From contig JACKKX010000005.1 in NCBI GenBank assembly GCA_024236215.1, forward strand, positions 248,001 through 312,000: a stretch of DNA of 64,000 nt, given 5' to 3'. Positions within the stretch are counted from its first letter, which is position 1; every line of letters begins with the position of its first letter. The DNA is from Novosphingobium sp. Lineage in GTDB: Bacteria; Pseudomonadota; Alphaproteobacteria; Sphingomonadales; Sphingomonadaceae. The notes beneath the pieces are model-generated. The model was not told where the DNA came from and made no database searches. It saw nothing but the letters and a program-made list of their open reading frames with translations. The position numbers and the translations under genes are program-made. Positions 1-64,000 of the stretch are shown here, one piece after another.

Positions 1-123
1 GAGCATGGCCAATGCGTCGTCGAGCGCTTCGCTCGCGTTCTCAAGGTCGATCATGTCTTCGGGAACGCCGGCCAGTTCGGCTTCAACCGCCGGGTCGGCC
101 TGCGGCTTCTTGTCATCGCTCAT
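1..123 (-). CDS. grpE: Nucleotide exchange factor GrpE, N-terminal part (runs off the window)
   Basis: Only the first 41 codons are present, starting with ATG at 123 and continuing past the left edge. The fragment is acidic and begins MSDDKKPQADPAVEAEL, as expected for the disordered N-terminus of GrpE, the ADP/ATP exchange factor of DnaK. The assignment rests mainly on position: it lies 18 bp downstream of hrcA in the same direction, the classical hrcA-grpE heat-shock arrangement. The conserved coiled coil and beta domain are outside the window, so identity cannot be verified from the fragment itself. Confidence 0.8.
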   Translation of the reverse strand, partial: MSDDKKPQADPAVEAELAGVPEDMIDLENASEALDDALAML

Positions 124-141
124 TGCAGTCAGGAACCTGTC

Positions 142-1185
142 TTATCCGATCAATTTGCCCAGCGACTGGGCGGTGAAGTCGATCATGGGGACGAGGCGGG
201 CATAATTCAACCGCGTCGGGCCGATAACCCCCAGCACCCCCACCACCCTGCCCTCGCGGTCGCGATAGGGCGAGGCGATTACCGAGGAACCCGAAAGCGC
301 GAACAACCGGTTCTCTGCGCCAATGAAGATCCGGGTTGCCTCGGCCTCGCGCGCCGAATCGAGCAGACTGGCAACCGATTGCTTGCTTTCCAGATCGTCG
401 AGCAGCATCCGCACCCGCTCAAGATCGGTCTGCACGCTTTCGTCGATCAGGTTGGACGCGCCGCGCACGATCAGCACCGGCCGTTGCAGCGTATCCTCGC
501 TCCACAAGGCAAGGCCGCGTTCGACTAGATCGCGGCTCGCGGCATCGAGCGCGCTGCGCCCCGCGGCGATCTCGGCCCTGATCGCCCGTCCCGCCTCGGC
601 AAGAGTTTTGCCGCCGAGATGCGCGGTGATGTAATTCGACGCCGCTTCGAACGCGCCGGGCACGATCCCGCCGGGAAGATCGATCACCCGGTTCTCGATG
701 CCCCCGTCGCTTCCCACCAGCACGGTCAGCGCGCGGGTGGCAGAAAGCGGTACCAGTTGAAGTTGTGCCAGGCGCGGTTCTCGGCGCGGGACCATCACCA
801 CCCCGGCGGCGGCGGAAAGCTCTGACAAAAGCGTACTGGTCGCCGTAAGCGCGGCCTCGATCGGGCCGGGCTGGGCCAGGCGGCTCTCGATGGTCAGCCG
901 CTCCTCGGCGGTCGGTTCGGCAACCTGCATCATCGCATCGACGAACAGGCGCAGCCCAACCTCGGTCGGCAGCCGCCCCGCGCTGGTATGCGGAGCGGCG
1001 AGCAGCCCCAGCCCCTCAAGCTCGTGCAGCACCGAACGGATCGAGGCGGGGGAGAGGTTGAGCCCCCCTGCTCCGGCCAGCGTTTTCGACCCAACCGGCT
1101 GGCCCGAGGAGAGATACCCCTCGACCACCAGGCGAAAGATATCGCGGGCACGGGTGGTCAGTTCGGAGATCGGCGGGCTGGGCAT
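142..1185 (-). CDS. hrcA: Heat-inducible transcription repressor HrcA
   Basis: A 347-residue protein of normal HrcA length. The N-terminus holds a winged helix (about residues 1-75, with [20 protein letters not shown] and [15 protein letters not shown]), followed by the GAF-like dimerisation region and the typical C-terminal [16 protein letters not shown] motif. HrcA represses class I heat-shock genes by binding CIRCE elements. It heads a minus-strand operon with grpE. No CIRCE (TTAGCACTC-N9-GAGTGCTAA) is visible in the 78 bp between it and rph; instead there is a CTTGAGG box that could be part of an RpoH-type promoter, which is only an inference. Confidence 0.97.
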
Positions 1186-1263
1186 CTGGTCTATTTAGAA
1201 GCTGCACTTGCAGCCTCAAGCCCAATGCGCCTAACGCGGTGCAAACAGCAACAAGGAATCCCC

Positions 1264-1977
1264 ATGCGACCTTCCGGCCGCGCGCCCGACGAGATGCGCG
1301 CTATCAGCTTCGAACCGCACTTTACCAAGCATGCCGAGGGATCGGTGCTGGTCAGCTTTGGCCATACCAAGGTGATCTGTACCGCCTCGGTCGAGGAGCG
1401 GCTGCCGCCGTGGCTGCGCGGCAAGGGCGAAGGCTGGGTGACTGCGGAATATTCGATGTTGCCGCGTGCCACCCACACCCGCGGCGCGAGGGAAGCCGCC
1501 AAGGGCAAGCAGAGCGGCAGGACGCAGGAAATTCAGCGCCTTATCGGTCGATCCTTGCGCGCTGTCTGCGATCTCAAAAAGCTCGGCGAACGCCAGATCA
1601 CGCTCGATTGCGACGTGATCCAGGCCGATGGCGGCACCCGGACCGCCGCGATTTCGGGCGCCTGGGTGGCTTTGCGCATCGCGATCAGTAAGCTGATGGA
1701 ACAGGGGTTGATTGCCGAAGACCCCCTCAACCGCAAGGTCGCGGCGGTCAGCTGCGGGATTGCGGATGGCGTGCCGGTGCTCGATCTCGACTACGACGAG
1801 GATTCAAGCGCCGACGCCGATGCCAATTTCGTGCTGATCGAAGGTGGGCAGATCGCCGAAGTTCAGGCTACGGGGGAAGGCGCAACCTATGACGAGGAAG
1901 CCCTCTTGCGCCTGCTGCGCCTTGCCCGGATCGGCTGCGAGCGGATCTTCGCCGCGCAGGGAGAAGCGGTGAAATGA
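1264..1977 (+). CDS. rph: Ribonuclease PH
   Basis: RNase PH is a phosphorolytic 3'-5' exoribonuclease that trims tRNA precursors. The 237-residue product begins [12 protein letters not shown], the conserved RNase PH start, which is why the in-frame upstream extension is not used. It contains [20 protein letters not shown] (phosphate and tRNA binding arginines), the [19 protein letters not shown] core and [17 protein letters not shown]. It lies divergently from hrcA and overlaps rdgB by the ATGA at 1974-1977, so the two are translationally coupled. Confidence 0.98.
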
Positions 1978-2603
1978 CCCGCAGGCTGGGCGCTGATACC
2001 CTGGTAATTGCCACGCACAACGCGGGCAAGCTCAAGGAAATCGGCGCCCTGCTGGCCCCTCATGGGGTGAACTGCATTTCCGCCGGATCGCTCGGCCTGC
2101 CCGAGCCGCCCGAGACCGGAAAGACCTTTGTCGAGAACGCACTGATCAAGGCGCGGGCGGCGGCGCAGGGATCGGGGTTGCCAGCGCTGGCCGATGACAG
2201 CGGGCTGTGCGTCGATGCGCTGGGCGGCCGGCCGGGGGTCTACACTGCCGACTGGGCCGAGCGGCAGTGGTTCGAGGGACCGCCGGGGCGTGACTGGTAC
2301 ATGGCGATGGGCAAGGTTGAGGGAATGCTTCAGGAACTTGGCGCAAGTACCGATCGTTCTTGTTATTTTGCCTGTGTCCTTGCGATTGCCTGGCCCGATG
2401 GCGAACAGGCTGTCTACGAAGGCCGCGTCAACGGAACGCTCACTTGGCCGCCGCGCGGCACGCTGGGTTTCGGCTATGATCCTGTGTTCGTGCCGCTAGG
2501 CGATATGCGCACTTTTGCCGAGCACGATCCGGAGGAAAAGCATGGCATAAGCCACCGCGCCGATGCCTTTACCAAGCTGGTCGCGGAGCAGTTTGCGGGT
2601 TAA
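1974..2603 (+). CDS. rdgB: XTP/dITP diphosphatase (RdgB/HAM1 family)
   Basis: This 209-residue house-cleaning pyrophosphatase hydrolyses dITP and XTP to prevent incorporation of deaminated purines. Visible family signatures are [11 protein letters not shown] near the N-terminus, [11 protein letters not shown] in the active site, GFGYDPVF, and SHRADAF near the C-terminus. It overlaps rph by 4 bp and is followed after 9 bp by hemW, the usual alphaproteobacterial rph-rdgB-hemW order. Confidence 0.97.
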
Positions 2604-2612
2604 GACAGGCAC

Positions 2613-3764
2613 ATGGCCCGCGCGCTTTACATCCATTGGCCGTTCTGCCTCGCCAAGTGCCCTTATTGCGATTTCAACAGCCATGTCCGGGATCGGGTGG
2701 ATCATGCGCTGTGGCAGGACGCGCTGCTGGCAGACCTGCGCCACGAAGCAGTGCTGGCGGGCGGAGAACCGCTTGAATCGGTGTTTTTCGGCGGCGGCAC
2801 GCCGTCACTGATGCCCCCTGCGCTGGTCGCCAGCCTGTTGGAAGAGGCCGAGCGGCTATGGGGCCTTGCCCGTGGGATCGAGATCACCCTTGAAGGCAAT
2901 CCCTCATCGGTCGAGGCCGCCAATTACGCCGAGCTGGCGGCTGCGGGGATCAACCGCACCTCGCTGGGCTTGCAGGCGCTAGACGATGGGACCTTGCGCT
3001 TTCTGGGCCGCCTTCATGGCGCCCGAGAAGGACTGAAGGCGCTCGAAGTGGCGCAGAGGCATTTCGAGCGGGTCAGTTTCGACCTGATCTATGCCCGGCC
3101 CGGTCAAAGCGCAGCGCAATGGCGCGAAGAGCTGACCAGCGCGCTAGGATTCGGCACCGGCCATCTCTCGCTCTATCAGCTGACCATCGAGCCGGGCACA
3201 CGCTTTGCCACCCAGGTGCGCCAAGGCCAGTTCACCCCGCTTGATGACGATGCCGCCGCCGACCTTTTCGCACTGACCCAGGAGCTGACCCGCGCCGCCG
3301 GGCTGCCTCGCTACGAGGTTTCCAATCACGCCCGTCCCGGTGAGGAGAGTCGCCACAACCTGACCTATTGGCGTTACAGGGATTATTGCGGGATCGGCCC
3401 CGGCGCGCACGGGCGGCGAGGCGGCATGGCGACAGTGCGGCACCGCAAGCCGGAAAACTGGTTGTCGGCGATTTCGCACGCAGGTCATGGAATCAGCGAA
3501 GAGCGCCCACTCGGCCAGCGCGAACAGGCCAGCGAGGCGCTGCTGATGGGTCTGCGATTAAGCGAAGGAGTAGATATCTCCCAGCTTTCGGCGCGCTTTG
3601 GCCTTTCCGGCGGGGAGCTTTGCGATCAGACCAAAGCGGACTTTCTTGAAACACAGGGACTGGTCTGGCGGCAGGGTTCGCGCCTTGGCGTGACCGATCA
3701 GGGGATCGGGGTTCTCGATGCCCTTCTGGGCGAGTTGGTCCCCGCCGGGTTGCTGGCGGCATGA
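2613..3764 (+). CDS. hemW: Radical SAM heme chaperone HemW
   Basis: A 383-residue radical SAM protein with the [4Fe-4S] motif CLAKCPYC (C12, C16, C19), then FFGGGTPSLM, EGNPSS and the HemW-typical SLGLQALDD and YEVSNHARPG segments. The fourth HemN-type cysteine (CxxxCxxCxC) is absent: CPYCDFNSH has Phe where HemN has Cys. This points to the heme chaperone HemW rather than coproporphyrinogen dehydrogenase. The gene overlaps the downstream recombinase gene by 4 bp (ATGA). Confidence 0.95.
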   Translation: MARALYIHWPFCLAKCPYCDFNSHVRDRVDHALWQDALLADLRHEAVLAGGEPLESVFFGGGTPSLMPPALVASLLEEAERLWGLARGIEITLEGNPSSVEAANYAELAAAGINRTSLGLQALDDGTLRFLGRLHGAREGLKALEVAQRHFERVSFDLIYARPGQSAAQWREELTSALGFGTGHLSLYQLTIEPGTRFATQVRQGQFTPLDDDAAADLFALTQELTRAAGLPRYEVSNHARPGEESRHNLTYWRYRDYCGIGPGAHGRRGGMATVRHRKPENWLSAISHAGHGISEERPLGQREQASEALLMGLRLSEGVDISQLSARFGLSGGELCDQTKADFLETQGLVWRQGSRLGVTDQGIGVLDALLGELVPAGLLAA

Positions 3765-4657
3765 CGCGCGCGACCATGCTGGAGGCCTGGCGGGCGCATC
3801 TCTCACAAGGCCGCCGCCGCTCGCCGCACACGGCGCGGGCCTATCTGGCGACAGCGGCGCGGCTGATGGAAGCGCTGGGCGATCCAGGCTGGCCCGCCCT
3901 CGCCCGGCTCGATGCGGCGGCGCTGCGCGGCCAGCTCGCCCGCAGGCGTGCCGAAGGACTTGGCAATGCCAGCGCCGCGCGCGAACTGTCTGCACTCAAG
4001 CAGTTCATCGCCTTTGCCCGCGAACAGGCCGGGATGACCGACACCGCCCCGCCGCGGATGCGCGGGCCGCGCGTCAAGAAGGGCATTCCCCGCCCGGTCA
4101 CGCCCGACGAGGCGGTCAACCTTGCGGCCCTGGTGGAGGAAGACGCACATGAGGAATGGATCGGCGCGCGCGACCGCGCGGTGCTGCTGCTGCTTTATGG
4201 CGCGGGGCTGCGCATTGCCGAGGCGCTGGCCCTGCCCACATCGGTTTTGCCGCTGGGCGAAGCGCTGACCGTTACCGGCAAGGGCAACAAGCAGCGCGTC
4301 GTAGCCCTGCTGCCGGTGGTACGTGACGCAGTGGCTGACTATGCCGCCAAGTGCCCCTGGCCGCTCGAACGGGATAAGCCGCTGTTCCGGGGCGCGAAGG
4401 GCGGTCCGCTTTCGCAAGGCATGGTGCAAAAGGCGATGGCCCGCGCGCGGATCGCCCTGGGCCTGCCGCCAAGCGCCACCCCCCACGCGCTGCGCCATTC
4501 CTTCGCCACCCACCTGCTCGGTGCAGGAGCCGATCTGCGCAGCCTGCAGGAACTTCTCGGCCATGCCAGCCTGGGCTCGACCCAGATCTATACCAAGGTG
4601 GACGCTGCAACGCTGCTCGACGTCTACCGCCACGCCCACCCGCGCGAGGCGCGCTAA
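3761..4657 (+). CDS. xerC: Tyrosine recombinase XerC/XerD
   Basis: A 298-residue tyrosine recombinase with an N-terminal SAM-like core-binding domain (about 1-90) and a C-terminal catalytic domain. All catalytic residues can be placed: R151 (GAGLRIAEA), K174 (GKGNK), H242 and R245 (PHALRHSFA), H268 (LLGHASLGS) and Y277 (QIYTKV). Length and architecture fit the Xer enzymes that resolve chromosome dimers at dif. Chromosomal context next to hemW and the lack of any element argue for a housekeeping Xer; XerC versus XerD is not certain from sequence alone. It converges on dedA with a 4-bp overlap. Confidence 0.93.
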   Translation: MTRATMLEAWRAHLSQGRRRSPHTARAYLATAARLMEALGDPGWPALARLDAAALRGQLARRRAEGLGNASAARELSALKQFIAFAREQAGMTDTAPPRMRGPRVKKGIPRPVTPDEAVNLAALVEEDAHEEWIGARDRAVLLLLYGAGLRIAEALALPTSVLPLGEALTVTGKGNKQRVVALLPVVRDAVADYAAKCPWPLERDKPLFRGAKGGPLSQGMVQKAMARARIALGLPPSATPHALRHSFATHLLGAGADLRSLQELLGHASLGSTQIYTKVDAATLLDVYRHAHPREAR

Positions 4658-5253
4658 TCCTCTTCCTTCCAGCGCGCGACGCGCCAGCCCCAGATCGCGA
4701 CCACAAGCACGACCATGCCCCAGATCACCGGACCGGCAAGGCCGTTGGCGGTTTCCAGATAGCCGGCCAGCCAGTGCCCGCCGATGATAAGCAGGACATT
4801 CCACACCGCCGCTCCCGCAAAGGTGAACAGCAGGAATTTCCAGTGCTTCATGTGGCTGAGCCCAGCGGGAAGCGAGATCATGGTGCGCAGGAACGGGGAA
4901 AAGCGCATCACGAAAACCACCCATTGCCCGTGGCTCTGGAAGAACCGCGTGGCCCCCTCAACATCGCTCCAGCGCATGGTCAACCAGCGGCCCCAGCGAT
5001 CCACCAATGGTTCAAGCCGGCGGTAGCCCAGCCGGTCGCCCACCAGGAACCAGACGTAGTTGCCCAGCGTCGATCCGATCGTGCCGACCCACAGGAGCGG
5101 CCAGAATTCCATCGTCCCGCGCGCCACGGCGACCCCGCCCAGCCCCATGATCAGCTCGCTGGGGATCGGCGGGAAGACGTTTTCCAGAAACATCAGAAAG
5201 GCGATGCCCCAGTAGCCGCCCTGCTCGATCAGATTGACGATCCAGTTGTCCAT
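4654..5253 (-). CDS. DedA family membrane protein
   Basis: A 199-residue multi-spanning inner-membrane protein of the DedA/SNARE-associated family. Diagnostic segments are FLENVFPPIPSELIMGLGG near the N-terminus, the re-entrant GSTLGNYVWFLVGDRLGYR, and FMRFSPFLRTMISLPAG, which carries the conserved arginines and proline. DedA proteins act in phospholipid (undecaprenyl-phosphate or PE) translocation and membrane homeostasis; the substrate here is not predictable. The 3' end overlaps the convergent xer gene, and gshB follows upstream on the same strand. Confidence 0.93.
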   Translation of the reverse strand: MDNWIVNLIEQGGYWGIAFLMFLENVFPPIPSELIMGLGGVAVARGTMEFWPLLWVGTIGSTLGNYVWFLVGDRLGYRRLEPLVDRWGRWLTMRWSDVEGATRFFQSHGQWVVFVMRFSPFLRTMISLPAGLSHMKHWKFLLFTFAGAAVWNVLLIIGGHWLAGYLETANGLAGPVIWGMVVLVVAIWGWRVARWKEED

Positions 5254-5259
5254 TGCGGG

Positions 5260-6219
5260 CTATTTCATCGCGGCAAGGCGCGTTTCGATCGCATCCCAGA
5301 TCCGAGCCGGAGTGTTGGTGCCGTTGAACCGGTCGATCGCCATGATTCCGGTGGGTGAGGTGACGTTGATCTCGGTCAGCCACTTGCCGCCGATCACGTC
5401 GATCCCAACGAAGACCAGCCCGCGCTCTCTCAGCGCCGGGCCCAGCGCCACGCAGATTTCCTCTTCGCGGGCGTTGAGCGTGGTCGGCTCGGCATAGCCG
5501 CCTGCAGCCAGGTTGGAGCGGAATTCGCCCGCGCCAGGGCGGCGGTTGATCGCGCCCGCGATTTCGCCATCGACCAGCACGATGCGCTTGTCGCCCTCGC
5601 TGATCTCGGGAAGGAAGGGCTGAAACATGTGCGGCTCGACCCAGGCGTTGTCGAACAGCTCGATCAGCGCACCCAGGTTGCTGCCATCGGCGGGAATGCG
5701 CACCACCGCCTTGCCGCCATTGCCGTGCAGCGGCTTCATCACCAGATCGCCGGGGTGGCGGGCGTGAAACTCGCGCACGTCCTCGATCCGCCGCGCGATC
5801 AATGTCGGCGGCATGAAATGCGCGAAATCCAGAACATAGACCTTTTCGGGCGCGTTGCGCACCGAAGCGGGATTGTTGACCACCAAGGTCTGCCCCTCAA
5901 GCCGTTCAAGCAGGTGGGTGGCGGTGATATAGGACAGGTCGAACGGCGGGTCCTGGCGCATCAGCACCACATCGACGTCCTTGACCAGGTCGATCTTGCG
6001 GTACTCGTCCTTGCTGAAGTGATCGCCCGCAACGCGCCGCACCGTTACCGGCGCGGCCCAGGCGGTCAGCCGCCCGCTATCGTAGGCCAGTGTCTTCACA
6101 TCGTAGTGAAAGCACGTATGGCCGCGCGCCTGCGACGCCTCGATCAAGGCGAAGCTTGAATCCCCGGCGATGTTGATGGTCTCAATCGGGTCCATCTGGA
6201 CGGCGACGCGCAGGCTCAT
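5260..6219 (-). CDS. gshB: Glutathione synthetase
   Basis: An ATP-grasp enzyme that joins gamma-glutamylcysteine and glycine. The 319-residue product starts MSLRVAVQMDPIETINI; a purine-rich GGAGCCAAGGAA precedes this ATG, so it is preferred over a TTG 15 nt upstream. Conserved parts include FLMRQDPPFD-like text (VLMRQDPPFDLSYI), VVNNPASVRNAPEKV, VMKPLHGNGGKAV (ATP grasp), FLPEISEGDKRIVLVDGE and INVTSPTGIMAID. It sits only a few bases from dedA and downstream of yraN on the same strand. Confidence 0.97.
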   Translation of the reverse strand: MSLRVAVQMDPIETINIAGDSSFALIEASQARGHTCFHYDVKTLAYDSGRLTAWAAPVTVRRVAGDHFSKDEYRKIDLVKDVDVVLMRQDPPFDLSYITATHLLERLEGQTLVVNNPASVRNAPEKVYVLDFAHFMPPTLIARRIEDVREFHARHPGDLVMKPLHGNGGKAVVRIPADGSNLGALIELFDNAWVEPHMFQPFLPEISEGDKRIVLVDGEIAGAINRRPGAGEFRSNLAAGGYAEPTTLNAREEEICVALGPALRERGLVFVGIDVIGGKWLTEINVTSPTGIMAIDRFNGTNTPARIWDAIETRLAAMK

Positions 6220-6246
6220 TTCCTTGGCTCCCAACGGGGATGACGA

Positions 6247-6600
6247 TCAGGCGATCAGGGCATTTGCCATGTGGCGCGGGAAGCGTCCCGGCGCAAGGAG
6301 CACGGCATCGATCCGCACTTCGTCACCCGGTTTTGCATAGCGGTGCGCCGCTGCTTCAACCGCTGCCCGGACCCTGCGGAGACGGTAATCGTCAAGCGCC
6401 AGATCAAGATCCGAATCTCGCTGGCGCCATTTCACCTCGACGAAGGCCACAACCTTGCCGCGCCGCGCCACCAGATCGATCTCGCCGCGCGGGGTCTTCA
6501 CCCGGCGGGCGACAATGCGCCAGCCCTTGAGCCGCAGGAACCAGGCGGCGAGGCTTTCCCCGCGCCTGCCCTGGGCCTCGCGCCGCGCCCGCTCGCTCAC
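6247..6600 (-). CDS. YraN family (UPF0102) endonuclease-like protein
   Basis: A 117-residue protein with the RecB/Holliday-resolvase-like fold of UPF0102. The PD-(D/E)XK-type core is visible as RGEIDLVARRG followed by VAFVEVKWRQ (D, then E-V-K), with the N-terminal motif RREAQGRRGESLAAWFL. Its biological role is not established. The start codon overlaps the rsmI stop by 4 bp, and rsmI-yraN linkage beside an LpoA-type lipoprotein recalls the enterobacterial yraL-yraM-yraN neighbourhood. Confidence 0.93.
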   Translation of the reverse strand: MSERARREAQGRRGESLAAWFLRLKGWRIVARRVKTPRGEIDLVARRGKVVAFVEVKWRQRDSDLDLALDDYRLRRVRAAVEAAAHRYAKPGDEVRIDAVLLAPGRFPRHMANALIA

Positions 6601-7424
6601 TTGAGCTCAAGCGCCCGCGCGTAGAGCACCTTGCGGTCAAGCCCGGTAAGGCGCGCAACGTCGGCGGCGGCCTGCGAGGGCTTGTTCTTGCTCAGAGCCG
6701 CGCGCAGCAGCCCATCCACATCCGATTCAGCCTCGCCCCGTTCTCCCGGCGGGCCGACCAGCAGCACGATCTCACCCTTGGGCGGATGCGCGCCGTAGTG
6801 TGCCAGCAGCTCGGCCGGGGTGCCGCTGCGGCATTCCTCGAACCGCTTGGTCAGTTCTCGGGCGATCGCCACTTCGCGGCCCGGCAAGACCTCGGCAATG
6901 GCCGCCAGCGCATCGCCAAGACGCGGCGCGGTTTCATAGAACACCAGCGTGGCGCGTACTGGCGCCAATTCGGCCAAGGCTTCGGCCCGCGCCTTGGCCT
7001 TGGCAGGGAGGAATCCGGCGAAAAGGAAGCGATCGCTGGGCAGTCCCGCAAGCGTCAGCGCCACCACCGCCGCGCTCGGCCCCGGAAGCGAGGTGACCGC
7101 AATCCCGCGCTCGCGCGCCGCCTTGACCAGCCGGTAGCCGGGATCGGAAATCAGCGGCGTGCCGGCATCGCTGACCAGCGCCAGAGGCTGGGCTGCGGCC
7201 AGTTCGAGCAGGTGTTCGCGCGTTGCCTCGCTGGCGTGATCGTCATAGCGGATCATCCGCTGCTTGCATCCCAAGTGATTGAGAAGCTTGGCCGTGACGC
7301 GGGTATCCTCACAGGCCACCGCAGATACGGCACGAAGCACCCCGGCAGCGCGCGGGGTGATGTCCCCCAAGTTGCCAATCGGGGTTGCGACTATATAGAG
7401 TCCCGGTTCAAGCGGATGGTCCAT
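6597..7424 (-). CDS. rsmI: 16S rRNA (cytidine(1402)-2'-O)-methyltransferase
   Basis: A 275-residue SAM-dependent tetrapyrrole-methylase-fold protein that 2'-O-methylates C1402 in the decoding centre. Signatures are GLYIVATPIGNLGDITPRA at the N-terminus, CEDTRVTAKLLNHLG, LVSDAGTPLISDPGYRLV and PGPSAAVVALTLAGLP. It is divergent from the LpoA-like gene (38 bp between starts), and translationally coupled to yraN. Confidence 0.97.
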   Translation of the reverse strand: MDHPLEPGLYIVATPIGNLGDITPRAAGVLRAVSAVACEDTRVTAKLLNHLGCKQRMIRYDDHASEATREHLLELAAAQPLALVSDAGTPLISDPGYRLVKAARERGIAVTSLPGPSAAVVALTLAGLPSDRFLFAGFLPAKAKARAEALAELAPVRATLVFYETAPRLGDALAAIAEVLPGREVAIARELTKRFEECRSGTPAELLAHYGAHPPKGEIVLLVGPPGERGEAESDVDGLLRAALSKNKPSQAAADVARLTGLDRKVLYARALELK

Positions 7425-7462
7425 CGTCCCTCATTGGACCGCTGGGATGGGAGCGACAAGTG

Positions 7463-8602
7463 ATGTTTGACCGGCGCAAGGCCCTTGTCCTCACCACCGC
7501 CGCGCTGCTGGCGGGCTGCAAGGTGATCCCCACGGCTCCGCCCTCCGCGCCCAAGCCGCCGCCGGGGCCGAGCGAGGCGCTGCCCGAAGACCAGAAGCGC
7601 CACCGTGTTGCCCTGCTGGTGCCGCTGACCGGTGCCAATGCCCAGGTCGGCCAGTCGCTCGCCAACGCGACGACGATGGCGCTGCTCGATACCAATGCCC
7701 AGACCATTCGCATCACCACCTACGATACCGGAACCGACCCGGCGGAAGCCGCGCGCAAGGCGATGAAGGATGGCAACCGGTTGATTCTCGGCCCGCTTTC
7801 AAGCGACGATGCCGGACCTGTGGCCAAGGCTGCACGCACCGCCAAGGTGCCGATGATCGCCTATGCCAACGATGCCGCCCTGGCCGCGCCCGATCTGTTC
7901 GTGATGGGGGTCAGCCCGCGCAACGCCGTCGATCGTATCGTCGCTTTCGCCAGCAAGCAGGGGCTGAAACGCTTTGCCCTGCTCTACCCGTCGGGCGATT
8001 ACGGAGCGCGGGCCAAGGCTGCCTTTTCCCAATCGGTCGGCAAAGTTGGCGGCACGCTGGTGGCGAGCGAAAGCTACGACCGTTCCAACACCTCGATCGT
8101 GAGCGCGGCGCAGCGGCTCAAATCGAAGGGCGGGTTCGATGCGGTGTTGATTGCGGATTCGGCGCGTTTCGGGGCGCTGGCCGCGCCGCAGCTCAAGCCC
8201 AAGGGGGCCAGCAAGCCGCGTATCCTCGGCACCGAGCTGTGGAGCGGAGAATCGGTAGTGACCACCACCGCAGCGCTGCGCGGGGCTTGGTTCCCGGCGA
8301 TCTCTGACACGCGCTTCCGCCAGTTTGGCGAGAGCTACAAGGCACGTTTCGATGGCGCGCCCTATCGCCTCGCGACGATGGGCTATGACAGCGTGCTGCT
8401 CAGCGTGCGGATCGCGCGTGACTGGAAGCCTGGCACGGCCTTTCCTCTCGCCCGGCTGTCCGATCCCGACGGCTTCCTCGGGCTCGACGGGCCGTTCCGC
8501 TTTTCCGCCACGGGCGAAGGCGAACGCGCGCTTGAAGTGCGCGAGGTGCGCGCGGGAAGCATCGCAATCATCAGCCCGGCGCCCGACAAGTTCACGCCCT
8601 GA
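7463..8602 (+). CDS. Penicillin-binding protein activator (LpoA-like lipoprotein)
   Basis: A 379-residue secreted lipoprotein: MFDRRKALVLTTAALLAGC gives a short signal peptide ending in a lipobox cysteine at residue 19, which fixes the ATG at 7463. After a Pro-rich linker comes a periplasmic type I binding-protein fold (HRVALLVPLTGANAQVGQSL, then TYDTGTDPAEAARKA, and ILGPLSSDDA). In enterobacteria LpoA activates PBP1a from the outer membrane, and it is encoded next to rsmI as here. Lack of the N-terminal TPR domain of E. coli LpoA makes the functional equivalence an inference. Confidence 0.85.
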   Translation: MFDRRKALVLTTAALLAGCKVIPTAPPSAPKPPPGPSEALPEDQKRHRVALLVPLTGANAQVGQSLANATTMALLDTNAQTIRITTYDTGTDPAEAARKAMKDGNRLILGPLSSDDAGPVAKAARTAKVPMIAYANDAALAAPDLFVMGVSPRNAVDRIVAFASKQGLKRFALLYPSGDYGARAKAAFSQSVGKVGGTLVASESYDRSNTSIVSAAQRLKSKGGFDAVLIADSARFGALAAPQLKPKGASKPRILGTELWSGESVVTTTAALRGAWFPAISDTRFRQFGESYKARFDGAPYRLATMGYDSVLLSVRIARDWKPGTAFPLARLSDPDGFLGLDGPFRFSATGEGERALEVREVRAGSIAIISPAPDKFTP

Positions 8603-8659
8603 CGATAAACCCGCGGCCCCGCTTGCGCGGCGGAATCCCGTGCGCCTATAGCCCGCTTC

Positions 8660-10645
8660 ATGGCCGACGACCTGTTTGACAAATTGCCCGCCAGCGGCGG
8701 TGAGAGCTATGATGGCAGCGCGATCGAGGTGCTCGAAGGGCTCGAACCGGTGCGCCGCCGCCCAGGCATGTATATCGGCGGCACTGATGAGCGCGCGCTC
8801 CACCACCTCGCCGCCGAAGTGCTCGACAATGCGATGGACGAGGCCGTGGCGGGCCATGCCAACCGGATCGAGGTGCTGCTGGAAGAGGACAACCGCCTGA
8901 CCATCACCGACAACGGTCGCGGTATCCCCGTGGACGAGCACCCCAAATATCCCGGCAAATCGGCGCTTGAAGTGATCCTGACGACGCTGCACTCGGGCGG
9001 CAAGTTCTCGGGCAAGGCCTATGCCACCTCTGGCGGTCTCCACGGCGTCGGGGTCAGCGTGGTCAACGCGCTGTCCACCCTCACCCGGGTCGAAGTGGCG
9101 CGGGGCAAGGAGCTGTGGGCGCAGGAATTCTCGCGCGGGCTCGCCACCGGGCCGATCCGGCATCTCGGCGGCGCGCCCAACCGGCGCGGTACCAGTGTGA
9201 CCTTTGTTCCCGACGGCGAGATTTTCGGCGCCGATGCCCGGTTCAAGCCTGCCCGCCTGTTCAAGCTGGTGCGTTCCAAGGCGTACCTTTTCGCCGGGGT
9301 GGAAATCCGCTGGAAGTGTGCGCCCTCGCTGGCGAGCGAAGAAGTTCCGGCCGAGGCCGTGTTCCAGTTTCCTGGTGGCCTCGCCGATCACCTCAAGGAG
9401 CAGATTGGCGCGCGGGAATGTGTGACCACCCAATTCTTCGCGGGCAGCCAGGATTTCCCCGGCGAGGAGCAGGGCCGGGTCGAATGGGCGATCGCCTGGC
9501 CACTGTGGTCGGATGGGGCCTATTCCTATTATTGCAACACCATTCCCACTCCCGACGGCGGCACCCACGAAGCGGGCCTGCGCGCGGCGCTGACCAAGGG
9601 GATCCGAGCCTTTGGCGAGCTGGTCGGGCAAAAGAAGGCCAAGGACATCGCGCCAGAGGACGTGATCACCGGCAGCGAAGTAATGCTCTCGGTGTTCATC
9701 CGCGATCCCCAGTTCCAGAGCCAGACCAAGGACCGCCTGACCAGCCCCGAGGCCGCGCGGCTTGTCGAGAACGCCATTCGCGATCATTTCGACCATTTCC
9801 TTGCCGACAACATGGAGCGCGGCAAGGCGCTGCTCGGCGCGGTGATGGAGCGGATGGACGAGCGCCTGCGCCGCAAGGCCGAGCGCGAGGTCAAGCGCAA
9901 GACCGCCACCAATGCCCGCAAGCTGCGCCTACCCGGCAAGCTGACCGATTGCTCGGGCGAAGGCGATGGCGAGACCGAGCTGTTCATCGTTGAGGGCGAC
10001 AGTGCGGGTGGCAGCGCCAAGCAGGCGCGCGACCGCAAGACCCAGGCGATCCTGCCGATCCGCGGCAAGATCCTCAATGTCGCCAGCGCCACCGCTGACA
10101 AGATTCGCGCCAACAGCGAAATCGCGGACCTGGGCCTGGCGCTGGGCTGCGGCACGCGCAAGGACTGCAATCCGGACAATCTGCGCTACGATCGGATCAT
10201 CATCATGACCGATGCCGATGTCGACGGCGCACACATCGCCACCCTGCTGATGACCTTTTTCTTCCAGGAAATGCCCGATGTGGTTCGCCGCGGGCACCTT
10301 TATCTTGCCCAGCCCCCGCTCTATCGCCTCACGGCCGGCAAAGAGAGCGCCTATGCCCGCGACGATGCCCACCGCGCCGAGCTGGAAGCCACACTGTTCA
10401 AGGGCAGGAAGGTTGAAGTAGCACGCTTCAAGGGGCTGGGTGAAATGAACCCGCAGCAGCTGCGCGAGACCACGATGAACCCCGCGACCCGCGGGCTGCT
10501 GCGTATCACCCTCCCCCCCGAATACGAGGGCCGCGCGGCGGTTAAGGATCTGGTCGACCGCCTGATGGGCCGCGATCCCGCCCAGCGCTTCATGTTCATC
10601 CAGAACCGGGCCGGAGACCTCGACCGGGAACTGATCGACGCGTAA
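8660..10645 (+). CDS. parE: DNA topoisomerase IV subunit B
   Basis: A 661-residue GHKL-ATPase topoisomerase subunit. The ATPase domain shows RRRPGMYIGGTDERALHHL, LDNAMDEAVAGH, ITDNGRGIPVDEHP and GGLHGVGVSVVNALS; the TOPRIM domain shows ELFIVEGDSAGGSAKQARDR and IMTDADVDGAHIATLL; the C-terminus has RFKGLGEMNPQQLRETTMNP. Length (about 660) and VEGDSAGGSAKQ favour ParE over GyrB, which is longer (about 800) with an insert. The gene stands alone on the plus strand, ending at a GC-rich hairpin. Confidence 0.95.
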   Translation: MADDLFDKLPASGGESYDGSAIEVLEGLEPVRRRPGMYIGGTDERALHHLAAEVLDNAMDEAVAGHANRIEVLLEEDNRLTITDNGRGIPVDEHPKYPGKSALEVILTTLHSGGKFSGKAYATSGGLHGVGVSVVNALSTLTRVEVARGKELWAQEFSRGLATGPIRHLGGAPNRRGTSVTFVPDGEIFGADARFKPARLFKLVRSKAYLFAGVEIRWKCAPSLASEEVPAEAVFQFPGGLADHLKEQIGARECVTTQFFAGSQDFPGEEQGRVEWAIAWPLWSDGAYSYYCNTIPTPDGGTHEAGLRAALTKGIRAFGELVGQKKAKDIAPEDVITGSEVMLSVFIRDPQFQSQTKDRLTSPEAARLVENAIRDHFDHFLADNMERGKALLGAVMERMDERLRRKAEREVKRKTATNARKLRLPGKLTDCSGEGDGETELFIVEGDSAGGSAKQARDRKTQAILPIRGKILNVASATADKIRANSEIADLGLALGCGTRKDCNPDNLRYDRIIIMTDADVDGAHIATLLMTFFFQEMPDVVRRGHLYLAQPPLYRLTAGKESAYARDDAHRAELEATLFKGRKVEVARFKGLGEMNPQQLRETTMNPATRGLLRITLPPEYEGRAAVKDLVDRLMGRDPAQRFMFIQNRAGDLDRELIDA

Positions 10646-10651
10646 CGGATG

Positions 10652-10677
10652 GGCGGCCCGGCATTGCCGGAGCCGCC
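10652..10677. terminator. GC-rich hairpin between convergent genes
   Basis: Just after the parE stop the arms GGCGGC/GCCGCC enclose CCGGC/GCCGG around an ATT loop, with one bulged A. The hairpin lies between the convergent parE and the next minus-strand gene, so it may end transcription from both sides. There is no clear T-run on either side, so intrinsic termination is not certain. Confidence 0.5.
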
Positions 10678-10697
10678 ATCACGAGTTCTTCAGATCC

Positions 10698-11081
10698 TTA
10701 CTTTCCCATGTCCTTGTAGTTGATCCCCGCCTTGAGGATCGCGCCGCAGCTCCTGGTCAGGCGGGTGGCGGCGGGGTCGCTGCTGGCGATCTGGCCCATG
10801 ATTCGGGCCTGGCGCGGTTTGACCACGGCGCCGAGGTCGCCAATCTCAACCCCCGACATCAATTGTGCCGCCGAAATGAAGGCGACGCCCATGTTGACCG
10901 AGTCCTTCTTGGCAGCCTCGTCCGAGCCGTTGCTGGCAAAGATGATCTGCAGCGTCGCGCAGTCGAGCAGCAGATCATAGGTCGCCTGATCGAATTCCTG
11001 AGCGGCCAGGGCCGGCCCGGGAAGCGCTGTGAGAGAGGCAGCGGCGAACAGCGCCCCCGCCGTGCGGACAAAATTCTTCAT
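10698..11081 (-). CDS. Secreted hypothetical protein
   Basis: A 127-residue protein with a clear Sec signal peptide (MKNFVRTAGALFAAASLTAL, cleavage after the Ala-Leu-Ala around residue 27). The mature part contains two cysteines (DCATLQ and RSCGAILK) that may form a disulfide and is largely helical. I do not recognise a family. It is monocistronic, convergent to parE and separated from the downstream-strand genes, so context gives no function. Confidence 0.75.
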   Translation of the reverse strand: MKNFVRTAGALFAAASLTALPGPALAAQEFDQATYDLLLDCATLQIIFASNGSDEAAKKDSVNMGVAFISAAQLMSGVEIGDLGAVVKPRQARIMGQIASSDPAATRLTRSCGAILKAGINYKDMGK

Positions 11082-11154
11082 TAGGTACCCCGAAAGCTGG
11101 TGTTGCGCGCCGACCTGCGGTGCTGATCGCCCGAAACGGCCTGGGCATCAAGCC

Positions 11155-11463
11155 CTAAACGAGTATCCGGTGCGGAAGTTCGCGGGCCTCGTAGATCTGC
11201 ATCTGCGGTGGTTCCAGCGCGAGCTGCGCGATTGCCGCAACGAACCGGCCGGATTCGGGAACCGCAAAGTGGGCCTGCACCGCAGCCATGTCGACCCATT
11301 GCTCGACAAACACGATCCGCCCGGGATCTTCGGCGTCGACGTGGCAATTGTGTGCGATGCACCCTGCTTCGCCGCGCGAACGGGCGGAATGCTCCACCCC
11401 GAGCGCCAGTGTCTGCGCCATGCTCGCCGCATCGACCCGCACGCTTCCGGTTATCACGATCAT
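11155..11463 (-). CDS. ABM-domain protein, putative quinol monooxygenase
   Basis: A 102-residue dimeric alpha-beta barrel (ABM, YgiN-type) protein starting MIVITGSVRVDAASM; AAGGGCAAGGCG precedes this ATG and the upstream in-frame extension is not plausible. Typical segments are GCIAHNCHVDAEDPGRIVFV and EQWVDMAAVQAHF. Family members oxidise or degrade quinone-like or other small aromatic metabolites, often without cofactor; the substrate cannot be assigned. It is transcribed away from the moxR gene. Confidence 0.85.
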   Translation of the reverse strand: MIVITGSVRVDAASMAQTLALGVEHSARSRGEAGCIAHNCHVDAEDPGRIVFVEQWVDMAAVQAHFAVPESGRFVAAIAQLALEPPQMQIYEARELPHRILV

Positions 11464-11604
11464 CGCCTTGCCCTTCCTTGCCGCGCATTGCATCCCCCTT
11501 GCGGCTTCGCCAGGCAAGCGGGATCTGGGCGTGTAAGCATATTGCCTCGCGCCGCGCCTCGCCCTATTGCTTTAACCGAACGATTAATCCGACCGGGAGT
11601 TCCC

Positions 11605-12447
11605 ATGCGTTTTGAAGGCACCAGCAACTACGTTGCCACCGATGATCTCAAGGTGGCGGTCAACGCCGCGGTGCTGCTGCGCCGCCCGCTGCTGGTCAAG
11701 GGCGAGCCAGGTACCGGCAAGACCGTTCTGGCGCACGAAATCGCCAAGGCGGTGAATGCACCGCTGATCGAATGGCACATCAAGAGCACCACAAAGGCAC
11801 AGCAGGGCCTTTACGAATACGACGCGGTGGCCCGCCTGCGCGACGGCCAGCTGGGCGATGAGCGGGTCCACGACATTTCGAACTACATCAAGAAGGGCAA
11901 GCTGTGGGAGGCCTTCACCTCGCCCCAGCTTCCAGTTCTGCTGATCGACGAGATCGACAAGGCCGACATCGAGTTTCCCAACGATCTGCTCCAAGAGCTC
12001 GACCGGATGAGCTTCGACGTTTACGAAACGCGCGAACGGATCACCGCTGCCGAGCGCCCGATCGTGGTCATCACCAGCAACAACGAAAAGGAACTGCCCG
12101 ACGCCTTCCTGCGCCGCTGTTTCTTCCACTACATCAAGTTCCCCGACCGCGAGACGATGCAGGCGATCATCGACGTCCACTTCCCCGGCATCCAGAAGAC
12201 GCTGGTGTCCAAGGCAATGGACGTGTTTTACGAGGTACGCGAAGTCCCGGGGCTCAAGAAGAAGCCCTCGACCAGCGAGCTGCTCGACTGGCTCAAGCTG
12301 CTGCTCAACGAGGACATGCCGCTCGACGTGCTGCAAAACCGCGATCCGGCCAAGGCGATCCCGCCGCTTCACGGCGCGCTGCTCAAGAATGAGCAGGACG
12401 TGATGCTGTTCGAGCGGCTGGCCTTTATGGCCCGGCGACAGAGCTGA
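11605..12447 (+). CDS. MoxR-family AAA+ ATPase
   Basis: A 280-residue AAA+ ATPase. The start MRFEGTSNYVATDDLKVAV follows a GGGAG box and removes an implausible long upstream extension. Walker A is GEPGTGKT (33-40), Walker B is LLIDEIDKAD, and SNNEKELPDAFLRRC holds sensor 1 and the arginine finger. MoxR ATPases act as chaperones with VWA-domain partners, often to assemble or activate metalloenzymes; a VWA partner gene lies three genes downstream (13779-14960), which supports a functional unit. Confidence 0.93.
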   Translation: MRFEGTSNYVATDDLKVAVNAAVLLRRPLLVKGEPGTGKTVLAHEIAKAVNAPLIEWHIKSTTKAQQGLYEYDAVARLRDGQLGDERVHDISNYIKKGKLWEAFTSPQLPVLLIDEIDKADIEFPNDLLQELDRMSFDVYETRERITAAERPIVVITSNNEKELPDAFLRRCFFHYIKFPDRETMQAIIDVHFPGIQKTLVSKAMDVFYEVREVPGLKKKPSTSELLDWLKLLLNEDMPLDVLQNRDPAKAIPPLHGALLKNEQDVMLFERLAFMARRQS

Positions 12448-12878
12448 TGGCGCCGCCCTACACGGGCCGCTGTGCCTGCGGGGCAGTCACCCTCAGGATC
12501 GACGCCGCGCCGGTCGGCACCCGGCAATGCTGGTGCCGCCAGTGCCAGCAGATCGCCGCCGGAGGGCCGACCCACAACGCGATCTTTCCGGCCGACTCGG
12601 TCCACCTCGAAGGCGAATTGTCGGCAGCCACGTGGCTGGCCGCCTCGGGCAATACGCTGACCTTCCACTTCTGCCCCAGTTGCGGCACCCAGGCCTATGC
12701 CCAAAGCTCGGCCCGCCCGCACCTCAAGACCGTGCGTTTCGGCATGATCGACGAACCGCACGGGCTGAAGCCGGAGATCGTGATCTGGACCGCCGATGCA
12801 CCGGTCTGGGCGGTGATCGACCCCACGCTGGAACAGTACACGGGCCAACCGCCCGCCCCGCCGCAGCCCGGCACCTGA
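12447..12878 (+). CDS. GFA-family zinc-binding protein
   Basis: A 143-residue member of the glutathione-dependent formaldehyde-activating (GFA/CENP-V) fold. Zinc ligands are visible as C9 and C11 (RCACGAV), C28/C30/C33 (CWCRQC) and the pair in CPSCGTQAY. GFA assists glutathione-formaldehyde adduct formation in some bacteria, but many homologues have no proven activity. The ATG overlaps the moxR stop by one base (TGATG), so the two are coupled. Confidence 0.88.
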   Translation: MAPPYTGRCACGAVTLRIDAAPVGTRQCWCRQCQQIAAGGPTHNAIFPADSVHLEGELSAATWLAASGNTLTFHFCPSCGTQAYAQSSARPHLKTVRFGMIDEPHGLKPEIVIWTADAPVWAVIDPTLEQYTGQPPAPPQPGT

Positions 12879-12882
12879 CCCC

Positions 12883-13749
12883 TTGGTCCGCGAAGCCGCG
12901 CACACCCGGTTTCTTGCTGTTCGCAACCGGCTCGAGGCGTTCGAGCCGCGCCCGGGCTGGCGGGCATGGCTCTTCGAGTTCGTCTTGTTCGGTTTCAAGC
13001 AAGGCTGGGCCTGCCTGTTCGGCGGCCTGATGCTGGCGCTGCTGCTGGGCACGCATCTGCTCTATCCGTCGGGTGCGGCGCTTGCTCGCTATGACTTCCT
13101 GACGCTCGCCGCCCTGGCCATCCAGATCGGCATGCTGGCGCTGCGGCTTGAGACCATGGAAGAGGCCCGTGTCATTGTCGCCTTCCATCTTGTCGGAACG
13201 GTGATGGAACTGTTCAAGACGGCAGCCGGATCGTGGATCTATCCTGAGCCAAGTCTGCTCAGGATTGGCGGCGTCCCGCTGTTCTCGGGCTTCATGTACG
13301 CGGCGGTGGGCAGTTACATCGCGCGGGTCTGGCGGATCTTCGATTTCCGCTACAGCGGCTATCCCGATCCTCGTTTGGCCGCGCTGCTGGCGGTGGCGGT
13401 CTATGTCAACTTCTTTGCCCACCATTGGCTCCCCGATGTACGGCTGGCGCTGTTTGGGGCAATGGGCCTCCTGTTCTGGCGGACCAAAGTGTGGTTTCGG
13501 GTCTGGCGCGCGGATCGCTGGATGCCGTTGTTGCTCGGCTGGCTGCTGGTCGCATTGTTCATTTGGCTGGCCGAGAACGCCGGAACGTTCAGCAAGGCCT
13601 GGCTCTATCCCAGCCAGAAGCATGGCTGGTCCATCGTCAGCCCCGCCAAGCTTGGTGCCTGGTACCTGCTGATGTACATATCCTTCGTGCTGGTAGCCGC
13701 CGTGCATCGACCCGCCGAACGCCTTGCACCCTCCGCGACAAACCCTTAA
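12883..13749 (+). CDS. DUF817 family integral membrane protein
   Basis: A 288-residue polytopic membrane protein, with hydrophobic segments such as LFGGLMLALLLGTHLLYP and WMPLLLGWLLVALFIWLAEN and the DUF817-like elements WLFEFVLFGFKQGWACLFG, KTAAGSWIYPEPS and NFFAHHWLPD. The start is a TTG four bases after the GFA stop (TTGGTCCGCGAA); no ATG fits. The function of the family is unknown. It lies inside the MoxR-VWA gene run on the plus strand. Confidence 0.85.
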   Translation: MVREAAHTRFLAVRNRLEAFEPRPGWRAWLFEFVLFGFKQGWACLFGGLMLALLLGTHLLYPSGAALARYDFLTLAALAIQIGMLALRLETMEEARVIVAFHLVGTVMELFKTAAGSWIYPEPSLLRIGGVPLFSGFMYAAVGSYIARVWRIFDFRYSGYPDPRLAALLAVAVYVNFFAHHWLPDVRLALFGAMGLLFWRTKVWFRVWRADRWMPLLLGWLLVALFIWLAENAGTFSKAWLYPSQKHGWSIVSPAKLGAWYLLMYISFVLVAAVHRPAERLAPSATNP

Positions 13750-13778
13750 TCAGACGATTAACAAGCGAGCGAGGCCCC

Positions 13779-14960
13779 GTGTTCTTCAATTTCGTCGACG
13801 AATTGCGCGCAGCGGGCATCAGTGCCAGCTTCAAAGAGCATCTGGTGCTGCTTGAAGCGCTCGACAAGGACGTGATCGAGCAGACGCCCGAGCAGTTCTA
13901 TTACCTCTCCCGCTCGATCTTCGTTAAAGACGAGGGTCTGCTCGACCGGTTCGACCAGGTCTTCAACAAGGTCTTCAAAGGCCTGCTGACCGACTATGGC
14001 CAGAACCCGGTCGATATCCCGGAAGATTGGCTCAAGGCCGTGGCGGAAAAATTCCTCACCCCCGAGGAGATGGAGGCGATCAAGTCGCTCGGTTCCTGGG
14101 AAGAGATCATGGAGACGCTAAAGAAGCGGCTCGAGGAACAGCAAAAGCGCCACGAGGGCGGCAACAAGTGGGTCGGCACCGGGGGCACCAGTCCCTATGG
14201 CAACAACGGCTACAACCCCGAAGGGGTGCGGATCGGCGGTGAAAGCAAGCACAAGCGCGCGCTCAAGGTGTGGGAAAAACGCGAGTTCCAGAACCTCGAC
14301 AACACGCGCGAACTGGGCACGCGCAACATCAAGGTTGCGCTGCGCCGCCTGCGCCGTTTCGCGCGTGAGGGTTCGCCCGACGAGCTTGATCTTGATGGCA
14401 CGATCGAAGGCACTGCCAAACAGGGCTGGCTCGATATCCGCATGCGCGCCGAACGCCGCAACGCGGTAAAACTGCTGCTGTTCCTCGATGTCGGCGGATC
14501 GATGGATCCATTCATCAAGCTGGTCGAGGAGCTGTTCAGCGCCGCCACCGCCGAGTTCAAGAACCTGGAGTTCTTCTATTTCCACAACTGCCTCTACGAA
14601 GGCGTATGGAAGGACAACAAGCGCCGCTGGAGCGAGCGCACCCAGACCTGGGACATCCTCCACAAGTATGGGCACGACTACAAGGTGATCTTTGTCGGCG
14701 ACGCGGCGATGAGCCCCTACGAGATCAGCCATCCGGGCGGATCGGTCGAGCATTTCAACGAGGAATCGGGCGCAGCCTGGATGCAGCGCGTCGCCCATGT
14801 CTATCCCGCGACAGTGTGGATCAACCCGGTGCCGGAAAAGCAGTGGTCCTATTCGCAATCGACCAAGATGATCCGCGAATTGGTGGGCGGTTCGATGTAC
14901 CCGCTGACCCTCGAAGGGCTCGACAACGCCATGCGCGAGCTGACCCGCAAGAAACATTGA
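13779..14960 (+). CDS. VWA domain-containing CoxE-like protein
   Basis: A 393-residue protein starting at GTG 13779 (FFNFVDELRAAGI), preceded by GCGAGG; upstream in-frame codons overlap the DUF817 gene and are rejected. The N-terminal half is helical and charged; the C-terminal half is a VWA domain with a degenerate MIDAS, D237-V-G-G-S241 in LLLFLDVGGSMDPF, then IFVGDAAMSPYEI. CoxE-type VWA proteins work with MoxR ATPases (here encoded at 11605) in cofactor or metal-site maturation. No client oxidase or dehydrogenase is next door. Confidence 0.9.
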   Translation: MFFNFVDELRAAGISASFKEHLVLLEALDKDVIEQTPEQFYYLSRSIFVKDEGLLDRFDQVFNKVFKGLLTDYGQNPVDIPEDWLKAVAEKFLTPEEMEAIKSLGSWEEIMETLKKRLEEQQKRHEGGNKWVGTGGTSPYGNNGYNPEGVRIGGESKHKRALKVWEKREFQNLDNTRELGTRNIKVALRRLRRFAREGSPDELDLDGTIEGTAKQGWLDIRMRAERRNAVKLLLFLDVGGSMDPFIKLVEELFSAATAEFKNLEFFYFHNCLYEGVWKDNKRRWSERTQTWDILHKYGHDYKVIFVGDAAMSPYEISHPGGSVEHFNEESGAAWMQRVAHVYPATVWINPVPEKQWSYSQSTKMIRELVGGSMYPLTLEGLDNAMRELTRKKH

Positions 14961-14994
14961 GCCAGAACAAGCCGAATACGATCAGGACCTAGCG

Positions 14995-15534
14995 ATGTCG
15001 ACATTGGACCTTCCGGCCCTCCCAACAGATCCTCCTTCAACCGAGGCGATAGCCGCAGCTATCCAGCAGTTTGTCGTATCGGTTGCGGCTGCCACGGCTA
15101 GCGCCGCTCAAGATAGCCAGGAACCTAATCAGCTTGCGTGGCTGGCAGGTGGCTGGTCCGGAGCGCTCGATACGCTCGACCGCGATCTGAAAAACTTGCG
15201 GGTTCCCGCCGAAGTAGCGGGACCCAACAGTGTTGCGGGCGGTATGCTGCTAAAGGAGCTTGCTTTTGTCTGCGTATTGTTTCGCGATTTGGTCAGGGAA
15301 GTCTACCCGGACAAATCCGCTCCTTTTACGGACAACGATGCTTTCGCGCCTTGGCGCGCAGGAACCGAGGATGTGGCCCCCGTTTCCACGGTTTCCAAAG
15401 AGCATCTTGAAACCTCGGAAGTAGTAGTGGGTAGCCTTGGCCGGGTCTACAACTGGCTCCCGGATTGGGTGAAGAAGGTTCTCGACACGGTTGGCGAAGG
15501 GTTGAAAATCATCAGGATCCTTTCACCGGCATGA
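14995..15534 (+). CDS. Hypothetical protein, possibly C-terminally amphipathic
   Basis: A 179-residue protein with no family I recognise. It begins MSTLDLPALPTDPPSTEAI, has an Ala-rich helical stretch (residues 18-40), a conserved-looking KNLRVPAEVAGPNSVAGGML segment, and ends in an amphipathic helix (DWVKKVLDTVGEGLKIIRIL). Codon use is visibly less GC-biased than in the flanking VWA and amj genes, suggesting a later arrival. There is no strong ribosome-binding site. Confidence 0.6.
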   Translation: MSTLDLPALPTDPPSTEAIAAAIQQFVVSVAAATASAAQDSQEPNQLAWLAGGWSGALDTLDRDLKNLRVPAEVAGPNSVAGGMLLKELAFVCVLFRDLVREVYPDKSAPFTDNDAFAPWRAGTEDVAPVSTVSKEHLETSEVVVGSLGRVYNWLPDWVKKVLDTVGEGLKIIRILSPA

Positions 15535-15555
15535 TGATATCCGTGGGTTTGGCAT

Positions 15556-16389
15556 ATGACGGTGATTCCTGCTAATGCGGCCGCCGTGGATTCCCAGCTG
15601 CTCATCATCTGTCTGCTCACCGCAGCGATCAACCTGATCGGCACGCTGGCCTATGCCGCGCGGATCGCCGGGGTGCGCACCGGACGGATCGCGATGAGCT
15701 TTGCCCTGTTCAACATCCTGGTGCTGGTCAGCCGCACCTCGAATTCGTTCCTTGGGCCGTTCCTGGCCAAGCGGATCGAAACCCGCATTGCTTCGGGCGG
15801 CGGCGAAGCCCTTTACGGTGATTTCCAGATGGTGCTCGGCTCGGCATCGCTGGCGGTGGCGCTGGGGATCGTGCTTGTCCCCACCGGACAGCGGCTGTTC
15901 GTGCGCGCGATTGGACACTTCAAGCAACACCGCTCGACCGTGCGGATGATCCTGCACAGCGCCTCGCCCGAAGGACTGCGCTCAATCCGTGAGGCCGCCG
16001 CGCCGCCGCGCTTGGGCCAGCTGCGCGAGCTGGCGAAGCCGCGCGGCGTCGGCTGGGGCGTGCTGGCGGCCAATTGCCTGGCCCAGGCGCTGATTACCGT
16101 GGGGGTGATCGCTTCGCTCTATGCCGGCTACCTCAACCCCGAATACCGCGTCACCGCATCGCAGCTTTCGGCGGTAATCAATGGAGTGGCGACGATTCTG
16201 CTGTTCGCACTGATCGATCCGCAGCTTTCGGTGATGACCGACGACGTGGTCGACGGGCGTGTCAGCGAGCCACTGTTCCGCCGCACCATCGTCTGGATCA
16301 GCTTCTCAAGGCTGGCGGGAACCTTGCTGGCGCAGGTATTGTTCCTGCCTGCCGCGCAGCTCGTCGCGGCGATTGCCAATCACGTGTAG
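15556..16389 (+). CDS. amj: Lipid II flippase Amj family protein (DUF2837)
   Basis: A 277-residue polytopic membrane protein. The N-terminal third matches the Amj/YdaH pattern: INLIGTLAYAARIAGVRTGR followed by SFALFNILVLVSRTSNSFLG; further hydrophobic segments follow (VGWGVLAANCLAQALITVG; VINGVATILLFALIDPQLSV). Amj of Bacillus subtilis is an alternate lipid II flippase that substitutes for MurJ. Assignment to the family is from motif recall; flippase activity is inferred. It converges on namZ with a 10-bp 3' overlap. Confidence 0.8.
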   Translation: MTVIPANAAAVDSQLLIICLLTAAINLIGTLAYAARIAGVRTGRIAMSFALFNILVLVSRTSNSFLGPFLAKRIETRIASGGGEALYGDFQMVLGSASLAVALGIVLVPTGQRLFVRAIGHFKQHRSTVRMILHSASPEGLRSIREAAAPPRLGQLRELAKPRGVGWGVLAANCLAQALITVGVIASLYAGYLNPEYRVTASQLSAVINGVATILLFALIDPQLSVMTDDVVDGRVSEPLFRRTIVWISFSRLAGTLLAQVLFLPAAQLVAAIANHV

Positions 16390-17579
16390 AGCAGCAACGG
16401 GCGGATCGCTTCACGCCAAAGGGCTTCGTCTCGCGCGGCAAGCGCCCCAAGATCGCCCGGCTGCGCGGCCTCATCGTCAACCCATTCGCGCAAGGCCGAG
16501 CCGCCGTTGATCACGTCGATCGCAAGCCGCTCGAATTCGTACTCATAGGGAAAATCGCGCCAGATCGGATAATCTGGGTAGAGCCGCCGGATCGCCTTGA
16601 AGGCCAGCGCCTGTAATCGCCATGGGCGGAAGGCGTGGTGATCGTAGAACTTGCCCTCGGCATGGATCATCAGCGCGTTGCACAGCTCTCCGGCGTGCTT
16701 GTGGAAGGTCGGGGTGAACCAGCAATCGCGCATGGCGCAACCGGCCAGCCAATCGGGCGCGAGCCGCCGCATTTCGGCCAGAACCGCCGGGGCATCCACA
16801 TCGGGCGCACCGAACAACACTTCGAGCGGGCGGGTCGTGCCCCTGCCCTCGCTCAAGGTGGCGCCTTCCAGCATCACGGTCCCAGCGTAGGCGCGGGCCA
16901 TGTTGACACTGGCGGCATTGGGGCTGGGGTTGATCCAGATCCGTTCCTGCGGCCAGCCAAAGCCCGGCCCCTCGGGCTGCCAGCCCTCCATCTGGACAAC
17001 ACGGTAGGGCACATCGAGCTGGAAATGATCGATGAACCAGCGTCCCATTTCGCCCAGGGTCAGCCCGTGGCGCATCGGCATCGGCCCGGCGCCGACGAAG
17101 CTTTCCTGCCCCGGAAGCAGCAGGGTGCCTTCCACCGGCCGTCCGGCGGGATTGGGCCGGTCGAGCACCCACACTTCCTTGCCGGTGCCGTGCGCGGCTT
17201 CCAGCAGGTAGAGCAAGGTGGTGACGAAGGTGTAGATCCGACAGCCCAGGTCCTGAAGATCGAACAGGAACACGTCCGCCGTGCTCATCATCTGCCCGCT
17301 GGGACGGCGCACCTCGCCATAGAGGCTGAACACGGGGATATTGTAGACCGGATCGAGCTCGTCCGCGGTTTCGACCATATTGTCCTGCTTGTCACCCTTG
17401 AGCCCGTGCTGCGGGCCAAAGGCGCTGGTGACATTCACGCCAGCCGCGATCAGCGCGTCGAGCGAATGGGCCAGATTCTCCGTAACGCTGGCCGGATGGG
17501 CAACCAGCGCCACGCGTTTGCCTTCAAGCGGCCTTCTGAGCGCTGGATCCACCAGCAGGCGGTCGATACCGAATTTCAT
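16380..17579 (-). CDS. DUF1343 exo-beta-N-acetylmuramidase (NamZ-like)
   Basis: A 399-residue DUF1343 protein. The ATG at 17579 overlaps the stop of the upstream DOMON-like gene (ATGA), so the longer in-frame extension is not used. Conserved parts are GKRVALVAHPASVTENLAHS, FGPQHGLKGDKQDNM, DLQDLGCRIYTFV, VLDRPNPAGRPVEG and LSEGRGTTRPLE. NamZ enzymes remove terminal MurNAc from peptidoglycan fragments and serve cell-wall recycling. No signal peptide is visible, which is compatible with a cytoplasmic form. Confidence 0.88.
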   Translation of the reverse strand: MKFGIDRLLVDPALRRPLEGKRVALVAHPASVTENLAHSLDALIAAGVNVTSAFGPQHGLKGDKQDNMVETADELDPVYNIPVFSLYGEVRRPSGQMMSTADVFLFDLQDLGCRIYTFVTTLLYLLEAAHGTGKEVWVLDRPNPAGRPVEGTLLLPGQESFVGAGPMPMRHGLTLGEMGRWFIDHFQLDVPYRVVQMEGWQPEGPGFGWPQERIWINPSPNAASVNMARAYAGTVMLEGATLSEGRGTTRPLEVLFGAPDVDAPAVLAEMRRLAPDWLAGCAMRDCWFTPTFHKHAGELCNALMIHAEGKFYDHHAFRPWRLQALAFKAIRRLYPDYPIWRDFPYEYEFERLAIDVINGGSALREWVDDEAAQPGDLGALAARDEALWREAIRPLLLYT

Positions 17580-18112
17580 GGCCCTCCCGGTGCCGGAAGC
17601 GTCGCGGCAAAGCAAGCGGGATGGTGGAAATCGGGTTTGCCCGGCGGATGGGCCAGCGCCCAGTAACTCTTGATGCCGCCCTGTTCCTCGATCACGGCGC
17701 TGGGGCCGCATTGCCAGGGCAGCGGCGGCAGCGCGGCAAGCGGCACTTCGGCGTCAAAGATCGCGATCCTGCTGCCCCCGCGCCAGGTGCAGCGGGGATC
17801 GCGCGGCACCGATCTTTCGTGCATCCCTTCCCGGTATGCGCTGAAGTCATATGCAGCCCAGCGTTCCGAAGGGCTGAAGTTGAACTCGCCGTACCCTTCG
17901 CCTTGGCGCACGAACAATTCGAAACAGGTGGTCTGCCACAGACCGTCCGCCCTGCCCCGCCCTGCCAATGGCGGCACCACGATCTTTCCCGCCCGCGCGA
18001 TCTTCCAGCGGATCGAAAGCCAGTGTGGATCGGTAATCGAGATTCTCGCCTCGACCGCGTCGACCTCAACCGCCGGGCTGTCCGGGTGGGGCAGAAGGGC
18101 AAACGTTTCCAA
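17576..18112 (-). CDS. DOMON-like domain protein
   Basis: A 178-residue protein with a predicted beta-sandwich. Recognisable text includes DGLWQTTCFELFVRQGEGYG, EFNFSPSERWAAYDF and a C-terminal KSYWALAHPPGKPDFHHP, typical of small DOMON-like/carbohydrate-binding proteins of sphingomonads. No cofactor residues can be assigned. It is translationally coupled to namZ (4-bp overlap), so a role in handling cell-wall sugars is possible but only inferred from context. It is divergent from tyrS. Confidence 0.8.
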   Translation of the reverse strand: METFALLPHPDSPAVEVDAVEARISITDPHWLSIRWKIARAGKIVVPPLAGRGRADGLWQTTCFELFVRQGEGYGEFNFSPSERWAAYDFSAYREGMHERSVPRDPRCTWRGGSRIAIFDAEVPLAALPPLPWQCGPSAVIEEQGGIKSYWALAHPPGKPDFHHPACFAATLPAPGGP

Positions 18113-18143
18113 GCGCGTTTCTCCATGCTAGGCGGCGCCCGCC

Positions 18144-19367
18144 ATGACTTATTCTTCCACCCTCCTGCGCCTGCTCGACGAGCGGGGATACATTCACCAG
18201 CTGACCGATGCCGAAGGCCTCGACAGTCTCGCGAACGCGCAAGTGATCCCCGGCTATATCGGCTTCGATGCCACCGCGCCATCGCTGCACGTTGGCAGTC
18301 TAGTGCAGATCATGCTGCTGCGCCGCCTGCAGCAGGCCGGGCACAAGCCGATCGTATTGATGGGCGGCGGGACCACCAAGGTAGGCGATCCCTCCGGAAA
18401 GGACGAAAGCCGCAAGCTTCTGACCGCCGAAGCGATCGACGCCAACATCGCCTCGATCCGCAAGGTGTTCGAACGTTTCCTGAGCTTTGGCGATGGCCCG
18501 AGCGACGCGGTGATGGTCAACAACGACGATTGGCTGAGTGCGCTCGGCTATGTCGATCTGCTGCGCGAGGTTGGCCCGCATTTCACCATCAACCGCATGC
18601 TGACCTTCGATTCGGTCAAGCTGCGGCTGGAACGCGAGCAGCCGCTGACCTTCCTCGAATTCAACTACATGATCCTGCAAGCCTACGATTTCCGCGAACT
18701 CGCGCTGCAGCACGGCTGCCGCTTGCAGATGGGCGGATCGGACCAATGGGGCAACATCGTCAACGGAATCGAATTGACCCGGCGGATGAACGGGATCGAG
18801 GTGTTCGGGGTGACCACCCCGCTGCTGACCACCGCCGATGGAGCCAAGATGGGCAAGACCGCTGCAGGCGCCGTCTGGCTCAACGAAGAAGCCCTGCCCG
18901 CCTGGGATTTCTGGCAGTACTGGCGCAATGCCGATGACCGCGACGTGGGCAAGTTTCTGCGCCTGTTCACCGATCTGCCGCTTGATGAGATCGCCCGGCT
19001 CGAAGCGCTGGAAGGCAGCGAGATCAACGCCGCCAAGGTGGTGTTGGCCAACGAGGTCACCCGTCTGTGCCGGGGCGACAAGGCAGCGAAGGCCGCCGAA
19101 GCCACGGCATCGGCAACCTTCGCGGGCGGCGGAGTGGGCGCTGACCTGCCCGTTCTTGCCCTGCCGGCAGAGGGTATCGGAATAATCGACGCGCTGGTTG
19201 GCATTGGCTTTGCCGCCAGCCGGGGCGAGGCCAAACGGCTGGTCGCGGGCGGCGGCGCGCGGGTCGATGGCGAGTCCGTCGTCGATGAAGGATTCCACAT
19301 CCCTGGCGCGCGGGAAGCCCGGATTTCCTCGGGCAAGAAGCGTCACGGGGTCTTGCGACCGGCATAG
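18144..19367 (+). CDS. tyrS: Tyrosine--tRNA ligase
   Basis: A 407-residue class I aminoacyl-tRNA synthetase. The HIGH-like motif is seen as [11 protein letters not shown], the substrate pocket as YIGFDATA and [11 protein letters not shown], and the KMSKS equivalent as [14 protein letters not shown]. The C-terminus (about 340-407) carries the S4 RNA-binding domain ([19 protein letters not shown]). The length is normal for bacterial TyrRS. Confidence 0.98.
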
Positions 19368-19471
19368 GCATGCCGCCCCGGGCGCAAGATTGCCGCCGAG
19401 TTTACCCAATTTTTGCCTTTGCCCCTCATACCGTTCGCTGCTGTGAACGAAATCGAGAGGTAACCATCGGC

Positions 19472-19810
19472 ATGTCCGCTGGAGCACAACTGACCGTCAC
19501 CGACATGCGACGCGCCACGCGCCACCCGGTGGAACACAATGTGATCGGCGAACACCGCCGCCTTGGCGACGTGCACATGCACATCGTCAACCTCTCGGCG
19601 CATGGATTCATGGTTGCCGGCGACCTTGAAATCAGCCGCGGCGAACGCGTCACGATCCGACTTCCCGAAGTGGGCCGGATCGAGGCGCACATGATCTGGG
19701 CCAACGAAGGCCGCGCCGGATTCCAGTTCGAACGCATCATCCGCCTCGACGATTTCATGCGGATGATCGACAAGCTCCAGCCGAATCCGCGGCTGCGAAA
19801 AACGCGCTGA
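19472..19810 (+). CDS. PilZ domain protein
   Basis: A 112-residue single-domain protein beginning MSAGAQLTVTDMRRATRHPV after a GAGAGG box. It shows a PilZ pattern: RRATRHPVE near the N-terminus, then NLSAHGFMVAG in place of the canonical D/NxSxxG motif, and GRAGFQFE. PilZ domains often bind c-di-GMP, but the RxxxR motif here (RRATRH) is only partly canonical, so ligand binding is uncertain. It follows tyrS by about 100 bp. Confidence 0.83.
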   Translation: MSAGAQLTVTDMRRATRHPVEHNVIGEHRRLGDVHMHIVNLSAHGFMVAGDLEISRGERVTIRLPEVGRIEAHMIWANEGRAGFQFERIIRLDDFMRMIDKLQPNPRLRKTR

Positions 19811-20062
19811 CGCTGCAAGAGAGAAATTCGCCGCCCGGCACGATGGATCAGCGGGTGCCGGATGATGGTCCGTCCGGCTCTACGAACCGCAGCGAGGCCA
19901 AGCAGATAACGCAAATGCCGGAATCCGGCAACTCCGCCAATGCGGTAGATCCCTCGATCTATCTTGCCTTCGGCGCTCTGGGCCGAAGGCTGGCGCTAAA
20001 GTGGGGGTTTTAGCCCCGATAGGTTCACCCCGCTTGGCAAGCGCGCGGCGCGCTGCCATTGC
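19811..20062. other. Intergenic region with several hairpins
   Basis: No gene is visible between the PilZ gene and the MFS gene. The segment contains inverted repeats CCGGCAC/GTGCCGG (19835-19861), GCCGG/CCGGC (19918-19930) and GCCTTCGGC/GCCGAAGGC with a 7-nt loop (19966-19990), the last being the best candidate for a terminator of the PilZ gene, although no T-run follows directly. Confidence 0.5.
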
Positions 20063-20068
20063 TTGTGC

Positions 20069-21352
20069 GTGAGTTCGCCCAGCCACCCTCTGCAATTTCG
20101 CGACTACCGGCTGATCTGGCTTGCCCGGTTCATCAACACGGCTGCCACCTCGGCGATGGTCGTGGTGATCGGCGCGCAGACCTATCGGCTGGCCCGTAGC
20201 GACTACGGCATGAACGAGGCCGAGGCTTCGTTCATGATCGGGGTGCTCGGGCTGGTTCAGTTCGTACCCTTCATGCTGCTCACCCCGCTGGCCGGAGTTC
20301 TGGCCGACCGGATGGACCGGCGCTATGTAGCTGCGGCGGCCTGCGCACTGGATGTAGTGATTGCCGTGCTTCTCGCGCTGGCCAACACACGGCAGTTTCT
20401 GACTCTGCCGCTGCTGTTCACCATGGCGGCAGCCTACGGCTCGGCGCGGGTGTTCATCGGCCCGGCGATCAGCGCGATTACGCCCAACGTGGTTCCGCCG
20501 AAGCTGTTGCCCAAGGCCGTCGCGATCTCGTCGGTCGCCTGGCAAGGAGCCGCTGTGCTGGGCCCTGCAGTCGGTGGTTTCCTGCTCGCGCGGGATGATG
20601 CGCTGCCCTATGAGTTTTCGGCGCTGATGCTTGCGCTGGGTGTCGCCTCGCTACTCGCGATCCGGCACCGCGCTCCTCCCGCCGCCGCCAAGGAGCCGCC
20701 GCTCAAGCTGATGACCGATGGCGCGAAGTTCGTCTGGCGGGAACGCTTCCTGCTTGGCTGCGTTACGCTCGATCTGTTCGCGGTGCTGCTTGGCGGGGCG
20801 ACCGCCATGTTGCCGGCTTTTGCCTATGATGTGCTGCCGCGTGGAACCTTTGGTCTATCGCCCGAAGAAATGCTCGGGATCATGCGCGCCGGACCGGCGC
20901 TGGGCTCGGTGCTGGTCGCGATCTACCTCGGCATTCGCCCGATTTCGCACAATGTGGGCGCCAAGATGCTGTGGGCCGTCGCGATCTACGGACTGGCAAC
21001 ACTGGCCTTCGGGCTGTCCGGCAACTTTCTGCTTTCGGTGGGAATGCTGGCCTTGCTGGGTGCGGCGGATTCGGTTTCGGTGTTCGTCCGCAACACCCTG
21101 GTCCAGCTCAACACACCCGACGACAAGCGCGGGCGCGTCTCCTCGATCTCGGGGCTGGCAATCTCCGCCTCGAACGAACTTGGCGAGATGCAATCCGGAC
21201 TTGCCGCCGCCATCCTCGGCCCGGTGGGCGCGGTTGCGCTGGGCGGTGCCGGGGCTATCCTTGTCACCGCCATCTGGACGGTGCTGTTTCCCGAACTCAA
21301 ACGCGCGAAGAGCTTCGCGCCCCAATATCGCAACCAGGAGCAAGGGCCATGA
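20069..21352 (+). CDS. MFS transporter
   Basis: A polytopic membrane protein of about 427 residues of the major facilitator superfamily, enterobactin-exporter/DHA3-like type (MFS_3). It opens [20 protein letters not shown] and has the loop 2-3 motif [12 protein letters not shown], with about 12 hydrophobic segments and [13 protein letters not shown]-like text in the second half. Substrate is unknown. GTG at 20069 is preferred to a TTG six bases upstream. The stop overlaps the cysK start by ATGA. Confidence 0.88.
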
Positions 21353-22266
21353 AGGCTGACAGCATTCTCGCTACCATCGGCAATACCCCGCACATCCGTC
21401 TTTCGCGGCTGTTCCCCGATCACGAGGTTTGGGTGAAGGCCGAACGTGCCAATCCAGGTGGTTCGATCAAGGACCGGATCGGACTGGCGATGATCGAGGC
21501 GGCCGAGGCTGACGGCAGCCTCAAGGCCGGAGGCACGATCGTCGAGCCGACCAGCGGCAACACCGGGATCGGGCTTGCAATGGCGGCAGCGGTCAAGGGC
21601 TACAAGCTGGTTCTGGTCATGCCCGAATCGATGTCGATCGAGCGCCGCCGCCTGATGCTCGCCTATGGCGCGAGCTTCGATCTCACCCCGCGCGAAAAGG
21701 GCATGAAGGGAGCGATTGAGCGCGCGCACGAGCTGGTTGCATCCACACCCGGCGCGTGGATGCCGCAGCAATTCGAGAACCCGGCCAACATCGCCGTCCA
21801 CGTGCGTACCACCGCACAAGAAATACTTGCCGATTTTGCCGATACACCGATCGACGTGCTGATCACCGGAGTCGGCACCGGCGGCCACCTGACCGGCTGC
21901 GCGGAAACACTCAAGCGCAGCTGGCCGCAGATGAAGGCCTATGCGGTCGAGCCGACGCTCTCGCCGGTGATCTCGGGCGGCCAGCCCGCACCGCACCCGA
22001 TCCAGGGGATCGGCGCCGGTTTCATCCCCGCCAATCTTCACACCCAGGCGATCGACGGGGCGATCCAGGTCGATCCTGCCGATGCCAAGGAGATGGCCCG
22101 CCTCTGTGCCACAAAGGAGGGAATGCTGGTGGGGATCAGCTCGGGCGCGACTCTTGCTGCGATCGCCCAGAAGCTCAAGGAACTCCCCTCCGGAACGCGG
22201 GTGCTGGGTTTCAACTACGACACCGGCGAGCGCTATCTTTCCGTGCCGGATTTCCTGCCGGAGTGA
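21349..22266 (+). CDS. cysK: Cysteine synthase (O-acetylserine sulfhydrylase)
   Basis: A 305-residue PLP fold-type II enzyme that makes cysteine from O-acetylserine and sulfide. Motifs are [33 protein letters not shown] (PLP lysine in SIKDR), [14 protein letters not shown] (substrate loop), [10 protein letters not shown] (phosphate cradle) and [10 protein letters not shown]. The length and the absence of a CBS domain fit CysK rather than cystathionine beta-synthase. It is coupled to the MFS gene upstream and the hydrolase downstream. Confidence 0.95.
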
Positions 22267-22958
22267 GCGCGCTCGAACAGGTCACCTATGCCGATCGCGG
22301 GACCGCGCTGAGCGGTTGGCTGGCGCGCCCGGCCACATCCGCACGCGCGGCAGTGGTGGTTTTTCCGACCATCATGAACCTCACGCCCACCATCGAAGCC
22401 AAGGCAAAGGCCCTGGCGGATGCGGGTTACCTTGCACTGATCGCGGATTTCTACGGCGTGCTCCCGGCCGATTTCGCTGCCGCCGGTGAAGCCGCCGCAG
22501 CTCTGCGCGCGGACCCAGTCGCCTATCGTGCTCGGCTGTTGTCGGCGCTTGATGCCCTGCGACCACTGGCTGGCGATCTGCCCCTTGCCGCGATCGGCTT
22601 TTGCATGGGCGGGCAGGCCGTGCTTGAACTTGCGCGTGAAGACGCCGATCTGGCCGTAGTCGCTAGCTTTCACGGCATCCTCGAAACGGCGCGCCCGGCG
22701 GACAAGCCGATCCGCGCACGCATCTTGGTCTGCCACGGCGATGCCGACGCGCTGGTCCCGCGCGAGCAGGTGTTGCGATTTTGGCAGGAGATGGACGCGG
22801 TAAAGGCCAACTGGCACTTTCACAGCTATGCGGGCGTGCCCCATGGCTTCACTAATCCGCTGCCCTCACCCAGCAACGGCGCGCTGTTCTATGACTCCAG
22901 CGCAGACCGGCAATCGTGGTCCGCAATGCTGGGCCTGTTCGACGAGGTTTTCGGCTAG
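22263..22958 (+). CDS. Dienelactone hydrolase family protein
   Basis: A 231-residue alpha/beta hydrolase, starting at GTG 22263 inside the cysK stop (GTGA). The triad is visible: C114 in GFCMGGQAV (cysteine nucleophile, as in dienelactone hydrolases), Asp in [10 protein letters not shown] and His in GVPHGFTNP. The true substrate is unknown; no aromatic degradation genes are nearby. The 3' end overlaps the convergent acyl-CoA dehydrogenase by 4 bp. Confidence 0.9.
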
Positions 22959-24757
22959 ACCGTCGCGAAGGCCTCTACCGGCAGCGCCATCAGCGCTTCG
23001 CTCCCGGCCTCGATCTTGCGGCGCAGCGCGCCGGCGTCGGGGGTGAAGCGTTCGCCGTAGTAACGCGCCGTGGTCAACTTAGCTTCGTAGAAGGCCTTGT
23101 CCGAGGCTCCGGCGGCCAGCGCATCGAGCGATACCGTCGCCATGCGCAGCCACATCAGGCCCAGGCTGACCACGCCCATGATGTGCATGTAGTGATGCGC
23201 CCCGGCGCCGATGGCGTTGGGATTGGCCATGCCGTTCTGCATGAACCACATGGTTGCCGCCTTGAGCTCACCATTGGCCTTCTCGACCTGGCTGGCCAGC
23301 TTTTCCAGTTCCGGGCGGAGCTTGGCCGCGGCACATTCGCCGTCAACCAGCGCAAACAGCGCCTGGACCGCGCGGCCGCCGTTCTGCGGGAGCTTGCGCC
23401 CGACCAGATCCATCGCCTGCACCCCGTTGGCGCCTTCATAGATCTGGGTGATGCGGCAGTCGCGCACGAACTGGCTCATGCCCCATTCCTCGATGAAGCC
23501 GTGTCCGCCGAACACCTGCTGCATGTTGACGCAGGTATCGAAGCCCTTGTCGGTGCCATAGCCCTTGATCACGGGGGTGAGCAGACTGATCAGATCGTCG
23601 GCCATCTGTCGTTCGGCCTCATCCACCGCCTTGTGTGAAAGGTCTACCTGCAAGGCGCCCCACAGGCACAGCGCGCGCATGCCTTCGGTATAGGCCTTGG
23701 CGTCCATCAGCATACGGCGCACGTCGGGGTGGACGAACAGCGTATCGGCCTTTTCCGCCGGTTCTGCCGGGCCAGTCAGCGCGCGGCCTTGGCGGCGTTC
23801 CTGGGCATATTTCACGGCGTTCTGATAGGCAGCCTCGGCCTGGCTAAGGCCCTGGATGCCCACCCCAAGCCTCGCCGCGTTCATCATGATGAACATCGCG
23901 GCGAGGCCCTTGTTCTCCTCGCCAACCATCCATCCCCTGGCGCCATCGTAGTTCATCACGCAGGTGGCGTTGGCGTGGATGCCCATCTTGTGCTCGATGC
24001 TGCCGCACGAAACCGCGTTGCGTTCACCCAGCGAACCGTCATCGTTGACCAGAACCTTGGGGACGATGAACAGCGAGATACCCTTGGTGCTGTCGGGCGC
24101 ATCGGGGGTCTTGGCGAGCACCAGGTGGATGATGTTGTCGGTCAGGTCGTGATCGCCCGCCGAAATGAAGATCTTGGTGCCGGTAATCGCATAGGAGCCA
24201 TCGGCAGCGGGCACCGCGCGGGTGCGGATCAGGCCGAGATCGGTGCCGCAGTGCGGCTCGGTCAGGTTCATGGTGCCGAGCCATTCGTTGGAGATCATCT
24301 TGGGCAGGTACTTGGCCTGTTGTTCCGGGCTGCCTTTGGCGAGGATCGCGCTGATCGCGCCGCCGGTCAGACCCGGGTACATTCCCCACGACTGGTTGGC
24401 AGAGGAGATGAACTCCTCCGCCATCATCCCCATCACATGCGGCATGCCCTGCCCGCCGAACTGCTCGGGCGCGGAAAGCGTACCCCAGCCCGCCTTGCGG
24501 AACTGGGCGTGGGCCTCTTTGAAACCCTTGGGGGTGGTTACCGTGCCATCGGCATGGCGGGTGCAGCCTTCCTGATCGCCGGACAGGTTGATCGGGGCGA
24601 GCACTTCGGAACAGAACCGGCCGCATTCCTCGACCACGGCATCGACCATGTCGGCGCTTGCGTTCTCGAATCCCGGCAGATCGCCGTAAAGCTCAAGCCG
24701 CAGCAGCTCATTGATCACAAATCGGGTGTCGCGCGTAGGCGCCTTATAGATCGGCAT
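22955..24757 (-). CDS. Acyl-CoA dehydrogenase (DmdC-like, long form)
   Basis: A 600-residue flavoenzyme, longer than classical acyl-CoA dehydrogenases (about 380) because of N- and C-terminal extensions typical of the FadE/DmdC group. It begins MPIYKAPTRDTRFVINELL; core motifs are PEQFGGQGMP, GTMNLTEPHCGTDLG (FAD and substrate loop), GTKIFISAGDHD and QVFGGHGFIEEW. It oxidises an acyl-CoA, substrate not predictable. The upstream MerR-type regulator gene is on the same strand (23 bp away), suggesting acyl-CoA-responsive control. Confidence 0.93.
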   Translation of the reverse strand: MPIYKAPTRDTRFVINELLRLELYGDLPGFENASADMVDAVVEECGRFCSEVLAPINLSGDQEGCTRHADGTVTTPKGFKEAHAQFRKAGWGTLSAPEQFGGQGMPHVMGMMAEEFISSANQSWGMYPGLTGGAISAILAKGSPEQQAKYLPKMISNEWLGTMNLTEPHCGTDLGLIRTRAVPAADGSYAITGTKIFISAGDHDLTDNIIHLVLAKTPDAPDSTKGISLFIVPKVLVNDDGSLGERNAVSCGSIEHKMGIHANATCVMNYDGARGWMVGEENKGLAAMFIMMNAARLGVGIQGLSQAEAAYQNAVKYAQERRQGRALTGPAEPAEKADTLFVHPDVRRMLMDAKAYTEGMRALCLWGALQVDLSHKAVDEAERQMADDLISLLTPVIKGYGTDKGFDTCVNMQQVFGGHGFIEEWGMSQFVRDCRITQIYEGANGVQAMDLVGRKLPQNGGRAVQALFALVDGECAAAKLRPELEKLASQVEKANGELKAATMWFMQNGMANPNAIGAGAHHYMHIMGVVSLGLMWLRMATVSLDALAAGASDKAFYEAKLTTARYYGERFTPDAGALRRKIEAGSEALMALPVEAFATV

Positions 24758-24780
24758 GGCAGGTCCTTGGTCTGTTGCGG

Positions 24781-25230
24781 TCAGCCCTGGTGGGCGCCGA
24801 GGTCGATATTCTCGACCAATTGGATGAAATCGGACAATTCATGGATAGCCGCGTCGAGATCGTCGCGCTGCTGGCGCAGGCGCTCAACCTTCTCGCGGCA
24901 GCGCTGGATGGTAACCCGGCGTTGTTCCACCCGGCCATCGCCCAGATCGTAGAGATCGATCATCTCCTTGATCTCGGTAAGGCTGAAGCCGACGTTCTTG
25001 GCACGCAGGATCCACGCCAGCCGGGCGCGGTCGCGCTTGGAATAGACCCGGCTCAGCCCGATCCGGCGCGGCGCGATCAGCCCCTCATCCTCGTAGAAAC
25101 GCAGCGCCCGCGCGGTGACGCCGAATTCGCCGGTCAGGTCGGATATCGAGAACTGTTCGCGCTCAAGCGCATCGGGCCGCTCGATGTGGGCGCCATCGTG
25201 GCTTGAGCGCGGTGCGGCGATGTGGTCCAT
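24781..25230 (-). CDS. MerR family transcriptional regulator
   Basis: A 149-residue MerR protein: winged helix FSISDLTGEFGVTARALRFY (about residues 27-46), EDEGLIAPRRIGLSRVYSKR, then a long dimerisation coiled coil (about 100-140, REKVERLRQQRDDLDAAIHE). No metal-binding cysteines are present, matching LiuR/IvdR-type regulators of acyl-CoA catabolism. It directly precedes the acyl-CoA dehydrogenase on the same strand, and a perfect inverted repeat lies just upstream of its start. Confidence 0.92.
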   Translation of the reverse strand: MDHIAAPRSSHDGAHIERPDALEREQFSISDLTGEFGVTARALRFYEDEGLIAPRRIGLSRVYSKRDRARLAWILRAKNVGFSLTEIKEMIDLYDLGDGRVEQRRVTIQRCREKVERLRQQRDDLDAAIHELSDFIQLVENIDLGAHQG

Positions 25231-25242
25231 GGGGGCAATCTA

Positions 25243-25260
25243 GCTTACCTTTACGTAAGC
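25243..25260. promoter_or_regulatory. Putative operator of the MerR regulator
   Basis: GCTTAC and GTAAGC form perfect 6-bp arms around a CTTTAC spacer, 12 bp upstream of the merR-type start codon. Such TTAC/GTAA dyads are typical of sites for MerR regulators of acyl-CoA genes. The position between the hisI stop and the merR start suggests autoregulation. Confidence 0.6.
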
Positions 25261-25261
25261 G

Positions 25262-25639
25262 TCAATTATCGCGTCGGATTAGCAAGTCTCCATCGAGCTT
25301 GCGGTAGAAGCAGCTCACCGCACCGGTGTGGCAAGCCGGGCCGGCGGGCGAGCAAACCAATACCAGCGCATCCTGATCGCAATCGACCCGGATTTCCGTC
25401 ACCCTCAAGACATGGCCGGAGGTTTCGCCCTTCATCCACAGCCGCCCGCGTGAGCGCGAATGGAAATGGGCCAATCCACTCGCGCGGGTTTTGGCGAGTG
25501 CCTCAGAGTCCATGAAGGCCACCATCAGCACCTCGCGCGTTTCCGCATCGACGACCACCGCGGTGAGCAGGCCATTGGCATCGAACTTGGGCAGGAAGGC
25601 TCCGCCCTGCTCGCGCTTGAAAGTGTCGTCCGGATCCAT
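25262..25639 (-). CDS. hisI: Phosphoribosyl-AMP cyclohydrolase
   Basis: A 125-residue single-domain HisI that hydrolyses phosphoribosyl-AMP in histidine biosynthesis. The ATG at 25639 is preceded by AAGGAG. Motifs are AVVVDAETREVLMVAFMD, HSRSRGRLWMKGETSGH and the zinc/magnesium region VDCDQDALVLV with CHTGAVSCFY. There is no fused HisE domain. The other his genes are not in the window. Confidence 0.96.
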   Translation of the reverse strand: MDPDDTFKREQGGAFLPKFDANGLLTAVVVDAETREVLMVAFMDSEALAKTRASGLAHFHSRSRGRLWMKGETSGHVLRVTEIRVDCDQDALVLVCSPAGPACHTGAVSCFYRKLDGDLLIRRDN

Positions 25640-25943
25640 CGTGGCTCCTTGTTGCATGATAACCACATGTGTCGACCAAAAACTGCGCCGGACCGACTTC
25701 CCGCTTTCAATCCGGACCGGATTCGCGGATTGAGGCGCCGCGGTGATACCGCCTGATGGACCGGAAGCGCCAGTTCCAACGGCGCTAGTGGCCCAGGTTC
25801 GGGGATCGATCAAAGCTTGCAAAGCAGGCATCCGCATGAGGGTTTGGGCGCGGCGATCAAGGGGGATCGCCAAAACGCGAAAGCGGCGCTCGCGAGTTTC
25901 GTCACGCGAACGCCCGGAACTTCGGTTCCGGGCGTTTCGTTAT
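25640..25943. other. Intergenic region between hisI and comF
   Basis: About 300 bp without a convincing gene on either strand. It holds the hisI promoter region on its left and a strong hairpin at 25909-25936 on its right; I see nothing else. Confidence 0.5.
25909..25936 (-). terminator. Strong hairpin downstream of comF
   Basis: Perfect 12-bp arms AACGCCCGGAAC and GTTCCGGGCGTT enclose a TTCG tetraloop (as read on the plus strand). It starts 7 nt past the comF stop codon and is a probable transcription end for comF, although no strong T-run follows. Confidence 0.6.
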
Positions 25944-26692
25944 TCAGGCGAGGTGAAGCGCCTCGTCGAGTAACCTGGCAAAGCAGGCAATCCGCACTTC
26001 GCTAGCCCCTGCGCGTTTGAGCGCGGCAACACAGGCCTCGCTGGTTGCGCCTGAGGTCAGGACATCGTCGACCAGCACGATCTTCGCGCCAGTTATCGCG
26101 CGGGACCGCTTCGGGTTGATCGCAATCGCCCCACTCAAAGCACGGGCACGCGCGCGCTTGCCCATCCCGCCCAGCATCGGGGTTGCCTTGCGGCGCACCA
26201 GACCATCGACCAGCACCGCAGCCCCGCGTTGCCGCGCCAGCTCGCCAGCGAGCAGTGCCGCCTGATTGAACCCGCGCCGCCACAAGCGCCAGCGATGCAG
26301 CGGGACGGGTACGAACAGCCACTCCCGGTCGATCTCCAGCGGTAACCGCGCCAGGATCAGCCGCGTCATCAGCCGCGCGTGGGCGATGTGCCGTCCGTGC
26401 TTGAAGGCCAGCACCAGGCGGCGCGAGGCATCGTTGTAGAGCGTGGCTGCGGTAATACCGTCATGGCGCGGTGGATCGGCCAAGCATGGGGCGCAGATCA
26501 GGCCCTGGCCATGCCCCTCCCCCAGCGGACGCTGGCAGGTGGCGCAGCTTGGCTCACCGGGGATTGCCAGTTCGGCCCAGCACCCCGCGCATAGCCCCCC
26601 TGTCGGGCCAGCGCCGCGCCGCACAGCGGGCAGCGCGGGGGAAAGACCAGATCGACGACCGGGGCCAGGGCGGCGGGAACCTCCATGCCCAT
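25944..26692 (-). pseudogene. comF: ComF family protein, interrupted by a frameshift
   Basis: The C-terminal two thirds read as a normal ComF phosphoribosyltransferase: FVPVPLHRWRLWRRGFNQA and the PRPP loop IVLVDDVLTSGATSEACV. The N-terminal zinc-finger part (LVFPPRCPLCGAALARQGG) is in another frame. The frames meet at a run of six C (26595-26600): a seventh base would give ARQGG-LCAGCW and join both CxxC halves of the zinc finger. It is either a real one-base deletion or a homopolymer sequencing error. ComF proteins act in DNA uptake or recombination. Start at 26692 or 26686 is uncertain. Confidence 0.85.
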
Positions 26693-26737
26693 CGGTATCG
26701 CTTGCGCCGCGCCGTCGCGCAAGGCAAGGGCAACGCG

Positions 26738-27484
26738 ATGAGCGCCATGCCGCCACCACTCGTGTTTGACCCTGCCCGGCGCCTCGCGGCGCGGCAGCGC
26801 GCGCTTGCCCTTCAGGCCCGGCCCGGAGCGGCGCGCTATCTGCTCGACGACATGGTCGAGGATGTGATCGAACGGCTCGCCTTCCTGCGCCATGAGCCCC
26901 GGCGCGCGCTGGTGATCGGGGACTGGAGCGGAGTTCTGGCCGGTCACCTTTCCGCGCAGGATTGCACTGTGATCGCCGCCGATCCTGCCTCCGGTTTCGA
27001 CGAGGAGAAACCCTATCCTGAAACCGGGTTCGACCTGATCGCCAGCCTTGGCACGCTTGATACGGTCAACGACCTGCCCGGCGCCCTGATCCACCTGCGT
27101 GGTGCCCTGGCGCCGGGCGGCCTAGCCATCGCCAGCTTACCCGGCGCGGGAAGCCTGGACAACTTGCGCGCCGCAATGCTTGCCGCCGATGGCGAGCGCC
27201 CTGCCCCCCGGCTCCACCCGATGGTGGACGTGCGCGCGGGCGGCCAGTTGCTGCAACGCGCCGGGTGGGCCGATCCGGTGGTAGACAGCCGCAGCCTCAC
27301 CGTCCGCTTTTCCAGCCTTGCCAGCCTCACCGCCGATCTGCGCGCCCAGGGCCTCTCAAACTGCCTGGTCCGCTCCGGCCCGCCGCTGACCGGCGCCGCC
27401 CGCGCCCGTGCCGAGGCCGCGTTCCCCCCCGGCACGATCGAGCGGTTCGAGATCCTGACCCTGACCGGCCGCCGCGGTAATTAG
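26738..27484 (+). CDS. SAM-dependent methyltransferase domain protein
   Basis: A 248-residue protein beginning MSAMPPPLVFDPARRLAARQ. It resembles the BioC/NDUFAF5-like class I methyltransferases: ALVIGDWSGVLAGHL replaces the glycine-rich SAM loop, and GFDLIASLGTLDTVNDLPGA and LRGALAPGGLAIASLPG follow. The SAM loop is degenerate (GDWSG), as in the mitochondrial assembly-factor branch, so catalytic activity is not certain. It is divergent from comF. Confidence 0.85.
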   Translation: MSAMPPPLVFDPARRLAARQRALALQARPGAARYLLDDMVEDVIERLAFLRHEPRRALVIGDWSGVLAGHLSAQDCTVIAADPASGFDEEKPYPETGFDLIASLGTLDTVNDLPGALIHLRGALAPGGLAIASLPGAGSLDNLRAAMLAADGERPAPRLHPMVDVRAGGQLLQRAGWADPVVDSRSLTVRFSSLASLTADLRAQGLSNCLVRSGPPLTGAARARAEAAFPPGTIERFEILTLTGRRGN

Positions 27485-27493
27485 GGACTGTCC

Positions 27494-30163
27494 CTATTTG
27501 CCCGCCAGCGCCGCCTGGGCCGCCGCCAGCCGTGCGATCGGCACCCGGAAGGGCGAGGCGCTGACATAGTCCAGGGCGACCTTCTCGCAGAACGCGATGC
27601 TGGCCGGATCGCCGCCGTGTTCGCCGCAGATCCCCAGCTTGATCCCGGGGCGCGCCTTGCGCCCGCGCTCCGCCGCCAGCTCGACCAGCTGCCCCACGCC
27701 CTCGATATCGAGGCTGACGAAGGGGTCGCGCGGGAAGATGCCCTTTTCGACGTAGACGCCCAGGAACTTGGCCGAATCGTCGCGGCTGAGGCCCAGCGTG
27801 GTCTGGGTCAGATCATTGGTGCCGAAGGAGAAGAACTCACCCACCTCGGCAATCTTGTCCGCCATCAGCGCGGCGCGCGGCAGCTCGATCATGGTGCCGA
27901 CCTGATAGTGCAGCGTGCGGCCCTTTTCGGCGAAAACCTCGCCCGCGGCCTTGTCAACCACGGCCTTGAGCAGTTCCAGCTCCTTGCGGGTGGCGACCAG
28001 CGGGATCATCACTTCGGGAACCGGCGCTTCCCCGCCCTGTGCGGCGACATCGCAGGCGGCTTCGAACAGCGCGCGGGCCTGCATCTCGTAGATTTCGGGG
28101 AACGTGATCCCCAAGCGGCAGCCGCGATGGCCCAGCATCGGGTTGAACTCATAGAGCTCGCCCGCGCGGCGCTTCAGCGTATCGACCCCGATCCCGATCG
28201 CCTCTGACAGCTCTTCGAACTCGGCATCGGCGTGGGGCAGGAATTCATGCAGCGGCGGATCGAGCAGACGGATCGTCACCGGCAGCCCCGCCATCACATC
28301 GAAGATCGCATGGAAATCGGCGCGCTGTTCGGGCAGCAACTTGGCCAAGGCTGCGCGGCGGCCCTTCTCGTCCTCGGCCAGGATCATCTGCCGAACGGCG
28401 GCGATGCGCTTGTCATCGAAGAACATGTGCTCGGTGCGGCACAGCCCGATCCCCTCGGCGCCGAACTGGCGCGCCACGCGGCAATCGGCCGGGGTTTCGG
28501 CATTGGTGCGCACCTTCATCCGGCGGTGACGGTCGGCCCATTCCATCAGCGTGCCGAAATCGCCGACAAGCTCGGGCTCGATCGTGCGGACTTCGCCCGC
28601 CATGACATCGCCGGTGCTGCCATCGAGGGTGATGACATCGCCTTCCCTGAAATCGCGCGCGCCGATCCTCAGGCTGCGCGAGGCTATGTCGATCGAGATC
28701 CCCGCCGCGCCCGAAACGCAGGGGCGGCCCATGCCGCGCGCCACCACCGCGGCGTGGCTGGTCATGCCGCCGCGCGCGGTCAGGATGCCCTTGGCGGCGT
28801 GCATGCCGTGGATGTCTTCGGGGCTGGTCTCGACCCGCACCAGGATCACTGCCTCACCCATCGCCGCGCGCTTTTCGGCGGTATCGGCATCGAGCACCAC
28901 CGCGCCCGAAGCCGCGCCGGGCGAAGCCGGCAGCCCCTTGACCAGCAGATCGCGCGGGGCCTCGGGATCGAGCGTGGGGTGGAGCAGCTGATCGAGCGCC
29001 ATCGGATCGACCCGGAGGATCGCTGTGCGTTCGTCGATCAGCCCTTCGCCCACCATGTCGACCGCCATCTTGAGCGCGGCCTTGGCGGTGCGCTTGCCGG
29101 TTCGGGTCTGGAGCATCCACAGCTTGCCGCGCTCAACGGTAAACTCGATGTCCTGCATCTCGCGGTAGTGCTTCTCCAGCAGGTCGAACACCGCCGCCAG
29201 CTCGGCAAAGGCCTCGGGCATGGCCTCTTCCATCGAAAGCGGCTTGGCCCCGGCGCGCTCGCGCGACTGGCGGGTGAGGTATTGCGGGGTGCGGATCCCC
29301 GCGACCACGTCCTCGCCCTGGGCGTTGATCAGCCACTCGCCGTAATAGGCGCGCTCGCCGGTCGCCGGATCGCGGGTAAAGGCCACCCCGGTGGCGCTGG
29401 TATCGCCCATGTTGCCGAACACCATCGCCTGGACGTTGACTGCGGTGCCCCAATCGCCGGGAATGTCGTTGAGCCGTCGATAGACCTTGGCCCGGTCCGA
29501 ATCCCACGAATCGAACACCGCGCGGATCGCGCCCCACAGCTGTTCGTGCGGGTCCTGCGGGAAGGCCTGGCCCAGCTCCTGCTCGACCAGCGCCTTGTAT
29601 TCGCTTACCAGCGCCTGCCAGTCCTCGGCCTGCATTTCGACATCGGCGTAATAGCCGGCATCTTCCTTGGCGATTTCCAGCGCGTCCTCGAACAGGTGAT
29701 GATCGAGCCCCAGCACCACGTCGGAATACATATGGATGAAGCGGCGATAGCTGTCCCAGGCGAAGCGCGCATCGCCCGCGCTTTGCGCCAGCCCCTCAAC
29801 CGTCCGGTCGTTGAGGCCCAGGTTGAGCACCGTATCCATCATTCCCGGCATCGAAACCCGCGCACCCGAGCGCACCGATACCAGCAGCGGATTGGCGTGA
29901 TCGCCGAATGCCTTGCCCACGGCGCTTTCGATATGGGCCAGGGCGGCGGCGACTTCGGCGCGCAGGCTGTCGGAAAAGTCCGACCCCTCGGCCAGATAGC
30001 GCACGCATTCCTCGGTGGTGATGGTAAAGCCGGGAGGAACCGGAAGGCCGATCCCGGCCATTTCGGCGAGGTTTGCGCCCTTGCCGCCGACAACCGTCTT
30101 GTCGCGGCTGCGGGGATCATCGCTCTGCGCCGAACCACCAAAAGTGAATACGTATGAAGTCAC
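27494..30163 (-). CDS. ppdK: Pyruvate, phosphate dikinase
   Basis: PPDK interconverts pyruvate, ATP and Pi with PEP, AMP and PPi. The 889-residue length fits. The start is GTG 30163 (TSYVFTFGG); N-terminal ATP-grasp text includes VVGGKGANLAEMAGIGLPVP, and the phosphohistidine domain is seen in GGMTSHAAVVARGMGRPCV. The C-terminal PEP domain has EGIGLCRTEHMFF, MLGHRGCRLGI, FSFGTNDLTQTTLG and KLGICGEHGGDP. It lies 252 bp downstream of glyS on the same strand. Confidence 0.98.
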   Translation of the reverse strand: MTSYVFTFGGSAQSDDPRSRDKTVVGGKGANLAEMAGIGLPVPPGFTITTEECVRYLAEGSDFSDSLRAEVAAALAHIESAVGKAFGDHANPLLVSVRSGARVSMPGMMDTVLNLGLNDRTVEGLAQSAGDARFAWDSYRRFIHMYSDVVLGLDHHLFEDALEIAKEDAGYYADVEMQAEDWQALVSEYKALVEQELGQAFPQDPHEQLWGAIRAVFDSWDSDRAKVYRRLNDIPGDWGTAVNVQAMVFGNMGDTSATGVAFTRDPATGERAYYGEWLINAQGEDVVAGIRTPQYLTRQSRERAGAKPLSMEEAMPEAFAELAAVFDLLEKHYREMQDIEFTVERGKLWMLQTRTGKRTAKAALKMAVDMVGEGLIDERTAILRVDPMALDQLLHPTLDPEAPRDLLVKGLPASPGAASGAVVLDADTAEKRAAMGEAVILVRVETSPEDIHGMHAAKGILTARGGMTSHAAVVARGMGRPCVSGAAGISIDIASRSLRIGARDFREGDVITLDGSTGDVMAGEVRTIEPELVGDFGTLMEWADRHRRMKVRTNAETPADCRVARQFGAEGIGLCRTEHMFFDDKRIAAVRQMILAEDEKGRRAALAKLLPEQRADFHAIFDVMAGLPVTIRLLDPPLHEFLPHADAEFEELSEAIGIGVDTLKRRAGELYEFNPMLGHRGCRLGITFPEIYEMQARALFEAACDVAAQGGEAPVPEVMIPLVATRKELELLKAVVDKAAGEVFAEKGRTLHYQVGTMIELPRAALMADKIAEVGEFFSFGTNDLTQTTLGLSRDDSAKFLGVYVEKGIFPRDPFVSLDIEGVGQLVELAAERGRKARPGIKLGICGEHGGDPASIAFCEKVALDYVSASPFRVPIARLAAAQAALAGK

Positions 30164-30312
30164 GGGAAACCGCCATTTCCAGGAACCGGCGATTCGCATG
30201 CCGGTGTGCCCTTGCCCCTAACCGTCGAAGGGACCGGAGTCAGCCCTTTTGTGCGCTGCAACAGGAATGGTGCACAGTTTGAAGCCGGAAACAGGCGGCG
30301 GACACGGGGTGG

Positions 30313-30411
30313 GCAAAAGGTGACACCCCTGTCCGGGTGCTTTGCCGTTACCTTACAGATGCTTGCCGCGAAAAAGGTGACAGATGGGCGATTTTGGGTG
30401 TCACCTTTTGC
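30313..30411 (-). terminator. glyS terminator with an alternative pairing arm
   Basis: Three related arms lie just past the glyS stop. Read on the minus strand, AAAAGGTGACA (30409-30399) can pair with TGTCACCTTTTT (30382-30371), giving an 11-bp stem that ends in a T-run, a good intrinsic terminator. It can also pair with a more distal GGGTGTCACCTTTTGC (30328-30313) over 16 bp, which is perfect. The two folds exclude each other. Confidence 0.7.
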
Positions 30412-30415
30412 AGTT

Positions 30416-32464
30416 TCAGCCTTCGATCCGCGAGAAATCCGCCACGCCATGCACCGCATCGCGGAAGCGCGCAAGCAGCGAGAGGCGGTAAAGGCGCTTG
30501 GCGGGATCGGCATCGTTGACGGTCACCTGGTCGAAGAAGGCATCGATCGGCGCGCGCAGCGAGGCCAGGGCGGCCATGGCCTTGGCGAAGTCTTCGGCCT
30601 GAACGGCCTCGGCAGCCAGCGGCCCGGCAGCGTCCAGCGCATCGATCAGCGCCTTTTCGGCAGGTTCGGGGGTGTAGGAAAGCGAATTCGCTTCCGCCGC
30701 CTCGACACCCTCCTTCTTGAGGATATTCGCGGCGCGCTTGTAGCCGGCCAGCAGGTTTGCGCCGTCCTCGGTGCCGATGAAGGATTGGAGCGCGTGGACG
30801 CAGCGCACCATACGGTAGTTATCGCCACCCGTTTCGACTGCGACGACAGCATCAATCATATCGTGCCTGATGCCGGCCTCGCGCTGCTGAACCTTAAGCC
30901 GTTCAATCAGGAACGATGCAATTTCGCGTCCCGCCTCTTGTGAGCCCCCAGGGTGGGCGGCAGCGGTAATGAGATCGCGCATCGAAACTCGGATCGAGTT
31001 GTCAAGGATGGTTCGCAAGATGCCCAAAGCGGCACGACGAAGGGCAAACGGATCCTTCGATCCGGTCGGTTTCTCGTCAATCTGGAAGAACCCGACGAGC
31101 GTATCCAGCTTGTCCGCCAAACTAACAGCCACCGTCACCGGCGCCGTCGGCACCTCATCACCCTGCCCCACCGGCTTGTAATGATCGCGGATCGCATCGG
31201 CCACGGCGTCGGGCAGACCCTCTGCGCGGGCGTAGTATCCGCCCATCAGGCCTTGCAGCTCGGGAAATTCGCCCACCATTTCGGTGACAAGATCGGCCTT
31301 GCACAGTTTGGCTGCCTGACGTGCCAGCGCCGGGTCGCAACCGGGCACAATGCCTTCGCTCGCCAGCCATTCAGTCAAATTGGCCACCCGTGCCACCTTG
31401 TCGGCGACGGTGCCCAGCTTTTCGTGGAAGGTGATCCGCTCCAGCTTCTTGGCCTGATCCTCAAGGCGGACCTTGCGGTCCTGTTCCCAGAAGAAGCGCG
31501 CATCGCTGAGCCGCGCGGCGAGCACCTTGCGGTTGCCCGCCACAATCGCTGCGCCGCCATCGGCGGCCACGATGTTGGCGGTGCAGACGAAAGCGTTGGC
31601 GAGCTTGCCCGCCGCATCCTCACAGACGAAATATTTCTGGTTGGTGCGGGCGGTTAGCTGGATAACCTCGGGCGGAACATCAAGATAGGCCTCGTCGAAC
31701 CGGCCCAGCAAGGGCACCGGCCATTCGGTCAACCCGGCGTTTTCCACCACCAGCCCTTCGTCCTCGACCAGCACCAGCCCATGGGCCGCTGCGGCGGCGC
31801 GGGCCTTTTCGCGGATCAGGTCCTGCCGCTCGGCATGGTTGACGATGACGTGGGCGGCGAACAGCTTGGCGACATAGTCCTCGGCCCCGTCGAGCGAAAT
31901 CTCGCCTTCGGAATGAAAGCGATGGCCGCGCGTCAGGCGCCCGGCGGCGATCCCGCCCACCTCGCAATCGATTACCGCGCCATCCAGCAGCGCCACGATC
32001 CCCGAAAGCGGGCGTACCCAGCGCAGACTTTCCGTGCTGAGCGATGCGGCGCCCCAGCGCTGGCTCTTGGGCCAGGGAAAGGCGCGGACGATCGCGGGCA
32101 CTGCCTCGGCCAGCACTTCGGCGGTGGCGCGGCCGGGCTTTTGATGAATCGCGAACAGCACCCCGTCACGCTCGATCAGGTCGCTTTCGGCAAGGCCGGT
32201 CTTGCGCAGGAAGCCTTCGAGCGCCTGTGGCGGCGCGCCGACGCGCGGCCCCTTCACTTCCTCGCTCACCGCGGCGGTGGCGGAGGGCAGATCGCGCGCG
32301 ATCAGCGTCAGGCGGCGCGGGGTGGACCAGACGGTAACCTGGCCCAGGACAACGCCCGCCGCGTCCATCTCCTTGCGGAACAGCTTTTCGAGGGTCTCGC
32401 GCGCCCCAGCCTGCATCCGGGCCGGGATTTCCTCGCTGCGCAGTTCGAGAAGGAACGTGCTCAT
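30416..32464 (-). CDS. glyS: Glycine--tRNA ligase beta subunit
   Basis: A 682-residue beta subunit of the bacterial alpha2beta2 GlyRS. It begins [20 protein letters not shown], contains [19 protein letters not shown] and [20 protein letters not shown], and ends with the anticodon-binding domain ([32 protein letters not shown]). The ATG at 32464 overlaps the glyQ stop by 4 bp. Confidence 0.98.
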
Positions 32465-33360
32465 GCCGACCACCCCGGGAAGCGCTGCTCCCAATCGGCC
32501 TTGTTCTTTTCAATCCAGGCCTGGCATGAACCCTTGGCCAGCTCGCGCACCCGGCCGATGTAGCTGGCGCGTTCCTGCACCGAGATCACCCCGCGTGCCT
32601 GGAGCAGGTTGAACAGGTGGCTGGCCTCGATCGCCTGATCGTAGGCGGCCAGCGGCACGTCGGCCTCGATGCAGCGGCGGCACTCCGCCTCGGCGGCCTG
32701 AAAGCCACGGAACAGCGAATCCGTATCAGCCACCTCGAAGTTGTATTTCGAGAATTCCTGCTCGTTCTTGAGGAACACCTGCCCGTAGCTGACCCCGGCG
32801 CTATTGAAGGCCAGGTCATAGACGTTGTCGACCCCCTGGATGTACATCGCCAGGCGCTCCAGCCCATAGGTCAGCTCGCCCGCCACCGGGCGGCAATCGA
32901 ACCCGCCCATCTGCTGGAAATAGGTGAACTGGGTTACTTCCATCCCGTCGCACCACACTTCCCAGCCCAGCCCCCAGGCGCCGAGCGTGGGGCTTTCCCA
33001 GTCATCCTCGACAAAGCGGATGTCATGCGCCAGCGGATCGACCCCGATCTCTACCAGCGATTGCAGGTAGAGCTCCTGCAGGTTTTCCGGGTTGGGCTTG
33101 AGGATCACCTGGTACTGGTAATAGTGCTGAAGGCGGTTGGGGTTTTCGCCATAGCGCCCGTCTGTGGGGCGGCGGCTGGGCTGGACATAGGCCGCGTTCC
33201 ACGGCTCCGGCCCCAGGCTGCGCAGCGTTGTGGCGGGGTGAAAGGTGCCCGCGCCCACGCGCATGTCATAGGGTTGCAGGATCAGGCAGCCCTGCGCGCT
33301 CCAGAACGCGTGGAGGCGCAGGATCATGTCCTGAAAGCTGAGGGGCGCGGTTTCGCTCAT
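32461..33360 (-). CDS. glyQ: Glycine--tRNA ligase alpha subunit
   Basis: A 299-residue catalytic subunit. Start at ATG 33360 ([16 protein letters not shown]). Strongly conserved text: [56 protein letters not shown], and [18 protein letters not shown]. It is coupled to glyS (ATGA overlap) and divergent from the XRE regulator gene. Confidence 0.98.
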
Positions 33361-33410
33361 TGGCGGGCCTTTGGCCGATTGCCCGCGGCAAATCAACCAT
33401 GCTCGAGCCT

Positions 33411-33434
33411 CGATGTCAGGTTTTCTTGACATCG
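33411..33434. promoter_or_regulatory. Perfect inverted repeat in the glyQ/XRE divergent region
   Basis: CGATGTCA and TGACATCG form 8-bp perfect arms around an 8-bp spacer. The right arm overlaps a good -35 box (TTGACA at 33426-33431) facing the XRE gene, and CTGACA half-sites recur closer to its start. It looks like an operator for autoregulation by the XRE protein. Confidence 0.5.
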
Positions 33435-33491
33435 CTGGCGAATCGCTGCATCTAGTAAGGTATACCTGACAAACAGACAGGTCATGCTGAC

Positions 33492-33689
33492 ATGAACAAT
33501 CGCCTCAAAGTACTGCGAGCCGAACGCAACTGGAGCCAGGCAGAGCTTGCCATGCGGCTCGACGTTTCGCGCCAGGCGGTCAACGCGATCGAGACCGGAA
33601 AGCACGACCCGTCCCTTCCCCTGGCATTCCGGATCGCGCGGCTGTTCGCGCTTTCCATCGAGGAGATTTTCGATGACAGCGCAAACTGA
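33492..33689 (+). CDS. XRE-family helix-turn-helix regulator (small, YozG/Cro-like)
   Basis: A 65-residue one-domain HTH protein: [19 protein letters not shown] followed by the recognition helix region [20 protein letters not shown] and [10 protein letters not shown]. This class is frequently paired with a small membrane protein in the next gene, as here (16-bp overlap). A dyad that may be its operator lies upstream. Confidence 0.92.
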
Positions 33690-34344
33690 TGATGGAATCG
33701 AGCACACCCCGGCCCGCAGCCGCCTGGCTTCGGTGTTCGGCCTTGTGGGATCAAGCCTTGGCGCGATCTTCCTTGCCGGAGCGAGTGTGGGGTTCTTTTC
33801 GGCGCATGATCCCTCGCGGCCGTTAAGCACTGTCGGATTGCTGGTCGGCGCGGGCCTGGTCGGGGGAACTGTGCTTTGCCTGTGGCTAGCCGCGCGAACA
33901 GTCCTTGGACTCTCGCGCAGCGCGCGCAGCGAGATTGTCGCACCCTCGGTCCGCAAGGGCAGGACTTTGACGGTCCTTTCCGGGCTTCTCGGGGCTGCAA
34001 TCGCTGTCATCATGCTGATCGGACAGCCCCAGGGGTTCGGGGCGCCGGCATTTTCGATTTTCTCCGATGCACCCATGCAGGGTTGGGCTGCGATTGCGCT
34101 GATCGCCCTGACCTGCACAGCCTTGCCATGGATCACCTGGGCCTGGCATCGTGCAATCGACGAGCACGAATTCGATGCCTATCGCGAAGGTGCGCTTTAC
34201 GGTCTTTATGCCTACTCGCTGATCAGCTTCTGCTGGTGGCTGGGCGCGCGTGCGGCGTTGCTTCCATCGGTCGACGGCGTGGCCGTATTCTTTGCCACCT
34301 ACACCGTGTGGGGCGCGGTGTGGCTGTGGAAGCGCTATCGTTAG
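33673..34344 (+). CDS. Integral membrane protein paired with the XRE regulator
   Basis: A 223-residue hydrophobic protein beginning [20 protein letters not shown], with about six membrane segments, for example FGLVGSSLGAIFLAGASVGF and LLVGAGLVGGTVLCLWLAA. No enzyme motif is visible. Its start lies inside the XRE gene, so the two are translationally coupled, like other regulator/membrane-protein pairs. Function is unknown. Confidence 0.8.
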   Translation: MTAQTDDGIEHTPARSRLASVFGLVGSSLGAIFLAGASVGFFSAHDPSRPLSTVGLLVGAGLVGGTVLCLWLAARTVLGLSRSARSEIVAPSVRKGRTLTVLSGLLGAAIAVIMLIGQPQGFGAPAFSIFSDAPMQGWAAIALIALTCTALPWITWAWHRAIDEHEFDAYREGALYGLYAYSLISFCWWLGARAALLPSVDGVAVFFATYTVWGAVWLWKRYR

Positions 34345-34395
34345 TCGCCCTCGGTTCATTGCTCGATCACATTTCCTGACGCAGAAAGGCCAGCG

Positions 34396-35319
34396 ATGAC
34401 CACCGTTGCAACGAAGCTCATGTCCGCCCTTGCCCTCGTCAGCGCCCTTCTGGGCGCTCCGGTGGCAGCCCAGCAGCAGCCCGCATCGCAACCAGAACTC
34501 GCCGAATCAGCCCGGCAAGAGGCCAATCCCGCGCTGTGGAAGGTTTCGGACGCGGATACCACGATCTACCTGTTCGGCACGATCCACCTGCTGCCCAAGG
34601 GGATCGACTGGTATCACGGCAAGGTAGAAAGCGCCTTCGAGCAGGCCGACGAGCTGGTGACCGAGATCCCCGAGGGCGCCGAGGCAGAGGCGCCCGCGCT
34701 GGTGGTCCGCCTGGGCATGCTCCCCTCGGGCGAAAGCCTGCGCACCCAGATGGATGCCGACGAACGCACCAAGTACGAGGCCGCGCTTGCCGGACAGGGT
34801 CTGCCCGCAGAGGCGTTCGACCGTTATCAGCCCTGGTTCGCCGCGGTGACCCTGGCGACGATCCCGCTGATGCGCGAAGGCTTCGATCCCTCGCGCGGGG
34901 TCGAGGCCGAACTGGCCGAGCGCAACCGCAAGCTGGCGCGCCCCCGCGTCGGACTGGAGACGCTCGATTTCCAGCTCGGGCTGTTCGCCGGTTTTTCGCA
35001 CACGGTGCAGAAGCAATACTTGTTCGAGGTGATTGACTCGCTCCCCCAGCTCAAGGGCGAGATCGACAAGATGGTCGACGCCTGGGCCAGCGGCAATGCG
35101 ATCGCGCTTGCCGAACTGATGAACGCCGACGAATCCAGCCCCGAGCTGATCGAGGCCCTGATCGTCAACCGCAACAAGACCTGGTCGGCCTGGATCCGCC
35201 AGCGGCTCGACCGGCCCGGCACGGTATTCCTGGCGGTCGGCGCGGGGCATCTGGGCGGTGCGGGGTCGGTGCAGGACCAGCTTGAGAAGGCCGGGCTCAA
35301 GGTTGAGCGTGTTCAATAG
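34396..35319 (+). CDS. TraB/GumN family protein, secreted (copy 1)
   Basis: A 307-residue protein with a Sec signal peptide (to about AAQ at residue 26). The TraB/GumN signatures are YLFGTIHLLPKGIDWY near the N-terminus with the conserved GTxH, VTEIPEG, and GTVFLAVGAGHLGGAGSVQD near the C-terminus with its GxxH. The family is related to the Tiki/EreA protease-like fold, and activity in bacteria is not settled. It overlaps a paralogue directly downstream. Confidence 0.9.
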   Translation: MTTVATKLMSALALVSALLGAPVAAQQQPASQPELAESARQEANPALWKVSDADTTIYLFGTIHLLPKGIDWYHGKVESAFEQADELVTEIPEGAEAEAPALVVRLGMLPSGESLRTQMDADERTKYEAALAGQGLPAEAFDRYQPWFAAVTLATIPLMREGFDPSRGVEAELAERNRKLARPRVGLETLDFQLGLFAGFSHTVQKQYLFEVIDSLPQLKGEIDKMVDAWASGNAIALAELMNADESSPELIEALIVNRNKTWSAWIRQRLDRPGTVFLAVGAGHLGGAGSVQDQLEKAGLKVERVQ

Positions 35320-36172
35320 CGCGCTGCGCGCCTCGATCCTGGCCGCGCTGGCCGCGCTGGCGCTGGGGGCCTGCCGCGCGGCGCCCCCGGCCCATCCCGC
35401 GCTGTGGCAGATCGAGGGGCCGCACGGCGAAAAAGCCTGGCTGTTCGGTACGGTCCACGCCCTGCCCGAGCGGCTCGACTGGCGCCAGGGCAAGGTAGCC
35501 GAGGCGCTTGCCGCCTCGGACCTGCTGGTCCTCGAGGTCGCGCATATCGAAGAGGCGCCCCGGGCCTTCGCCGCGCTTTCGCAAAGCCCCGGCCTTCAGC
35601 CGCTGCGCGAAAGGATCAGCCCCGCACTGCGTCCCGCGCTCGATAGGGTGCTGCATGAGACCGGGCTCGATCCCGCCGCCCTCGATGGCCTAGAAACATG
35701 GGCCGCAGCGCTGACCATCGAACAGGCGCTGGCGAGCAAGGCCGGGATCGAAAGCAGCAACGGGATAGAGCGCGAGCTGGTCGCGACCTATCGCCGCCCG
35801 GTCGATCAGCTGGAGGGGGCATCGGCGCAGCTCTCGATCTTTGACCACCTGGCCGAAGAAGATCAGCGCGTTCTGCTCGAAAGCGTTGTGCGCGAAGGTC
35901 TCCGCCCGGACGATCCCGACGTGGTCCGGGCCTGGGCGCGGGGCGACATGGCCCCGATCGAGGCCGAGACCGCCCGCGGTTTCCTGACCGATCCCGAGCT
36001 GCGCGAGGCCTTGCTCACCGGTCGCAACCGGGCCTGGGCGGACCGGATCGGTTCCCTGTTGCACCAGGGCAAGCATCCTTTCGTTGCCGTCGGCGCCGGG
36101 CATATGGCCGGGCCGCAGGGTCTGCCCGCACTGATGGCGACGCAAGGCTGGCACGTCACTCGCCTCCAGTAG
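35309..36172 (+). CDS. TraB/GumN family lipoprotein-like protein (copy 2)
   Basis: A 287-residue paralogue of the preceding gene, starting at GTG 35309 (AAGG box 7 nt upstream) inside its end. The N-terminus, ILAALAALALGACRAAPPAH, looks like a lipoprotein signal with the lipobox cysteine. The two GxxH motifs are present: WLFGTVHALPERLDW and PFVAVGAGHMAGPQG. Two adjacent copies, one apparently soluble and one lipid-anchored, may act together in the periplasm. Confidence 0.88.
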   Translation: MFNSALRASILAALAALALGACRAAPPAHPALWQIEGPHGEKAWLFGTVHALPERLDWRQGKVAEALAASDLLVLEVAHIEEAPRAFAALSQSPGLQPLRERISPALRPALDRVLHETGLDPAALDGLETWAAALTIEQALASKAGIESSNGIERELVATYRRPVDQLEGASAQLSIFDHLAEEDQRVLLESVVREGLRPDDPDVVRAWARGDMAPIEAETARGFLTDPELREALLTGRNRAWADRIGSLLHQGKHPFVAVGAGHMAGPQGLPALMATQGWHVTRLQ

Positions 36173-36284
36173 CCTTGCATTCGGCGCGTATTGCCGCTAG
36201 GGGCGCGCGCTTCCGCGTCATGGTCATCCCTGGAGGCGTGGCGGAGGAAACTGGAACAACACTCGTTTTTCGAAAGGCAATGCA

Positions 36285-36902
36285 ATGAGCGATACGCTGC
36301 ACCTGCCGGCCGAGGCGCGCAACCGGGCTGGCAAGGGAGCCTCCCGTGCACTGCGCCGCGAAGGCCGCGTCCCCGCCGTCGTCTATGGTGGCAATGAAGA
36401 GCCCCTCGCCATCCATGTCGAGGAAAAGCTGCTGGTCAAGCAGCTTGGCACCGGCCACTTCTTCAACTCGATCGTCGAGGTCGAGGTTGGCGGCAAGACG
36501 CTGCGCACGCTCCCCAAGGACGTCGCCTTCCACCCGGTCAGCGACCGTCCGCTCCATGCTGACTTCCTGCGCCTGTCCAAGGACGCGACTGTCCACGTCA
36601 ACGTGCCGGTGGTGTTCGCCAACGAAGCGGCCTCGCCGGGCCTCAAGCGCGGCGGCGTGCTCAACATCGTCCGTCACGAGCTGGAACTGGTCTGCGAAGC
36701 CGACAAGATCCCCGATGACATCGCGATCGACGTGACTGGCTTCGATGTGGGCGATTCGATCCACATCAGCCACGTTTCGCTGCCCGCCGGATCGAAGAGC
36801 GCGATCACCGATCGTGACTTCACCATCGCCACCATCGTTGCCCCTTCGGGCCTGCGCAGCGAAGAAGGCGATAACAGCAAGACCGAAGCCGCGAGCGAAT
36901 AA
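36285..36902 (+). CDS. rplY: 50S ribosomal protein L25/general stress protein Ctc
   Basis: A 205-residue long-form bL25 with the N-terminal 5S rRNA-binding domain ([20 protein letters not shown]) and the C-terminal TL5/CTC beta domain (residues about 95-190: [36 protein letters not shown]). It is followed by a strong terminator and by pth, the usual rplY-pth pairing. Confidence 0.97.
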
Positions 36903-36945
36903 GCCGCACTCGGTTGACCGGGGTGGCCCTGCTGCCCCATCAAAG

Positions 36946-36972
36946 GCCGGGCCGCAGCGATGCGGCCCGGCT
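36946..36972 (+). terminator. Rho-independent terminator after rplY
   Basis: An 11-bp perfect stem (GCCGGGCCGCA/TGCGGCCCGGC) with a GCGA tetraloop, preceded by AAA and followed by TTTCGCTT. It lies between rplY and pth and may attenuate read-through into pth, whose start codon is only 17 bp beyond it. Confidence 0.85.
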
Positions 36973-36989
36973 TTCGCTTGGAGGAACAC

Positions 36990-37559
36990 GTGCAGCTCTG
37001 GGTCGGCCTCGGCAATCCCGGTCCGCAATATGCCATGCACCGCCACAATGTGGGGTTCATGGCGCTCGACACCATTGCCGAGGTGCACGGCTTTGGCCCC
37101 GAGCAGAAGAAGTTCCAGGGCTGGCTGCGCGAAGGGCGGATCGGCGGGCACAAGGTGCTGCTGCTCAAACCCGCCACCTTCATGAACGAAAGCGGGCGTT
37201 CGGTGGGCGAGGCGCTGCGCTTCTACAAACTCGGCCCCGATGCCCTGACCGTGTTCCACGACGAGCTCGATCTCGCCCCCTTCAAGGTCAAGGTCCGCAC
37301 CGGCGGGGGCCTGGCGGGCCACAACGGTCTGCGCTCGATCGACCAGCACCTCGGCCCCGATTTCCGCCGGGTCCGCCTCGGCATCGGCCACCCCGGCCAC
37401 AAGGACCGCGTAACCGGCCATGTCCTGGGCAACTATGCCAAGGCGGAAATGGACGATCTGGCCGAGATGCTGGGCGCCGTGGCCGCCGAGGCCGAGTGGC
37501 TGGCGAAGGGCGATGACGCGCGGTTTATGAGTGATGTGGCGCTGCGGATCAGGGATTGA
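36990..37559 (+). CDS. pth: Peptidyl-tRNA hydrolase
   Basis: A 189-residue enzyme that frees tRNA from dropped-off peptidyl-tRNA. The start is GTG 36990, preceded by GGAGGAACAC. Motifs are LGNPGPQYAMHRHNVGF (catalytic His and Asn), KPATFMNESGRSV, VFHDELDLAPFKVK (catalytic Asp) and GGLAGHNGLRSI. Confidence 0.98.
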   Translation: MQLWVGLGNPGPQYAMHRHNVGFMALDTIAEVHGFGPEQKKFQGWLREGRIGGHKVLLLKPATFMNESGRSVGEALRFYKLGPDALTVFHDELDLAPFKVKVRTGGGLAGHNGLRSIDQHLGPDFRRVRLGIGHPGHKDRVTGHVLGNYAKAEMDDLAEMLGAVAAEAEWLAKGDDARFMSDVALRIRD

Positions 37560-37562
37560 AGC

Positions 37563-38000
37563 ATGGCCGATCAACGAAACTTTCTCGATGTATCCCCGCG
37601 CCAGGGTGCTCTTTTTTTCGGAGCAGCGGAAGACGGTCAGGTCGTCATGCTCAATCTGCTCCGCTTTCGGAAACAAGCAGACTATTCGCACGCGCCGCAG
37701 CTCGAACCAGACGGCGGTATTACCGGCCGCGAAGCCTATGATCGCTACATGCACGAGATGGAACCATTGCTTCTGGCCAGCGGCGGCGAAGTGCTGTTTT
37801 CCGGGTCGGCAGCGGGATTTCTGATCGGTCCCGAGGACGAATACTGGGATCATGTGCTGCTGGTGCGCCAAGCCAGCAAGGCTGCCTTCCTGGCTTTCGC
37901 CAGTGATCCGCAGGCCGTCATGGTTACAGCACATCGCACAGCAGCGGTGGCGGATTCACGGCTACTGCCCTGTCGGCCGGAGCGAACGGCTGGCAATTGA
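37563..38000 (+). CDS. DUF1330-like dimeric alpha-beta barrel protein
   Basis: A 145-residue small protein immediately after pth. The segment VVMLNLLRFRKQADYSHAPQ, followed by REAYDRYMHEMEPLLLASGG and WDHVLLVRQASKAAFLAFAS, matches the DUF1330 pattern. The C-terminal tail is poorly conserved. Molecular role is unknown. Confidence 0.8.
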   Translation: MADQRNFLDVSPRQGALFFGAAEDGQVVMLNLLRFRKQADYSHAPQLEPDGGITGREAYDRYMHEMEPLLLASGGEVLFSGSAAGFLIGPEDEYWDHVLLVRQASKAAFLAFASDPQAVMVTAHRTAAVADSRLLPCRPERTAGN

Positions 38001-38048
38001 ACAAGTCGGGCGCTAAGGCGCGCCGCGCGTGAGCTATCGGAGGAAGAA

Positions 38049-39149
38049 ATGGGTTTCCGCTGCGGTATCGTCGGGCTGCCGAATGTCGGCAAGTCCACCC
38101 TCTTCAATGCGCTGACCGAGACGCAAGCGGCGCAGGCGGCGAACTATCCGTTCTGCACGATCGAACCCAATGTCGGTCAGGTGGGCGTGCCCGATCCCCG
38201 GCTTGACAAGCTGGCCGCAATCGCCGGCAGCCAGAAGATCATTCCCACCCAGCTTGGCTTCGTCGATATCGCGGGGCTGGTGCGCGGCGCCTCCAAGGGT
38301 GAAGGCCTGGGCAACCAGTTCCTGGGCAATATCCGCGAGGTCGATGCCATCGTCCACGTGCTGCGCTGCTTCGAGAACGACGATATCCAGCATGTAGACA
38401 ACCGGGTCGATCCGGTCTCGGATGCGGAAACGGTTGAGACCGAGCTGATGCTGGCGGACCTCGAAAGCCTGGAGAAGCGCGTGCCCGCCGCGCAGAAAAA
38501 GGCCACCGGCGGCGACAAGGAAGCAAAGCTGATGGCCTCGGTGCTGGGCCAGGCACTTGAGCTGCTGCGCGAGGGCAAGCCCGCGCGGCTGACCCAGCCC
38601 AAGGATGACGAGGAGCTGCGCATCTTCCGCCAGGCCCAGCTGCTCACCGCCAAGCCGGTGCTCTACGTCTGCAACGTCGAGGAAGAGAGCGCCGCCGAGG
38701 GCAACGCCTTTTCCGCGCGGGTGATCGAAAAGGCCCGGGCCGAGGGCGCCGAGGCGGTGATCGTTTCGGCCGCGATCGAAAGCGAACTGGTTGGCATGGA
38801 GATGGACGAGCGGCTGGCCTATCTCGAGGAAATGGGGCTGCACGAAACCGGCCTCAACCGCGTGATCCGCGCGGGATACGAGTTGCTCCACCTCATCACC
38901 TTCTTCACCGTAGGCCCCAAGGAGGCCCGCGCCTGGACCGTGCACAAGGGCGCCAAGGCCCCCGAGGCGGCGGGCGAGATTCATTCCGATATGCAACGTG
39001 GCTTCATCCGCGCCGAAACCATCGCCTTTGACGATTACATCGCGCTGGGCGGCGAAGGCGGGGCCAAGGACGCCGGCAAGCTGCGGCAGGAAGGCAAGGA
39101 ATATGTCGTGCAGGACGGCGATGTGCTGCACTTCAAGTTCAACGTCTGA
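38049..39149 (+). CDS. ychF: Redox-regulated ATPase YchF
   Basis: A 366-residue Obg-family P-loop protein. G1 is GLPNVGKSTLFNAL, G3 region DIAGLVRGASKGEGLGNQFL, and the ATP-specifying G4 variant is NVEEES (YVCNVEEES) instead of NKxD. The C-terminal TGS domain shows FFTVGPKEARAWTVHKGAKA. YchF binds ribosomes and prefers ATP. AGGAGGAAG precedes the ATG as a ribosome-binding site. Confidence 0.97.
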   Translation: MGFRCGIVGLPNVGKSTLFNALTETQAAQAANYPFCTIEPNVGQVGVPDPRLDKLAAIAGSQKIIPTQLGFVDIAGLVRGASKGEGLGNQFLGNIREVDAIVHVLRCFENDDIQHVDNRVDPVSDAETVETELMLADLESLEKRVPAAQKKATGGDKEAKLMASVLGQALELLREGKPARLTQPKDDEELRIFRQAQLLTAKPVLYVCNVEEESAAEGNAFSARVIEKARAEGAEAVIVSAAIESELVGMEMDERLAYLEEMGLHETGLNRVIRAGYELLHLITFFTVGPKEARAWTVHKGAKAPEAAGEIHSDMQRGFIRAETIAFDDYIALGGEGGAKDAGKLRQEGKEYVVQDGDVLHFKFNV

Positions 39150-39160
39150 GGCACCGGCCT

Positions 39161-40081
39161 TCAGCCCTCGAGCGGATCCTTGTTGCGGCCGAACAGGCCC
39201 ATGATCCTGTTCTTGAGCACCGCGAACCCGGCAACCACGGCGATCAGCAGTGGCTTCAGGAACTTGAGCAGGATCGCGAAGATCCCCAGCTTTTTGGCCA
39301 CTGCCACCCCGACTCCGGCGGCGACGAGCCCGCCGATGCCGTATTCGGCCTTCTTGTCGAGACTGGGATCGAAATCGGCATAACGCGCGCCGGGATCGAA
39401 GCTGGCATGGCTGGCGAATTCGTGCGCGGCGGCCTTGACCTCGGCCAGGTGGTTCATCCCCGAGATGAGATTGAGGCTGAGCACCCCGCCCCGCCCCAGC
39501 GAGCGCACATCGTAATTGAGCGTGTGGACCGGGCTGCCCTCGAACTCGATCTCCTGTGCCCAGACAACCGAGTGATCGGCCTTGTCGTAGTTGGGCTGTT
39601 CGGCCCAGCCGGTCAGGTGCAGCGCGGGATAGCCCTCCCCCTTGCGCCGCTCGTTAACGGCGCTCTCGTCCGAGCGCATCTGCTCGAGCAGTTCGGCGTA
39701 ATCGACCGAGGCGGCATCGTCGTCGGCGACATAGCCGCTGGGATCGTAGGTGATCACCGCGCCCCAGTTGTCCTCAAGCGGCGACTTGCCGGCCTGCATC
39801 ACCATCCCCAGTACGCCCTCGGCCGAAGCCGGAGGATTGCCCCACAGATCCACCAGGATCGTGCGCGCGTCTTCGGGCGAATAGAAATCGTAGGCATTGC
39901 CCAGATCGAGCGTGGCGCGTGCCTCCGGCAGAGGGATCCTGCCATGTTGAGGCTTGAGCGACTTCGCCGTCGCGGCAAGCTGTTGCTCGCTTGGCGGGGC
40001 GGCATTTTGCGCGGCGAGCGGAGCCGTCGCCACTGTCAGCGCCAGCGCCAGCGCGGTGGCGGCCCTCTTGTCTATTTTCAT
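39161..40081 (-). CDS. DUF2167 domain protein, secreted with membrane segment
   Basis: A 306-residue protein starting MKIDKRAATALALALTVATA (signal peptide to about AAQ at 24). DUF2167 text includes LGNAYDFYSPEDARTILVDL, ITYDPSGYVADDDA and GWAEQPNYDKADHSVVWAQE. Near the C-terminus are hydrophobic helices (LVAAGVGVAVAKKLGIFAIL; LLKFLKPLLIAVVAGFAVL). The function is not known. Confidence 0.88.
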   Translation of the reverse strand: MKIDKRAATALALALTVATAPLAAQNAAPPSEQQLAATAKSLKPQHGRIPLPEARATLDLGNAYDFYSPEDARTILVDLWGNPPASAEGVLGMVMQAGKSPLEDNWGAVITYDPSGYVADDDAASVDYAELLEQMRSDESAVNERRKGEGYPALHLTGWAEQPNYDKADHSVVWAQEIEFEGSPVHTLNYDVRSLGRGGVLSLNLISGMNHLAEVKAAAHEFASHASFDPGARYADFDPSLDKKAEYGIGGLVAAGVGVAVAKKLGIFAILLKFLKPLLIAVVAGFAVLKNRIMGLFGRNKDPLEG

Positions 40082-40214
40082 GCCGTGAATCCCCCTTCGA
40101 TACCGCGCGATTGGAGGTCCAAACCGCTGACGGGTCAAGCAAAAGATGCTTCGCTTCAGGGCTTTGCTTCGAGAGCCTTCTGTTGCCGCCCGCACGGTGC
40201 TAACGCTGGCGCCG

Positions 40215-40532
40215 ATGCTGCGCCGCTTGTGCCTTGCCCTGTTGATCCTGTGCCTGAGCGTTCCGGCCGCGATGCCGACCGGAGCGATGGCGGTTGAGGC
40301 CCAGTCCGCGGCAATGGAGCATCACCGCCACCATCATCCGGCAGACAGTTCCCAGCACGATCACGGCGATCACGCCGCCAAGCACGAATGTATCGGCTGT
40401 GCCGCCCCGCTCGATCGCCAGCCCTACCTCATGGCCGCTCCCGCACCGCGCGGCCCGCTGACCCGCCCGGGTCTTGCCGCCATCCTGCCCGAAACCCGCG
40501 CCGGACCGGAAGTTCCCCCGCCGCGCGGGTGA
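40215..40532 (+). CDS. Small secreted His-rich protein (metal-related, possible)
   Basis: About 105 residues with a signal peptide (MLRRLCLALLILCLSVPAAM). An in-frame ATG at 40146 would add 23 residues. The mature part has a histidine cluster (EHHRHHHPADSSQHDHGDHA) and a CIGC motif, as in small DUF2946-like, metal-associated proteins. It lies 55 bp upstream of an outer-membrane-like protein that also has a His/Met-rich N-terminus, so the pair may function in copper or other metal handling; this is inferred. Confidence 0.65.
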   Translation: MLRRLCLALLILCLSVPAAMPTGAMAVEAQSAAMEHHRHHHPADSSQHDHGDHAAKHECIGCAAPLDRQPYLMAAPAPRGPLTRPGLAAILPETRAGPEVPPPRG

Positions 40533-40587
40533 AATCCGCCGGGCGGCGATCCGTCGCCCCGATGCAGATTTCATACAGGACAAGACA

Positions 40588-41859
40588 ATGAAACATTTGA
40601 TTTTCCCGGCATTGCTGGGCGTGGCCGCCTTGGCCGCTCCGGCCCTGGCACAGGATCATTCTGGCCACGAGGGTCACGATATGGGCGGCATGAGCGGTAT
40701 GTACATCGGTGAAATGGGGCCGAAGGATTCTGCTGGGCCATCGGGCCAAGGCTCCGGCACCTCCCGCCTTCCCGGCAACGAAGGCGCAATGCACGGCCTG
40801 CACATCATGGCGGGCGACTGGATGCTGATGGCCCACGGCTATGTCTCGGCGCAGTATACCGACCACAAGGGGCCGCGCGGCGACGACAAGGTCTACGTCA
40901 CTTCGATGGCGATGCTGACTGCCGGGCGCGATACCGTCTGGGGCAAGGTCCAGCTCAAATCGATGTTCAGCCTCGAGCCGCTGATGGACCCATCGGGCTA
41001 TCCCAACCTGTTCGCCACCGGAGAAACCGCGCACGGCGCGCCGATCGTCGATCGCCAGCATCCGCATGACCTGTTCATGGAGCTGGCGGCGCGGATCGAT
41101 CTGGACGCCGGAAAGGGTTCGTTCATTCTCTATGGCGGCCCGGTGGGAGAGCCCGCGCTCGGCCCCTCGGCCTTCATGCACCGCGGCTCGGCGCGCAACA
41201 ATCCCGAGCCGCCGATCACCCACCACTGGTTCGATTCGACCCACATCACCTATGGGGTGATCACGGTGGGCTATTCGGCCCCCAAGTGGCAGATCGAAAC
41301 CAGCGCGTTTCGCGGCGCCGAGCCCGACGAGCGGCGCTGGAATATCGAAACGCCCAAGCTGGATAGCTGGTCTGTCCGCGCCACGCTGAACCCCTCGCCC
41401 GCCTGGTCGCTTCAGGCGAGCTATGGCGAGATCAAGCAGCCCGAAAGCACGCATCCCGGCGAGGACGAACACCGCTTCACCGCTTCGGCCCACTACGCGC
41501 GTGGCGGGCTCAGTGCGATGGCGGCCTTTTCCGCCAAGAAGCGCGTTCCGGGCGAGACGCTGAGCGCCTGGCTGGGTGAGGTCAACTGGGACCTTGACCG
41601 GCATAACAGCCTGTTCGGGCGGATCGAAAACGTCGCCAACGACGAGCTGTTCCCCGACCATCACGATCCGCTGCACGACCTTCCCATTCGGGTGACCAAG
41701 TTCCAGGCCGGCTATGCCCGCCATGTCCCGCTCGGCGCCTTCGATCTGGCGCTGGGCGGATCGCTGAGCGCCTTTGCCAAACCGGCGGCGCTTGACGCGG
41801 CCTATGGCAGCAACCCATGGGGCTACACCGTGTTTGCAAAGCTAAGTCTGGGGAGCTGA
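40588..41859 (+). CDS. Putative outer-membrane beta-barrel protein with His/Met-rich N-terminus
   Basis: A 423-residue protein with signal peptide (MKHLIFPALLGVAALAAPAL) and a mature N-terminus DHSGHEGHDMGGMSGMYIGE typical of copper-associated proteins. The rest alternates hydrophobic and polar residues and ends in a C-terminal strand (WGYTVFAKLSLGS, aromatic/amphipathic), suggesting a barrel. I do not recognise a named family; homologues often sit with copper genes. Confidence 0.7.
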   Translation: MKHLIFPALLGVAALAAPALAQDHSGHEGHDMGGMSGMYIGEMGPKDSAGPSGQGSGTSRLPGNEGAMHGLHIMAGDWMLMAHGYVSAQYTDHKGPRGDDKVYVTSMAMLTAGRDTVWGKVQLKSMFSLEPLMDPSGYPNLFATGETAHGAPIVDRQHPHDLFMELAARIDLDAGKGSFILYGGPVGEPALGPSAFMHRGSARNNPEPPITHHWFDSTHITYGVITVGYSAPKWQIETSAFRGAEPDERRWNIETPKLDSWSVRATLNPSPAWSLQASYGEIKQPESTHPGEDEHRFTASAHYARGGLSAMAAFSAKKRVPGETLSAWLGEVNWDLDRHNSLFGRIENVANDELFPDHHDPLHDLPIRVTKFQAGYARHVPLGAFDLALGGSLSAFAKPAALDAAYGSNPWGYTVFAKLSLGS

Positions 41860-41861
41860 TC

Positions 41862-42323
41862 GTGGAGGAGGAAGGGCTGGTCTATTTCGAGGACCTCGAA
41901 GTTGGCGCAAAGGCCGCTTTCGGCATGTATGCGGTAACCCGCGAAGAGGTGATCGACTTCGCTTCGAAATACGATCCCCAGCCCTTCCACCTTTCCGACG
42001 AGGCCGCCGCGCAAACCCACTTCGGGCGGCTTTCCGCCAGCGGCTGGCACACCTGCGCGATGGTCATGCGGATGCTGGTGGACAACATTACCGAGCGCAA
42101 ACAGGCGGGCCTTGGCTCGCCGGGCCTCGATGAGCTGCGCTGGCTGCGTCCGGTCTATCCCGGCGACGTGCTGCGCGTGGAAACCGAGATCGTGGGCAAG
42201 CGTAAGAGCCAGTCGCGCCCAGAGATGGGCTCGTTCCAGTCACTGGTGACGGTGTTCAATCAGGATGACGTGGCGGTCTGCACGATGAAGTCGATCGGCC
42301 TGATCCGGGTGCGGGGAATTTGA
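41862..42323 (+). CDS. MaoC family dehydratase
   Basis: A 153-residue hot-dog-fold protein starting at GTG 41862 (GGGAG 6 nt upstream), just 2 bp after the previous gene. The hydratase-2-like catalytic motif is present: DFASKYDPQPFHLSDEAA with Asp and His, and FGRLSASGWHTCAMVMR. It probably hydrates enoyl-CoA substrates; substrate unknown. Confidence 0.9.
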   Translation: MEEEGLVYFEDLEVGAKAAFGMYAVTREEVIDFASKYDPQPFHLSDEAAAQTHFGRLSASGWHTCAMVMRMLVDNITERKQAGLGSPGLDELRWLRPVYPGDVLRVETEIVGKRKSQSRPEMGSFQSLVTVFNQDDVAVCTMKSIGLIRVRGI

Positions 42324-42329
42324 AGTAGC

Positions 42330-44117
42330 CTACTTTCGACCGAACAGCTTCTCGACATCGCCCATCGACAACTTTACCCAGGTCGGGCGGCCGTGGTTGC
42401 ACTGGCCGGAGCGCGGGGTGGCTTCCATTTCGCGCAGCAGAGCGTTCATTTCCGTCACCGAAAGGCTGCGCCCGGCGCGCACCGAGCCATGGCAGGCCAT
42501 GGTTGCCAGCACATGGTCGATCCGTTCGCCCAGCACCAGCGCGGCGCCGTTCTGGGCCAGATCGTCGGCAATGTCGCGGATCAGCGCCTGGACATCGCCC
42601 TTGCCCAGAACCGAGGGCACCGCGCGGACAAGCAGGGCGGTGGGGCCAAAGCGCTCGATCGCCAGGCCATAGCCGGCCAGCACTGGCGCGGCGCCTTCCA
42701 CCCGGTCGGCATCGGGCTCGTCGAGCTCCACCACTTCGGGGATCAGCAGCGCCTGGCTGACGGAAACCGCCCCCTGCGCGCCCGCCGCCTTGAGCCGTTC
42801 AAGCACCAGGCGCTCGTGCGCGGCGTGCTGATCGACGATCACCAGTCCGTCTTCTGCCTCGGCGACGATGTAGGTCTGGGCTACCTGCCCGCGCGCGACC
42901 CCCAGCGGATGCTCCGCAGCCGGCGCCTGCTCGGCCGCTTCGGCGCGGGCGGCGGGCGGGGCCAGCACTTCGGCTTCGTATCCGCGCCAAACCCGCGAAG
43001 CCTCGCGCAGCGCGGGCGCGGCGTGCTCCCGCGCGAACAGCGAGGCCAGCGCCGGGGCCGGTTCACGCGCGATCGGCTCGCTCTGCCAACTGGCCATCGC
43101 GCTTGCGGCGGGGGCCTGGGCGCTGCGCTGCCCGGCGCTGTCAAGCGCGTGGCGCAGCCCCGAAACGATGAACCCGCGCACGAAGGCCGGATCGCGAAAG
43201 CGCACCTCGGTCTTGGCCGGATGGACGTTCACGTCCACCTCCTCGGGCGGAATGTCGAGGAACAGCGCCAGCACGGCGTGGCGATCGCGCGCCAGCATAT
43301 CGGCATAGGCTCCGCGCACCGCCCCGGCGAGCAGCCGGTCCTTCACCGGGCGGCCATTGACGAACAGATACTGGTGATCGGCCACCCCGCGGTTGTAGGT
43401 TGGCAGCCCCGCCACTCCCGTGAGCCGCGCCGGGCCGCGCTCGAGCGCGATCGCCACCCCGTCCTCGGCCAGTTCGCGCGCGACGATTTGCGCCACCCGC
43501 GCGGCCAGGCTGTCACCCCCCTGCACCGCCAGCACCCGGCGCCCGTCATGCTCCAGCGTGAAGCCGATTTCGGGCCGGGCCATCGCCAGGCGGCGCACCA
43601 CATCGAGGCAGGCAGCGTATTCACTGCGCGCCGAGCGCAGGAACTTGCGCCGCGCGGGAACCTTGCCGAACAGATCCTCGACCCGGATCCGCGTTCCAGG
43701 GGGAAGCGCAGCCGGCCCCTCGCCCGCCGGCACTCCGTGGTCGACCACCCGCCGCCAGCCCTCTCCCTGCCCGCGAACCCGGCTTTCCAGCGTCAGCCGC
43801 GCGACCGAGGCGATCGAAGGCAGCGCCTCGCCGCGAAAGCCCATCGTCGCGACCAGCTCGATATGTTCGTCGGGCAGTTTGGAGGTGGCGTGGCGTTCGA
43901 GCGCGAGGGCTATTTCATCCGCGGTCATCCCGCAGCCGTCGTCGCTCACCTCGATCCCGCCCAGCCCGCCTTCGCTCAGCCGCACCGCGATGCTGCGCGA
44001 TCCGGCGTCGATGGCGTTTTCGACCAGCTCCTTGAGCGCCGATGCCGGGCGCTCGACCACCTCGCCCGCGGCGATGCGGTTGACCAGTTCCTCGGGCAGG
44101 CGGCGGATTGTGGGCAT
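42330..44117 (-). CDS. mutL: DNA mismatch repair protein MutL
   Basis: A 595-residue MutL. The GHKL ATPase domain shows IAAGEVVERPASALKELVEN, DDGCGMTADEI, TMGFRGEALPSIASVARL and GTRIRVEDLFGKVPARRKFL. A Pro/Ala-rich linker (about 350-430) precedes the C-terminal dimerisation domain (ACHGSVRAGRSLSVTEMNAL; CNHGRPTWVKLS). The start at 44117 excludes a weak in-frame extension. Confidence 0.97.
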   Translation of the reverse strand: MPTIRRLPEELVNRIAAGEVVERPASALKELVENAIDAGSRSIAVRLSEGGLGGIEVSDDGCGMTADEIALALERHATSKLPDEHIELVATMGFRGEALPSIASVARLTLESRVRGQGEGWRRVVDHGVPAGEGPAALPPGTRIRVEDLFGKVPARRKFLRSARSEYAACLDVVRRLAMARPEIGFTLEHDGRRVLAVQGGDSLAARVAQIVARELAEDGVAIALERGPARLTGVAGLPTYNRGVADHQYLFVNGRPVKDRLLAGAVRGAYADMLARDRHAVLALFLDIPPEEVDVNVHPAKTEVRFRDPAFVRGFIVSGLRHALDSAGQRSAQAPAASAMASWQSEPIAREPAPALASLFAREHAAPALREASRVWRGYEAEVLAPPAARAEAAEQAPAAEHPLGVARGQVAQTYIVAEAEDGLVIVDQHAAHERLVLERLKAAGAQGAVSVSQALLIPEVVELDEPDADRVEGAAPVLAGYGLAIERFGPTALLVRAVPSVLGKGDVQALIRDIADDLAQNGAALVLGERIDHVLATMACHGSVRAGRSLSVTEMNALLREMEATPRSGQCNHGRPTWVKLSMGDVEKLFGRK

Positions 44118-44131
44118 GGACCGGACGCTAG

Positions 44132-45352
<1,221 letters not shown>

Positions 45353-45405
45353 GGCAACCCTGGGCCGGGTGATGCAACCCGCTGCCCGCAAGGAGTAGGC
45401 CAGGC

Positions 45406-46305
45406 ATGGCGTCGCCGAGCAATCGCCGCCCGGGCTATTCGCGCAAGGCCCAGTTCGGCACCTTTTTCGGCTATCTGGCTGCTGCCGTCGGCGTGCTCGC
45501 CGGGGGCGGGCTGCTGATCGCTTCGGCGAGCAATTCCGAATCCTTTTCCTCGCTGCGCGGCGCTGCAGGCGATGCTGCCGCGCCGGCCGGCGAAGTATCG
45601 GCCAAGGTGCGCAGCACGGGCGATGGCTTCGCCGCGACGCTGGCCGGCTATTTCACCCGCGGCAGCCGCGTATCACGGCTTGAGCGCGAGGTTGCCGAGG
45701 CGCGCGTCCGCGATGCCGAAGCCAGGGCGCTCAAGGATGAGAATGTGCGGCTCAAGGCCCTGATCGGGCTTGCGGCGACCGAGCCAAAGCCGGTGGCAGT
45801 CACCCGCCTGATCGGGTCGACCAGCTCCAGCACGCGCCGCTTCGCGCTGCTCGGCGCCGGTTCGGCCCAGGGCGTTGCGGTCGGCATGCCGGTCCGCTCG
45901 CCGCTGGGGCTGGTTGGCCGTGTGCTCGAGGTGGGCCGCAATTCGGCGCGGGTCCTGCTCATTACCGACAGCGAATCGATGGTCCCCGTGCGCCGCGCCA
46001 GCGACGGGATCGAGGCTTTTGCCACTGGCCAGAGCAATGGCACCCTGCAGCTTCGGCTGATCAATTCGGGGGTCAATCCGCTGCGCAAGGGGGATGCCTT
46101 CGTGACCTCGGGCCAGGGCGGGCTGTTCCGTCCGGGGACCGCTGTGGCAGTGGTCGAGAACCTGACCCGCGACGGCGCGGTTGCCCGCCCGCTCAGCGAT
46201 CCGGGCGCAACCGATTTCGTGGCGGTCTATCCGCTGTGGGACGAAGCGCTGAAGGGCGCCGAGCTCAAGCCTGAGCCGGGCGCCAGACCGGCGGGAGCAC
46301 GCTGA
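45406..46305 (+). CDS. mreC: Rod shape-determining protein MreC
   Basis: A 299-residue bitopic membrane protein: cytoplasmic basic N-terminus, one TM segment (FFGYLAAAVGVLAGGGLLIA), a coiled coil (about 95-125; VSRLEREVAEARVRDAEARA) and a periplasmic beta-barrel domain (SPLGLVGRVLEVGRNSARVL). GGAG lies upstream of the start. The stop overlaps mreD (TGATG). Confidence 0.95.
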   Translation: MASPSNRRPGYSRKAQFGTFFGYLAAAVGVLAGGGLLIASASNSESFSSLRGAAGDAAAPAGEVSAKVRSTGDGFAATLAGYFTRGSRVSRLEREVAEARVRDAEARALKDENVRLKALIGLAATEPKPVAVTRLIGSTSSSTRRFALLGAGSAQGVAVGMPVRSPLGLVGRVLEVGRNSARVLLITDSESMVPVRRASDGIEAFATGQSNGTLQLRLINSGVNPLRKGDAFVTSGQGGLFRPGTAVAVVENLTRDGAVARPLSDPGATDFVAVYPLWDEALKGAELKPEPGARPAGAR

Positions 46306-46856
46306 TGGCGCAAACGCTCGGCGATGCGCTGACCGATCTTTCGCGGCCCCGTATCAACCGCTCGCCCTCGCCGCTGCTCGCGCTCGCCATGCCCTGGCTG
46401 GTGATCGCGCTGGGCAGCCTCAGCCCCTATTGGCCGCTGGTGGCATCGGCTCCGGTGGTTCCTCCGCTCGGTTTCATGGCACTGATCGCCTGGCAGCAGG
46501 CCCGGCCCGGCCTGCTCCCCGTCTGGGCCGGGCTGCCACTTGGCCTGTTCGACGATCTGTTCAGCGGCCAACCCATGGGATCGGCCCTGCTGCTGTGGTC
46601 GCTGGCGATGATCGCGCTCGATACGATCGAGCTGCGCACCCCGTGGCGCAATTTCCTCAGCACCTGGGCTGTGGCGGTGGCGATGATTGCCGCCTACCTG
46701 GTGCTGACCTTGCTGATCGCCACCCACGGAGCCGGGCGGACCTTGCCGACGGTCCTGATCCCGCAACTGGTACTCTCGCTTCTGCTCTACCCGCTCGTCG
46801 CGCGCCTGGTCGCTGCGGCCGATCGGCTGCGGCTCGTCCAGCTGAGGCAAATCTAG
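46305..46856 (+). CDS. mreD: Rod shape-determining protein MreD
   Basis: A 183-residue polytopic membrane protein with about five to six hydrophobic helices, consistent with MreD, the least conserved elongasome member. Segments such as PVWAGLPLGLFDDLFSGQPM match the family. Position between mreC and mrdA with one-base overlap supports the assignment. Confidence 0.9.
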   Translation: MAQTLGDALTDLSRPRINRSPSPLLALAMPWLVIALGSLSPYWPLVASAPVVPPLGFMALIAWQQARPGLLPVWAGLPLGLFDDLFSGQPMGSALLLWSLAMIALDTIELRTPWRNFLSTWAVAVAMIAAYLVLTLLIATHGAGRTLPTVLIPQLVLSLLLYPLVARLVAAADRLRLVQLRQI

Positions 46857-48938
46857 ATGTTCGGCGAAAGCCAGCACGTCAGCTCGGGGACGCTCAAAAA
46901 CAGCTTCGAGCGGCGCAGCATCCTGATCGGCGGGTTGCAGATCGGGATCGGCACGCTCCTGGCCGCGCGGATGGGCTGGATCGGGCTGGTCCAGAACGCC
47001 AAATACCAGATGGCCTCGGAGAGCAACCGGGTCAATCTCACCCTCATTCCGCCCCGGCGCGGATGGATCCTCGATCGCAAGGGCGAGCCGCTTGCCGCCA
47101 ACCGCGCCGATTTCCGGGTCGACCTGATCCCGGCGCGGCTCGACGACCGCAATCATACCCTCAAGGAACTGGCGCGGTTGCTGTCGCTGGGCGAAGACAA
47201 GATCGCCGACATTTCCGACAAGCTTGAAAAGTCGTCCGGTTTCCGGCCGATCGAAGTCGCCGCCGGGCTCGACTGGGACCGCTTCGCAGCGATCAGTGTG
47301 CGTCTGCCCGATCTGCCCGGGGTCATCGCCCAGCGCGGCTATTCGCGCTGGTACCCCAACGGCCCATCGGTTGCCCACCTGATCGGCTATGTCGGCCCGG
47401 CATCGGCAGAGGACTATGAGAAGTCCAACAAGAACCCCCTGCTGGTCACCCCCGGGTTCAAAGTCGGCAAGGATGGGCTGGAAAAGAGCTTCGAGATGTC
47501 TCTGCGCGGTGTGCCGGGTGCGCGCCGCACCGAGGTGACTGCCAGCGGCAAGGTGGTGCGCGATCTTGATACCCGCGAGGACATTCCCGGCAAACCGCTC
47601 AAGCTGACGATCGACGCTGCCTTGCAGGACTATGCCTCGCGCCGGATCGGCCTCGAATCCGCGTCGGTAGTGGTGATCGACTGCATCACCGGCGGCATCC
47701 TCGCGCTCTGCTCGATGCCGGCCTTCGATCCCAATGCCTTCGCCGGCGGGATCGGGCGCCTGCAGTGGAAGATGCTCAATCAGGACGATCACATCCCGCT
47801 GCTCAACAAGGCACTGCGGGGACTCTACCCGCCGGGATCGACCATGAAGCCGATGGCGACGCTGGCACTTCAGCAGCACGGCGTTTCCCCGGACGAACGG
47901 GTCAGCTGCCCCGGCGGCTACCGGCTGGGCAACCGCTACTTCCGCTGCGACGCGGTCCATGGCTCGGTCGACATGGCCACCGCGATCGAGCGAAGCTGCA
48001 ACACCTATTTCTGGAGCATGGCCCACCGGGTCGGTTACGATACCATCGCGCCGGTTGCGCGTCTGCTTGGGCTGGGGCAGGAATTCGATCTCCCGCTTAC
48101 CTCGCAGCGTTACGGAACGATCCCCGATGCCGCATGGAAAATGCGCCGCTACAAGCAGGAATGGACCGCTGCGGATTCGCTCAATGCCTCGATCGGGCAA
48201 GGCTATGTGCTGGTCTCGCCGTTGCAGCTGGCGGTGATGACATCGCGCATCGCCAGCGGTCGCAATCTGGTTCCCTCGGTGATGTTCGGTCAGCCCAAAC
48301 CGGTTGGCCCCGATCTGCCCTTCACGCCTGAACAGCTCGCCGTGGCCCATCAGGGAATGTTCCGCGTGGTCAACGGTTCAGGAACGGCGACGGCGAGCCG
48401 CCTCAACCTCGGCGATATCCAGATGGCAGGCAAGACCGGCACAGCACAGGTTCGCGCGCTGGTCAGCCGGGGCAGCCAGGGGGCCTGGAAATCGCGCGAT
48501 CACTCGCTGTTCATCTGCTATGCCCCCACCGATGCGCCGCGCTATGCCATGTCGGTCGTGGTCGAACACGGCACCTTCGGCGCCCGCGCCGCCGCGCCGA
48601 TCGCGCGTGATGTGATGACCTTCCTGTTCGACCCGGCCAAGGCCTGGGACACGCTGCTGGCGATGGAAAAGAGCTGGGGCGGGACGGCCGCCGAACGCAT
48701 GGATGCGAAGTATCGCACCTTTGTCGCCAATAATGGTTTGGTCGCGCCAAAGGTTGGTGACGACAAGGCGGTGGAAGCTGCGATCGATCGTGTCGGCACG
48801 CCCGAAAACGCCGTGGTCAATGCGGGCGAGAACGGCGATCTGCGCGAGGAGCCGGAAAGCGCCGCGCCGCAGGCGGCACCCAGCGCGCAGCCATCGCCTC
48901 CCCCTGCAGCCGCACTGCAAGCAGGTAGCCCGCAATGA
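46857..48938 (+). CDS. mrdA: Penicillin-binding protein 2 (peptidoglycan transpeptidase)
   Basis: A 693-residue class B PBP. One N-terminal TM segment is followed by the PBP dimer domain (LIPPRRGWILDRKGEPLAAN). The transpeptidase shows SxxK as YPPGSTMKPMATLAL, SxN as ERSCNTYFWSMA and KTGT in MAGKTGTAQVRAL. A Pro/Ala-rich C-terminal tail is unusual but common in sphingomonads. Its start directly follows the mreD stop codon, and its stop overlaps rodA. Confidence 0.96.
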   Translation: MFGESQHVSSGTLKNSFERRSILIGGLQIGIGTLLAARMGWIGLVQNAKYQMASESNRVNLTLIPPRRGWILDRKGEPLAANRADFRVDLIPARLDDRNHTLKELARLLSLGEDKIADISDKLEKSSGFRPIEVAAGLDWDRFAAISVRLPDLPGVIAQRGYSRWYPNGPSVAHLIGYVGPASAEDYEKSNKNPLLVTPGFKVGKDGLEKSFEMSLRGVPGARRTEVTASGKVVRDLDTREDIPGKPLKLTIDAALQDYASRRIGLESASVVVIDCITGGILALCSMPAFDPNAFAGGIGRLQWKMLNQDDHIPLLNKALRGLYPPGSTMKPMATLALQQHGVSPDERVSCPGGYRLGNRYFRCDAVHGSVDMATAIERSCNTYFWSMAHRVGYDTIAPVARLLGLGQEFDLPLTSQRYGTIPDAAWKMRRYKQEWTAADSLNASIGQGYVLVSPLQLAVMTSRIASGRNLVPSVMFGQPKPVGPDLPFTPEQLAVAHQGMFRVVNGSGTATASRLNLGDIQMAGKTGTAQVRALVSRGSQGAWKSRDHSLFICYAPTDAPRYAMSVVVEHGTFGARAAAPIARDVMTFLFDPAKAWDTLLAMEKSWGGTAAERMDAKYRTFVANNGLVAPKVGDDKAVEAAIDRVGTPENAVVNAGENGDLREEPESAAPQAAPSAQPSPPPAAALQAGSPQ

Positions 48939-50053
48939 CCCTGCGCAGCCGCATCCCCGAAGCGATCGCGCGCGAGCCCTGGCATGTGATCGTGCCGTTG
49001 TTCGCGCTTAACACTTTCGGTTCGGCAGTGCTCTATTCGGCGGCCGGCGGGAAACTTTCACCCTGGGCGCTGCTGCATGAAATCCACTTTGCGGTATTCC
49101 TGGTCATGGCGCTGGTGATCTCGCGGCTGCCGCGCGAGTTGTTCCAGCTGCTCGCCTATCCGGGCTATGGACTGCTGATCGTGATGCTGGTGCTGGTCGA
49201 GCTGATCGGCGGGATTGGCGGTGGCAGCCAGCGCTGGCTTGACCTTGGCTTCATGACGCTCCAGCCTTCGGAGCTGATGAAGCCGGGGATCGTGCTGGTC
49301 CTCGCGCGGTTTTTTGAAACACTCCCCCCCAGCATGACCCGCAGCTGGCGTACCTTGCTGCCACTGGGCGGCCTGGTGGCTGTTCCCGCCGGGCTGGTCA
49401 TGCTCCAGCCGGATCTCGGCACCGGCCTTGCCATCTGCGCCGGGGCGGCGGTGGTCATCTTCCTTGCCGGATTGCCGACATCGTGGTTCGTCGGCGCGGG
49501 CGCGGCCGGCGCGGCGATTGCCCCGGTCGCCTTCTTCACCCTGCTCCACGATTACCAACGCAAACGCGTGCTGACTTTCCTCGATCCGGAAAGCGACCCG
49601 CTCGGCACCGGCTATCACATCACCCAGTCGAAGATCGCGATCGGTTCGGGCGGGTTCTTCGGCAAGGGTTTCGGCAACGGCAGCCAGAGCCACCTCGAAT
49701 ACCTGCCCGAGGCCCATACCGACTTCGCTTTCGCCACCATGGCCGAGGAATGGGGCATGCTGGGCGGGCTGTTCGTGATCGCGATCTTCATGTGGGTGCT
49801 GCGCTGGGGCCTGCAGGTCGCCCGCAATGCCCCCGATCGCTTCTCGATGCTGCTCGCCGCGGGGATGACCTTTACGATCTTTTTCTACATGGCGATCAAC
49901 ATGATGATGGTGATGGGCCTGGCCCCGGTGGTGGGCATCCCCCTGCCCTGGATCAGCCACGGCGGCTCATCGATGATGACCAACATGATCTGCGTCGGCA
50001 CGATCATGGCAGTCGAGCGCTGGAGCCGTCGCGGTGGATCGCTGGCCGGGTGA
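48935..50053 (+). CDS. rodA: Rod shape-determining protein RodA
   Basis: A 372-residue SEDS glycosyltransferase. The membrane topology has about ten segments; conserved text is GGSQRWLDLGFMTLQPSELMKP, AHTDFAFATMAEEWGMLGG, and PLPWISHGGSSMMTNMICVG. RodA polymerises lipid II with PBP2. It ends the mre operon, overlapping mrdA by ATGA. Confidence 0.96.
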   Translation: MTLRSRIPEAIAREPWHVIVPLFALNTFGSAVLYSAAGGKLSPWALLHEIHFAVFLVMALVISRLPRELFQLLAYPGYGLLIVMLVLVELIGGIGGGSQRWLDLGFMTLQPSELMKPGIVLVLARFFETLPPSMTRSWRTLLPLGGLVAVPAGLVMLQPDLGTGLAICAGAAVVIFLAGLPTSWFVGAGAAGAAIAPVAFFTLLHDYQRKRVLTFLDPESDPLGTGYHITQSKIAIGSGGFFGKGFGNGSQSHLEYLPEAHTDFAFATMAEEWGMLGGLFVIAIFMWVLRWGLQVARNAPDRFSMLLAAGMTFTIFFYMAINMMMVMGLAPVVGIPLPWISHGGSSMMTNMICVGTIMAVERWSRRGGSLAG

Positions 50054-50143
50054 GACCCGGTCAACTTTTCCCTTCCCTCGGCCAGAAGTGACGCTATAGG
50101 GGGCGCTCCCGACGAATCGGGAGCCTTCCGCAAGCCGGAAAGT

Positions 50144-50219
<76 letters not shown>

Positions 50220-50608
50220 TTTTTTCACAATATATCAAGTGTTTAAGTCACTTCTCAGATGTGGCTTTTGGTCGGCTTCCCGCGCTAGGTAGCTTTCTAG
50301 GTAGCAGGCAAAATTTTCGCACGTCCTAATGCGGCGCGCGCTTCGCCGTCGCCTATCGAACGCGATGGTATGTGGATTTCTGTGGAAGCGTGCGGATGGT
50401 AGTCAAGGAGGGATCCACCAACCTCGCTTAAGCAGCTGTTAAAATGTCATTTCTCAATCCGCATCGCCAAAAATACCCCCTGCAATACCCCCATCTTGGC
50501 ACCTTTGCGATGAGCGGAAATTTGATCGCGGCAAACCGTTCGACTTACCCCGAGCAGTGGACATTCACTGCGCAACTTGGCGTATGTTGCAGGCAGCATA
50601 GCTCCCAC
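50220..50608. other. AT-richer junction segment after the tRNA, with tandem repeats
   Basis: About 390 bp with no convincing gene. It contains two direct copies of CTAGGTAGC (50285-50293, 50297-50305) and two copies of ATACCCCC (50473-50480, 50485-50492), each pair spaced by 12 bp. Such tandem short repeats next to a tRNA attachment site resemble the arm-type sites of tyrosine integrases, but no integrase gene is present here. Confidence 0.5.
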
Positions 50609-51223
50609 TCACGACACCCGAGAACCAATCCAGATCACTTTGCCGACGACATTGATCGCCTTTCGCTGAACACCGTTCCAGCTTGGATAAGCGGGATGGT
50701 CGGTGAGGACAGAAATGCGATTTTTGGTCGGGTCCAGAGCGATCCGCCTGACGAACGTCTCTGACGATCCACGGACAGCGTAGAGCCCGTCGTGAAGGGC
50801 ATCGTGAGAGCGCAACCTTTGGATAATGACTTCGTCGCCGCTCTGCAGGGTCGGCTGCATAGCCTCACCAGCAATGGGTAAGATCGCCAAACCTGGAGGC
50901 CTATTGCATAGGCGTCTTAGCCAAGCTTCATCGACGATGCGAGATCGTTCCTGTGGGATTTCCAGGCCCTTGGCCTCGATTACCGGCACAGTGATGACCG
51001 AACGTCGCGGAGTTGAAGAACTCTCTTTTCCGCCGAGCAGTTTGCCAGAAACATCGAAATGCAAAGCCAGCTGAGCGATGTCGCTTTGATCGAGACGCGC
51101 GGGCGTGCCGCGCTTGATGTATTGCTGGATATAGGCGGAGTTTCGGCCAAGCAGACGCGAAACCGCGGCGTAGGTCTCTTCCCGCTCGCGGATCAAATCA
51201 TCAAGCGCTTGCCTTGGGGTCAT
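50609..51223 (-). CDS. S24/LexA-like repressor with degenerate catalytic residues
   Basis: A 204-residue protein with an N-terminal HTH (residues 1-60; MTPRQALDDLIREREETYAA, SRLLGRNSAYIQQYIKRGTP) and a C-terminal S24 fold. The start at 51223 follows TAGGAG. In family members the catalytic Ser lies in GDSM(E/Q)PTL and the Lys in VKR(I/L); here the text is GEAMQPTLQSGDE (Ala121) and FVRRIAL (Arg159), so both catalytic positions are substituted. It should not self-cleave on RecA contact. It may act as a constitutive or ligand-controlled repressor. Confidence 0.88.
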   Translation of the reverse strand: MTPRQALDDLIREREETYAAVSRLLGRNSAYIQQYIKRGTPARLDQSDIAQLALHFDVSGKLLGGKESSSTPRRSVITVPVIEAKGLEIPQERSRIVDEAWLRRLCNRPPGLAILPIAGEAMQPTLQSGDEVIIQRLRSHDALHDGLYAVRGSSETFVRRIALDPTKNRISVLTDHPAYPSWNGVQRKAINVVGKVIWIGSRVS

Positions 51224-51249
51224 CCTATCCACTCCTAGCATATCCTATT

Positions 51250-52530
51250 TCACTATCACGCCAGAGCGGACAATTCCTACTCGGCGAGTTGCGCGGGCCA
51301 ACCTAGGTTGGGCTTTTTGGACAGGTTTCGAAGGAGGCGCTGGTTGGCTTATCAGCACTACTGGGTGGGGCTCGATGCGGGGCATCTCGAAACAGCCGTT
51401 TGCCTCATCGACGCAGAGGGCGGGATCCTCTTCGAAGCGATATGCGAAACGACATCTGGACCCATCAGAGATATTCTGCGGAGGTTTGGCGTTGAGGCAG
51501 CGCAGTGCCTCACGATCGAGGCCGGCAATGGCACCCAGATGGTTCGAGAACTGCGTTCATACGGATTTCCTGTTCAGGTGGTCGATGTACGCAAATCGAG
51601 CAAATTCCTGGCGATCAGGCGGCAGAAAACAGATGTCCACGATGCTCGAGGGCTCGCTGAGCTCGGGCGGCTTGGTCGATCGATAGGGTCGCCAGTCTTT
51701 GTGAAGCCAATGGAGCATCAGAATATCCGAACCCTGATCAATGTTCGAAGAACAATGCTGAAAAACCGCGCCAGGACAGATGCGCTCATCCAATCGATTT
51801 TCAGGTTACACGGCGGGAACGTGAAACTCCTGAACGGAAGGGGTGCGCTGGCCGCTGAGGTGAACGACCAGGTGCGGAAAATGCGACAGCACGGGCTTGA
51901 AATCGGGGTCAATCTGCAACCGCTCGTCGACATTTCCGAGGCTCTGAGAGAGCAAATCTCCGCTCTTGACCGGCAGATGCGCGACATCGCATCGAACAAT
52001 CTTACGTGCCGCAATTTCCAGACGATCCCCGGCGTCGGAGCTGTGATCGCGCTGTCGTTCTACAGTGCCATCGGCGATCCACATCGATTTGAGCGGAGCC
52101 GTGACGTTGGAGCATACTTGGGTCTGACCCCGACCCTATATCAGTCAGGCGCCACTTCACGCCGGGGGCGTATCAGTCGGCACGGGAATAAGCTCACACG
52201 GATGCACCTGATTACCGCAGCCACCGTGCTACTTTGCAGGATTGAGATCGAAAGCCGTCTTCGCACCTGGGGTCTCGAGCTGGCCCAGCGGGTTGGGTTC
52301 CTGAAGGCGCGCGTTGCCGTAGCAAGGAAGCTTGCGGTGATCATGCTCGGAATGTGGAAAACAGGTTCGCCGTTTCGCCCAGACGGCGCACCTTCGCTGT
52401 TCCTCCAGCAGGAGGAGGCAGGCTTGGACCCCGTTCTGATTTCTGGGACGCAGATCTCGTTGTAGGTAATTGGGCCAAGCCTGCCGTCAATTGCGGCGGT
52501 CGTTTCAGCCAGCGGCTCGTAATGTCGCAA
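51250..52530 (+). mobile_element. IS110-family insertion sequence (ends approximate)
   Basis: The element is defined by its transposase gene (51344-52465). Ends are not resolved: members of this family have no flanking inverted repeats and make no reliable target duplication. A perfect 14-bp palindrome CCAACCTAGGTTGG lies at 51299-51312 in the left noncoding part. The left end must lie right of the repressor start (51223) and the right end left of a start-codon context at 52541. Confidence 0.55.
51344..52465 (+). CDS. IS110 family transposase
   Basis: A 373-residue DEDD transposase starting at TTG 51344, seven bases after AAGGAGG. The RuvC-like catalytic tetrad is complete: D11 (VGLDAG), E59 (TIEAGNG), D97 and D100 (QKTDVHDARG). 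The C-terminal transposase_20 domain has TIPGVGAVIAL and the conserved serine region SGATSRRGRISRHGN. The gene appears intact, so the element may be active. IS110 enzymes are guided by a noncoding bridge RNA from one flank. Confidence 0.93.
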   Translation: MAYQHYWVGLDAGHLETAVCLIDAEGGILFEAICETTSGPIRDILRRFGVEAAQCLTIEAGNGTQMVRELRSYGFPVQVVDVRKSSKFLAIRRQKTDVHDARGLAELGRLGRSIGSPVFVKPMEHQNIRTLINVRRTMLKNRARTDALIQSIFRLHGGNVKLLNGRGALAAEVNDQVRKMRQHGLEIGVNLQPLVDISEALREQISALDRQMRDIASNNLTCRNFQTIPGVGAVIALSFYSAIGDPHRFERSRDVGAYLGLTPTLYQSGATSRRGRISRHGNKLTRMHLITAATVLLCRIEIESRLRTWGLELAQRVGFLKARVAVARKLAVIMLGMWKTGSPFRPDGAPSLFLQQEEAGLDPVLISGTQISL

Positions 52531-52565
52531 ACTTGCATCATTATCCCCTGAAACAGCGTTACGGT

Positions 52566-52582
52566 GTCAAAATTGACGCATC
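52566..52582 (-). promoter_or_regulatory. Island motif, copy 1 (24 nt before an ATG at 52541)
   Basis: Read on the minus strand: GATGCGTCAATTTTGAC. Exactly 24 nt separate it from an ATG ending at 52541. The reading frame beyond that ATG soon runs into the IS110 element, so this copy seems to precede a truncated gene. See copies 2 to 4. Confidence 0.6.
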
Positions 52583-52650
52583 ACGATCCTATCTCGACCA
52601 TGATAAAACCGGTGGGCTTTTGAGCCGCGCCGCAAAGCGATTGCCGGACG

Positions 52651-54114
52651 TTAGCGTGAGACCGGAATTAAGGGGAAAGCCAACTTTCGGGCGAGCGCCT
52701 CAATTTCGTCGCGCCAAGCTAACTTCTCCTGCCATGACTGACGAATAGTCGAGGCTCCGTAGATGGCACCAGCCAACTGGCCAGTGATTGCCGCAGTGGT
52801 GTCTGCATCGTCACCAAGGTTGGCTGCCAGCAACACCGCATCATCGAAGTTATCGGTATTCGCCACACACCAGATTGCCGCTTCGAGGCTGTGAGCCACG
52901 AAGCCGCTGCTCGAAATTTGATCTCGCGTCTTCTCGCGCCAACTGCCAGCGACAATGGGCCCGATTACGGGGCCGTATGATCCGCGAGCATTTTCCAGTG
53001 CACTATCGAAATCTGCGCCGAGAATCGCCGCTCGCAGCATGATCGCATAAACTTCGCACGCTTCAAGACATGCATCGGCCGCGTGGGTAGTCATACTCTG
53101 CCGACGCGCCACTCGTGTCATCACCGCAGGATCAGCCCCGATGCCCCAGACCGCGACCGGCGCCAGCCTCATCAGAGATCCATTTCCTGCTGAATGGGGA
53201 TCGTCCGAACCGGAAATCGGATCCCCGCTCTGTTCAAAACGCGAGAGTGCTTGGCGGGTGGTAATCCCGATATCGAAGCAGTTGCCCGTGGGGCTGTAGG
53301 CCCCGTTCTTCCACCATTCGACAAATCGACGTTGTGCTTCTTGCGGCTCAAAGATTGAGTCCTTGGCCGCACTAGCCAGAAGAGCGTCCCCGAGAGCAAG
53401 AGCCATCGAGGTATCATCAGTCCAAGTGCCCGCGTCCAGACCGAACGGCCCTCCCCCGACCATATCGGTGATGTGGTCATAGCTATCGCGAGGCTTGAAC
53501 TCGAGCGTCGTCCCCAAGGCGTCTCCGACTGCCAAACCGATCAGACATCCACAGGCACGATCGTACACGCGCCAAAGCGCGTGCAAATGGTTCTCCTGCG
53601 TCCTGGTTTCGATGGCCCCAGGCCGAACCTCTCGTACTCGCGCAATCGCGCTAGCGGCGTCAGCTTCGCCTAGTTCGATAAGCAGCCTCGCTGCTACCGT
53701 TCCCGCCCTGCCGAGACCGCCCCGGCAATGGATGAAAACGCTTCGCCCTTCTGCAAGAATACCCCTCACGCGAGGCCCAGCGGATCGCCATCGTTGCTCG
53801 AATTCATCACCGGGTGCGGCAACATCAACAATTGGCAGATGAAGCCACTCCATGCCGCGAGCGGTCACTTCCGCTTCCAACTTGGAAACGCCAAGGAATT
53901 CGATCTCATGATCCTCGATTAGAGAGATAACTGCGGCGGCTCCCCAGTCGCGCACCGCGTCCAAGTCAACAGTGAGATCGCGCATCCAATCGAACCCGGC
54001 AAGCGCCGGCCCCCGCTTACCCGGACAGAACGATACTCCAATTCGCCCGGTCGCTACTGACAGCGTCGGGATCTGGATAGGGTCGGTTAAGCTGGTCCGA
54101 ATGTTTCTACTCAT
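52651..54114 (-). CDS. Fusion: dual-specificity-type phosphatase and ADP-ribosylglycohydrolase
   Basis: A 487-residue two-domain protein. Residues about 15-180 form a CDKN3/DSP-like phosphatase with the P-loop HCRGGLGRAG (C130, R136) and a candidate general acid in the LPIVDVAAPGDEF loop. Residues about 185-485 form a DraG-type ADP-ribosylglycohydrolase: GLAVGDALGTTLEF, TWTDDTSMALA (231-235 metal binding) and NLGDDADTTAAITG. It may remove ADP-ribose and phosphate groups from a modified target. Motif copy 2 lies 24 nt upstream. Role in the island is unknown; defence-related NAD or nucleic-acid modification turnover is possible. Confidence 0.88.
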   Translation of the reverse strand: MSRNIRTSLTDPIQIPTLSVATGRIGVSFCPGKRGPALAGFDWMRDLTVDLDAVRDWGAAAVISLIEDHEIEFLGVSKLEAEVTARGMEWLHLPIVDVAAPGDEFEQRWRSAGPRVRGILAEGRSVFIHCRGGLGRAGTVAARLLIELGEADAASAIARVREVRPGAIETRTQENHLHALWRVYDRACGCLIGLAVGDALGTTLEFKPRDSYDHITDMVGGGPFGLDAGTWTDDTSMALALGDALLASAAKDSIFEPQEAQRRFVEWWKNGAYSPTGNCFDIGITTRQALSRFEQSGDPISGSDDPHSAGNGSLMRLAPVAVWGIGADPAVMTRVARRQSMTTHAADACLEACEVYAIMLRAAILGADFDSALENARGSYGPVIGPIVAGSWREKTRDQISSSGFVAHSLEAAIWCVANTDNFDDAVLLAANLGDDADTTAAITGQLAGAIYGASTIRQSWQEKLAWRDEIEALARKLAFPLIPVSR

Positions 54115-54138
54115 CGTGCCTGACTAATTCCTACGTAC

Positions 54139-54156
54139 GACAAAATTGGCCGCATC
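54139..54156 (-). promoter_or_regulatory. Island motif, copy 2 (24 nt before the ATG of the fusion gene)
   Basis: Minus-strand sequence GATGCGGCCAATTTTGTC, 24 nt before the start codon at 54114. Confidence 0.65.
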
Positions 54157-54233
54157 TGAGCGTCTTGCGCATCAAGCAACACCCGGGAATGCGTAGGCCT
54201 CGAGCCAAACCCCAAACCAAGCCGGAATAATCT

Positions 54234-54244
54234 GTGCGTCCACC
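54234..54244. repeat. 11-bp copy of the tRNA-Lys 3' end (candidate att remnant)
   Basis: GTGCGTCCACC equals 50208-50218, the tRNA acceptor-stem 3' strand, in the same orientation. It lies in an intergenic gap, directly at the end of the neighbouring minus-strand gene. It may be an attR left by integration at the tRNA; 11 bp is short, so chance is not excluded. Confidence 0.4.
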
Positions 54245-54984
54245 TATGGCTCGAACTTCCTTCGCAATGCCTCCGCATGCGCAGCAACCGCAGGAGTTTT
54301 GGCAGGCGATGCGAACCGCATCAGCCATTCTGACCAGCTAGCCGCAGCAAATCGGACACGGGCGCCGCTTACCGCAACGGAGAAGGCTTCTATTTCCGCC
54401 CGGTGCTCCGAACGCGCGGAGGCTGACACCCGCGAAGGCTCGGCAAAAAGATAGAACAAGACCGGCGCGCGGCTGATCCGCCCGGCTTCAGTTACCAGCC
54501 CGAATGCATGCTTCACGAGCTGGGCAGCATCGAGATAACGGAAATGTGACGGCTCCGATCTCAAGCGATCACGCATAGCGCACCACGGATCCATTGCTTC
54601 TCCCCACACATCGCGGTCGTACGCATTGGAGAGGACAACATGTTTCGTGTCGCGAAATGGTTCGAAACGCTTGGATTCTACGCCGATGAGGCAACTCTCG
54701 GTGACAACAGCAGCATCAAGCCAGGGGTGACGACCGCCATTCCAGGGAAAGCGCATCTGTCGTTCAATCTCGACCGACATGGGCGACCATTCGATATCAT
54801 CAAGGTTTGGAAAAGGTGGGAGTAAGGCTGGCCTTTCGATGAACCAGCCGAACCCATTAACGGCCAAAGCGGCGCTACTTTCAGGGCTTGCGAATTTGCC
54901 CGAAGCCAGTTCGTTACCACCTGCCCTGTCTAACGCTTGGCGCACGAGGTTCTCAGGGACACCCGATAGGAATAATTCACTCAT
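54244..54984 (-). CDS. PD-(D/E)XK nuclease-like hypothetical protein
   Basis: A 246-residue protein of no named family that I recognise with certainty. The central segment HPWLDAAVVTESCLIGVESK has the geometry of a PD-(D/E)XK active site: D90, then E103-S-K105 on a predicted adjacent strand. Similar proteins are annotated as PGN_0703-like putative restriction endonucleases. Motif copy 3 lies exactly 24 nt upstream of the ATG, suggesting it is a single gene under that element. Confidence 0.65.
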   Translation of the reverse strand: MSELFLSGVPENLVRQALDRAGGNELASGKFASPESSAALAVNGFGWFIERPALLPPFPNLDDIEWSPMSVEIERQMRFPWNGGRHPWLDAAVVTESCLIGVESKRFEPFRDTKHVVLSNAYDRDVWGEAMDPWCAMRDRLRSEPSHFRYLDAAQLVKHAFGLVTEAGRISRAPVLFYLFAEPSRVSASARSEHRAEIEAFSVAVSGARVRFAAASWSEWLMRFASPAKTPAVAAHAEALRRKFEP

Positions 54985-55008
54985 GATCTCGTACTAGCCT
55001 GAAAATGC

Positions 55009-55026
55009 GTCAAAATTGGTCGCATG
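55009..55026 (-). promoter_or_regulatory. Island motif, copy 3 (24 nt before the nuclease-like gene)
   Basis: Minus-strand sequence CATGCGACCAATTTTGAC, 24 nt before the start at 54984. With its flanks (ATGCG...CGCAT, 55005-55025) it is an imperfect 21-bp dyad. Confidence 0.65.
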
Positions 55027-55117
55027 ATCAAAACCTGCAGCCAGCTGTAAGACTGAATTCGATCCAACTCTAACTATCCCCAGACAGAGCATTGATGTAT
55101 CGCAAGCTCACGATCAC

Positions 55118-55696
55118 TTACCGATACTCGATCAACTGCACTTCTCTGGCTGTGAGTTGCGACATCAAGGCGTCGATGCCTGCCGCCAGTTCACAGTCGA
55201 ACATCTCCCTCGAAACGATGCCCGCTCCATTTCGTATCCAGGCCCTTTCAGCGCGAAAGTCGGCTAGCGATTGATGGACAGCTATCTCCTTCGCCCCGGC
55301 ATGATCTGCCCAGACAGTCAGGCAAATCTGCCAGTCCCACGCTCCGCCGTATCCTTCGAGATTCGCGATGTAGATTCGATTATCCGGATCATCCCCAGAG
55401 AAGCCGACCTTGATCAGACCCAAATCCGCTGACTTAGCGAGATAGAGGTAGCCCGACATTTCGCTGCGACGAGCAAAGGCGATCGATGCCGGAAAACATT
55501 CGATGCATGTCCCGTATCGATTGCGCAATGAATGCCCGTTGTGACATTTAGTCACACCGTAAGCCACGAACTTCCCCTCAGCCTTCATCCGAGGTCGATA
55601 TTCAGCGCGCTTCAAACCCGAGGCATCAAAAGTTTCGTCGACGTCAATCCCGTGATGCTCGAGATAGCGCAGATGCGCTTTAGTCAGACGAGCCAA
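55118..55696 (-). CDS. GIY-YIG nuclease with zinc finger (Mug113/T5orf172-like)
   Basis: A 192-residue protein, start TTG 55696. Residues 51-67 form a zinc-knuckle-like motif (C51, H55, C64, C67 in CHNGHSLRNRYGTCIEC). The GIY-YIG domain starts at GYLYLAKSADLGLIKVGFSG (82-101) and continues through EIAVHQSLADFRAERAWI, with a possible general base in the second strand. Such domains nick or cleave DNA; many occur in phages and mobile islands. No obvious partner besides the neighbouring nucleases. Confidence 0.75.
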   Translation of the reverse strand: MARLTKAHLRYLEHHGIDVDETFDASGLKRAEYRPRMKAEGKFVAYGVTKCHNGHSLRNRYGTCIECFPASIAFARRSEMSGYLYLAKSADLGLIKVGFSGDDPDNRIYIANLEGYGGAWDWQICLTVWADHAGAKEIAVHQSLADFRAERAWIRNGAGIVSREMFDCELAAGIDALMSQLTAREVQLIEYR

Positions 55697-55768
55697 TAGT
55701 GATACTCCAGCTTCAAGGCGCAGCCCCGCAGGGCTAGGTCAAACAGGCGTAGAGCAGAGCCAAGGCTT

Positions 55769-56545
55769 TCATGCAGGCTTTGCCCTCTTGGATTTCGCTT
55801 TGCTTACCTGCCCAGAGGGACAGACACGAACTTGTAGATGGCCGGTTTCAGTTCTTCGCGATTCGAAGCCCCCTGCAGTTTCAACCAAGTCGCTCAACTT
55901 GCCCTGACCATATGTTCTGGGATCAAAGTCGGAGGCAAGCGCAGCAAGCCGCTGCCCAACCCGACCTAAAGGCACCCAACCGCCTTCATCATCCAACTGC
56001 AAAATAGCGGTTCGGATCAAAGACATCGCAGCCGTCGGTGGCTTCTTAACGTTGGCTGGACGGGCATCCTGACGCTCTGGCTCATCTAACGCTGGCACCT
56101 CGGGCAGCAGATTTTCAGTGTAGATGAAGCGACGACATGCTTGTCGAAAGCTTTCTGGCGTTTTCTGCTCGCCAAACCCGTAGACATCGATGCCCTGTTC
56201 CCGGATGCGTGATGCCAAGCCCGTAAAGTCACTATCTGAAGATATGAGACAAAAGGCGTCAAACCGACCTGTGTGCAACAGGTCCATGGCGTCAATGACC
56301 AAGGCGATATCCGAGGCATTCTTCCCGCTTGTGTATGCAAAGCTTTGGTGCGCCTTGATCGCATGAGTTGCGAGCACCTCTGCCCAGGATTTCAGTCTGG
56401 TTCCGGAGAAATCCCCGTATATGCGCCGAACGCTTGCTTCACCGATCTTCGCTATCTCCTCAAAGAGACGGGGTGCGATCCGCGAGGAAGCGTTATCCGC
56501 ATCAATCAATACGGCAAGTCTAGGGGTGCGCTGTTCAGTAGCCAT
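55769..56545 (-). CDS. NYN domain (PIN-like) ribonuclease with C-terminal LOTUS/OST-HTH
   Basis: A 258-residue protein. The NYN domain (about 8-150, LabA-like) keeps its acidic residues: D15/D17 (LIDADNAS), D79/D85 (NASDIALVIDAMD) and D104/D106 (ISSDSDFTGL). The C-terminal domain (about 180-245; AAMSLIRTAILQLDDEGGW) matches OST-HTH/LOTUS RNA-binding modules. Bacterial NYN-LOTUS proteins are poorly characterised; RNA cleavage or sequestration is likely. It is in the minus-strand run of island genes. Confidence 0.85.
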   Translation of the reverse strand: MATEQRTPRLAVLIDADNASSRIAPRLFEEIAKIGEASVRRIYGDFSGTRLKSWAEVLATHAIKAHQSFAYTSGKNASDIALVIDAMDLLHTGRFDAFCLISSDSDFTGLASRIREQGIDVYGFGEQKTPESFRQACRRFIYTENLLPEVPALDEPERQDARPANVKKPPTAAMSLIRTAILQLDDEGGWVPLGRVGQRLAALASDFDPRTYGQGKLSDLVETAGGFESRRTETGHLQVRVCPSGQVSKAKSKRAKPA

Positions 56546-56587
56546 TTTCAGACATTGCCCTAAATCAGCTTTATCAAAAGATAAAAT

Positions 56588-57253
56588 TCAACCCGATGAT
56601 GACTTTGTCTGGAATTCCTGCAAGCGCCTCCTGACGATGACCTTGTCGGACGAAATCCTAAGCAAGCGCTTGGCTCTATCGTGGGCAAATTCATCGACCC
56701 CAAGGACTATGAGTGTGATGCCGTTCAGCGGCAACAATTCGCGGCGGCGCGCGTCATAACGTCGGCGCTGCTCTCCGCGGGGAACTCCAGAGACAGTCGG
56801 CTTGTCATCGAAAAAGCCGACACGTTCTTTGTGCTGACGCTCGTGATATTCGACGACAAGCCTTAGTTCCGGATAAAAGCCATCGACCGGTAAAGGCCTT
56901 CGGTTCCCGCGCAGATCGGGATCTCCGGTAAGAAACGGAAAGCAATGCTGACGCACGGCCTTCATCCCGAGAAACTCATCGCAAAGGTCGAGAACATATT
57001 GCTCGTCGCGGACAGACACCCTTGGCTTCGCGTCAAAGGCCTTCTTGACCGACCGAAAGTTTGAAGGCTCTCCGCATAACCTCGCCATGACATTTTCCAT
57101 GTCTGCGTGTTGACTGCTCCCGCGCATGACCTCCCAGCGGCCATTGTGCGAATGCCAACCGAGTCCCGCAGCTCGAAGGGCAGCGCGAAACCGCTTTGGA
57201 TCTACACCGTTGGCATTCGCCATCTCGACGGCGGTAATCAGTTGATCTGACAT
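56588..57253 (-). CDS. Putative Vsr/DUF559-like endonuclease with N-terminal HTH
   Basis: A 221-residue protein. Residues 1-45 look like a small HTH (VDPKRFRAALRAAGLGWHSH). The second half has the PD-(D/E)XK-like line LPVDGFYPELRLVVEYHERQ (D124, E135), then FFDDKPTVSGVPRGEQRRRY, as in very-short-patch-repair and DUF559 nucleases, followed by a conserved arginine cluster (YDARRRELLPLNGI). It probably cuts DNA. It lies 19 bp downstream of the M15-like gene. Confidence 0.7.
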   Translation of the reverse strand: MSDQLITAVEMANANGVDPKRFRAALRAAGLGWHSHNGRWEVMRGSSQHADMENVMARLCGEPSNFRSVKKAFDAKPRVSVRDEQYVLDLCDEFLGMKAVRQHCFPFLTGDPDLRGNRRPLPVDGFYPELRLVVEYHERQHKERVGFFDDKPTVSGVPRGEQRRRYDARRRELLPLNGITLIVLGVDEFAHDRAKRLLRISSDKVIVRRRLQEFQTKSSSG

Positions 57254-57272
57254 TTTGCTGCCCAGTCATTCA

Positions 57273-57920
57273 TCACGCGAGCCCGCTGACCATTGCTGCT
57301 TCAATGCCAGCCCAGTCCTGCTCGTGCGATCCTGAATTATTCGGCATCCCAGCCTTGGTTAAACAGCCCTTGGGATTGGTGTAACTGTCGATCCGACGTT
57401 CCGGCTCCTCCCGCCAAGCTATGTTCACCGCCCAAAACTTCGGAAAAAAATAGAGGCTTGAATAGGGCAAATGGTCGTGGATCCACCAGGCAAGCTTTCG
57501 CCAATCACCTTCATTCTGAAATGCATCCCAGAACGCCGGAACTACGACGCACGCCGTTGCCCCCATTCGCCCCGCCGAATCCCGACGATCCCAAATGTGG
57601 CCAGCGAAATTGGCATCGTTCGAAGCGCAGTTATATCCGCCTTTTCCTGCTACTTGCATCTCATTGCCCAGCCCGTTGACTTCGCACGAGCGAAAAGCAG
57701 ATCGGACAGCGATGCGGCCGAACCGATCCTGCAAGGGTTCAAGCAGTTCTTCACAGAGCCTGCTTCCTGCCGCGATAGCCAGGTCAGGATCATCAGGTAC
57801 ATTGTTTAGCCCGTGAACGGCTGCAATGTCGGAGAATAGGAAATCCCGCATGAAGAACGACTTCGACAGCCGAACGCGACCAAAGTCAGCGAGCTTAGAT
57901 ACAGAATCGGGCTTTCTCAT
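57273..57920 (-). CDS. M15/hedgehog-like peptidase domain protein
   Basis: A 215-residue protein resembling the D-Ala-D-Ala-metallopeptidase fold: IAVRSAFRSCEVNGLGNEMQ recalls the SGYRS..N of M15, and HIWDRRDSAGRMGATACVVV and LAWWIHDHLPYSSLYFFPKF hold potential zinc-binding His and Asp residues. No signal peptide is present, so a wall-lysis role is unlikely unless released with a phage or tail. Motif copy 4 lies 24 nt upstream of the ATG. Confidence 0.6.
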   Translation of the reverse strand: MRKPDSVSKLADFGRVRLSKSFFMRDFLFSDIAAVHGLNNVPDDPDLAIAAGSRLCEELLEPLQDRFGRIAVRSAFRSCEVNGLGNEMQVAGKGGYNCASNDANFAGHIWDRRDSAGRMGATACVVVPAFWDAFQNEGDWRKLAWWIHDHLPYSSLYFFPKFWAVNIAWREEPERRIDSYTNPKGCLTKAGMPNNSGSHEQDWAGIEAAMVSGLA

Positions 57921-57944
57921 AGGATCGGCCTATCGTCATTATGC

Positions 57945-57961
57945 GTCAAAAGCGGTCGTAG
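57945..57961 (-). promoter_or_regulatory. Island motif, copy 4 (24 nt before the M15-like gene)
   Basis: Minus-strand sequence CTACGACCGCTTTTGAC, 24 nt before the start at 57920. It is the most divergent copy. Confidence 0.55.
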
Positions 57962-58078
57962 TAGACGGCCGCCGTTTGCCAAAGTGGTTGGGAGGCGCGC
58001 TAGACGCGTTCCATCCACTCTTGCAGTAGGTTATCAGGCTCTCGGCCAGCATTTGCCAACTGTTATAGTCAGGATGAG

Positions 58079-58711
58079 ATGTCACTAAGTCGTCTGCGCA
58101 ATATCGTGCACCTCGCTGTGCCCACGCTTTTTCGCCAGATCAGTGGGGGACGAGTACGATGCGAAAGCGAGGCAACTCTTCAGCTACACCTCGGACGCAT
58201 AATTTCGTCGGCCGCCGATCTCGAGATTATCAGCGAGCGGGAGACATTTTCTGTCGAACTAGAAAAGCCGCTGCGGAGCAATGGCGGCAAGCGAGGGCGG
58301 ATCGACGTTTGGTTTCGACTTACAGACGGTGATGGCCGCGAATGGCGTTGTGCAATCGAGCTCAAGTTTTTCAAACGGGAAAATCACCGCGAACCAAACA
58401 ATCGCTACGACGTGTTCAAGGACATCGCCAGGCTAGAGCAGTGCGCAGATGTCGCGGATCTAGGGTTCATGTTGGTGGCGACCGATCATCGACATTATGT
58501 CGACCAGACAAGCTACTCCAGCGACACGAGCGATTTCGATTTTCGCCATGGGCGAGAGTATGCAGGAGGAACCGCCCTTACCTACAAGACCGGCGCGTAT
58601 GGGCCACCGATTACCCTCGCTGGGAATTATGCGTTTGGCTGGTCAGAGTGCAGCTCCGCGCTCCCGTACTTGCTAGTCGAGGTTCCCCCGATCCGGCTTG
58701 GCCCCGCCTGA
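58079..58711 (+). CDS. PD-(D/E)XK restriction-like hypothetical protein
   Basis: A 210-residue protein on the plus strand, convergent to the helicase operon (29 bp apart). The core reads E31 (ESEATLQLHLGRI), D76 (GRIDVWFR) and E94-L-K96 (CAIELKFFK), the pattern of a complete restriction-endonuclease-like active site. No DNA-recognition domain is apparent. It may be a separate nuclease or an accessory of the neighbouring operon. AGGATGAG precedes the ATG as a possible ribosome-binding site. Confidence 0.75.
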   Translation: MSLSRLRNIVHLAVPTLFRQISGGRVRCESEATLQLHLGRIISSAADLEIISERETFSVELEKPLRSNGGKRGRIDVWFRLTDGDGREWRCAIELKFFKRENHREPNNRYDVFKDIARLEQCADVADLGFMLVATDHRHYVDQTSYSSDTSDFDFRHGREYAGGTALTYKTGAYGPPITLAGNYAFGWSECSSALPYLLVEVPPIRLGPA

Positions 58712-58740
58712 GAAATTGACACTCTAACAAACCGAACCAA

Positions 58741-61700
58741 TCACGGTTCGAGCTTGATCTGCAATTCTTCGAGAGCAGCCACGTCGACGCCCTCGTCAAC
58801 GAGACGGTCAAGATAGGCCAGCAGGTCGTCTTGCCGCGGCTGCCCAAATGCCAGCCGATAGAGTGTCAGGCTGCGTTTGAGCCAACGTAGCCGCGTGTTT
58901 TCTCGACTCATGGGTAGCATTGGTACGCGGCGCTCGACCTTTACCGGACCATCAAAAACCCAGTACGGAACAAGTTCGGATTTGCTCGTGGTAGCGCGTT
59001 TGGCCGCGTTGAACATCGCCTCCCATGGGTCTGCCGGTGGCTTTGTAGACGTGCGGATTGCATCGGCATGAGCTCTGGCAACATTATGCCGGACCGCATG
59101 TCCTTTGAACCGGTGAACACGCCCTTCCCTTTGCTCAAGATCGACCGGGTTCCCTGGGAGATTCCAATGATAGACTCGATAGCAATAGGGGTGAAAATCC
59201 AAGCCTTCCTGACCGATCGATGTCGTGGCCAGCACAAATGGTCTGAAAGGCGAATTGAACGCATCTCGCACGCTTCCGAGCCGCACGGTTCCGCCTTCCT
59301 CGTCCTTGTATTCAGCTAATCGCATAGCGAAGCGACCGCGCATCCTGATGGACGGATGAAAGACGACCTTGCCGTCCTCAACTCCCACATCATCGACATC
59401 AATCTGGGAGGGGCGGACTGACAAGGCGTGGGTCATGGCCGCGGCCACGCCGGCGACACGTTCACGCTCGGAGCTCCCGGCCAAACCCTCGCCTTCGACA
59501 AGATAATGGGCGTACTCGTCGAGCACTGACTGGAGGTTGTGCTCGACACCATGCGTCAATGCGCTGCGCCAGTAATGGTCATCGCGCTCTTGCCGTAGGA
59601 GAGCAACGGCGTCGTGCTGATTGAAGAGCGCCCGAAAACCCCAAGCGATTGATGCCGCGGCGTCCATCAAATGCGGATCATCCCACGCCAGTCCTGGCGC
59701 AATGCGATGGAGCGCGCGCAATGCACAGACAGCCGGACTTCCCAAGGCTACATCGACCAGTAGATCCAGCGTGTCGTTGTCGAGCTCCCCGAGCGATGCC
59801 TCGGTTGCAGTCCTCCGCAACTCGGCGATGTGCTCTCGAAAGCCTTCCTCCTGGATCGTCCATCTGTAACCGAGATACTGCAGCCACCCGGAAGATTTGG
59901 TCTTCAACAATACGTCGATCGTTGCCGGTGTGGACCATTCTGCATCCCTGCCAGCTGCTTCTTCGCCATTTTCCTTGGCGAACAGGTGCCCCAGGGCAGT
60001 ACGAATACGATCCGCAATCGCTGCGCGCATTTCTTCAACCGACAATTGTTCCGGAGCGCCAGAAAAGACGCTTAACGGATCACAGATTCTGGCCAGTGTT
60101 GGTGACGGATAGATCAGGTGCAGCGCGCGCATCGCAGCCGGGCGACCATCTACCAGCTTGAACTGAAGCGGACGGCGGCGCGTGGCTTCCGAGTAGGACC
60201 GAACCACCGACGCTGCCCCCATCCGCCGTTCGGCTTCGTAGGAAAGCAGTGCGGCAAGCGCATCGGGCACCATCTGCCATGCAGAAAAGACAAGCGCTTT
60301 CGTAGCCGGTGTGCCCTCAGATGCCGGGCCATAATATGTTACCGCCGGGGGAAGCCAGAGGTGCTGATGGAGCCCTGAATCAAACAAATCAGCCATCAAT
60401 GCTCGAAGGCGCCCATTAGCCGGATCAATCGGCTGATAAGCTTCGACCTGTTCGCGACTGATGCCCAGCGCCTGCGCATCGCTCAACGCTGATATCAGGG
60501 CCGGGTTCGAATTTGCGGCTTTATCCTTCAGGCGATGCTTTAGCGTGTAATCACGCATAAAATTCAGGAGGTAAGGTGCGGACTTCCAATACTCGATGAT
60601 TTCGCGCGCATCGACGGCTCGCGCGACGCGGGCAAACGCTTCGGCCTGATGAAGATCGGCAGGTGCGAGCGGCACGTTGATCGATGGCTCAGCCAGCATC
60701 GAATCTCGTTCAGCAGTACTGCCAACGCGCTCGGTGCGCGCCATAACGCGCTTCAGTGTACGCTGAACCTTGTTGCGCGCGCGCTTGGCGTCGGTCGCGC
60801 TTGTCGGCAGTTGCTGGAGTAGCTTACGAAAGCGGCGCATTTCGCGGTCAAGTTCGACCTTGATGGTCGCCCCCTTATCGCGCCCGTAGAGGAACTCGAT
60901 TGTTTCAAGGAAGTCCTCGTAATGATCGCCGTCATCAGGCTCATCGCCCGAGAGCGTGAGCATCTTGTAGGGAGTTGCGGAGAGTAGAAGGGTGCGTGCG
61001 CTGGCTGTATCGTCAGAATAGTCAAACAGGGCCCTTGCGAGCTCGGCCGGCTCCCCCTCACCGCGCAGCAATTCCCGAAAACGTTGGAATTCGTCGAGGA
61101 TGATAAGATCTGGCTTAAGCGCACTGACGCAAGCGTGCGATAGCTTGCTCCGTAGCGCCCCGATTACCTCGTTTCGTTTCCAACGCTTCTCGTCAGGGTA
61201 TGTTGGCTGGCGGCGCGGGAACAGCGAGATCATTTCGTCGATTGCCGACAACAGCGATGCATCTTGACGGACTGCGTCGTGGAAGTTCGAAACTATCGTC
61301 GGATCAATACCCTCAAGTGACATGCTACCGACGCACGCATCCCAGCGTCCATTCCCGGCGTCCACTTGCAGCGCGTTTCTGAGCGGCGTGAACGAAAAGC
61401 CCATGGCTTCAAGCAGGCGATGCAAGAGCGCCCGTTCTTCAACGACCCCGGTGGTAGATCGAAGATTGAACGTGGTTCCAGGCGTGAGGCTGATGAAATT
61501 GACCTTGTTCGCAGACAGATCTTGTTCGCCGCGAAGCTGCAATGGCACCAAGGTCATGCGAGTGGGCAAGGCCATCGCACGCTTTCCCAATACATTGAGA
61601 CGATTGAGATTTTGCGCGGCGATGGCCTGATTGGAGCAGATGTAAAGAATGTCGATCCGCTTTGATCGATTCCACAACGCTTCGATGGTCTTGGCGATCA

Positions 61701-61866
61701 CCCCGCGGGCAACCATGGTTTTGCCCAGACCCACTTCGTCTGCGACCAGGAACTGACGCACGGGATCAGCGCCATGCAAACGGTCGAACACATACTCTAC
61801 CGTGCGACGCTGAAAGCGCTTGAGTTGAGCGAGTGCGGCGCCCGCGTCGAACGGCTCATTCTCCAT
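58741..61866 (-). CDS. SF2 helicase of a PLD/helicase restriction-like operon
   Basis: A 1041-residue SNF2/SF2-type helicase. Walker A is DEVGLGKT (43-50), Walker B DEFQ (258-261), motif III SATP (296-299). In the C-terminal RecA domain there are ATTSIGQEGLDFHPYCY and motif VI QREGRVHR (about 912-919). A large insertion separates the two cores. Its start overlaps the PLD gene by 11 bp, so the proteins are made together. A role as translocase for the adjacent nuclease-like PLD is likely by comparison with other PLD/helicase defence modules. Confidence 0.9.
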   Translation of the reverse strand: MENEPFDAGAALAQLKRFQRRTVEYVFDRLHGADPVRQFLVADEVGLGKTMVARGVIAKTIEALWNRSKRIDILYICSNQAIAAQNLNRLNVLGKRAMALPTRMTLVPLQLRGEQDLSANKVNFISLTPGTTFNLRSTTGVVEERALLHRLLEAMGFSFTPLRNALQVDAGNGRWDACVGSMSLEGIDPTIVSNFHDAVRQDASLLSAIDEMISLFPRRQPTYPDEKRWKRNEVIGALRSKLSHACVSALKPDLIILDEFQRFRELLRGEGEPAELARALFDYSDDTASARTLLLSATPYKMLTLSGDEPDDGDHYEDFLETIEFLYGRDKGATIKVELDREMRRFRKLLQQLPTSATDAKRARNKVQRTLKRVMARTERVGSTAERDSMLAEPSINVPLAPADLHQAEAFARVARAVDAREIIEYWKSAPYLLNFMRDYTLKHRLKDKAANSNPALISALSDAQALGISREQVEAYQPIDPANGRLRALMADLFDSGLHQHLWLPPAVTYYGPASEGTPATKALVFSAWQMVPDALAALLSYEAERRMGAASVVRSYSEATRRRPLQFKLVDGRPAAMRALHLIYPSPTLARICDPLSVFSGAPEQLSVEEMRAAIADRIRTALGHLFAKENGEEAAGRDAEWSTPATIDVLLKTKSSGWLQYLGYRWTIQEEGFREHIAELRRTATEASLGELDNDTLDLLVDVALGSPAVCALRALHRIAPGLAWDDPHLMDAAASIAWGFRALFNQHDAVALLRQERDDHYWRSALTHGVEHNLQSVLDEYAHYLVEGEGLAGSSERERVAGVAAAMTHALSVRPSQIDVDDVGVEDGKVVFHPSIRMRGRFAMRLAEYKDEEGGTVRLGSVRDAFNSPFRPFVLATTSIGQEGLDFHPYCYRVYHWNLPGNPVDLEQREGRVHRFKGHAVRHNVARAHADAIRTSTKPPADPWEAMFNAAKRATTSKSELVPYWVFDGPVKVERRVPMLPMSRENTRLRWLKRSLTLYRLAFGQPRQDDLLAYLDRLVDEGVDVAALEELQIKLEP

Positions 61867-63703
61867 TGCCGGACTCCTCCAGTACGGCGCGGAATGTCTG
61901 CCAGAGAACCCGAAACTCTTCGGGTATTGGGTCTGCGCCTTCCGTATTTGCCTCTGTTAGCCTGGTCATCAGACGATCGACCGCATCCAGGCGCCCATCC
62001 TTGGCGCAAAGGGCCCGGACGAGTTCCTCGAGTAACGGCTCATCGTCGGCCACGGCCATGGCCCACCCTGCCCCACTGCCGCTTCCATCGGCAGCTAATG
62101 CCGCCGCAAACGGATCACCGAGTGCGGTGAGCAAGAGCCTCAAATAGCGCAGGAATGTTTTGCGATCATTGATCACCGATCGCATAATCGCTGCGTCGCG
62201 CTCGGCCGGTAGGCCCTCAATCGGCAAGCCGGTGCTAAAAAGGACGCTTTGACCGGTTGCCCGTTCCTTCATTTCAATCGCCAGAAAACGTGTGACATCG
62301 GCGAGCGCAACCACACCCAAGTCCAAAGCCTCACCGGCTTCCAGTGATGCCTGGGCATCCCTGGAGTGCCCTTCCCCTCGGGTTATCGGCCAAACCCGCA
62401 CTCGGTTGATGTTCGCAAGTGCAATGCCTCCAGCAGGCGGAATTAGCCACATGCGCCAATTGCCTGGGCCCTCGGTCACGTCTGCTTCACAACGGATGCT
62501 GAGGCATCCGCGGGCAAGTGCCCGCCGGGCATCAAGGAGCACCCTTTCAGCAGCACGCTCGGAGGCGTCAGCAGCAGCCAATTCTCCTGGAACGTAAGCA
62601 CGAGTGAGACGCCCGAACCCGTTCTCGCCGAGAATGGCCTCGATCGACCCCAGCTTTGACGTCTTACCCGTGAACGTGATGAAGAACTCGACATTTCGCC
62701 CTGAGATGAACGCGGGTTTAGTCGCATTGCCGGAGCCTAAGGTCAGACGGGTATCCCAGCTGTGCTCAGCGACAATTATCTTGGCGTGGAGCCCTTCCAA
62801 AGCTCCCGAAATAGCTTCCTCGCCATCTTCACGCTCGGCCATTTCATCCAGAACCGCGACATGTGCGAAATCGTCGAGTGTTTCGGCAGCTATGCAGGCA
62901 AGCTGATCGGGCCTGCTTATCAAGATTTCGGCGGAGCGGCGCGCCTTTCCAGCCAACATCGATAACGCGTCATCGTCGCAAAATGGCGAGACCACACCGA
63001 TGCGCGTGCATTCCGGCGGCTGCCAAGGCCGTCCTCCCAGCCCGTTGACTGCGAACTCAAATTTTTCACAGGCATCGGGCAATGACCACTCGGCGTAGCG
63101 CATGTCTTCGGCGAGTTCCGAAGTGAGCGCCCGCTGCTCATCCGGGACCGGGCTGACCGCGAGATCTGGGAGCGCGGAGAGCAACGCGTACAACGGACGG
63201 TTCTGGGCCTTAGGCTGGCGAGTGCGGCGTCCGTCGAGACGCACGGCTATGTCCCATGACCTGTCGCGCGTAAGATTGCGTGACAATACGAGCACCCTGA
63301 GAACATCATCGCCCTCTTCGTCCAATGGCTTGAACCGCAGCGCCCAGATTTTCGGATGGAAGCTACCCTCTCCTGGCGCTTGGACTTCGACGATAACCTT
63401 CTCAAGCAACGAGCAAAGTCGAGATTGTTGGGCAAGCCCCGCATGGATTTGACCTGCCTCGGCGAAGACGGCCAAGCGCCCCGAAATCCGTTCTGCTCCC
63501 TCGAGCAGAGCAATAGGATGCTGCAGAATTTCCTCTCTATTGTCGGCGGCAAACAATGCCAGGCTGACCGGCACGGCTAGCGCCGTCTCAAAATCGAGTG
63601 AGAATGTCGTCGCCACGCCGGCATCGAAGCGATACCCGGGGGGAGCCTGAAGGCTATCGCCGTAGAGAAGCCGGTTTTCGGGATCGAGCGTCGCCCTGTT
63701 CAA
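61856..63703 (-). CDS. Phospholipase D-fold protein (two HxK motifs)
   Basis: A 615-residue protein. TTG 63703 is chosen as start because it overlaps the upstream stop (TTGA) and is preceded by GAAGGA; a longer reading from ATG 63781 would overlap the upstream gene by 82 bp. Two PLD half-sites are visible: FHPKIWAL with a later SRNL (H116, K118, N143) and LHAKIIVAE with GSGNAT (H306, K308, about 323-328). This is the arrangement of a PLD-type nuclease dimer in one chain. It lies between a DUF6361-like gene and the helicase. Confidence 0.85.
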   Translation of the reverse strand: MNRATLDPENRLLYGDSLQAPPGYRFDAGVATTFSLDFETALAVPVSLALFAADNREEILQHPIALLEGAERISGRLAVFAEAGQIHAGLAQQSRLCSLLEKVIVEVQAPGEGSFHPKIWALRFKPLDEEGDDVLRVLVLSRNLTRDRSWDIAVRLDGRRTRQPKAQNRPLYALLSALPDLAVSPVPDEQRALTSELAEDMRYAEWSLPDACEKFEFAVNGLGGRPWQPPECTRIGVVSPFCDDDALSMLAGKARRSAEILISRPDQLACIAAETLDDFAHVAVLDEMAEREDGEEAISGALEGLHAKIIVAEHSWDTRLTLGSGNATKPAFISGRNVEFFITFTGKTSKLGSIEAILGENGFGRLTRAYVPGELAAADASERAAERVLLDARRALARGCLSIRCEADVTEGPGNWRMWLIPPAGGIALANINRVRVWPITRGEGHSRDAQASLEAGEALDLGVVALADVTRFLAIEMKERATGQSVLFSTGLPIEGLPAERDAAIMRSVINDRKTFLRYLRLLLTALGDPFAAALAADGSGSGAGWAMAVADDEPLLEELVRALCAKDGRLDAVDRLMTRLTEANTEGADPIPEEFRVLWQTFRAVLEESGNGE

Positions 63704-64000
63704 CGCTTGAGATCCTTCAGATGGCTCTGTGCGATTGACCAGCGAAACTGAAGCCTTCCAGTTCCGGATGCTCCTTGCCAACGGTCCCGCGCACTCTTGT
63801 TTGCAAACCGGGATTGCCCCTTCTTGAGCCTCCTCTCACGCGTCATGACGAGCGCGCTTGCTGCGTCACGATTGCGGCCTAATCCTCCCTCCTTCCGCAC
63901 CAAGGCCACCCATTCGGTGACAAACCGCTTGGCCGGTTCGAGGACCGAATGTCCGGTATGACGTGTCTCGTGCCAGAAATCGTCCAGCGACCAGGATGCC
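63700..64000 (-). CDS. DUF6361-like protein, C-terminal part (starts beyond the window)
   Basis: The last 99 codons of a gene running in from the right edge. The end reads EWVALVRKEGGLGRNRDAAS, then MTRERRLKKGQSRFANKSAR and WQGASGTGRLQFRWSIAQSH. From memory this matches the C-terminus of DUF6361 proteins, which are often encoded beside PLD and helicase genes. It is coupled to the PLD gene by TTGA. Identity rests on the C-terminus only. Confidence 0.65.
   Translation of the reverse strand, partial: ASWSLDDFWHETRHTGHSVLEPAKRFVTEWVALVRKEGGLGRNRDAASALVMTRERRLKKGQSRFANKSARDRWQGASGTGRLQFRWSIAQSHLKDLKR

Follow-up and report, generated by a model that had tools for sequence, protein, structure and literature searches.

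The recurrent motif upstream of several minus-strand genes in the 64,000-base stretch of DNA analysed here (the window) most probably represents the operator of a DriD-family WYL activator encoded in the same island. We estimate a probability of about 0.82 that it forms part of leaderless DriD-type promoters belonging to an ssDNA-switched regulon, a reading that combines sequence comparison with analogy to Caulobacter.

DriD-type boxes in the window and beyond

For DriD, a WYL activator of Caulobacter, the operator ATACGAC-N7-GTCGTAT has been reported, with sites that lie at one distance from the -10 element and cover a poor -35 element (PMC12340889). The initial annotation had listed four motif copies, each separated by a fixed distance from a start codon. 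Indeed, exactly 24 nt lie between TTTTG(A/T)C and ATG in all four, which are all located on the minus strand. Only copies 2–4, however, are within one mismatch of TRCGAC-N7-GWCGYA, and they are the only such sites in the entire window (Table 1). Two further copies were found past the window on the same strand, on contig C5 at C5:318832-318850 (copy 5) and 320734-320752 (copy 6). Copies 3–6 match the pattern exactly, and copy 2 has one mismatch; compared with the stricter TACGAC-N7-GTCGTA, copies 2, 3, 4, 5, and 6 have 2, 3, 2, 1, and 2 mismatches, respectively. The previously proposed 21-bp dyad, ATGCGACCAATTTTGACGCAT, is exact in copy 3 only (55005-55025), whereas copies 2 and 4 show four mismatches each. 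In copy 5, the ATG at 24 nt opens a mere 3-codon ORF, and the long ORF starts at 62 nt; behind copy 6, start codons of one long ORF are located at 13 and 40 nt. Nucleotides 13–14 after the box read CA in copy 5 and GA in copy 6.

Copy 1 is a look-alike. It has at least six mismatches to the N7 pattern, its half-sites are 6 nt apart, and the right half reads GACACC. The ORF behind it comprises 66 aa here but only 12 codons in the relative G006, the flank of which is 92.9% identical. Judged from its sequence, copy 1 does not correspond to the operator and is not a member of the regulon. It was also considered as an IS110 end and rejected as such: it occurs once in the genome, has no megablast match in plasmids, and G006 carries the same flank.

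Table 1. Boxes, predicted -10 elements, and genes in the window (all on the minus strand)
Feature	Position	Strand	Remarks
Copy 1	52563..52581	-	only resembles a DriD-type box
DSP-type phosphatase + ADP-ribosylglycohydrolase fusion, 487 aa	52651..54114	-	behind copy 2; Pfam PF03747 E 7e-73, PF22784/PF22785
Predicted -10 TAGTCA (copy 2)	54121..54126	-	12 nt after box half-site; predicted +1 = 54114, A of ATG
DriD-type box copy 2	54136..54154	-	TGCGGC-N7-GTCGTA, 1 mismatch; ATG at 24 nt
REase-ARP protein, 246 aa	54244..54984	-	behind copy 3; Pfam PF22558 E 2e-9
Predicted -10 TAGTAC (copy 3)	54991..54996	-	12 nt after box half-site; predicted +1 = 54984
DriD-type box copy 3	55006..55024	-	TGCGAC-N7-GACGCA, exact; ATG at 24 nt
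T5orf172-domain protein, 192 aa	55118..55696	-	Pfam PF10544 E 3e-5
NYN + OST-HTH/LOTUS protein, 258 aa	55769..56545	-	Pfam PF01936 E 5e-36, PF12872 E 4e-13
221-aa protein	56588..57253	-	no family found; next in putative copy-4 unit (from strand and spacing)
215-aa protein (formerly M15-like)	57273..57920	-	behind copy 4; probable operon's first gene; no family
Predicted -10 TAGGCC (copy 4)	57927..57932	-	12 nt after box half-site; predicted +1 = 57920
DriD-type box copy 4	57942..57960	-	TACGAC-N7-GACGCA, exact; ATG at 24 nt
ZacC helicase	58741..61866	-	PADLOC ZacC, 1148 bits; distal gene of putative copy-5 unit (box outside window)
ZacB	61856..63781	-	PADLOC ZacB E 6e-177
ZacA / DUF6361	63700..64000	-	continues to C5:312890

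The phosphatase-ADPRH, REase-ARP, and 215-aa genes each lie behind a box. The earlier proposal that they form one regulon is supported, as is the single promoter/operator architecture suggested at the same time. The M15-like label of the 215-aa protein was not borne out: no match was obtained in Pfam (E 0.1) or NCBIfam, and the predicted structure (mean pLDDT 34.5) was unusable. The island extends beyond the window and carries nuclease-, helicase-, and ADPRH-like cargo in addition to ZacABC, for which we found no paper under these names. Upstream of ZacA follow UvrD/PD-(D/E)XK (AddA-like) and PD-(D/E)XK (AddB-like) genes, copy 5, and the DriD-family WYL gene (C5:318831-319826). A 24,050-bp block with copies 2–6 is shared with N. 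hassiacum DSM 14552 at 100% identity.

Homologues of the genes behind the boxes retain the arrangement in several genomes. For the copy 2 gene, the 24 nt are kept in G006 and in locus L075 (1 mismatch); for the copy 3 gene, box and 24 nt are kept in G006 and on a Qipengyuania citrea plasmid; for the copy 4 gene, the distance is kept in L082 (exact box) and L075 (1 mismatch). Three of three plasmid records with REase-ARP matches were inspected, and the box with 24 nt, exact in Qipengyuania, was absent from those of Burkholderia and Porphyrobacter. The two ADPRH records inspected out of 181 (Roseomonas, Cereibacter) were both without a box; on these four plasmids, the 300 nt upstream of the ADPRH or REase homologue contained no box with up to one mismatch.

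A search for motif, 24 nt, and ATG (0–1 mismatch) returned four matches in the own genome, namely copies 2–5, four in a genome with the identical island, and 28 in 27 other genomes (396 searched), as compared to seven for the reversed control. A related pattern with up to three mismatches was not commoner genome-wide than its control (8 vs 7), and six of the eight matches fall inside the island. Viral contigs contained no exact match to the box with YA at nt 13–14 and ATG at 24 nt.

The -10 register and the 24-nt distance

The best 80 of 207 DriD-family genes found were selected by the WYL protein alone, and their surroundings contained 84 exact boxes. Scrambled patterns yielded 4, 0, 0, and 1 occurrences in the same loci, and the N6 and N8 forms 1 and 3. 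Merging both strands gave 51 exact sites in 37 of the 80 loci, 41 of them no more than 120 bp away from the WYL gene; 43 loci, with near-duplicates removed, had no exact box. Before counting, boxes with identical 40 nt downstream were dropped, leaving 80 rows of the 84 exact boxes and 247 rows when one mismatch was included. An ATG opening at least 100 codons occurs at 24 nt in eight cases (other offsets: mean 0.70, highest 5). Counted by sequence cluster, exact boxes gave 6 at 24 nt versus a mean of 0.49 (highest other offset 2; Poisson p 1.3e-5), and boxes with up to one mismatch gave 8, two of which share Pfam PF22558, versus 1.18 (highest other 5). The distance does not hold for every box gene: the start codon is found at 60–62 nt in AddB-like genes and at 41–47 nt in others. 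A nuclease of G269 starts at 24 nt, whereas its 50–51% identical relatives start at 41.

The sequence between box and start codon points to a common -10 register. Among 41 exact boxes with a CC...T core, chosen regardless of ATG, 30 carry A at nt 14, 31 carry C or T at nt 13, and 22 carry G at nt 11; ATG is found at 24 nt in 11. The resulting step of 12 nt from box to -10 equals that of the Caulobacter DriD promoters of didA, bapE, and CCNA_03891, none of which has an ATG at 24 nt. With the -10 element at this 12-nt step, transcription is predicted to start on the A of the ATG (12 + 6 + 6 = 24), so that the mRNA would be leaderless. We conclude that the fixed distance is explained by the spacing between box and -10 together with the predicted start site on the ATG. 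The short or leaderless transcripts suggested by the initial annotation are likewise supported by this register, as a prediction.

Of all 22 rows of the 80 loci with ATG at 24 nt, taken unselected, 16 carry A at nt 14, 14 carry G at nt 11, 14 carry T or C at nt 13, and 10 carry C at nt 24. A hand-made profile, also of 22 sequences, combines 13 of 24 rows with a start codon at 24 nt with our copies 2–4, two sequences of G006, and those of Q. citrea, G269, G226, and G195; it omits 11 rows (two with TTG, the WYL genes themselves, short ORFs, and L107) and retains L097 and L106, homologues whose ORFs are truncated. When each family was represented by a single row, C at -1 did not reach significance (4/9, p 0.12; nine hand-picked rows, two sharing PF22558). 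An SD-like tetramer precedes 6 of 21 starts in a set that excludes G226. Many leaderless mRNAs are known from the class, with 375 reported for Caulobacter (PMC4117421) and 119 leaderless TSS-gene pairs for Zymomonas (PMC7566282).

The regulator and competing explanations

The island WYL protein is a DriD-family HTH-WYL-WCX protein according to its sequence. Its WYL and WCX domains score above the Pfam cut-off, and residues 9–322 align with solved DriD (9pfq/8tp8) at E 1.8e-50 and 2.4e-50. In the recognition helix, R39, R40, E43, R44, and R46 are invariant in all 83 aligned DriD-family rows, which include the island protein itself and some identical rows; the four arginines are candidates for reading the guanines of the half-sites. 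In a quick tree with long branches, built like the alignment with three fragments below 250 aa left out, the 83 rows stand apart from three other WYL proteins. Y194, R210, and D212 are also invariant, and R213 is present in 49/49 and 29/34; with respect to ssDNA activation through the WYL domain, this conservation is suggestive only. A DriD-like gene (at least 50% identity) occurs in 6 of 7 genomes with a box, two of which share one island, and in 0 of 31 box-less genomes, which were picked by handle and not at random. In G006, 24 nt separate two boxes from their start codons, yet its WYL protein is only 27% identical, and no DriD-like gene was found in G226 (box, TATAAT, and 24 nt) or G155 (exact box). 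A second DriD-family gene of the own genome, located on C1 and preceded by a box with one mismatch, may encode the acting protein instead.

Would promoter geometry account for the motif without a dedicated regulator? TTGAC resembles the -35 hexamer of an ordinary sigma-70 promoter, and the 24 nt might reflect nothing else. Yet the -10 follows only 11 nt after TTGACG/TTGTCG, which is too short for sigma-70. In addition, conservation is just as strong in the upstream half-site, and the N6/N8 forms are not enriched. This explanation is highly improbable. The box might also be correct while the transcripts have short leaders, the peak at 24 nt being a coincidence of few families. This would fit the SD-like tetramers and the other box genes that start at 41–62 nt; against it, the distance recurs in six exact-box clusters compared with 0.49 at other offsets, and a -10 at -12 to -7 fits a start on the ATG. 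We consider such a coincidence unlikely. An RNA hairpin was rejected because both arms vary in the way of two halves of a single palindrome, and comparison by eye with consensus sequences gave no match to attC/integron, dif/Xer, or general-stress sigma promoters. A PafBC-type promoter was discarded in favour of the published DriD consensus.

The identity and mode of action of the regulator have to be weighed as well. CapW, a WYL regulator of CBASS, is a repressor. BrxR, a WYL regulator of a BREX island, represses at inverted repeats (PMC9122601). The island protein could accordingly be a BrxR-like repressor whose box blocks the promoter, with 24 nt as mere compact spacing. The two best solved relatives, however, are structures of the activator DriD, and a repressor needs no single -10 phase, whereas 30 of 41 boxes share one and the -35 position falls within the box; we regard repression as rather improbable. 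The S24-family repressor suggested by the initial annotation (50609-51241) is encoded beside the island in the same orientation, contains a peptidase S24 domain, and also accompanies the island genes in G006. Nevertheless, the motif is the DriD consensus and occurs in loci chosen by the WYL protein only, the island itself encodes a DriD-family protein, and the S24 gene lies outside the block that in N. hassiacum still has copies 2–6. Moreover, positions 50000-52700 contain no box with up to one mismatch, the best having two and lying in the region behind copy 1. Binding of the motif by the S24 protein is therefore very unlikely.

Proposed mechanism and relation to known systems

According to the activator model, a dimer of the DriD-family protein would bind TRCGAC-N7-GWCGYA across the -35 region and enable RNA polymerase to use a weak -10 element starting 12 nt past the downstream half-site. 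Many targets would have their start codon right at the start site defined in this way, giving a leaderless mRNA. By analogy to Caulobacter DriD, ssDNA would turn the activator on, so that DNA damage or phage attack would co-induce the REase-ARP, ADPRH, 215-aa/NYN/T5orf172, and AddAB-like/ZacABC units.

Beyond this, we tentatively suggest that in Sphingomonadales, DriD-family activators triggered by ssDNA may be in widespread use as master switches of mobile defence islands. The box would be located at the regulator's stop codon or divergently upstream, with unrelated defence genes plugged in behind it. A start codon fixed on +1 would render any captured gene damage-inducible and leaderless, and leaderless translation may sustain defence proteins while a phage disturbs initiation. 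To our knowledge, the WYL regulators familiar from phage defence (BrxR, CapW) are repressors; the proposal would connect this function with an activator that senses ssDNA outside the SOS response. The rule of box, 12 nt, -10, 6 nt, and ATG predicts where transcription starts as well as the start codon, and might help to uncover unannotated inducible defence genes. It also opens two questions to experiment, namely whether ssDNA produced by phages turns on defence islands and whether leaderless transcripts are employed deliberately. A literature search combining leaderless, WYL, and Novosphingobium found nothing specific.

The closest known counterpart is the set of Caulobacter crescentus DriD promoters (didA, bapE, CCNA_03891/01149, dnaG, recJ). 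Half-sites, N7 spacer, 12-nt step to -10, and G at nt 11 agree with three promoter sequences in PMC12340889, and the protein is homologous with the same recognition-helix residues. Unlike in Caulobacter, the putative targets comprise a mobile defence island and other nuclease/ATPase cargo, many of them start on the predicted +1, and the regulator gene resides in the island with its targets. ZacA, ZacB, and ZacC of the PADLOC system ZacABC were all matched, but in this island a DriD-type box comes first, followed by AddAB-like nuclease-helicase genes and then by ZacABC. The TTGTC...TA register of the PafBC RecA-NDp motif is similar. Mycobacterial PafBC is an ssDNA-activated WYL activator of DNA-damage promoters that acts by sigma adaptation (PMC11804915), ssDNA activation being assumed for the island protein by analogy; in contrast to the PafBC heterodimer and its non-palindromic site, the island has one gene product and a palindrome. 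With BrxR, the island protein shares a WYL regulator gene among phage-defence genes and an inverted-repeat operator (PMC9122601), but it differs from this repressor in being DriD-like, with its box in one fixed phase to the -10 element.

Palindromic boxes beside DriD-family genes

The initial annotation described four minus-strand copies of a motif, each separated by 24 nt from an ATG, and this description was confirmed. A search of the 3.08-Mb genome (window, C5:248001-312000) with TGCGWCNANTTTTGACGCA and up to three mismatches yielded eight matches versus seven for the reversed control. At this laxity, the clustering of the motif stands out, but not its number: five minus-strand matches fell in the island, the mobile defence-like block carrying copies 2-6, one was copy 3 read backwards, and two were on contig C2. 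Copies 2-6, of which 5 and 6 lie beyond the window, are palindromes with the half-sites TRCGAC and GWCGYA and seven bases between them. With one mismatch allowed, the box TRCGAC-N7-GWCGYA retrieved exactly copies 2, 3, and 4 within the window and, in C5:312001-339195, copies 5 and 6, a reversed site, and a stray match at 338154. Copy 1 had to be removed from the motif family, as it shows at least six mismatches at N7 and lies outside the block shared with N. hassiacum (G011). Its half-sites are 6 nt apart, and the ORF behind it stops after 12 codons in the relative G006.

According to PMC12340889, DriD, a WYL activator of Caulobacter, has the operator ATACGAC(X)7GTCGTAT, located at a constant distance from the -10 element and over a poor -35 element, and DriD is stimulated by ssDNA. 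The WYL protein encoded on the island matches solved DriD with E values of 1.8e-50 (9pfq) and 2.4e-50 (8tp8), and a second DriD-family protein, encoded on contig C1, is 54% identical to it. The C1 gene adjoins an McrBC component, so both DriD-type regulators of this genome have defence-like surroundings. R39, R40, E43, R44, and R46 were invariant in all 83 aligned DriD-family rows (49 Sphingomonadales-type and 34 mostly Caulobacterales).

A profile scan of genome contigs with the two-protein alignment revealed 207 relatives, of which the best 80 loci were kept without considering boxes. These 1,514,318 bases contained 84 exact boxes on both strands, while scrambled patterns gave 4, 0, 0, and 1, the N6 form 1, and the N8 form 3. 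Merging resulted in 51 sites in 37 of the 80 loci. The distance to the WYL gene was at most 120 bp for 41 sites; 25 were located within 250 bp upstream of that gene and 16 at its stop codon. Among 396 genomes of the order, 7 contained exact TRCGACCNNTTYTGWCGYA, with 11 matches in total (control, 2). Six of these 7 genomes, which include the present one and G011 sharing one island, encode a DriD-family protein with 50% identity or more, versus 0 of 31 box-less genomes (hypergeometric, 2.5e-6). As counterexamples, no such protein was found in the box genome G155 or in G226, which was retrieved by a laxer pattern only. G006 has two boxes and a WYL protein of just 27% identity; since contig C65 of G006 breaks off less than 500 bp upstream of its AddA-like gene, regulator loss and an assembly gap both fit.

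Island units and mobility

The putative transcription units of the island are based on strand and spacing.

Features of the island, its surroundings, and related loci
Feature	Location	Remarks
Island WYL gene	C5:318831-319826	331-aa protein, WYL and WCX domains
Reversed site	C5:319888-319906	upstream of island WYL gene
Region of second DriD-family WYL gene	L061:142-2043, contig C1, same genome	adjoins McrBC component; 1-mismatch box 44 nt upstream
Unit of copy 2		phosphatase-ADPRH; putative (strand, spacing)
Unit of copy 3		REase-ARP; putative (strand, spacing)
Unit of copy 4		215-aa gene, 221-aa gene, NYN-LOTUS, T5orf172; putative (strand, spacing)
Unit of copy 5		PD-(D/E)XK AddB-like protein, UvrD-PD-(D/E)XK, ZacA, ZacB, ZacC; putative (strand, spacing)
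210-aa gene	window 58079-58711, plus strand	inside island
Divergent AAA ATPase	L074:2706-4784; L109:7796-9868; also L071, L073, L078	~690 aa, partial IetA match
IS110-family transposase gene	window 51308-52465	between S24-family repressor gene and island, here and in relative G006
Two large ORFs	L022:3764-8010 (G006)	between AddA-like gene and REase-ARP

The reversed site is directed away from the WYL gene. Sister loci carry a divergent gene for an AAA ATPase, which starts 24 nt (L074, L078, L109) or 25 nt (L071, L073) past such a box; this gene is absent from the present island. Likewise, the Caulobacter site adjoining driD acts on the divergent operon rather than on driD (PMC12340889). The 210-aa gene has no family match, and no box within one mismatch was found in its direction. 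By eye, the two large ORFs of G006 are unlike the Zac genes, and the cargo between boxes may have been swapped.

A block of 24,050 bp with copies 2-6, from window 52614-64000 onward to C5:324663, is 100% identical in G011. This identity with another Novosphingobium species indicates that the island moved recently. The conjugation genes TraE, TrbI, TraC, and TraU follow on the contig.

Start-codon distance and -10 register

We counted every ATG opening at least 100 codons 5-99 nt past an exact box. Offset 24 had 8 ATGs, and the other offsets had a mean of 0.70 (highest, 5). Counted by sequence cluster, the values were 6 versus 0.49 (highest, 2) for exact boxes and 8 versus 1.18 (highest, 5) with one mismatch allowed. 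The exact-box clusters comprise the WYL gene itself, the 215-aa family, REase-ARP, a PDDEXK_4 nuclease, an HD_4 protein, and an AAA ATPase whose partial IetA match is below the NCBIfam cut-off; one mismatch added ADPRH and a second PF22558 protein. Of the five TRCGACCNNTTYTGWCGYA genomes other than the present one and G011, all retrieved by a query lacking the ATG, two (G363, G269) have a gene at 24 nt.

Nucleotides past the downstream half-site revealed a -10 register. Among 41 exact boxes with a CC...T core, not selected for an ATG, A occupied nt 14 in 30, C or T nt 13 in 31, G nt 11 in 22, and C nt 24 in 20; 11 had an ATG at 24. The 80 loci contain 22 rows in total with an ATG at 24; nt 14 is A in 16 of them (p 2e-6), and nt 11 is G in 14 (p 0.003). 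The unselected counts are consistent with a manually compiled set of 22 rows in which this island is represented (19 and 15, respectively). With one row per family, we obtained 8/9 for A at nt 14 (p 9e-5), 7/9 for T at nt 13 (p 4e-4), 6/9 for G at nt 11 (p 0.04), and 4/9 for C at nt 24 (p 0.12). In the Caulobacter DriD promoter sequences from the methods of PMC12340889, with -10 hexamers assigned here from sequence, the -10 element starts 12 nt past the downstream half-site, and nt 11 (-14) is G.

The register of nt 13-14 corresponds to a -10 element at -12 to -7, which places the predicted +1 on the A of the ATG. This register supports the short or leaderless transcripts that the initial annotation suggested as possible. 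A distance of 24 nt is not universal among box genes. AddB-like genes start 60-62 nt past the box, a 1016-aa AAA_5 protein at 45 nt, and two large nucleases at 41 nt, being 50-51% identical to the G269 nuclease that starts at 24. For copy 6 and its homologue, the start codon is at 13 or 40 nt. Several genes with other offsets retain the -10 register and would apparently give leadered mRNAs. None of the three Caulobacter DriD promoters compared has an ATG at 24.

Relation to known systems

Leaderless mRNAs are ordinary in the class of these organisms: Caulobacter has 375 (PMC4117421), and for Zymomonas mobilis the number is 119 TSS-gene pairs (PMC7566282). We found neither a DriD-controlled defence island nor a leaderless DriD promoter in the accessible portions of the open-access literature on DriD and phage (PMC9122601, PMC12340889, PMC10693628, PMC4211646, PMC11804915, PMC12409362); other papers could hold them. 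As both DriD and defence-associated WYL regulators are already known, the present system varies a known theme.
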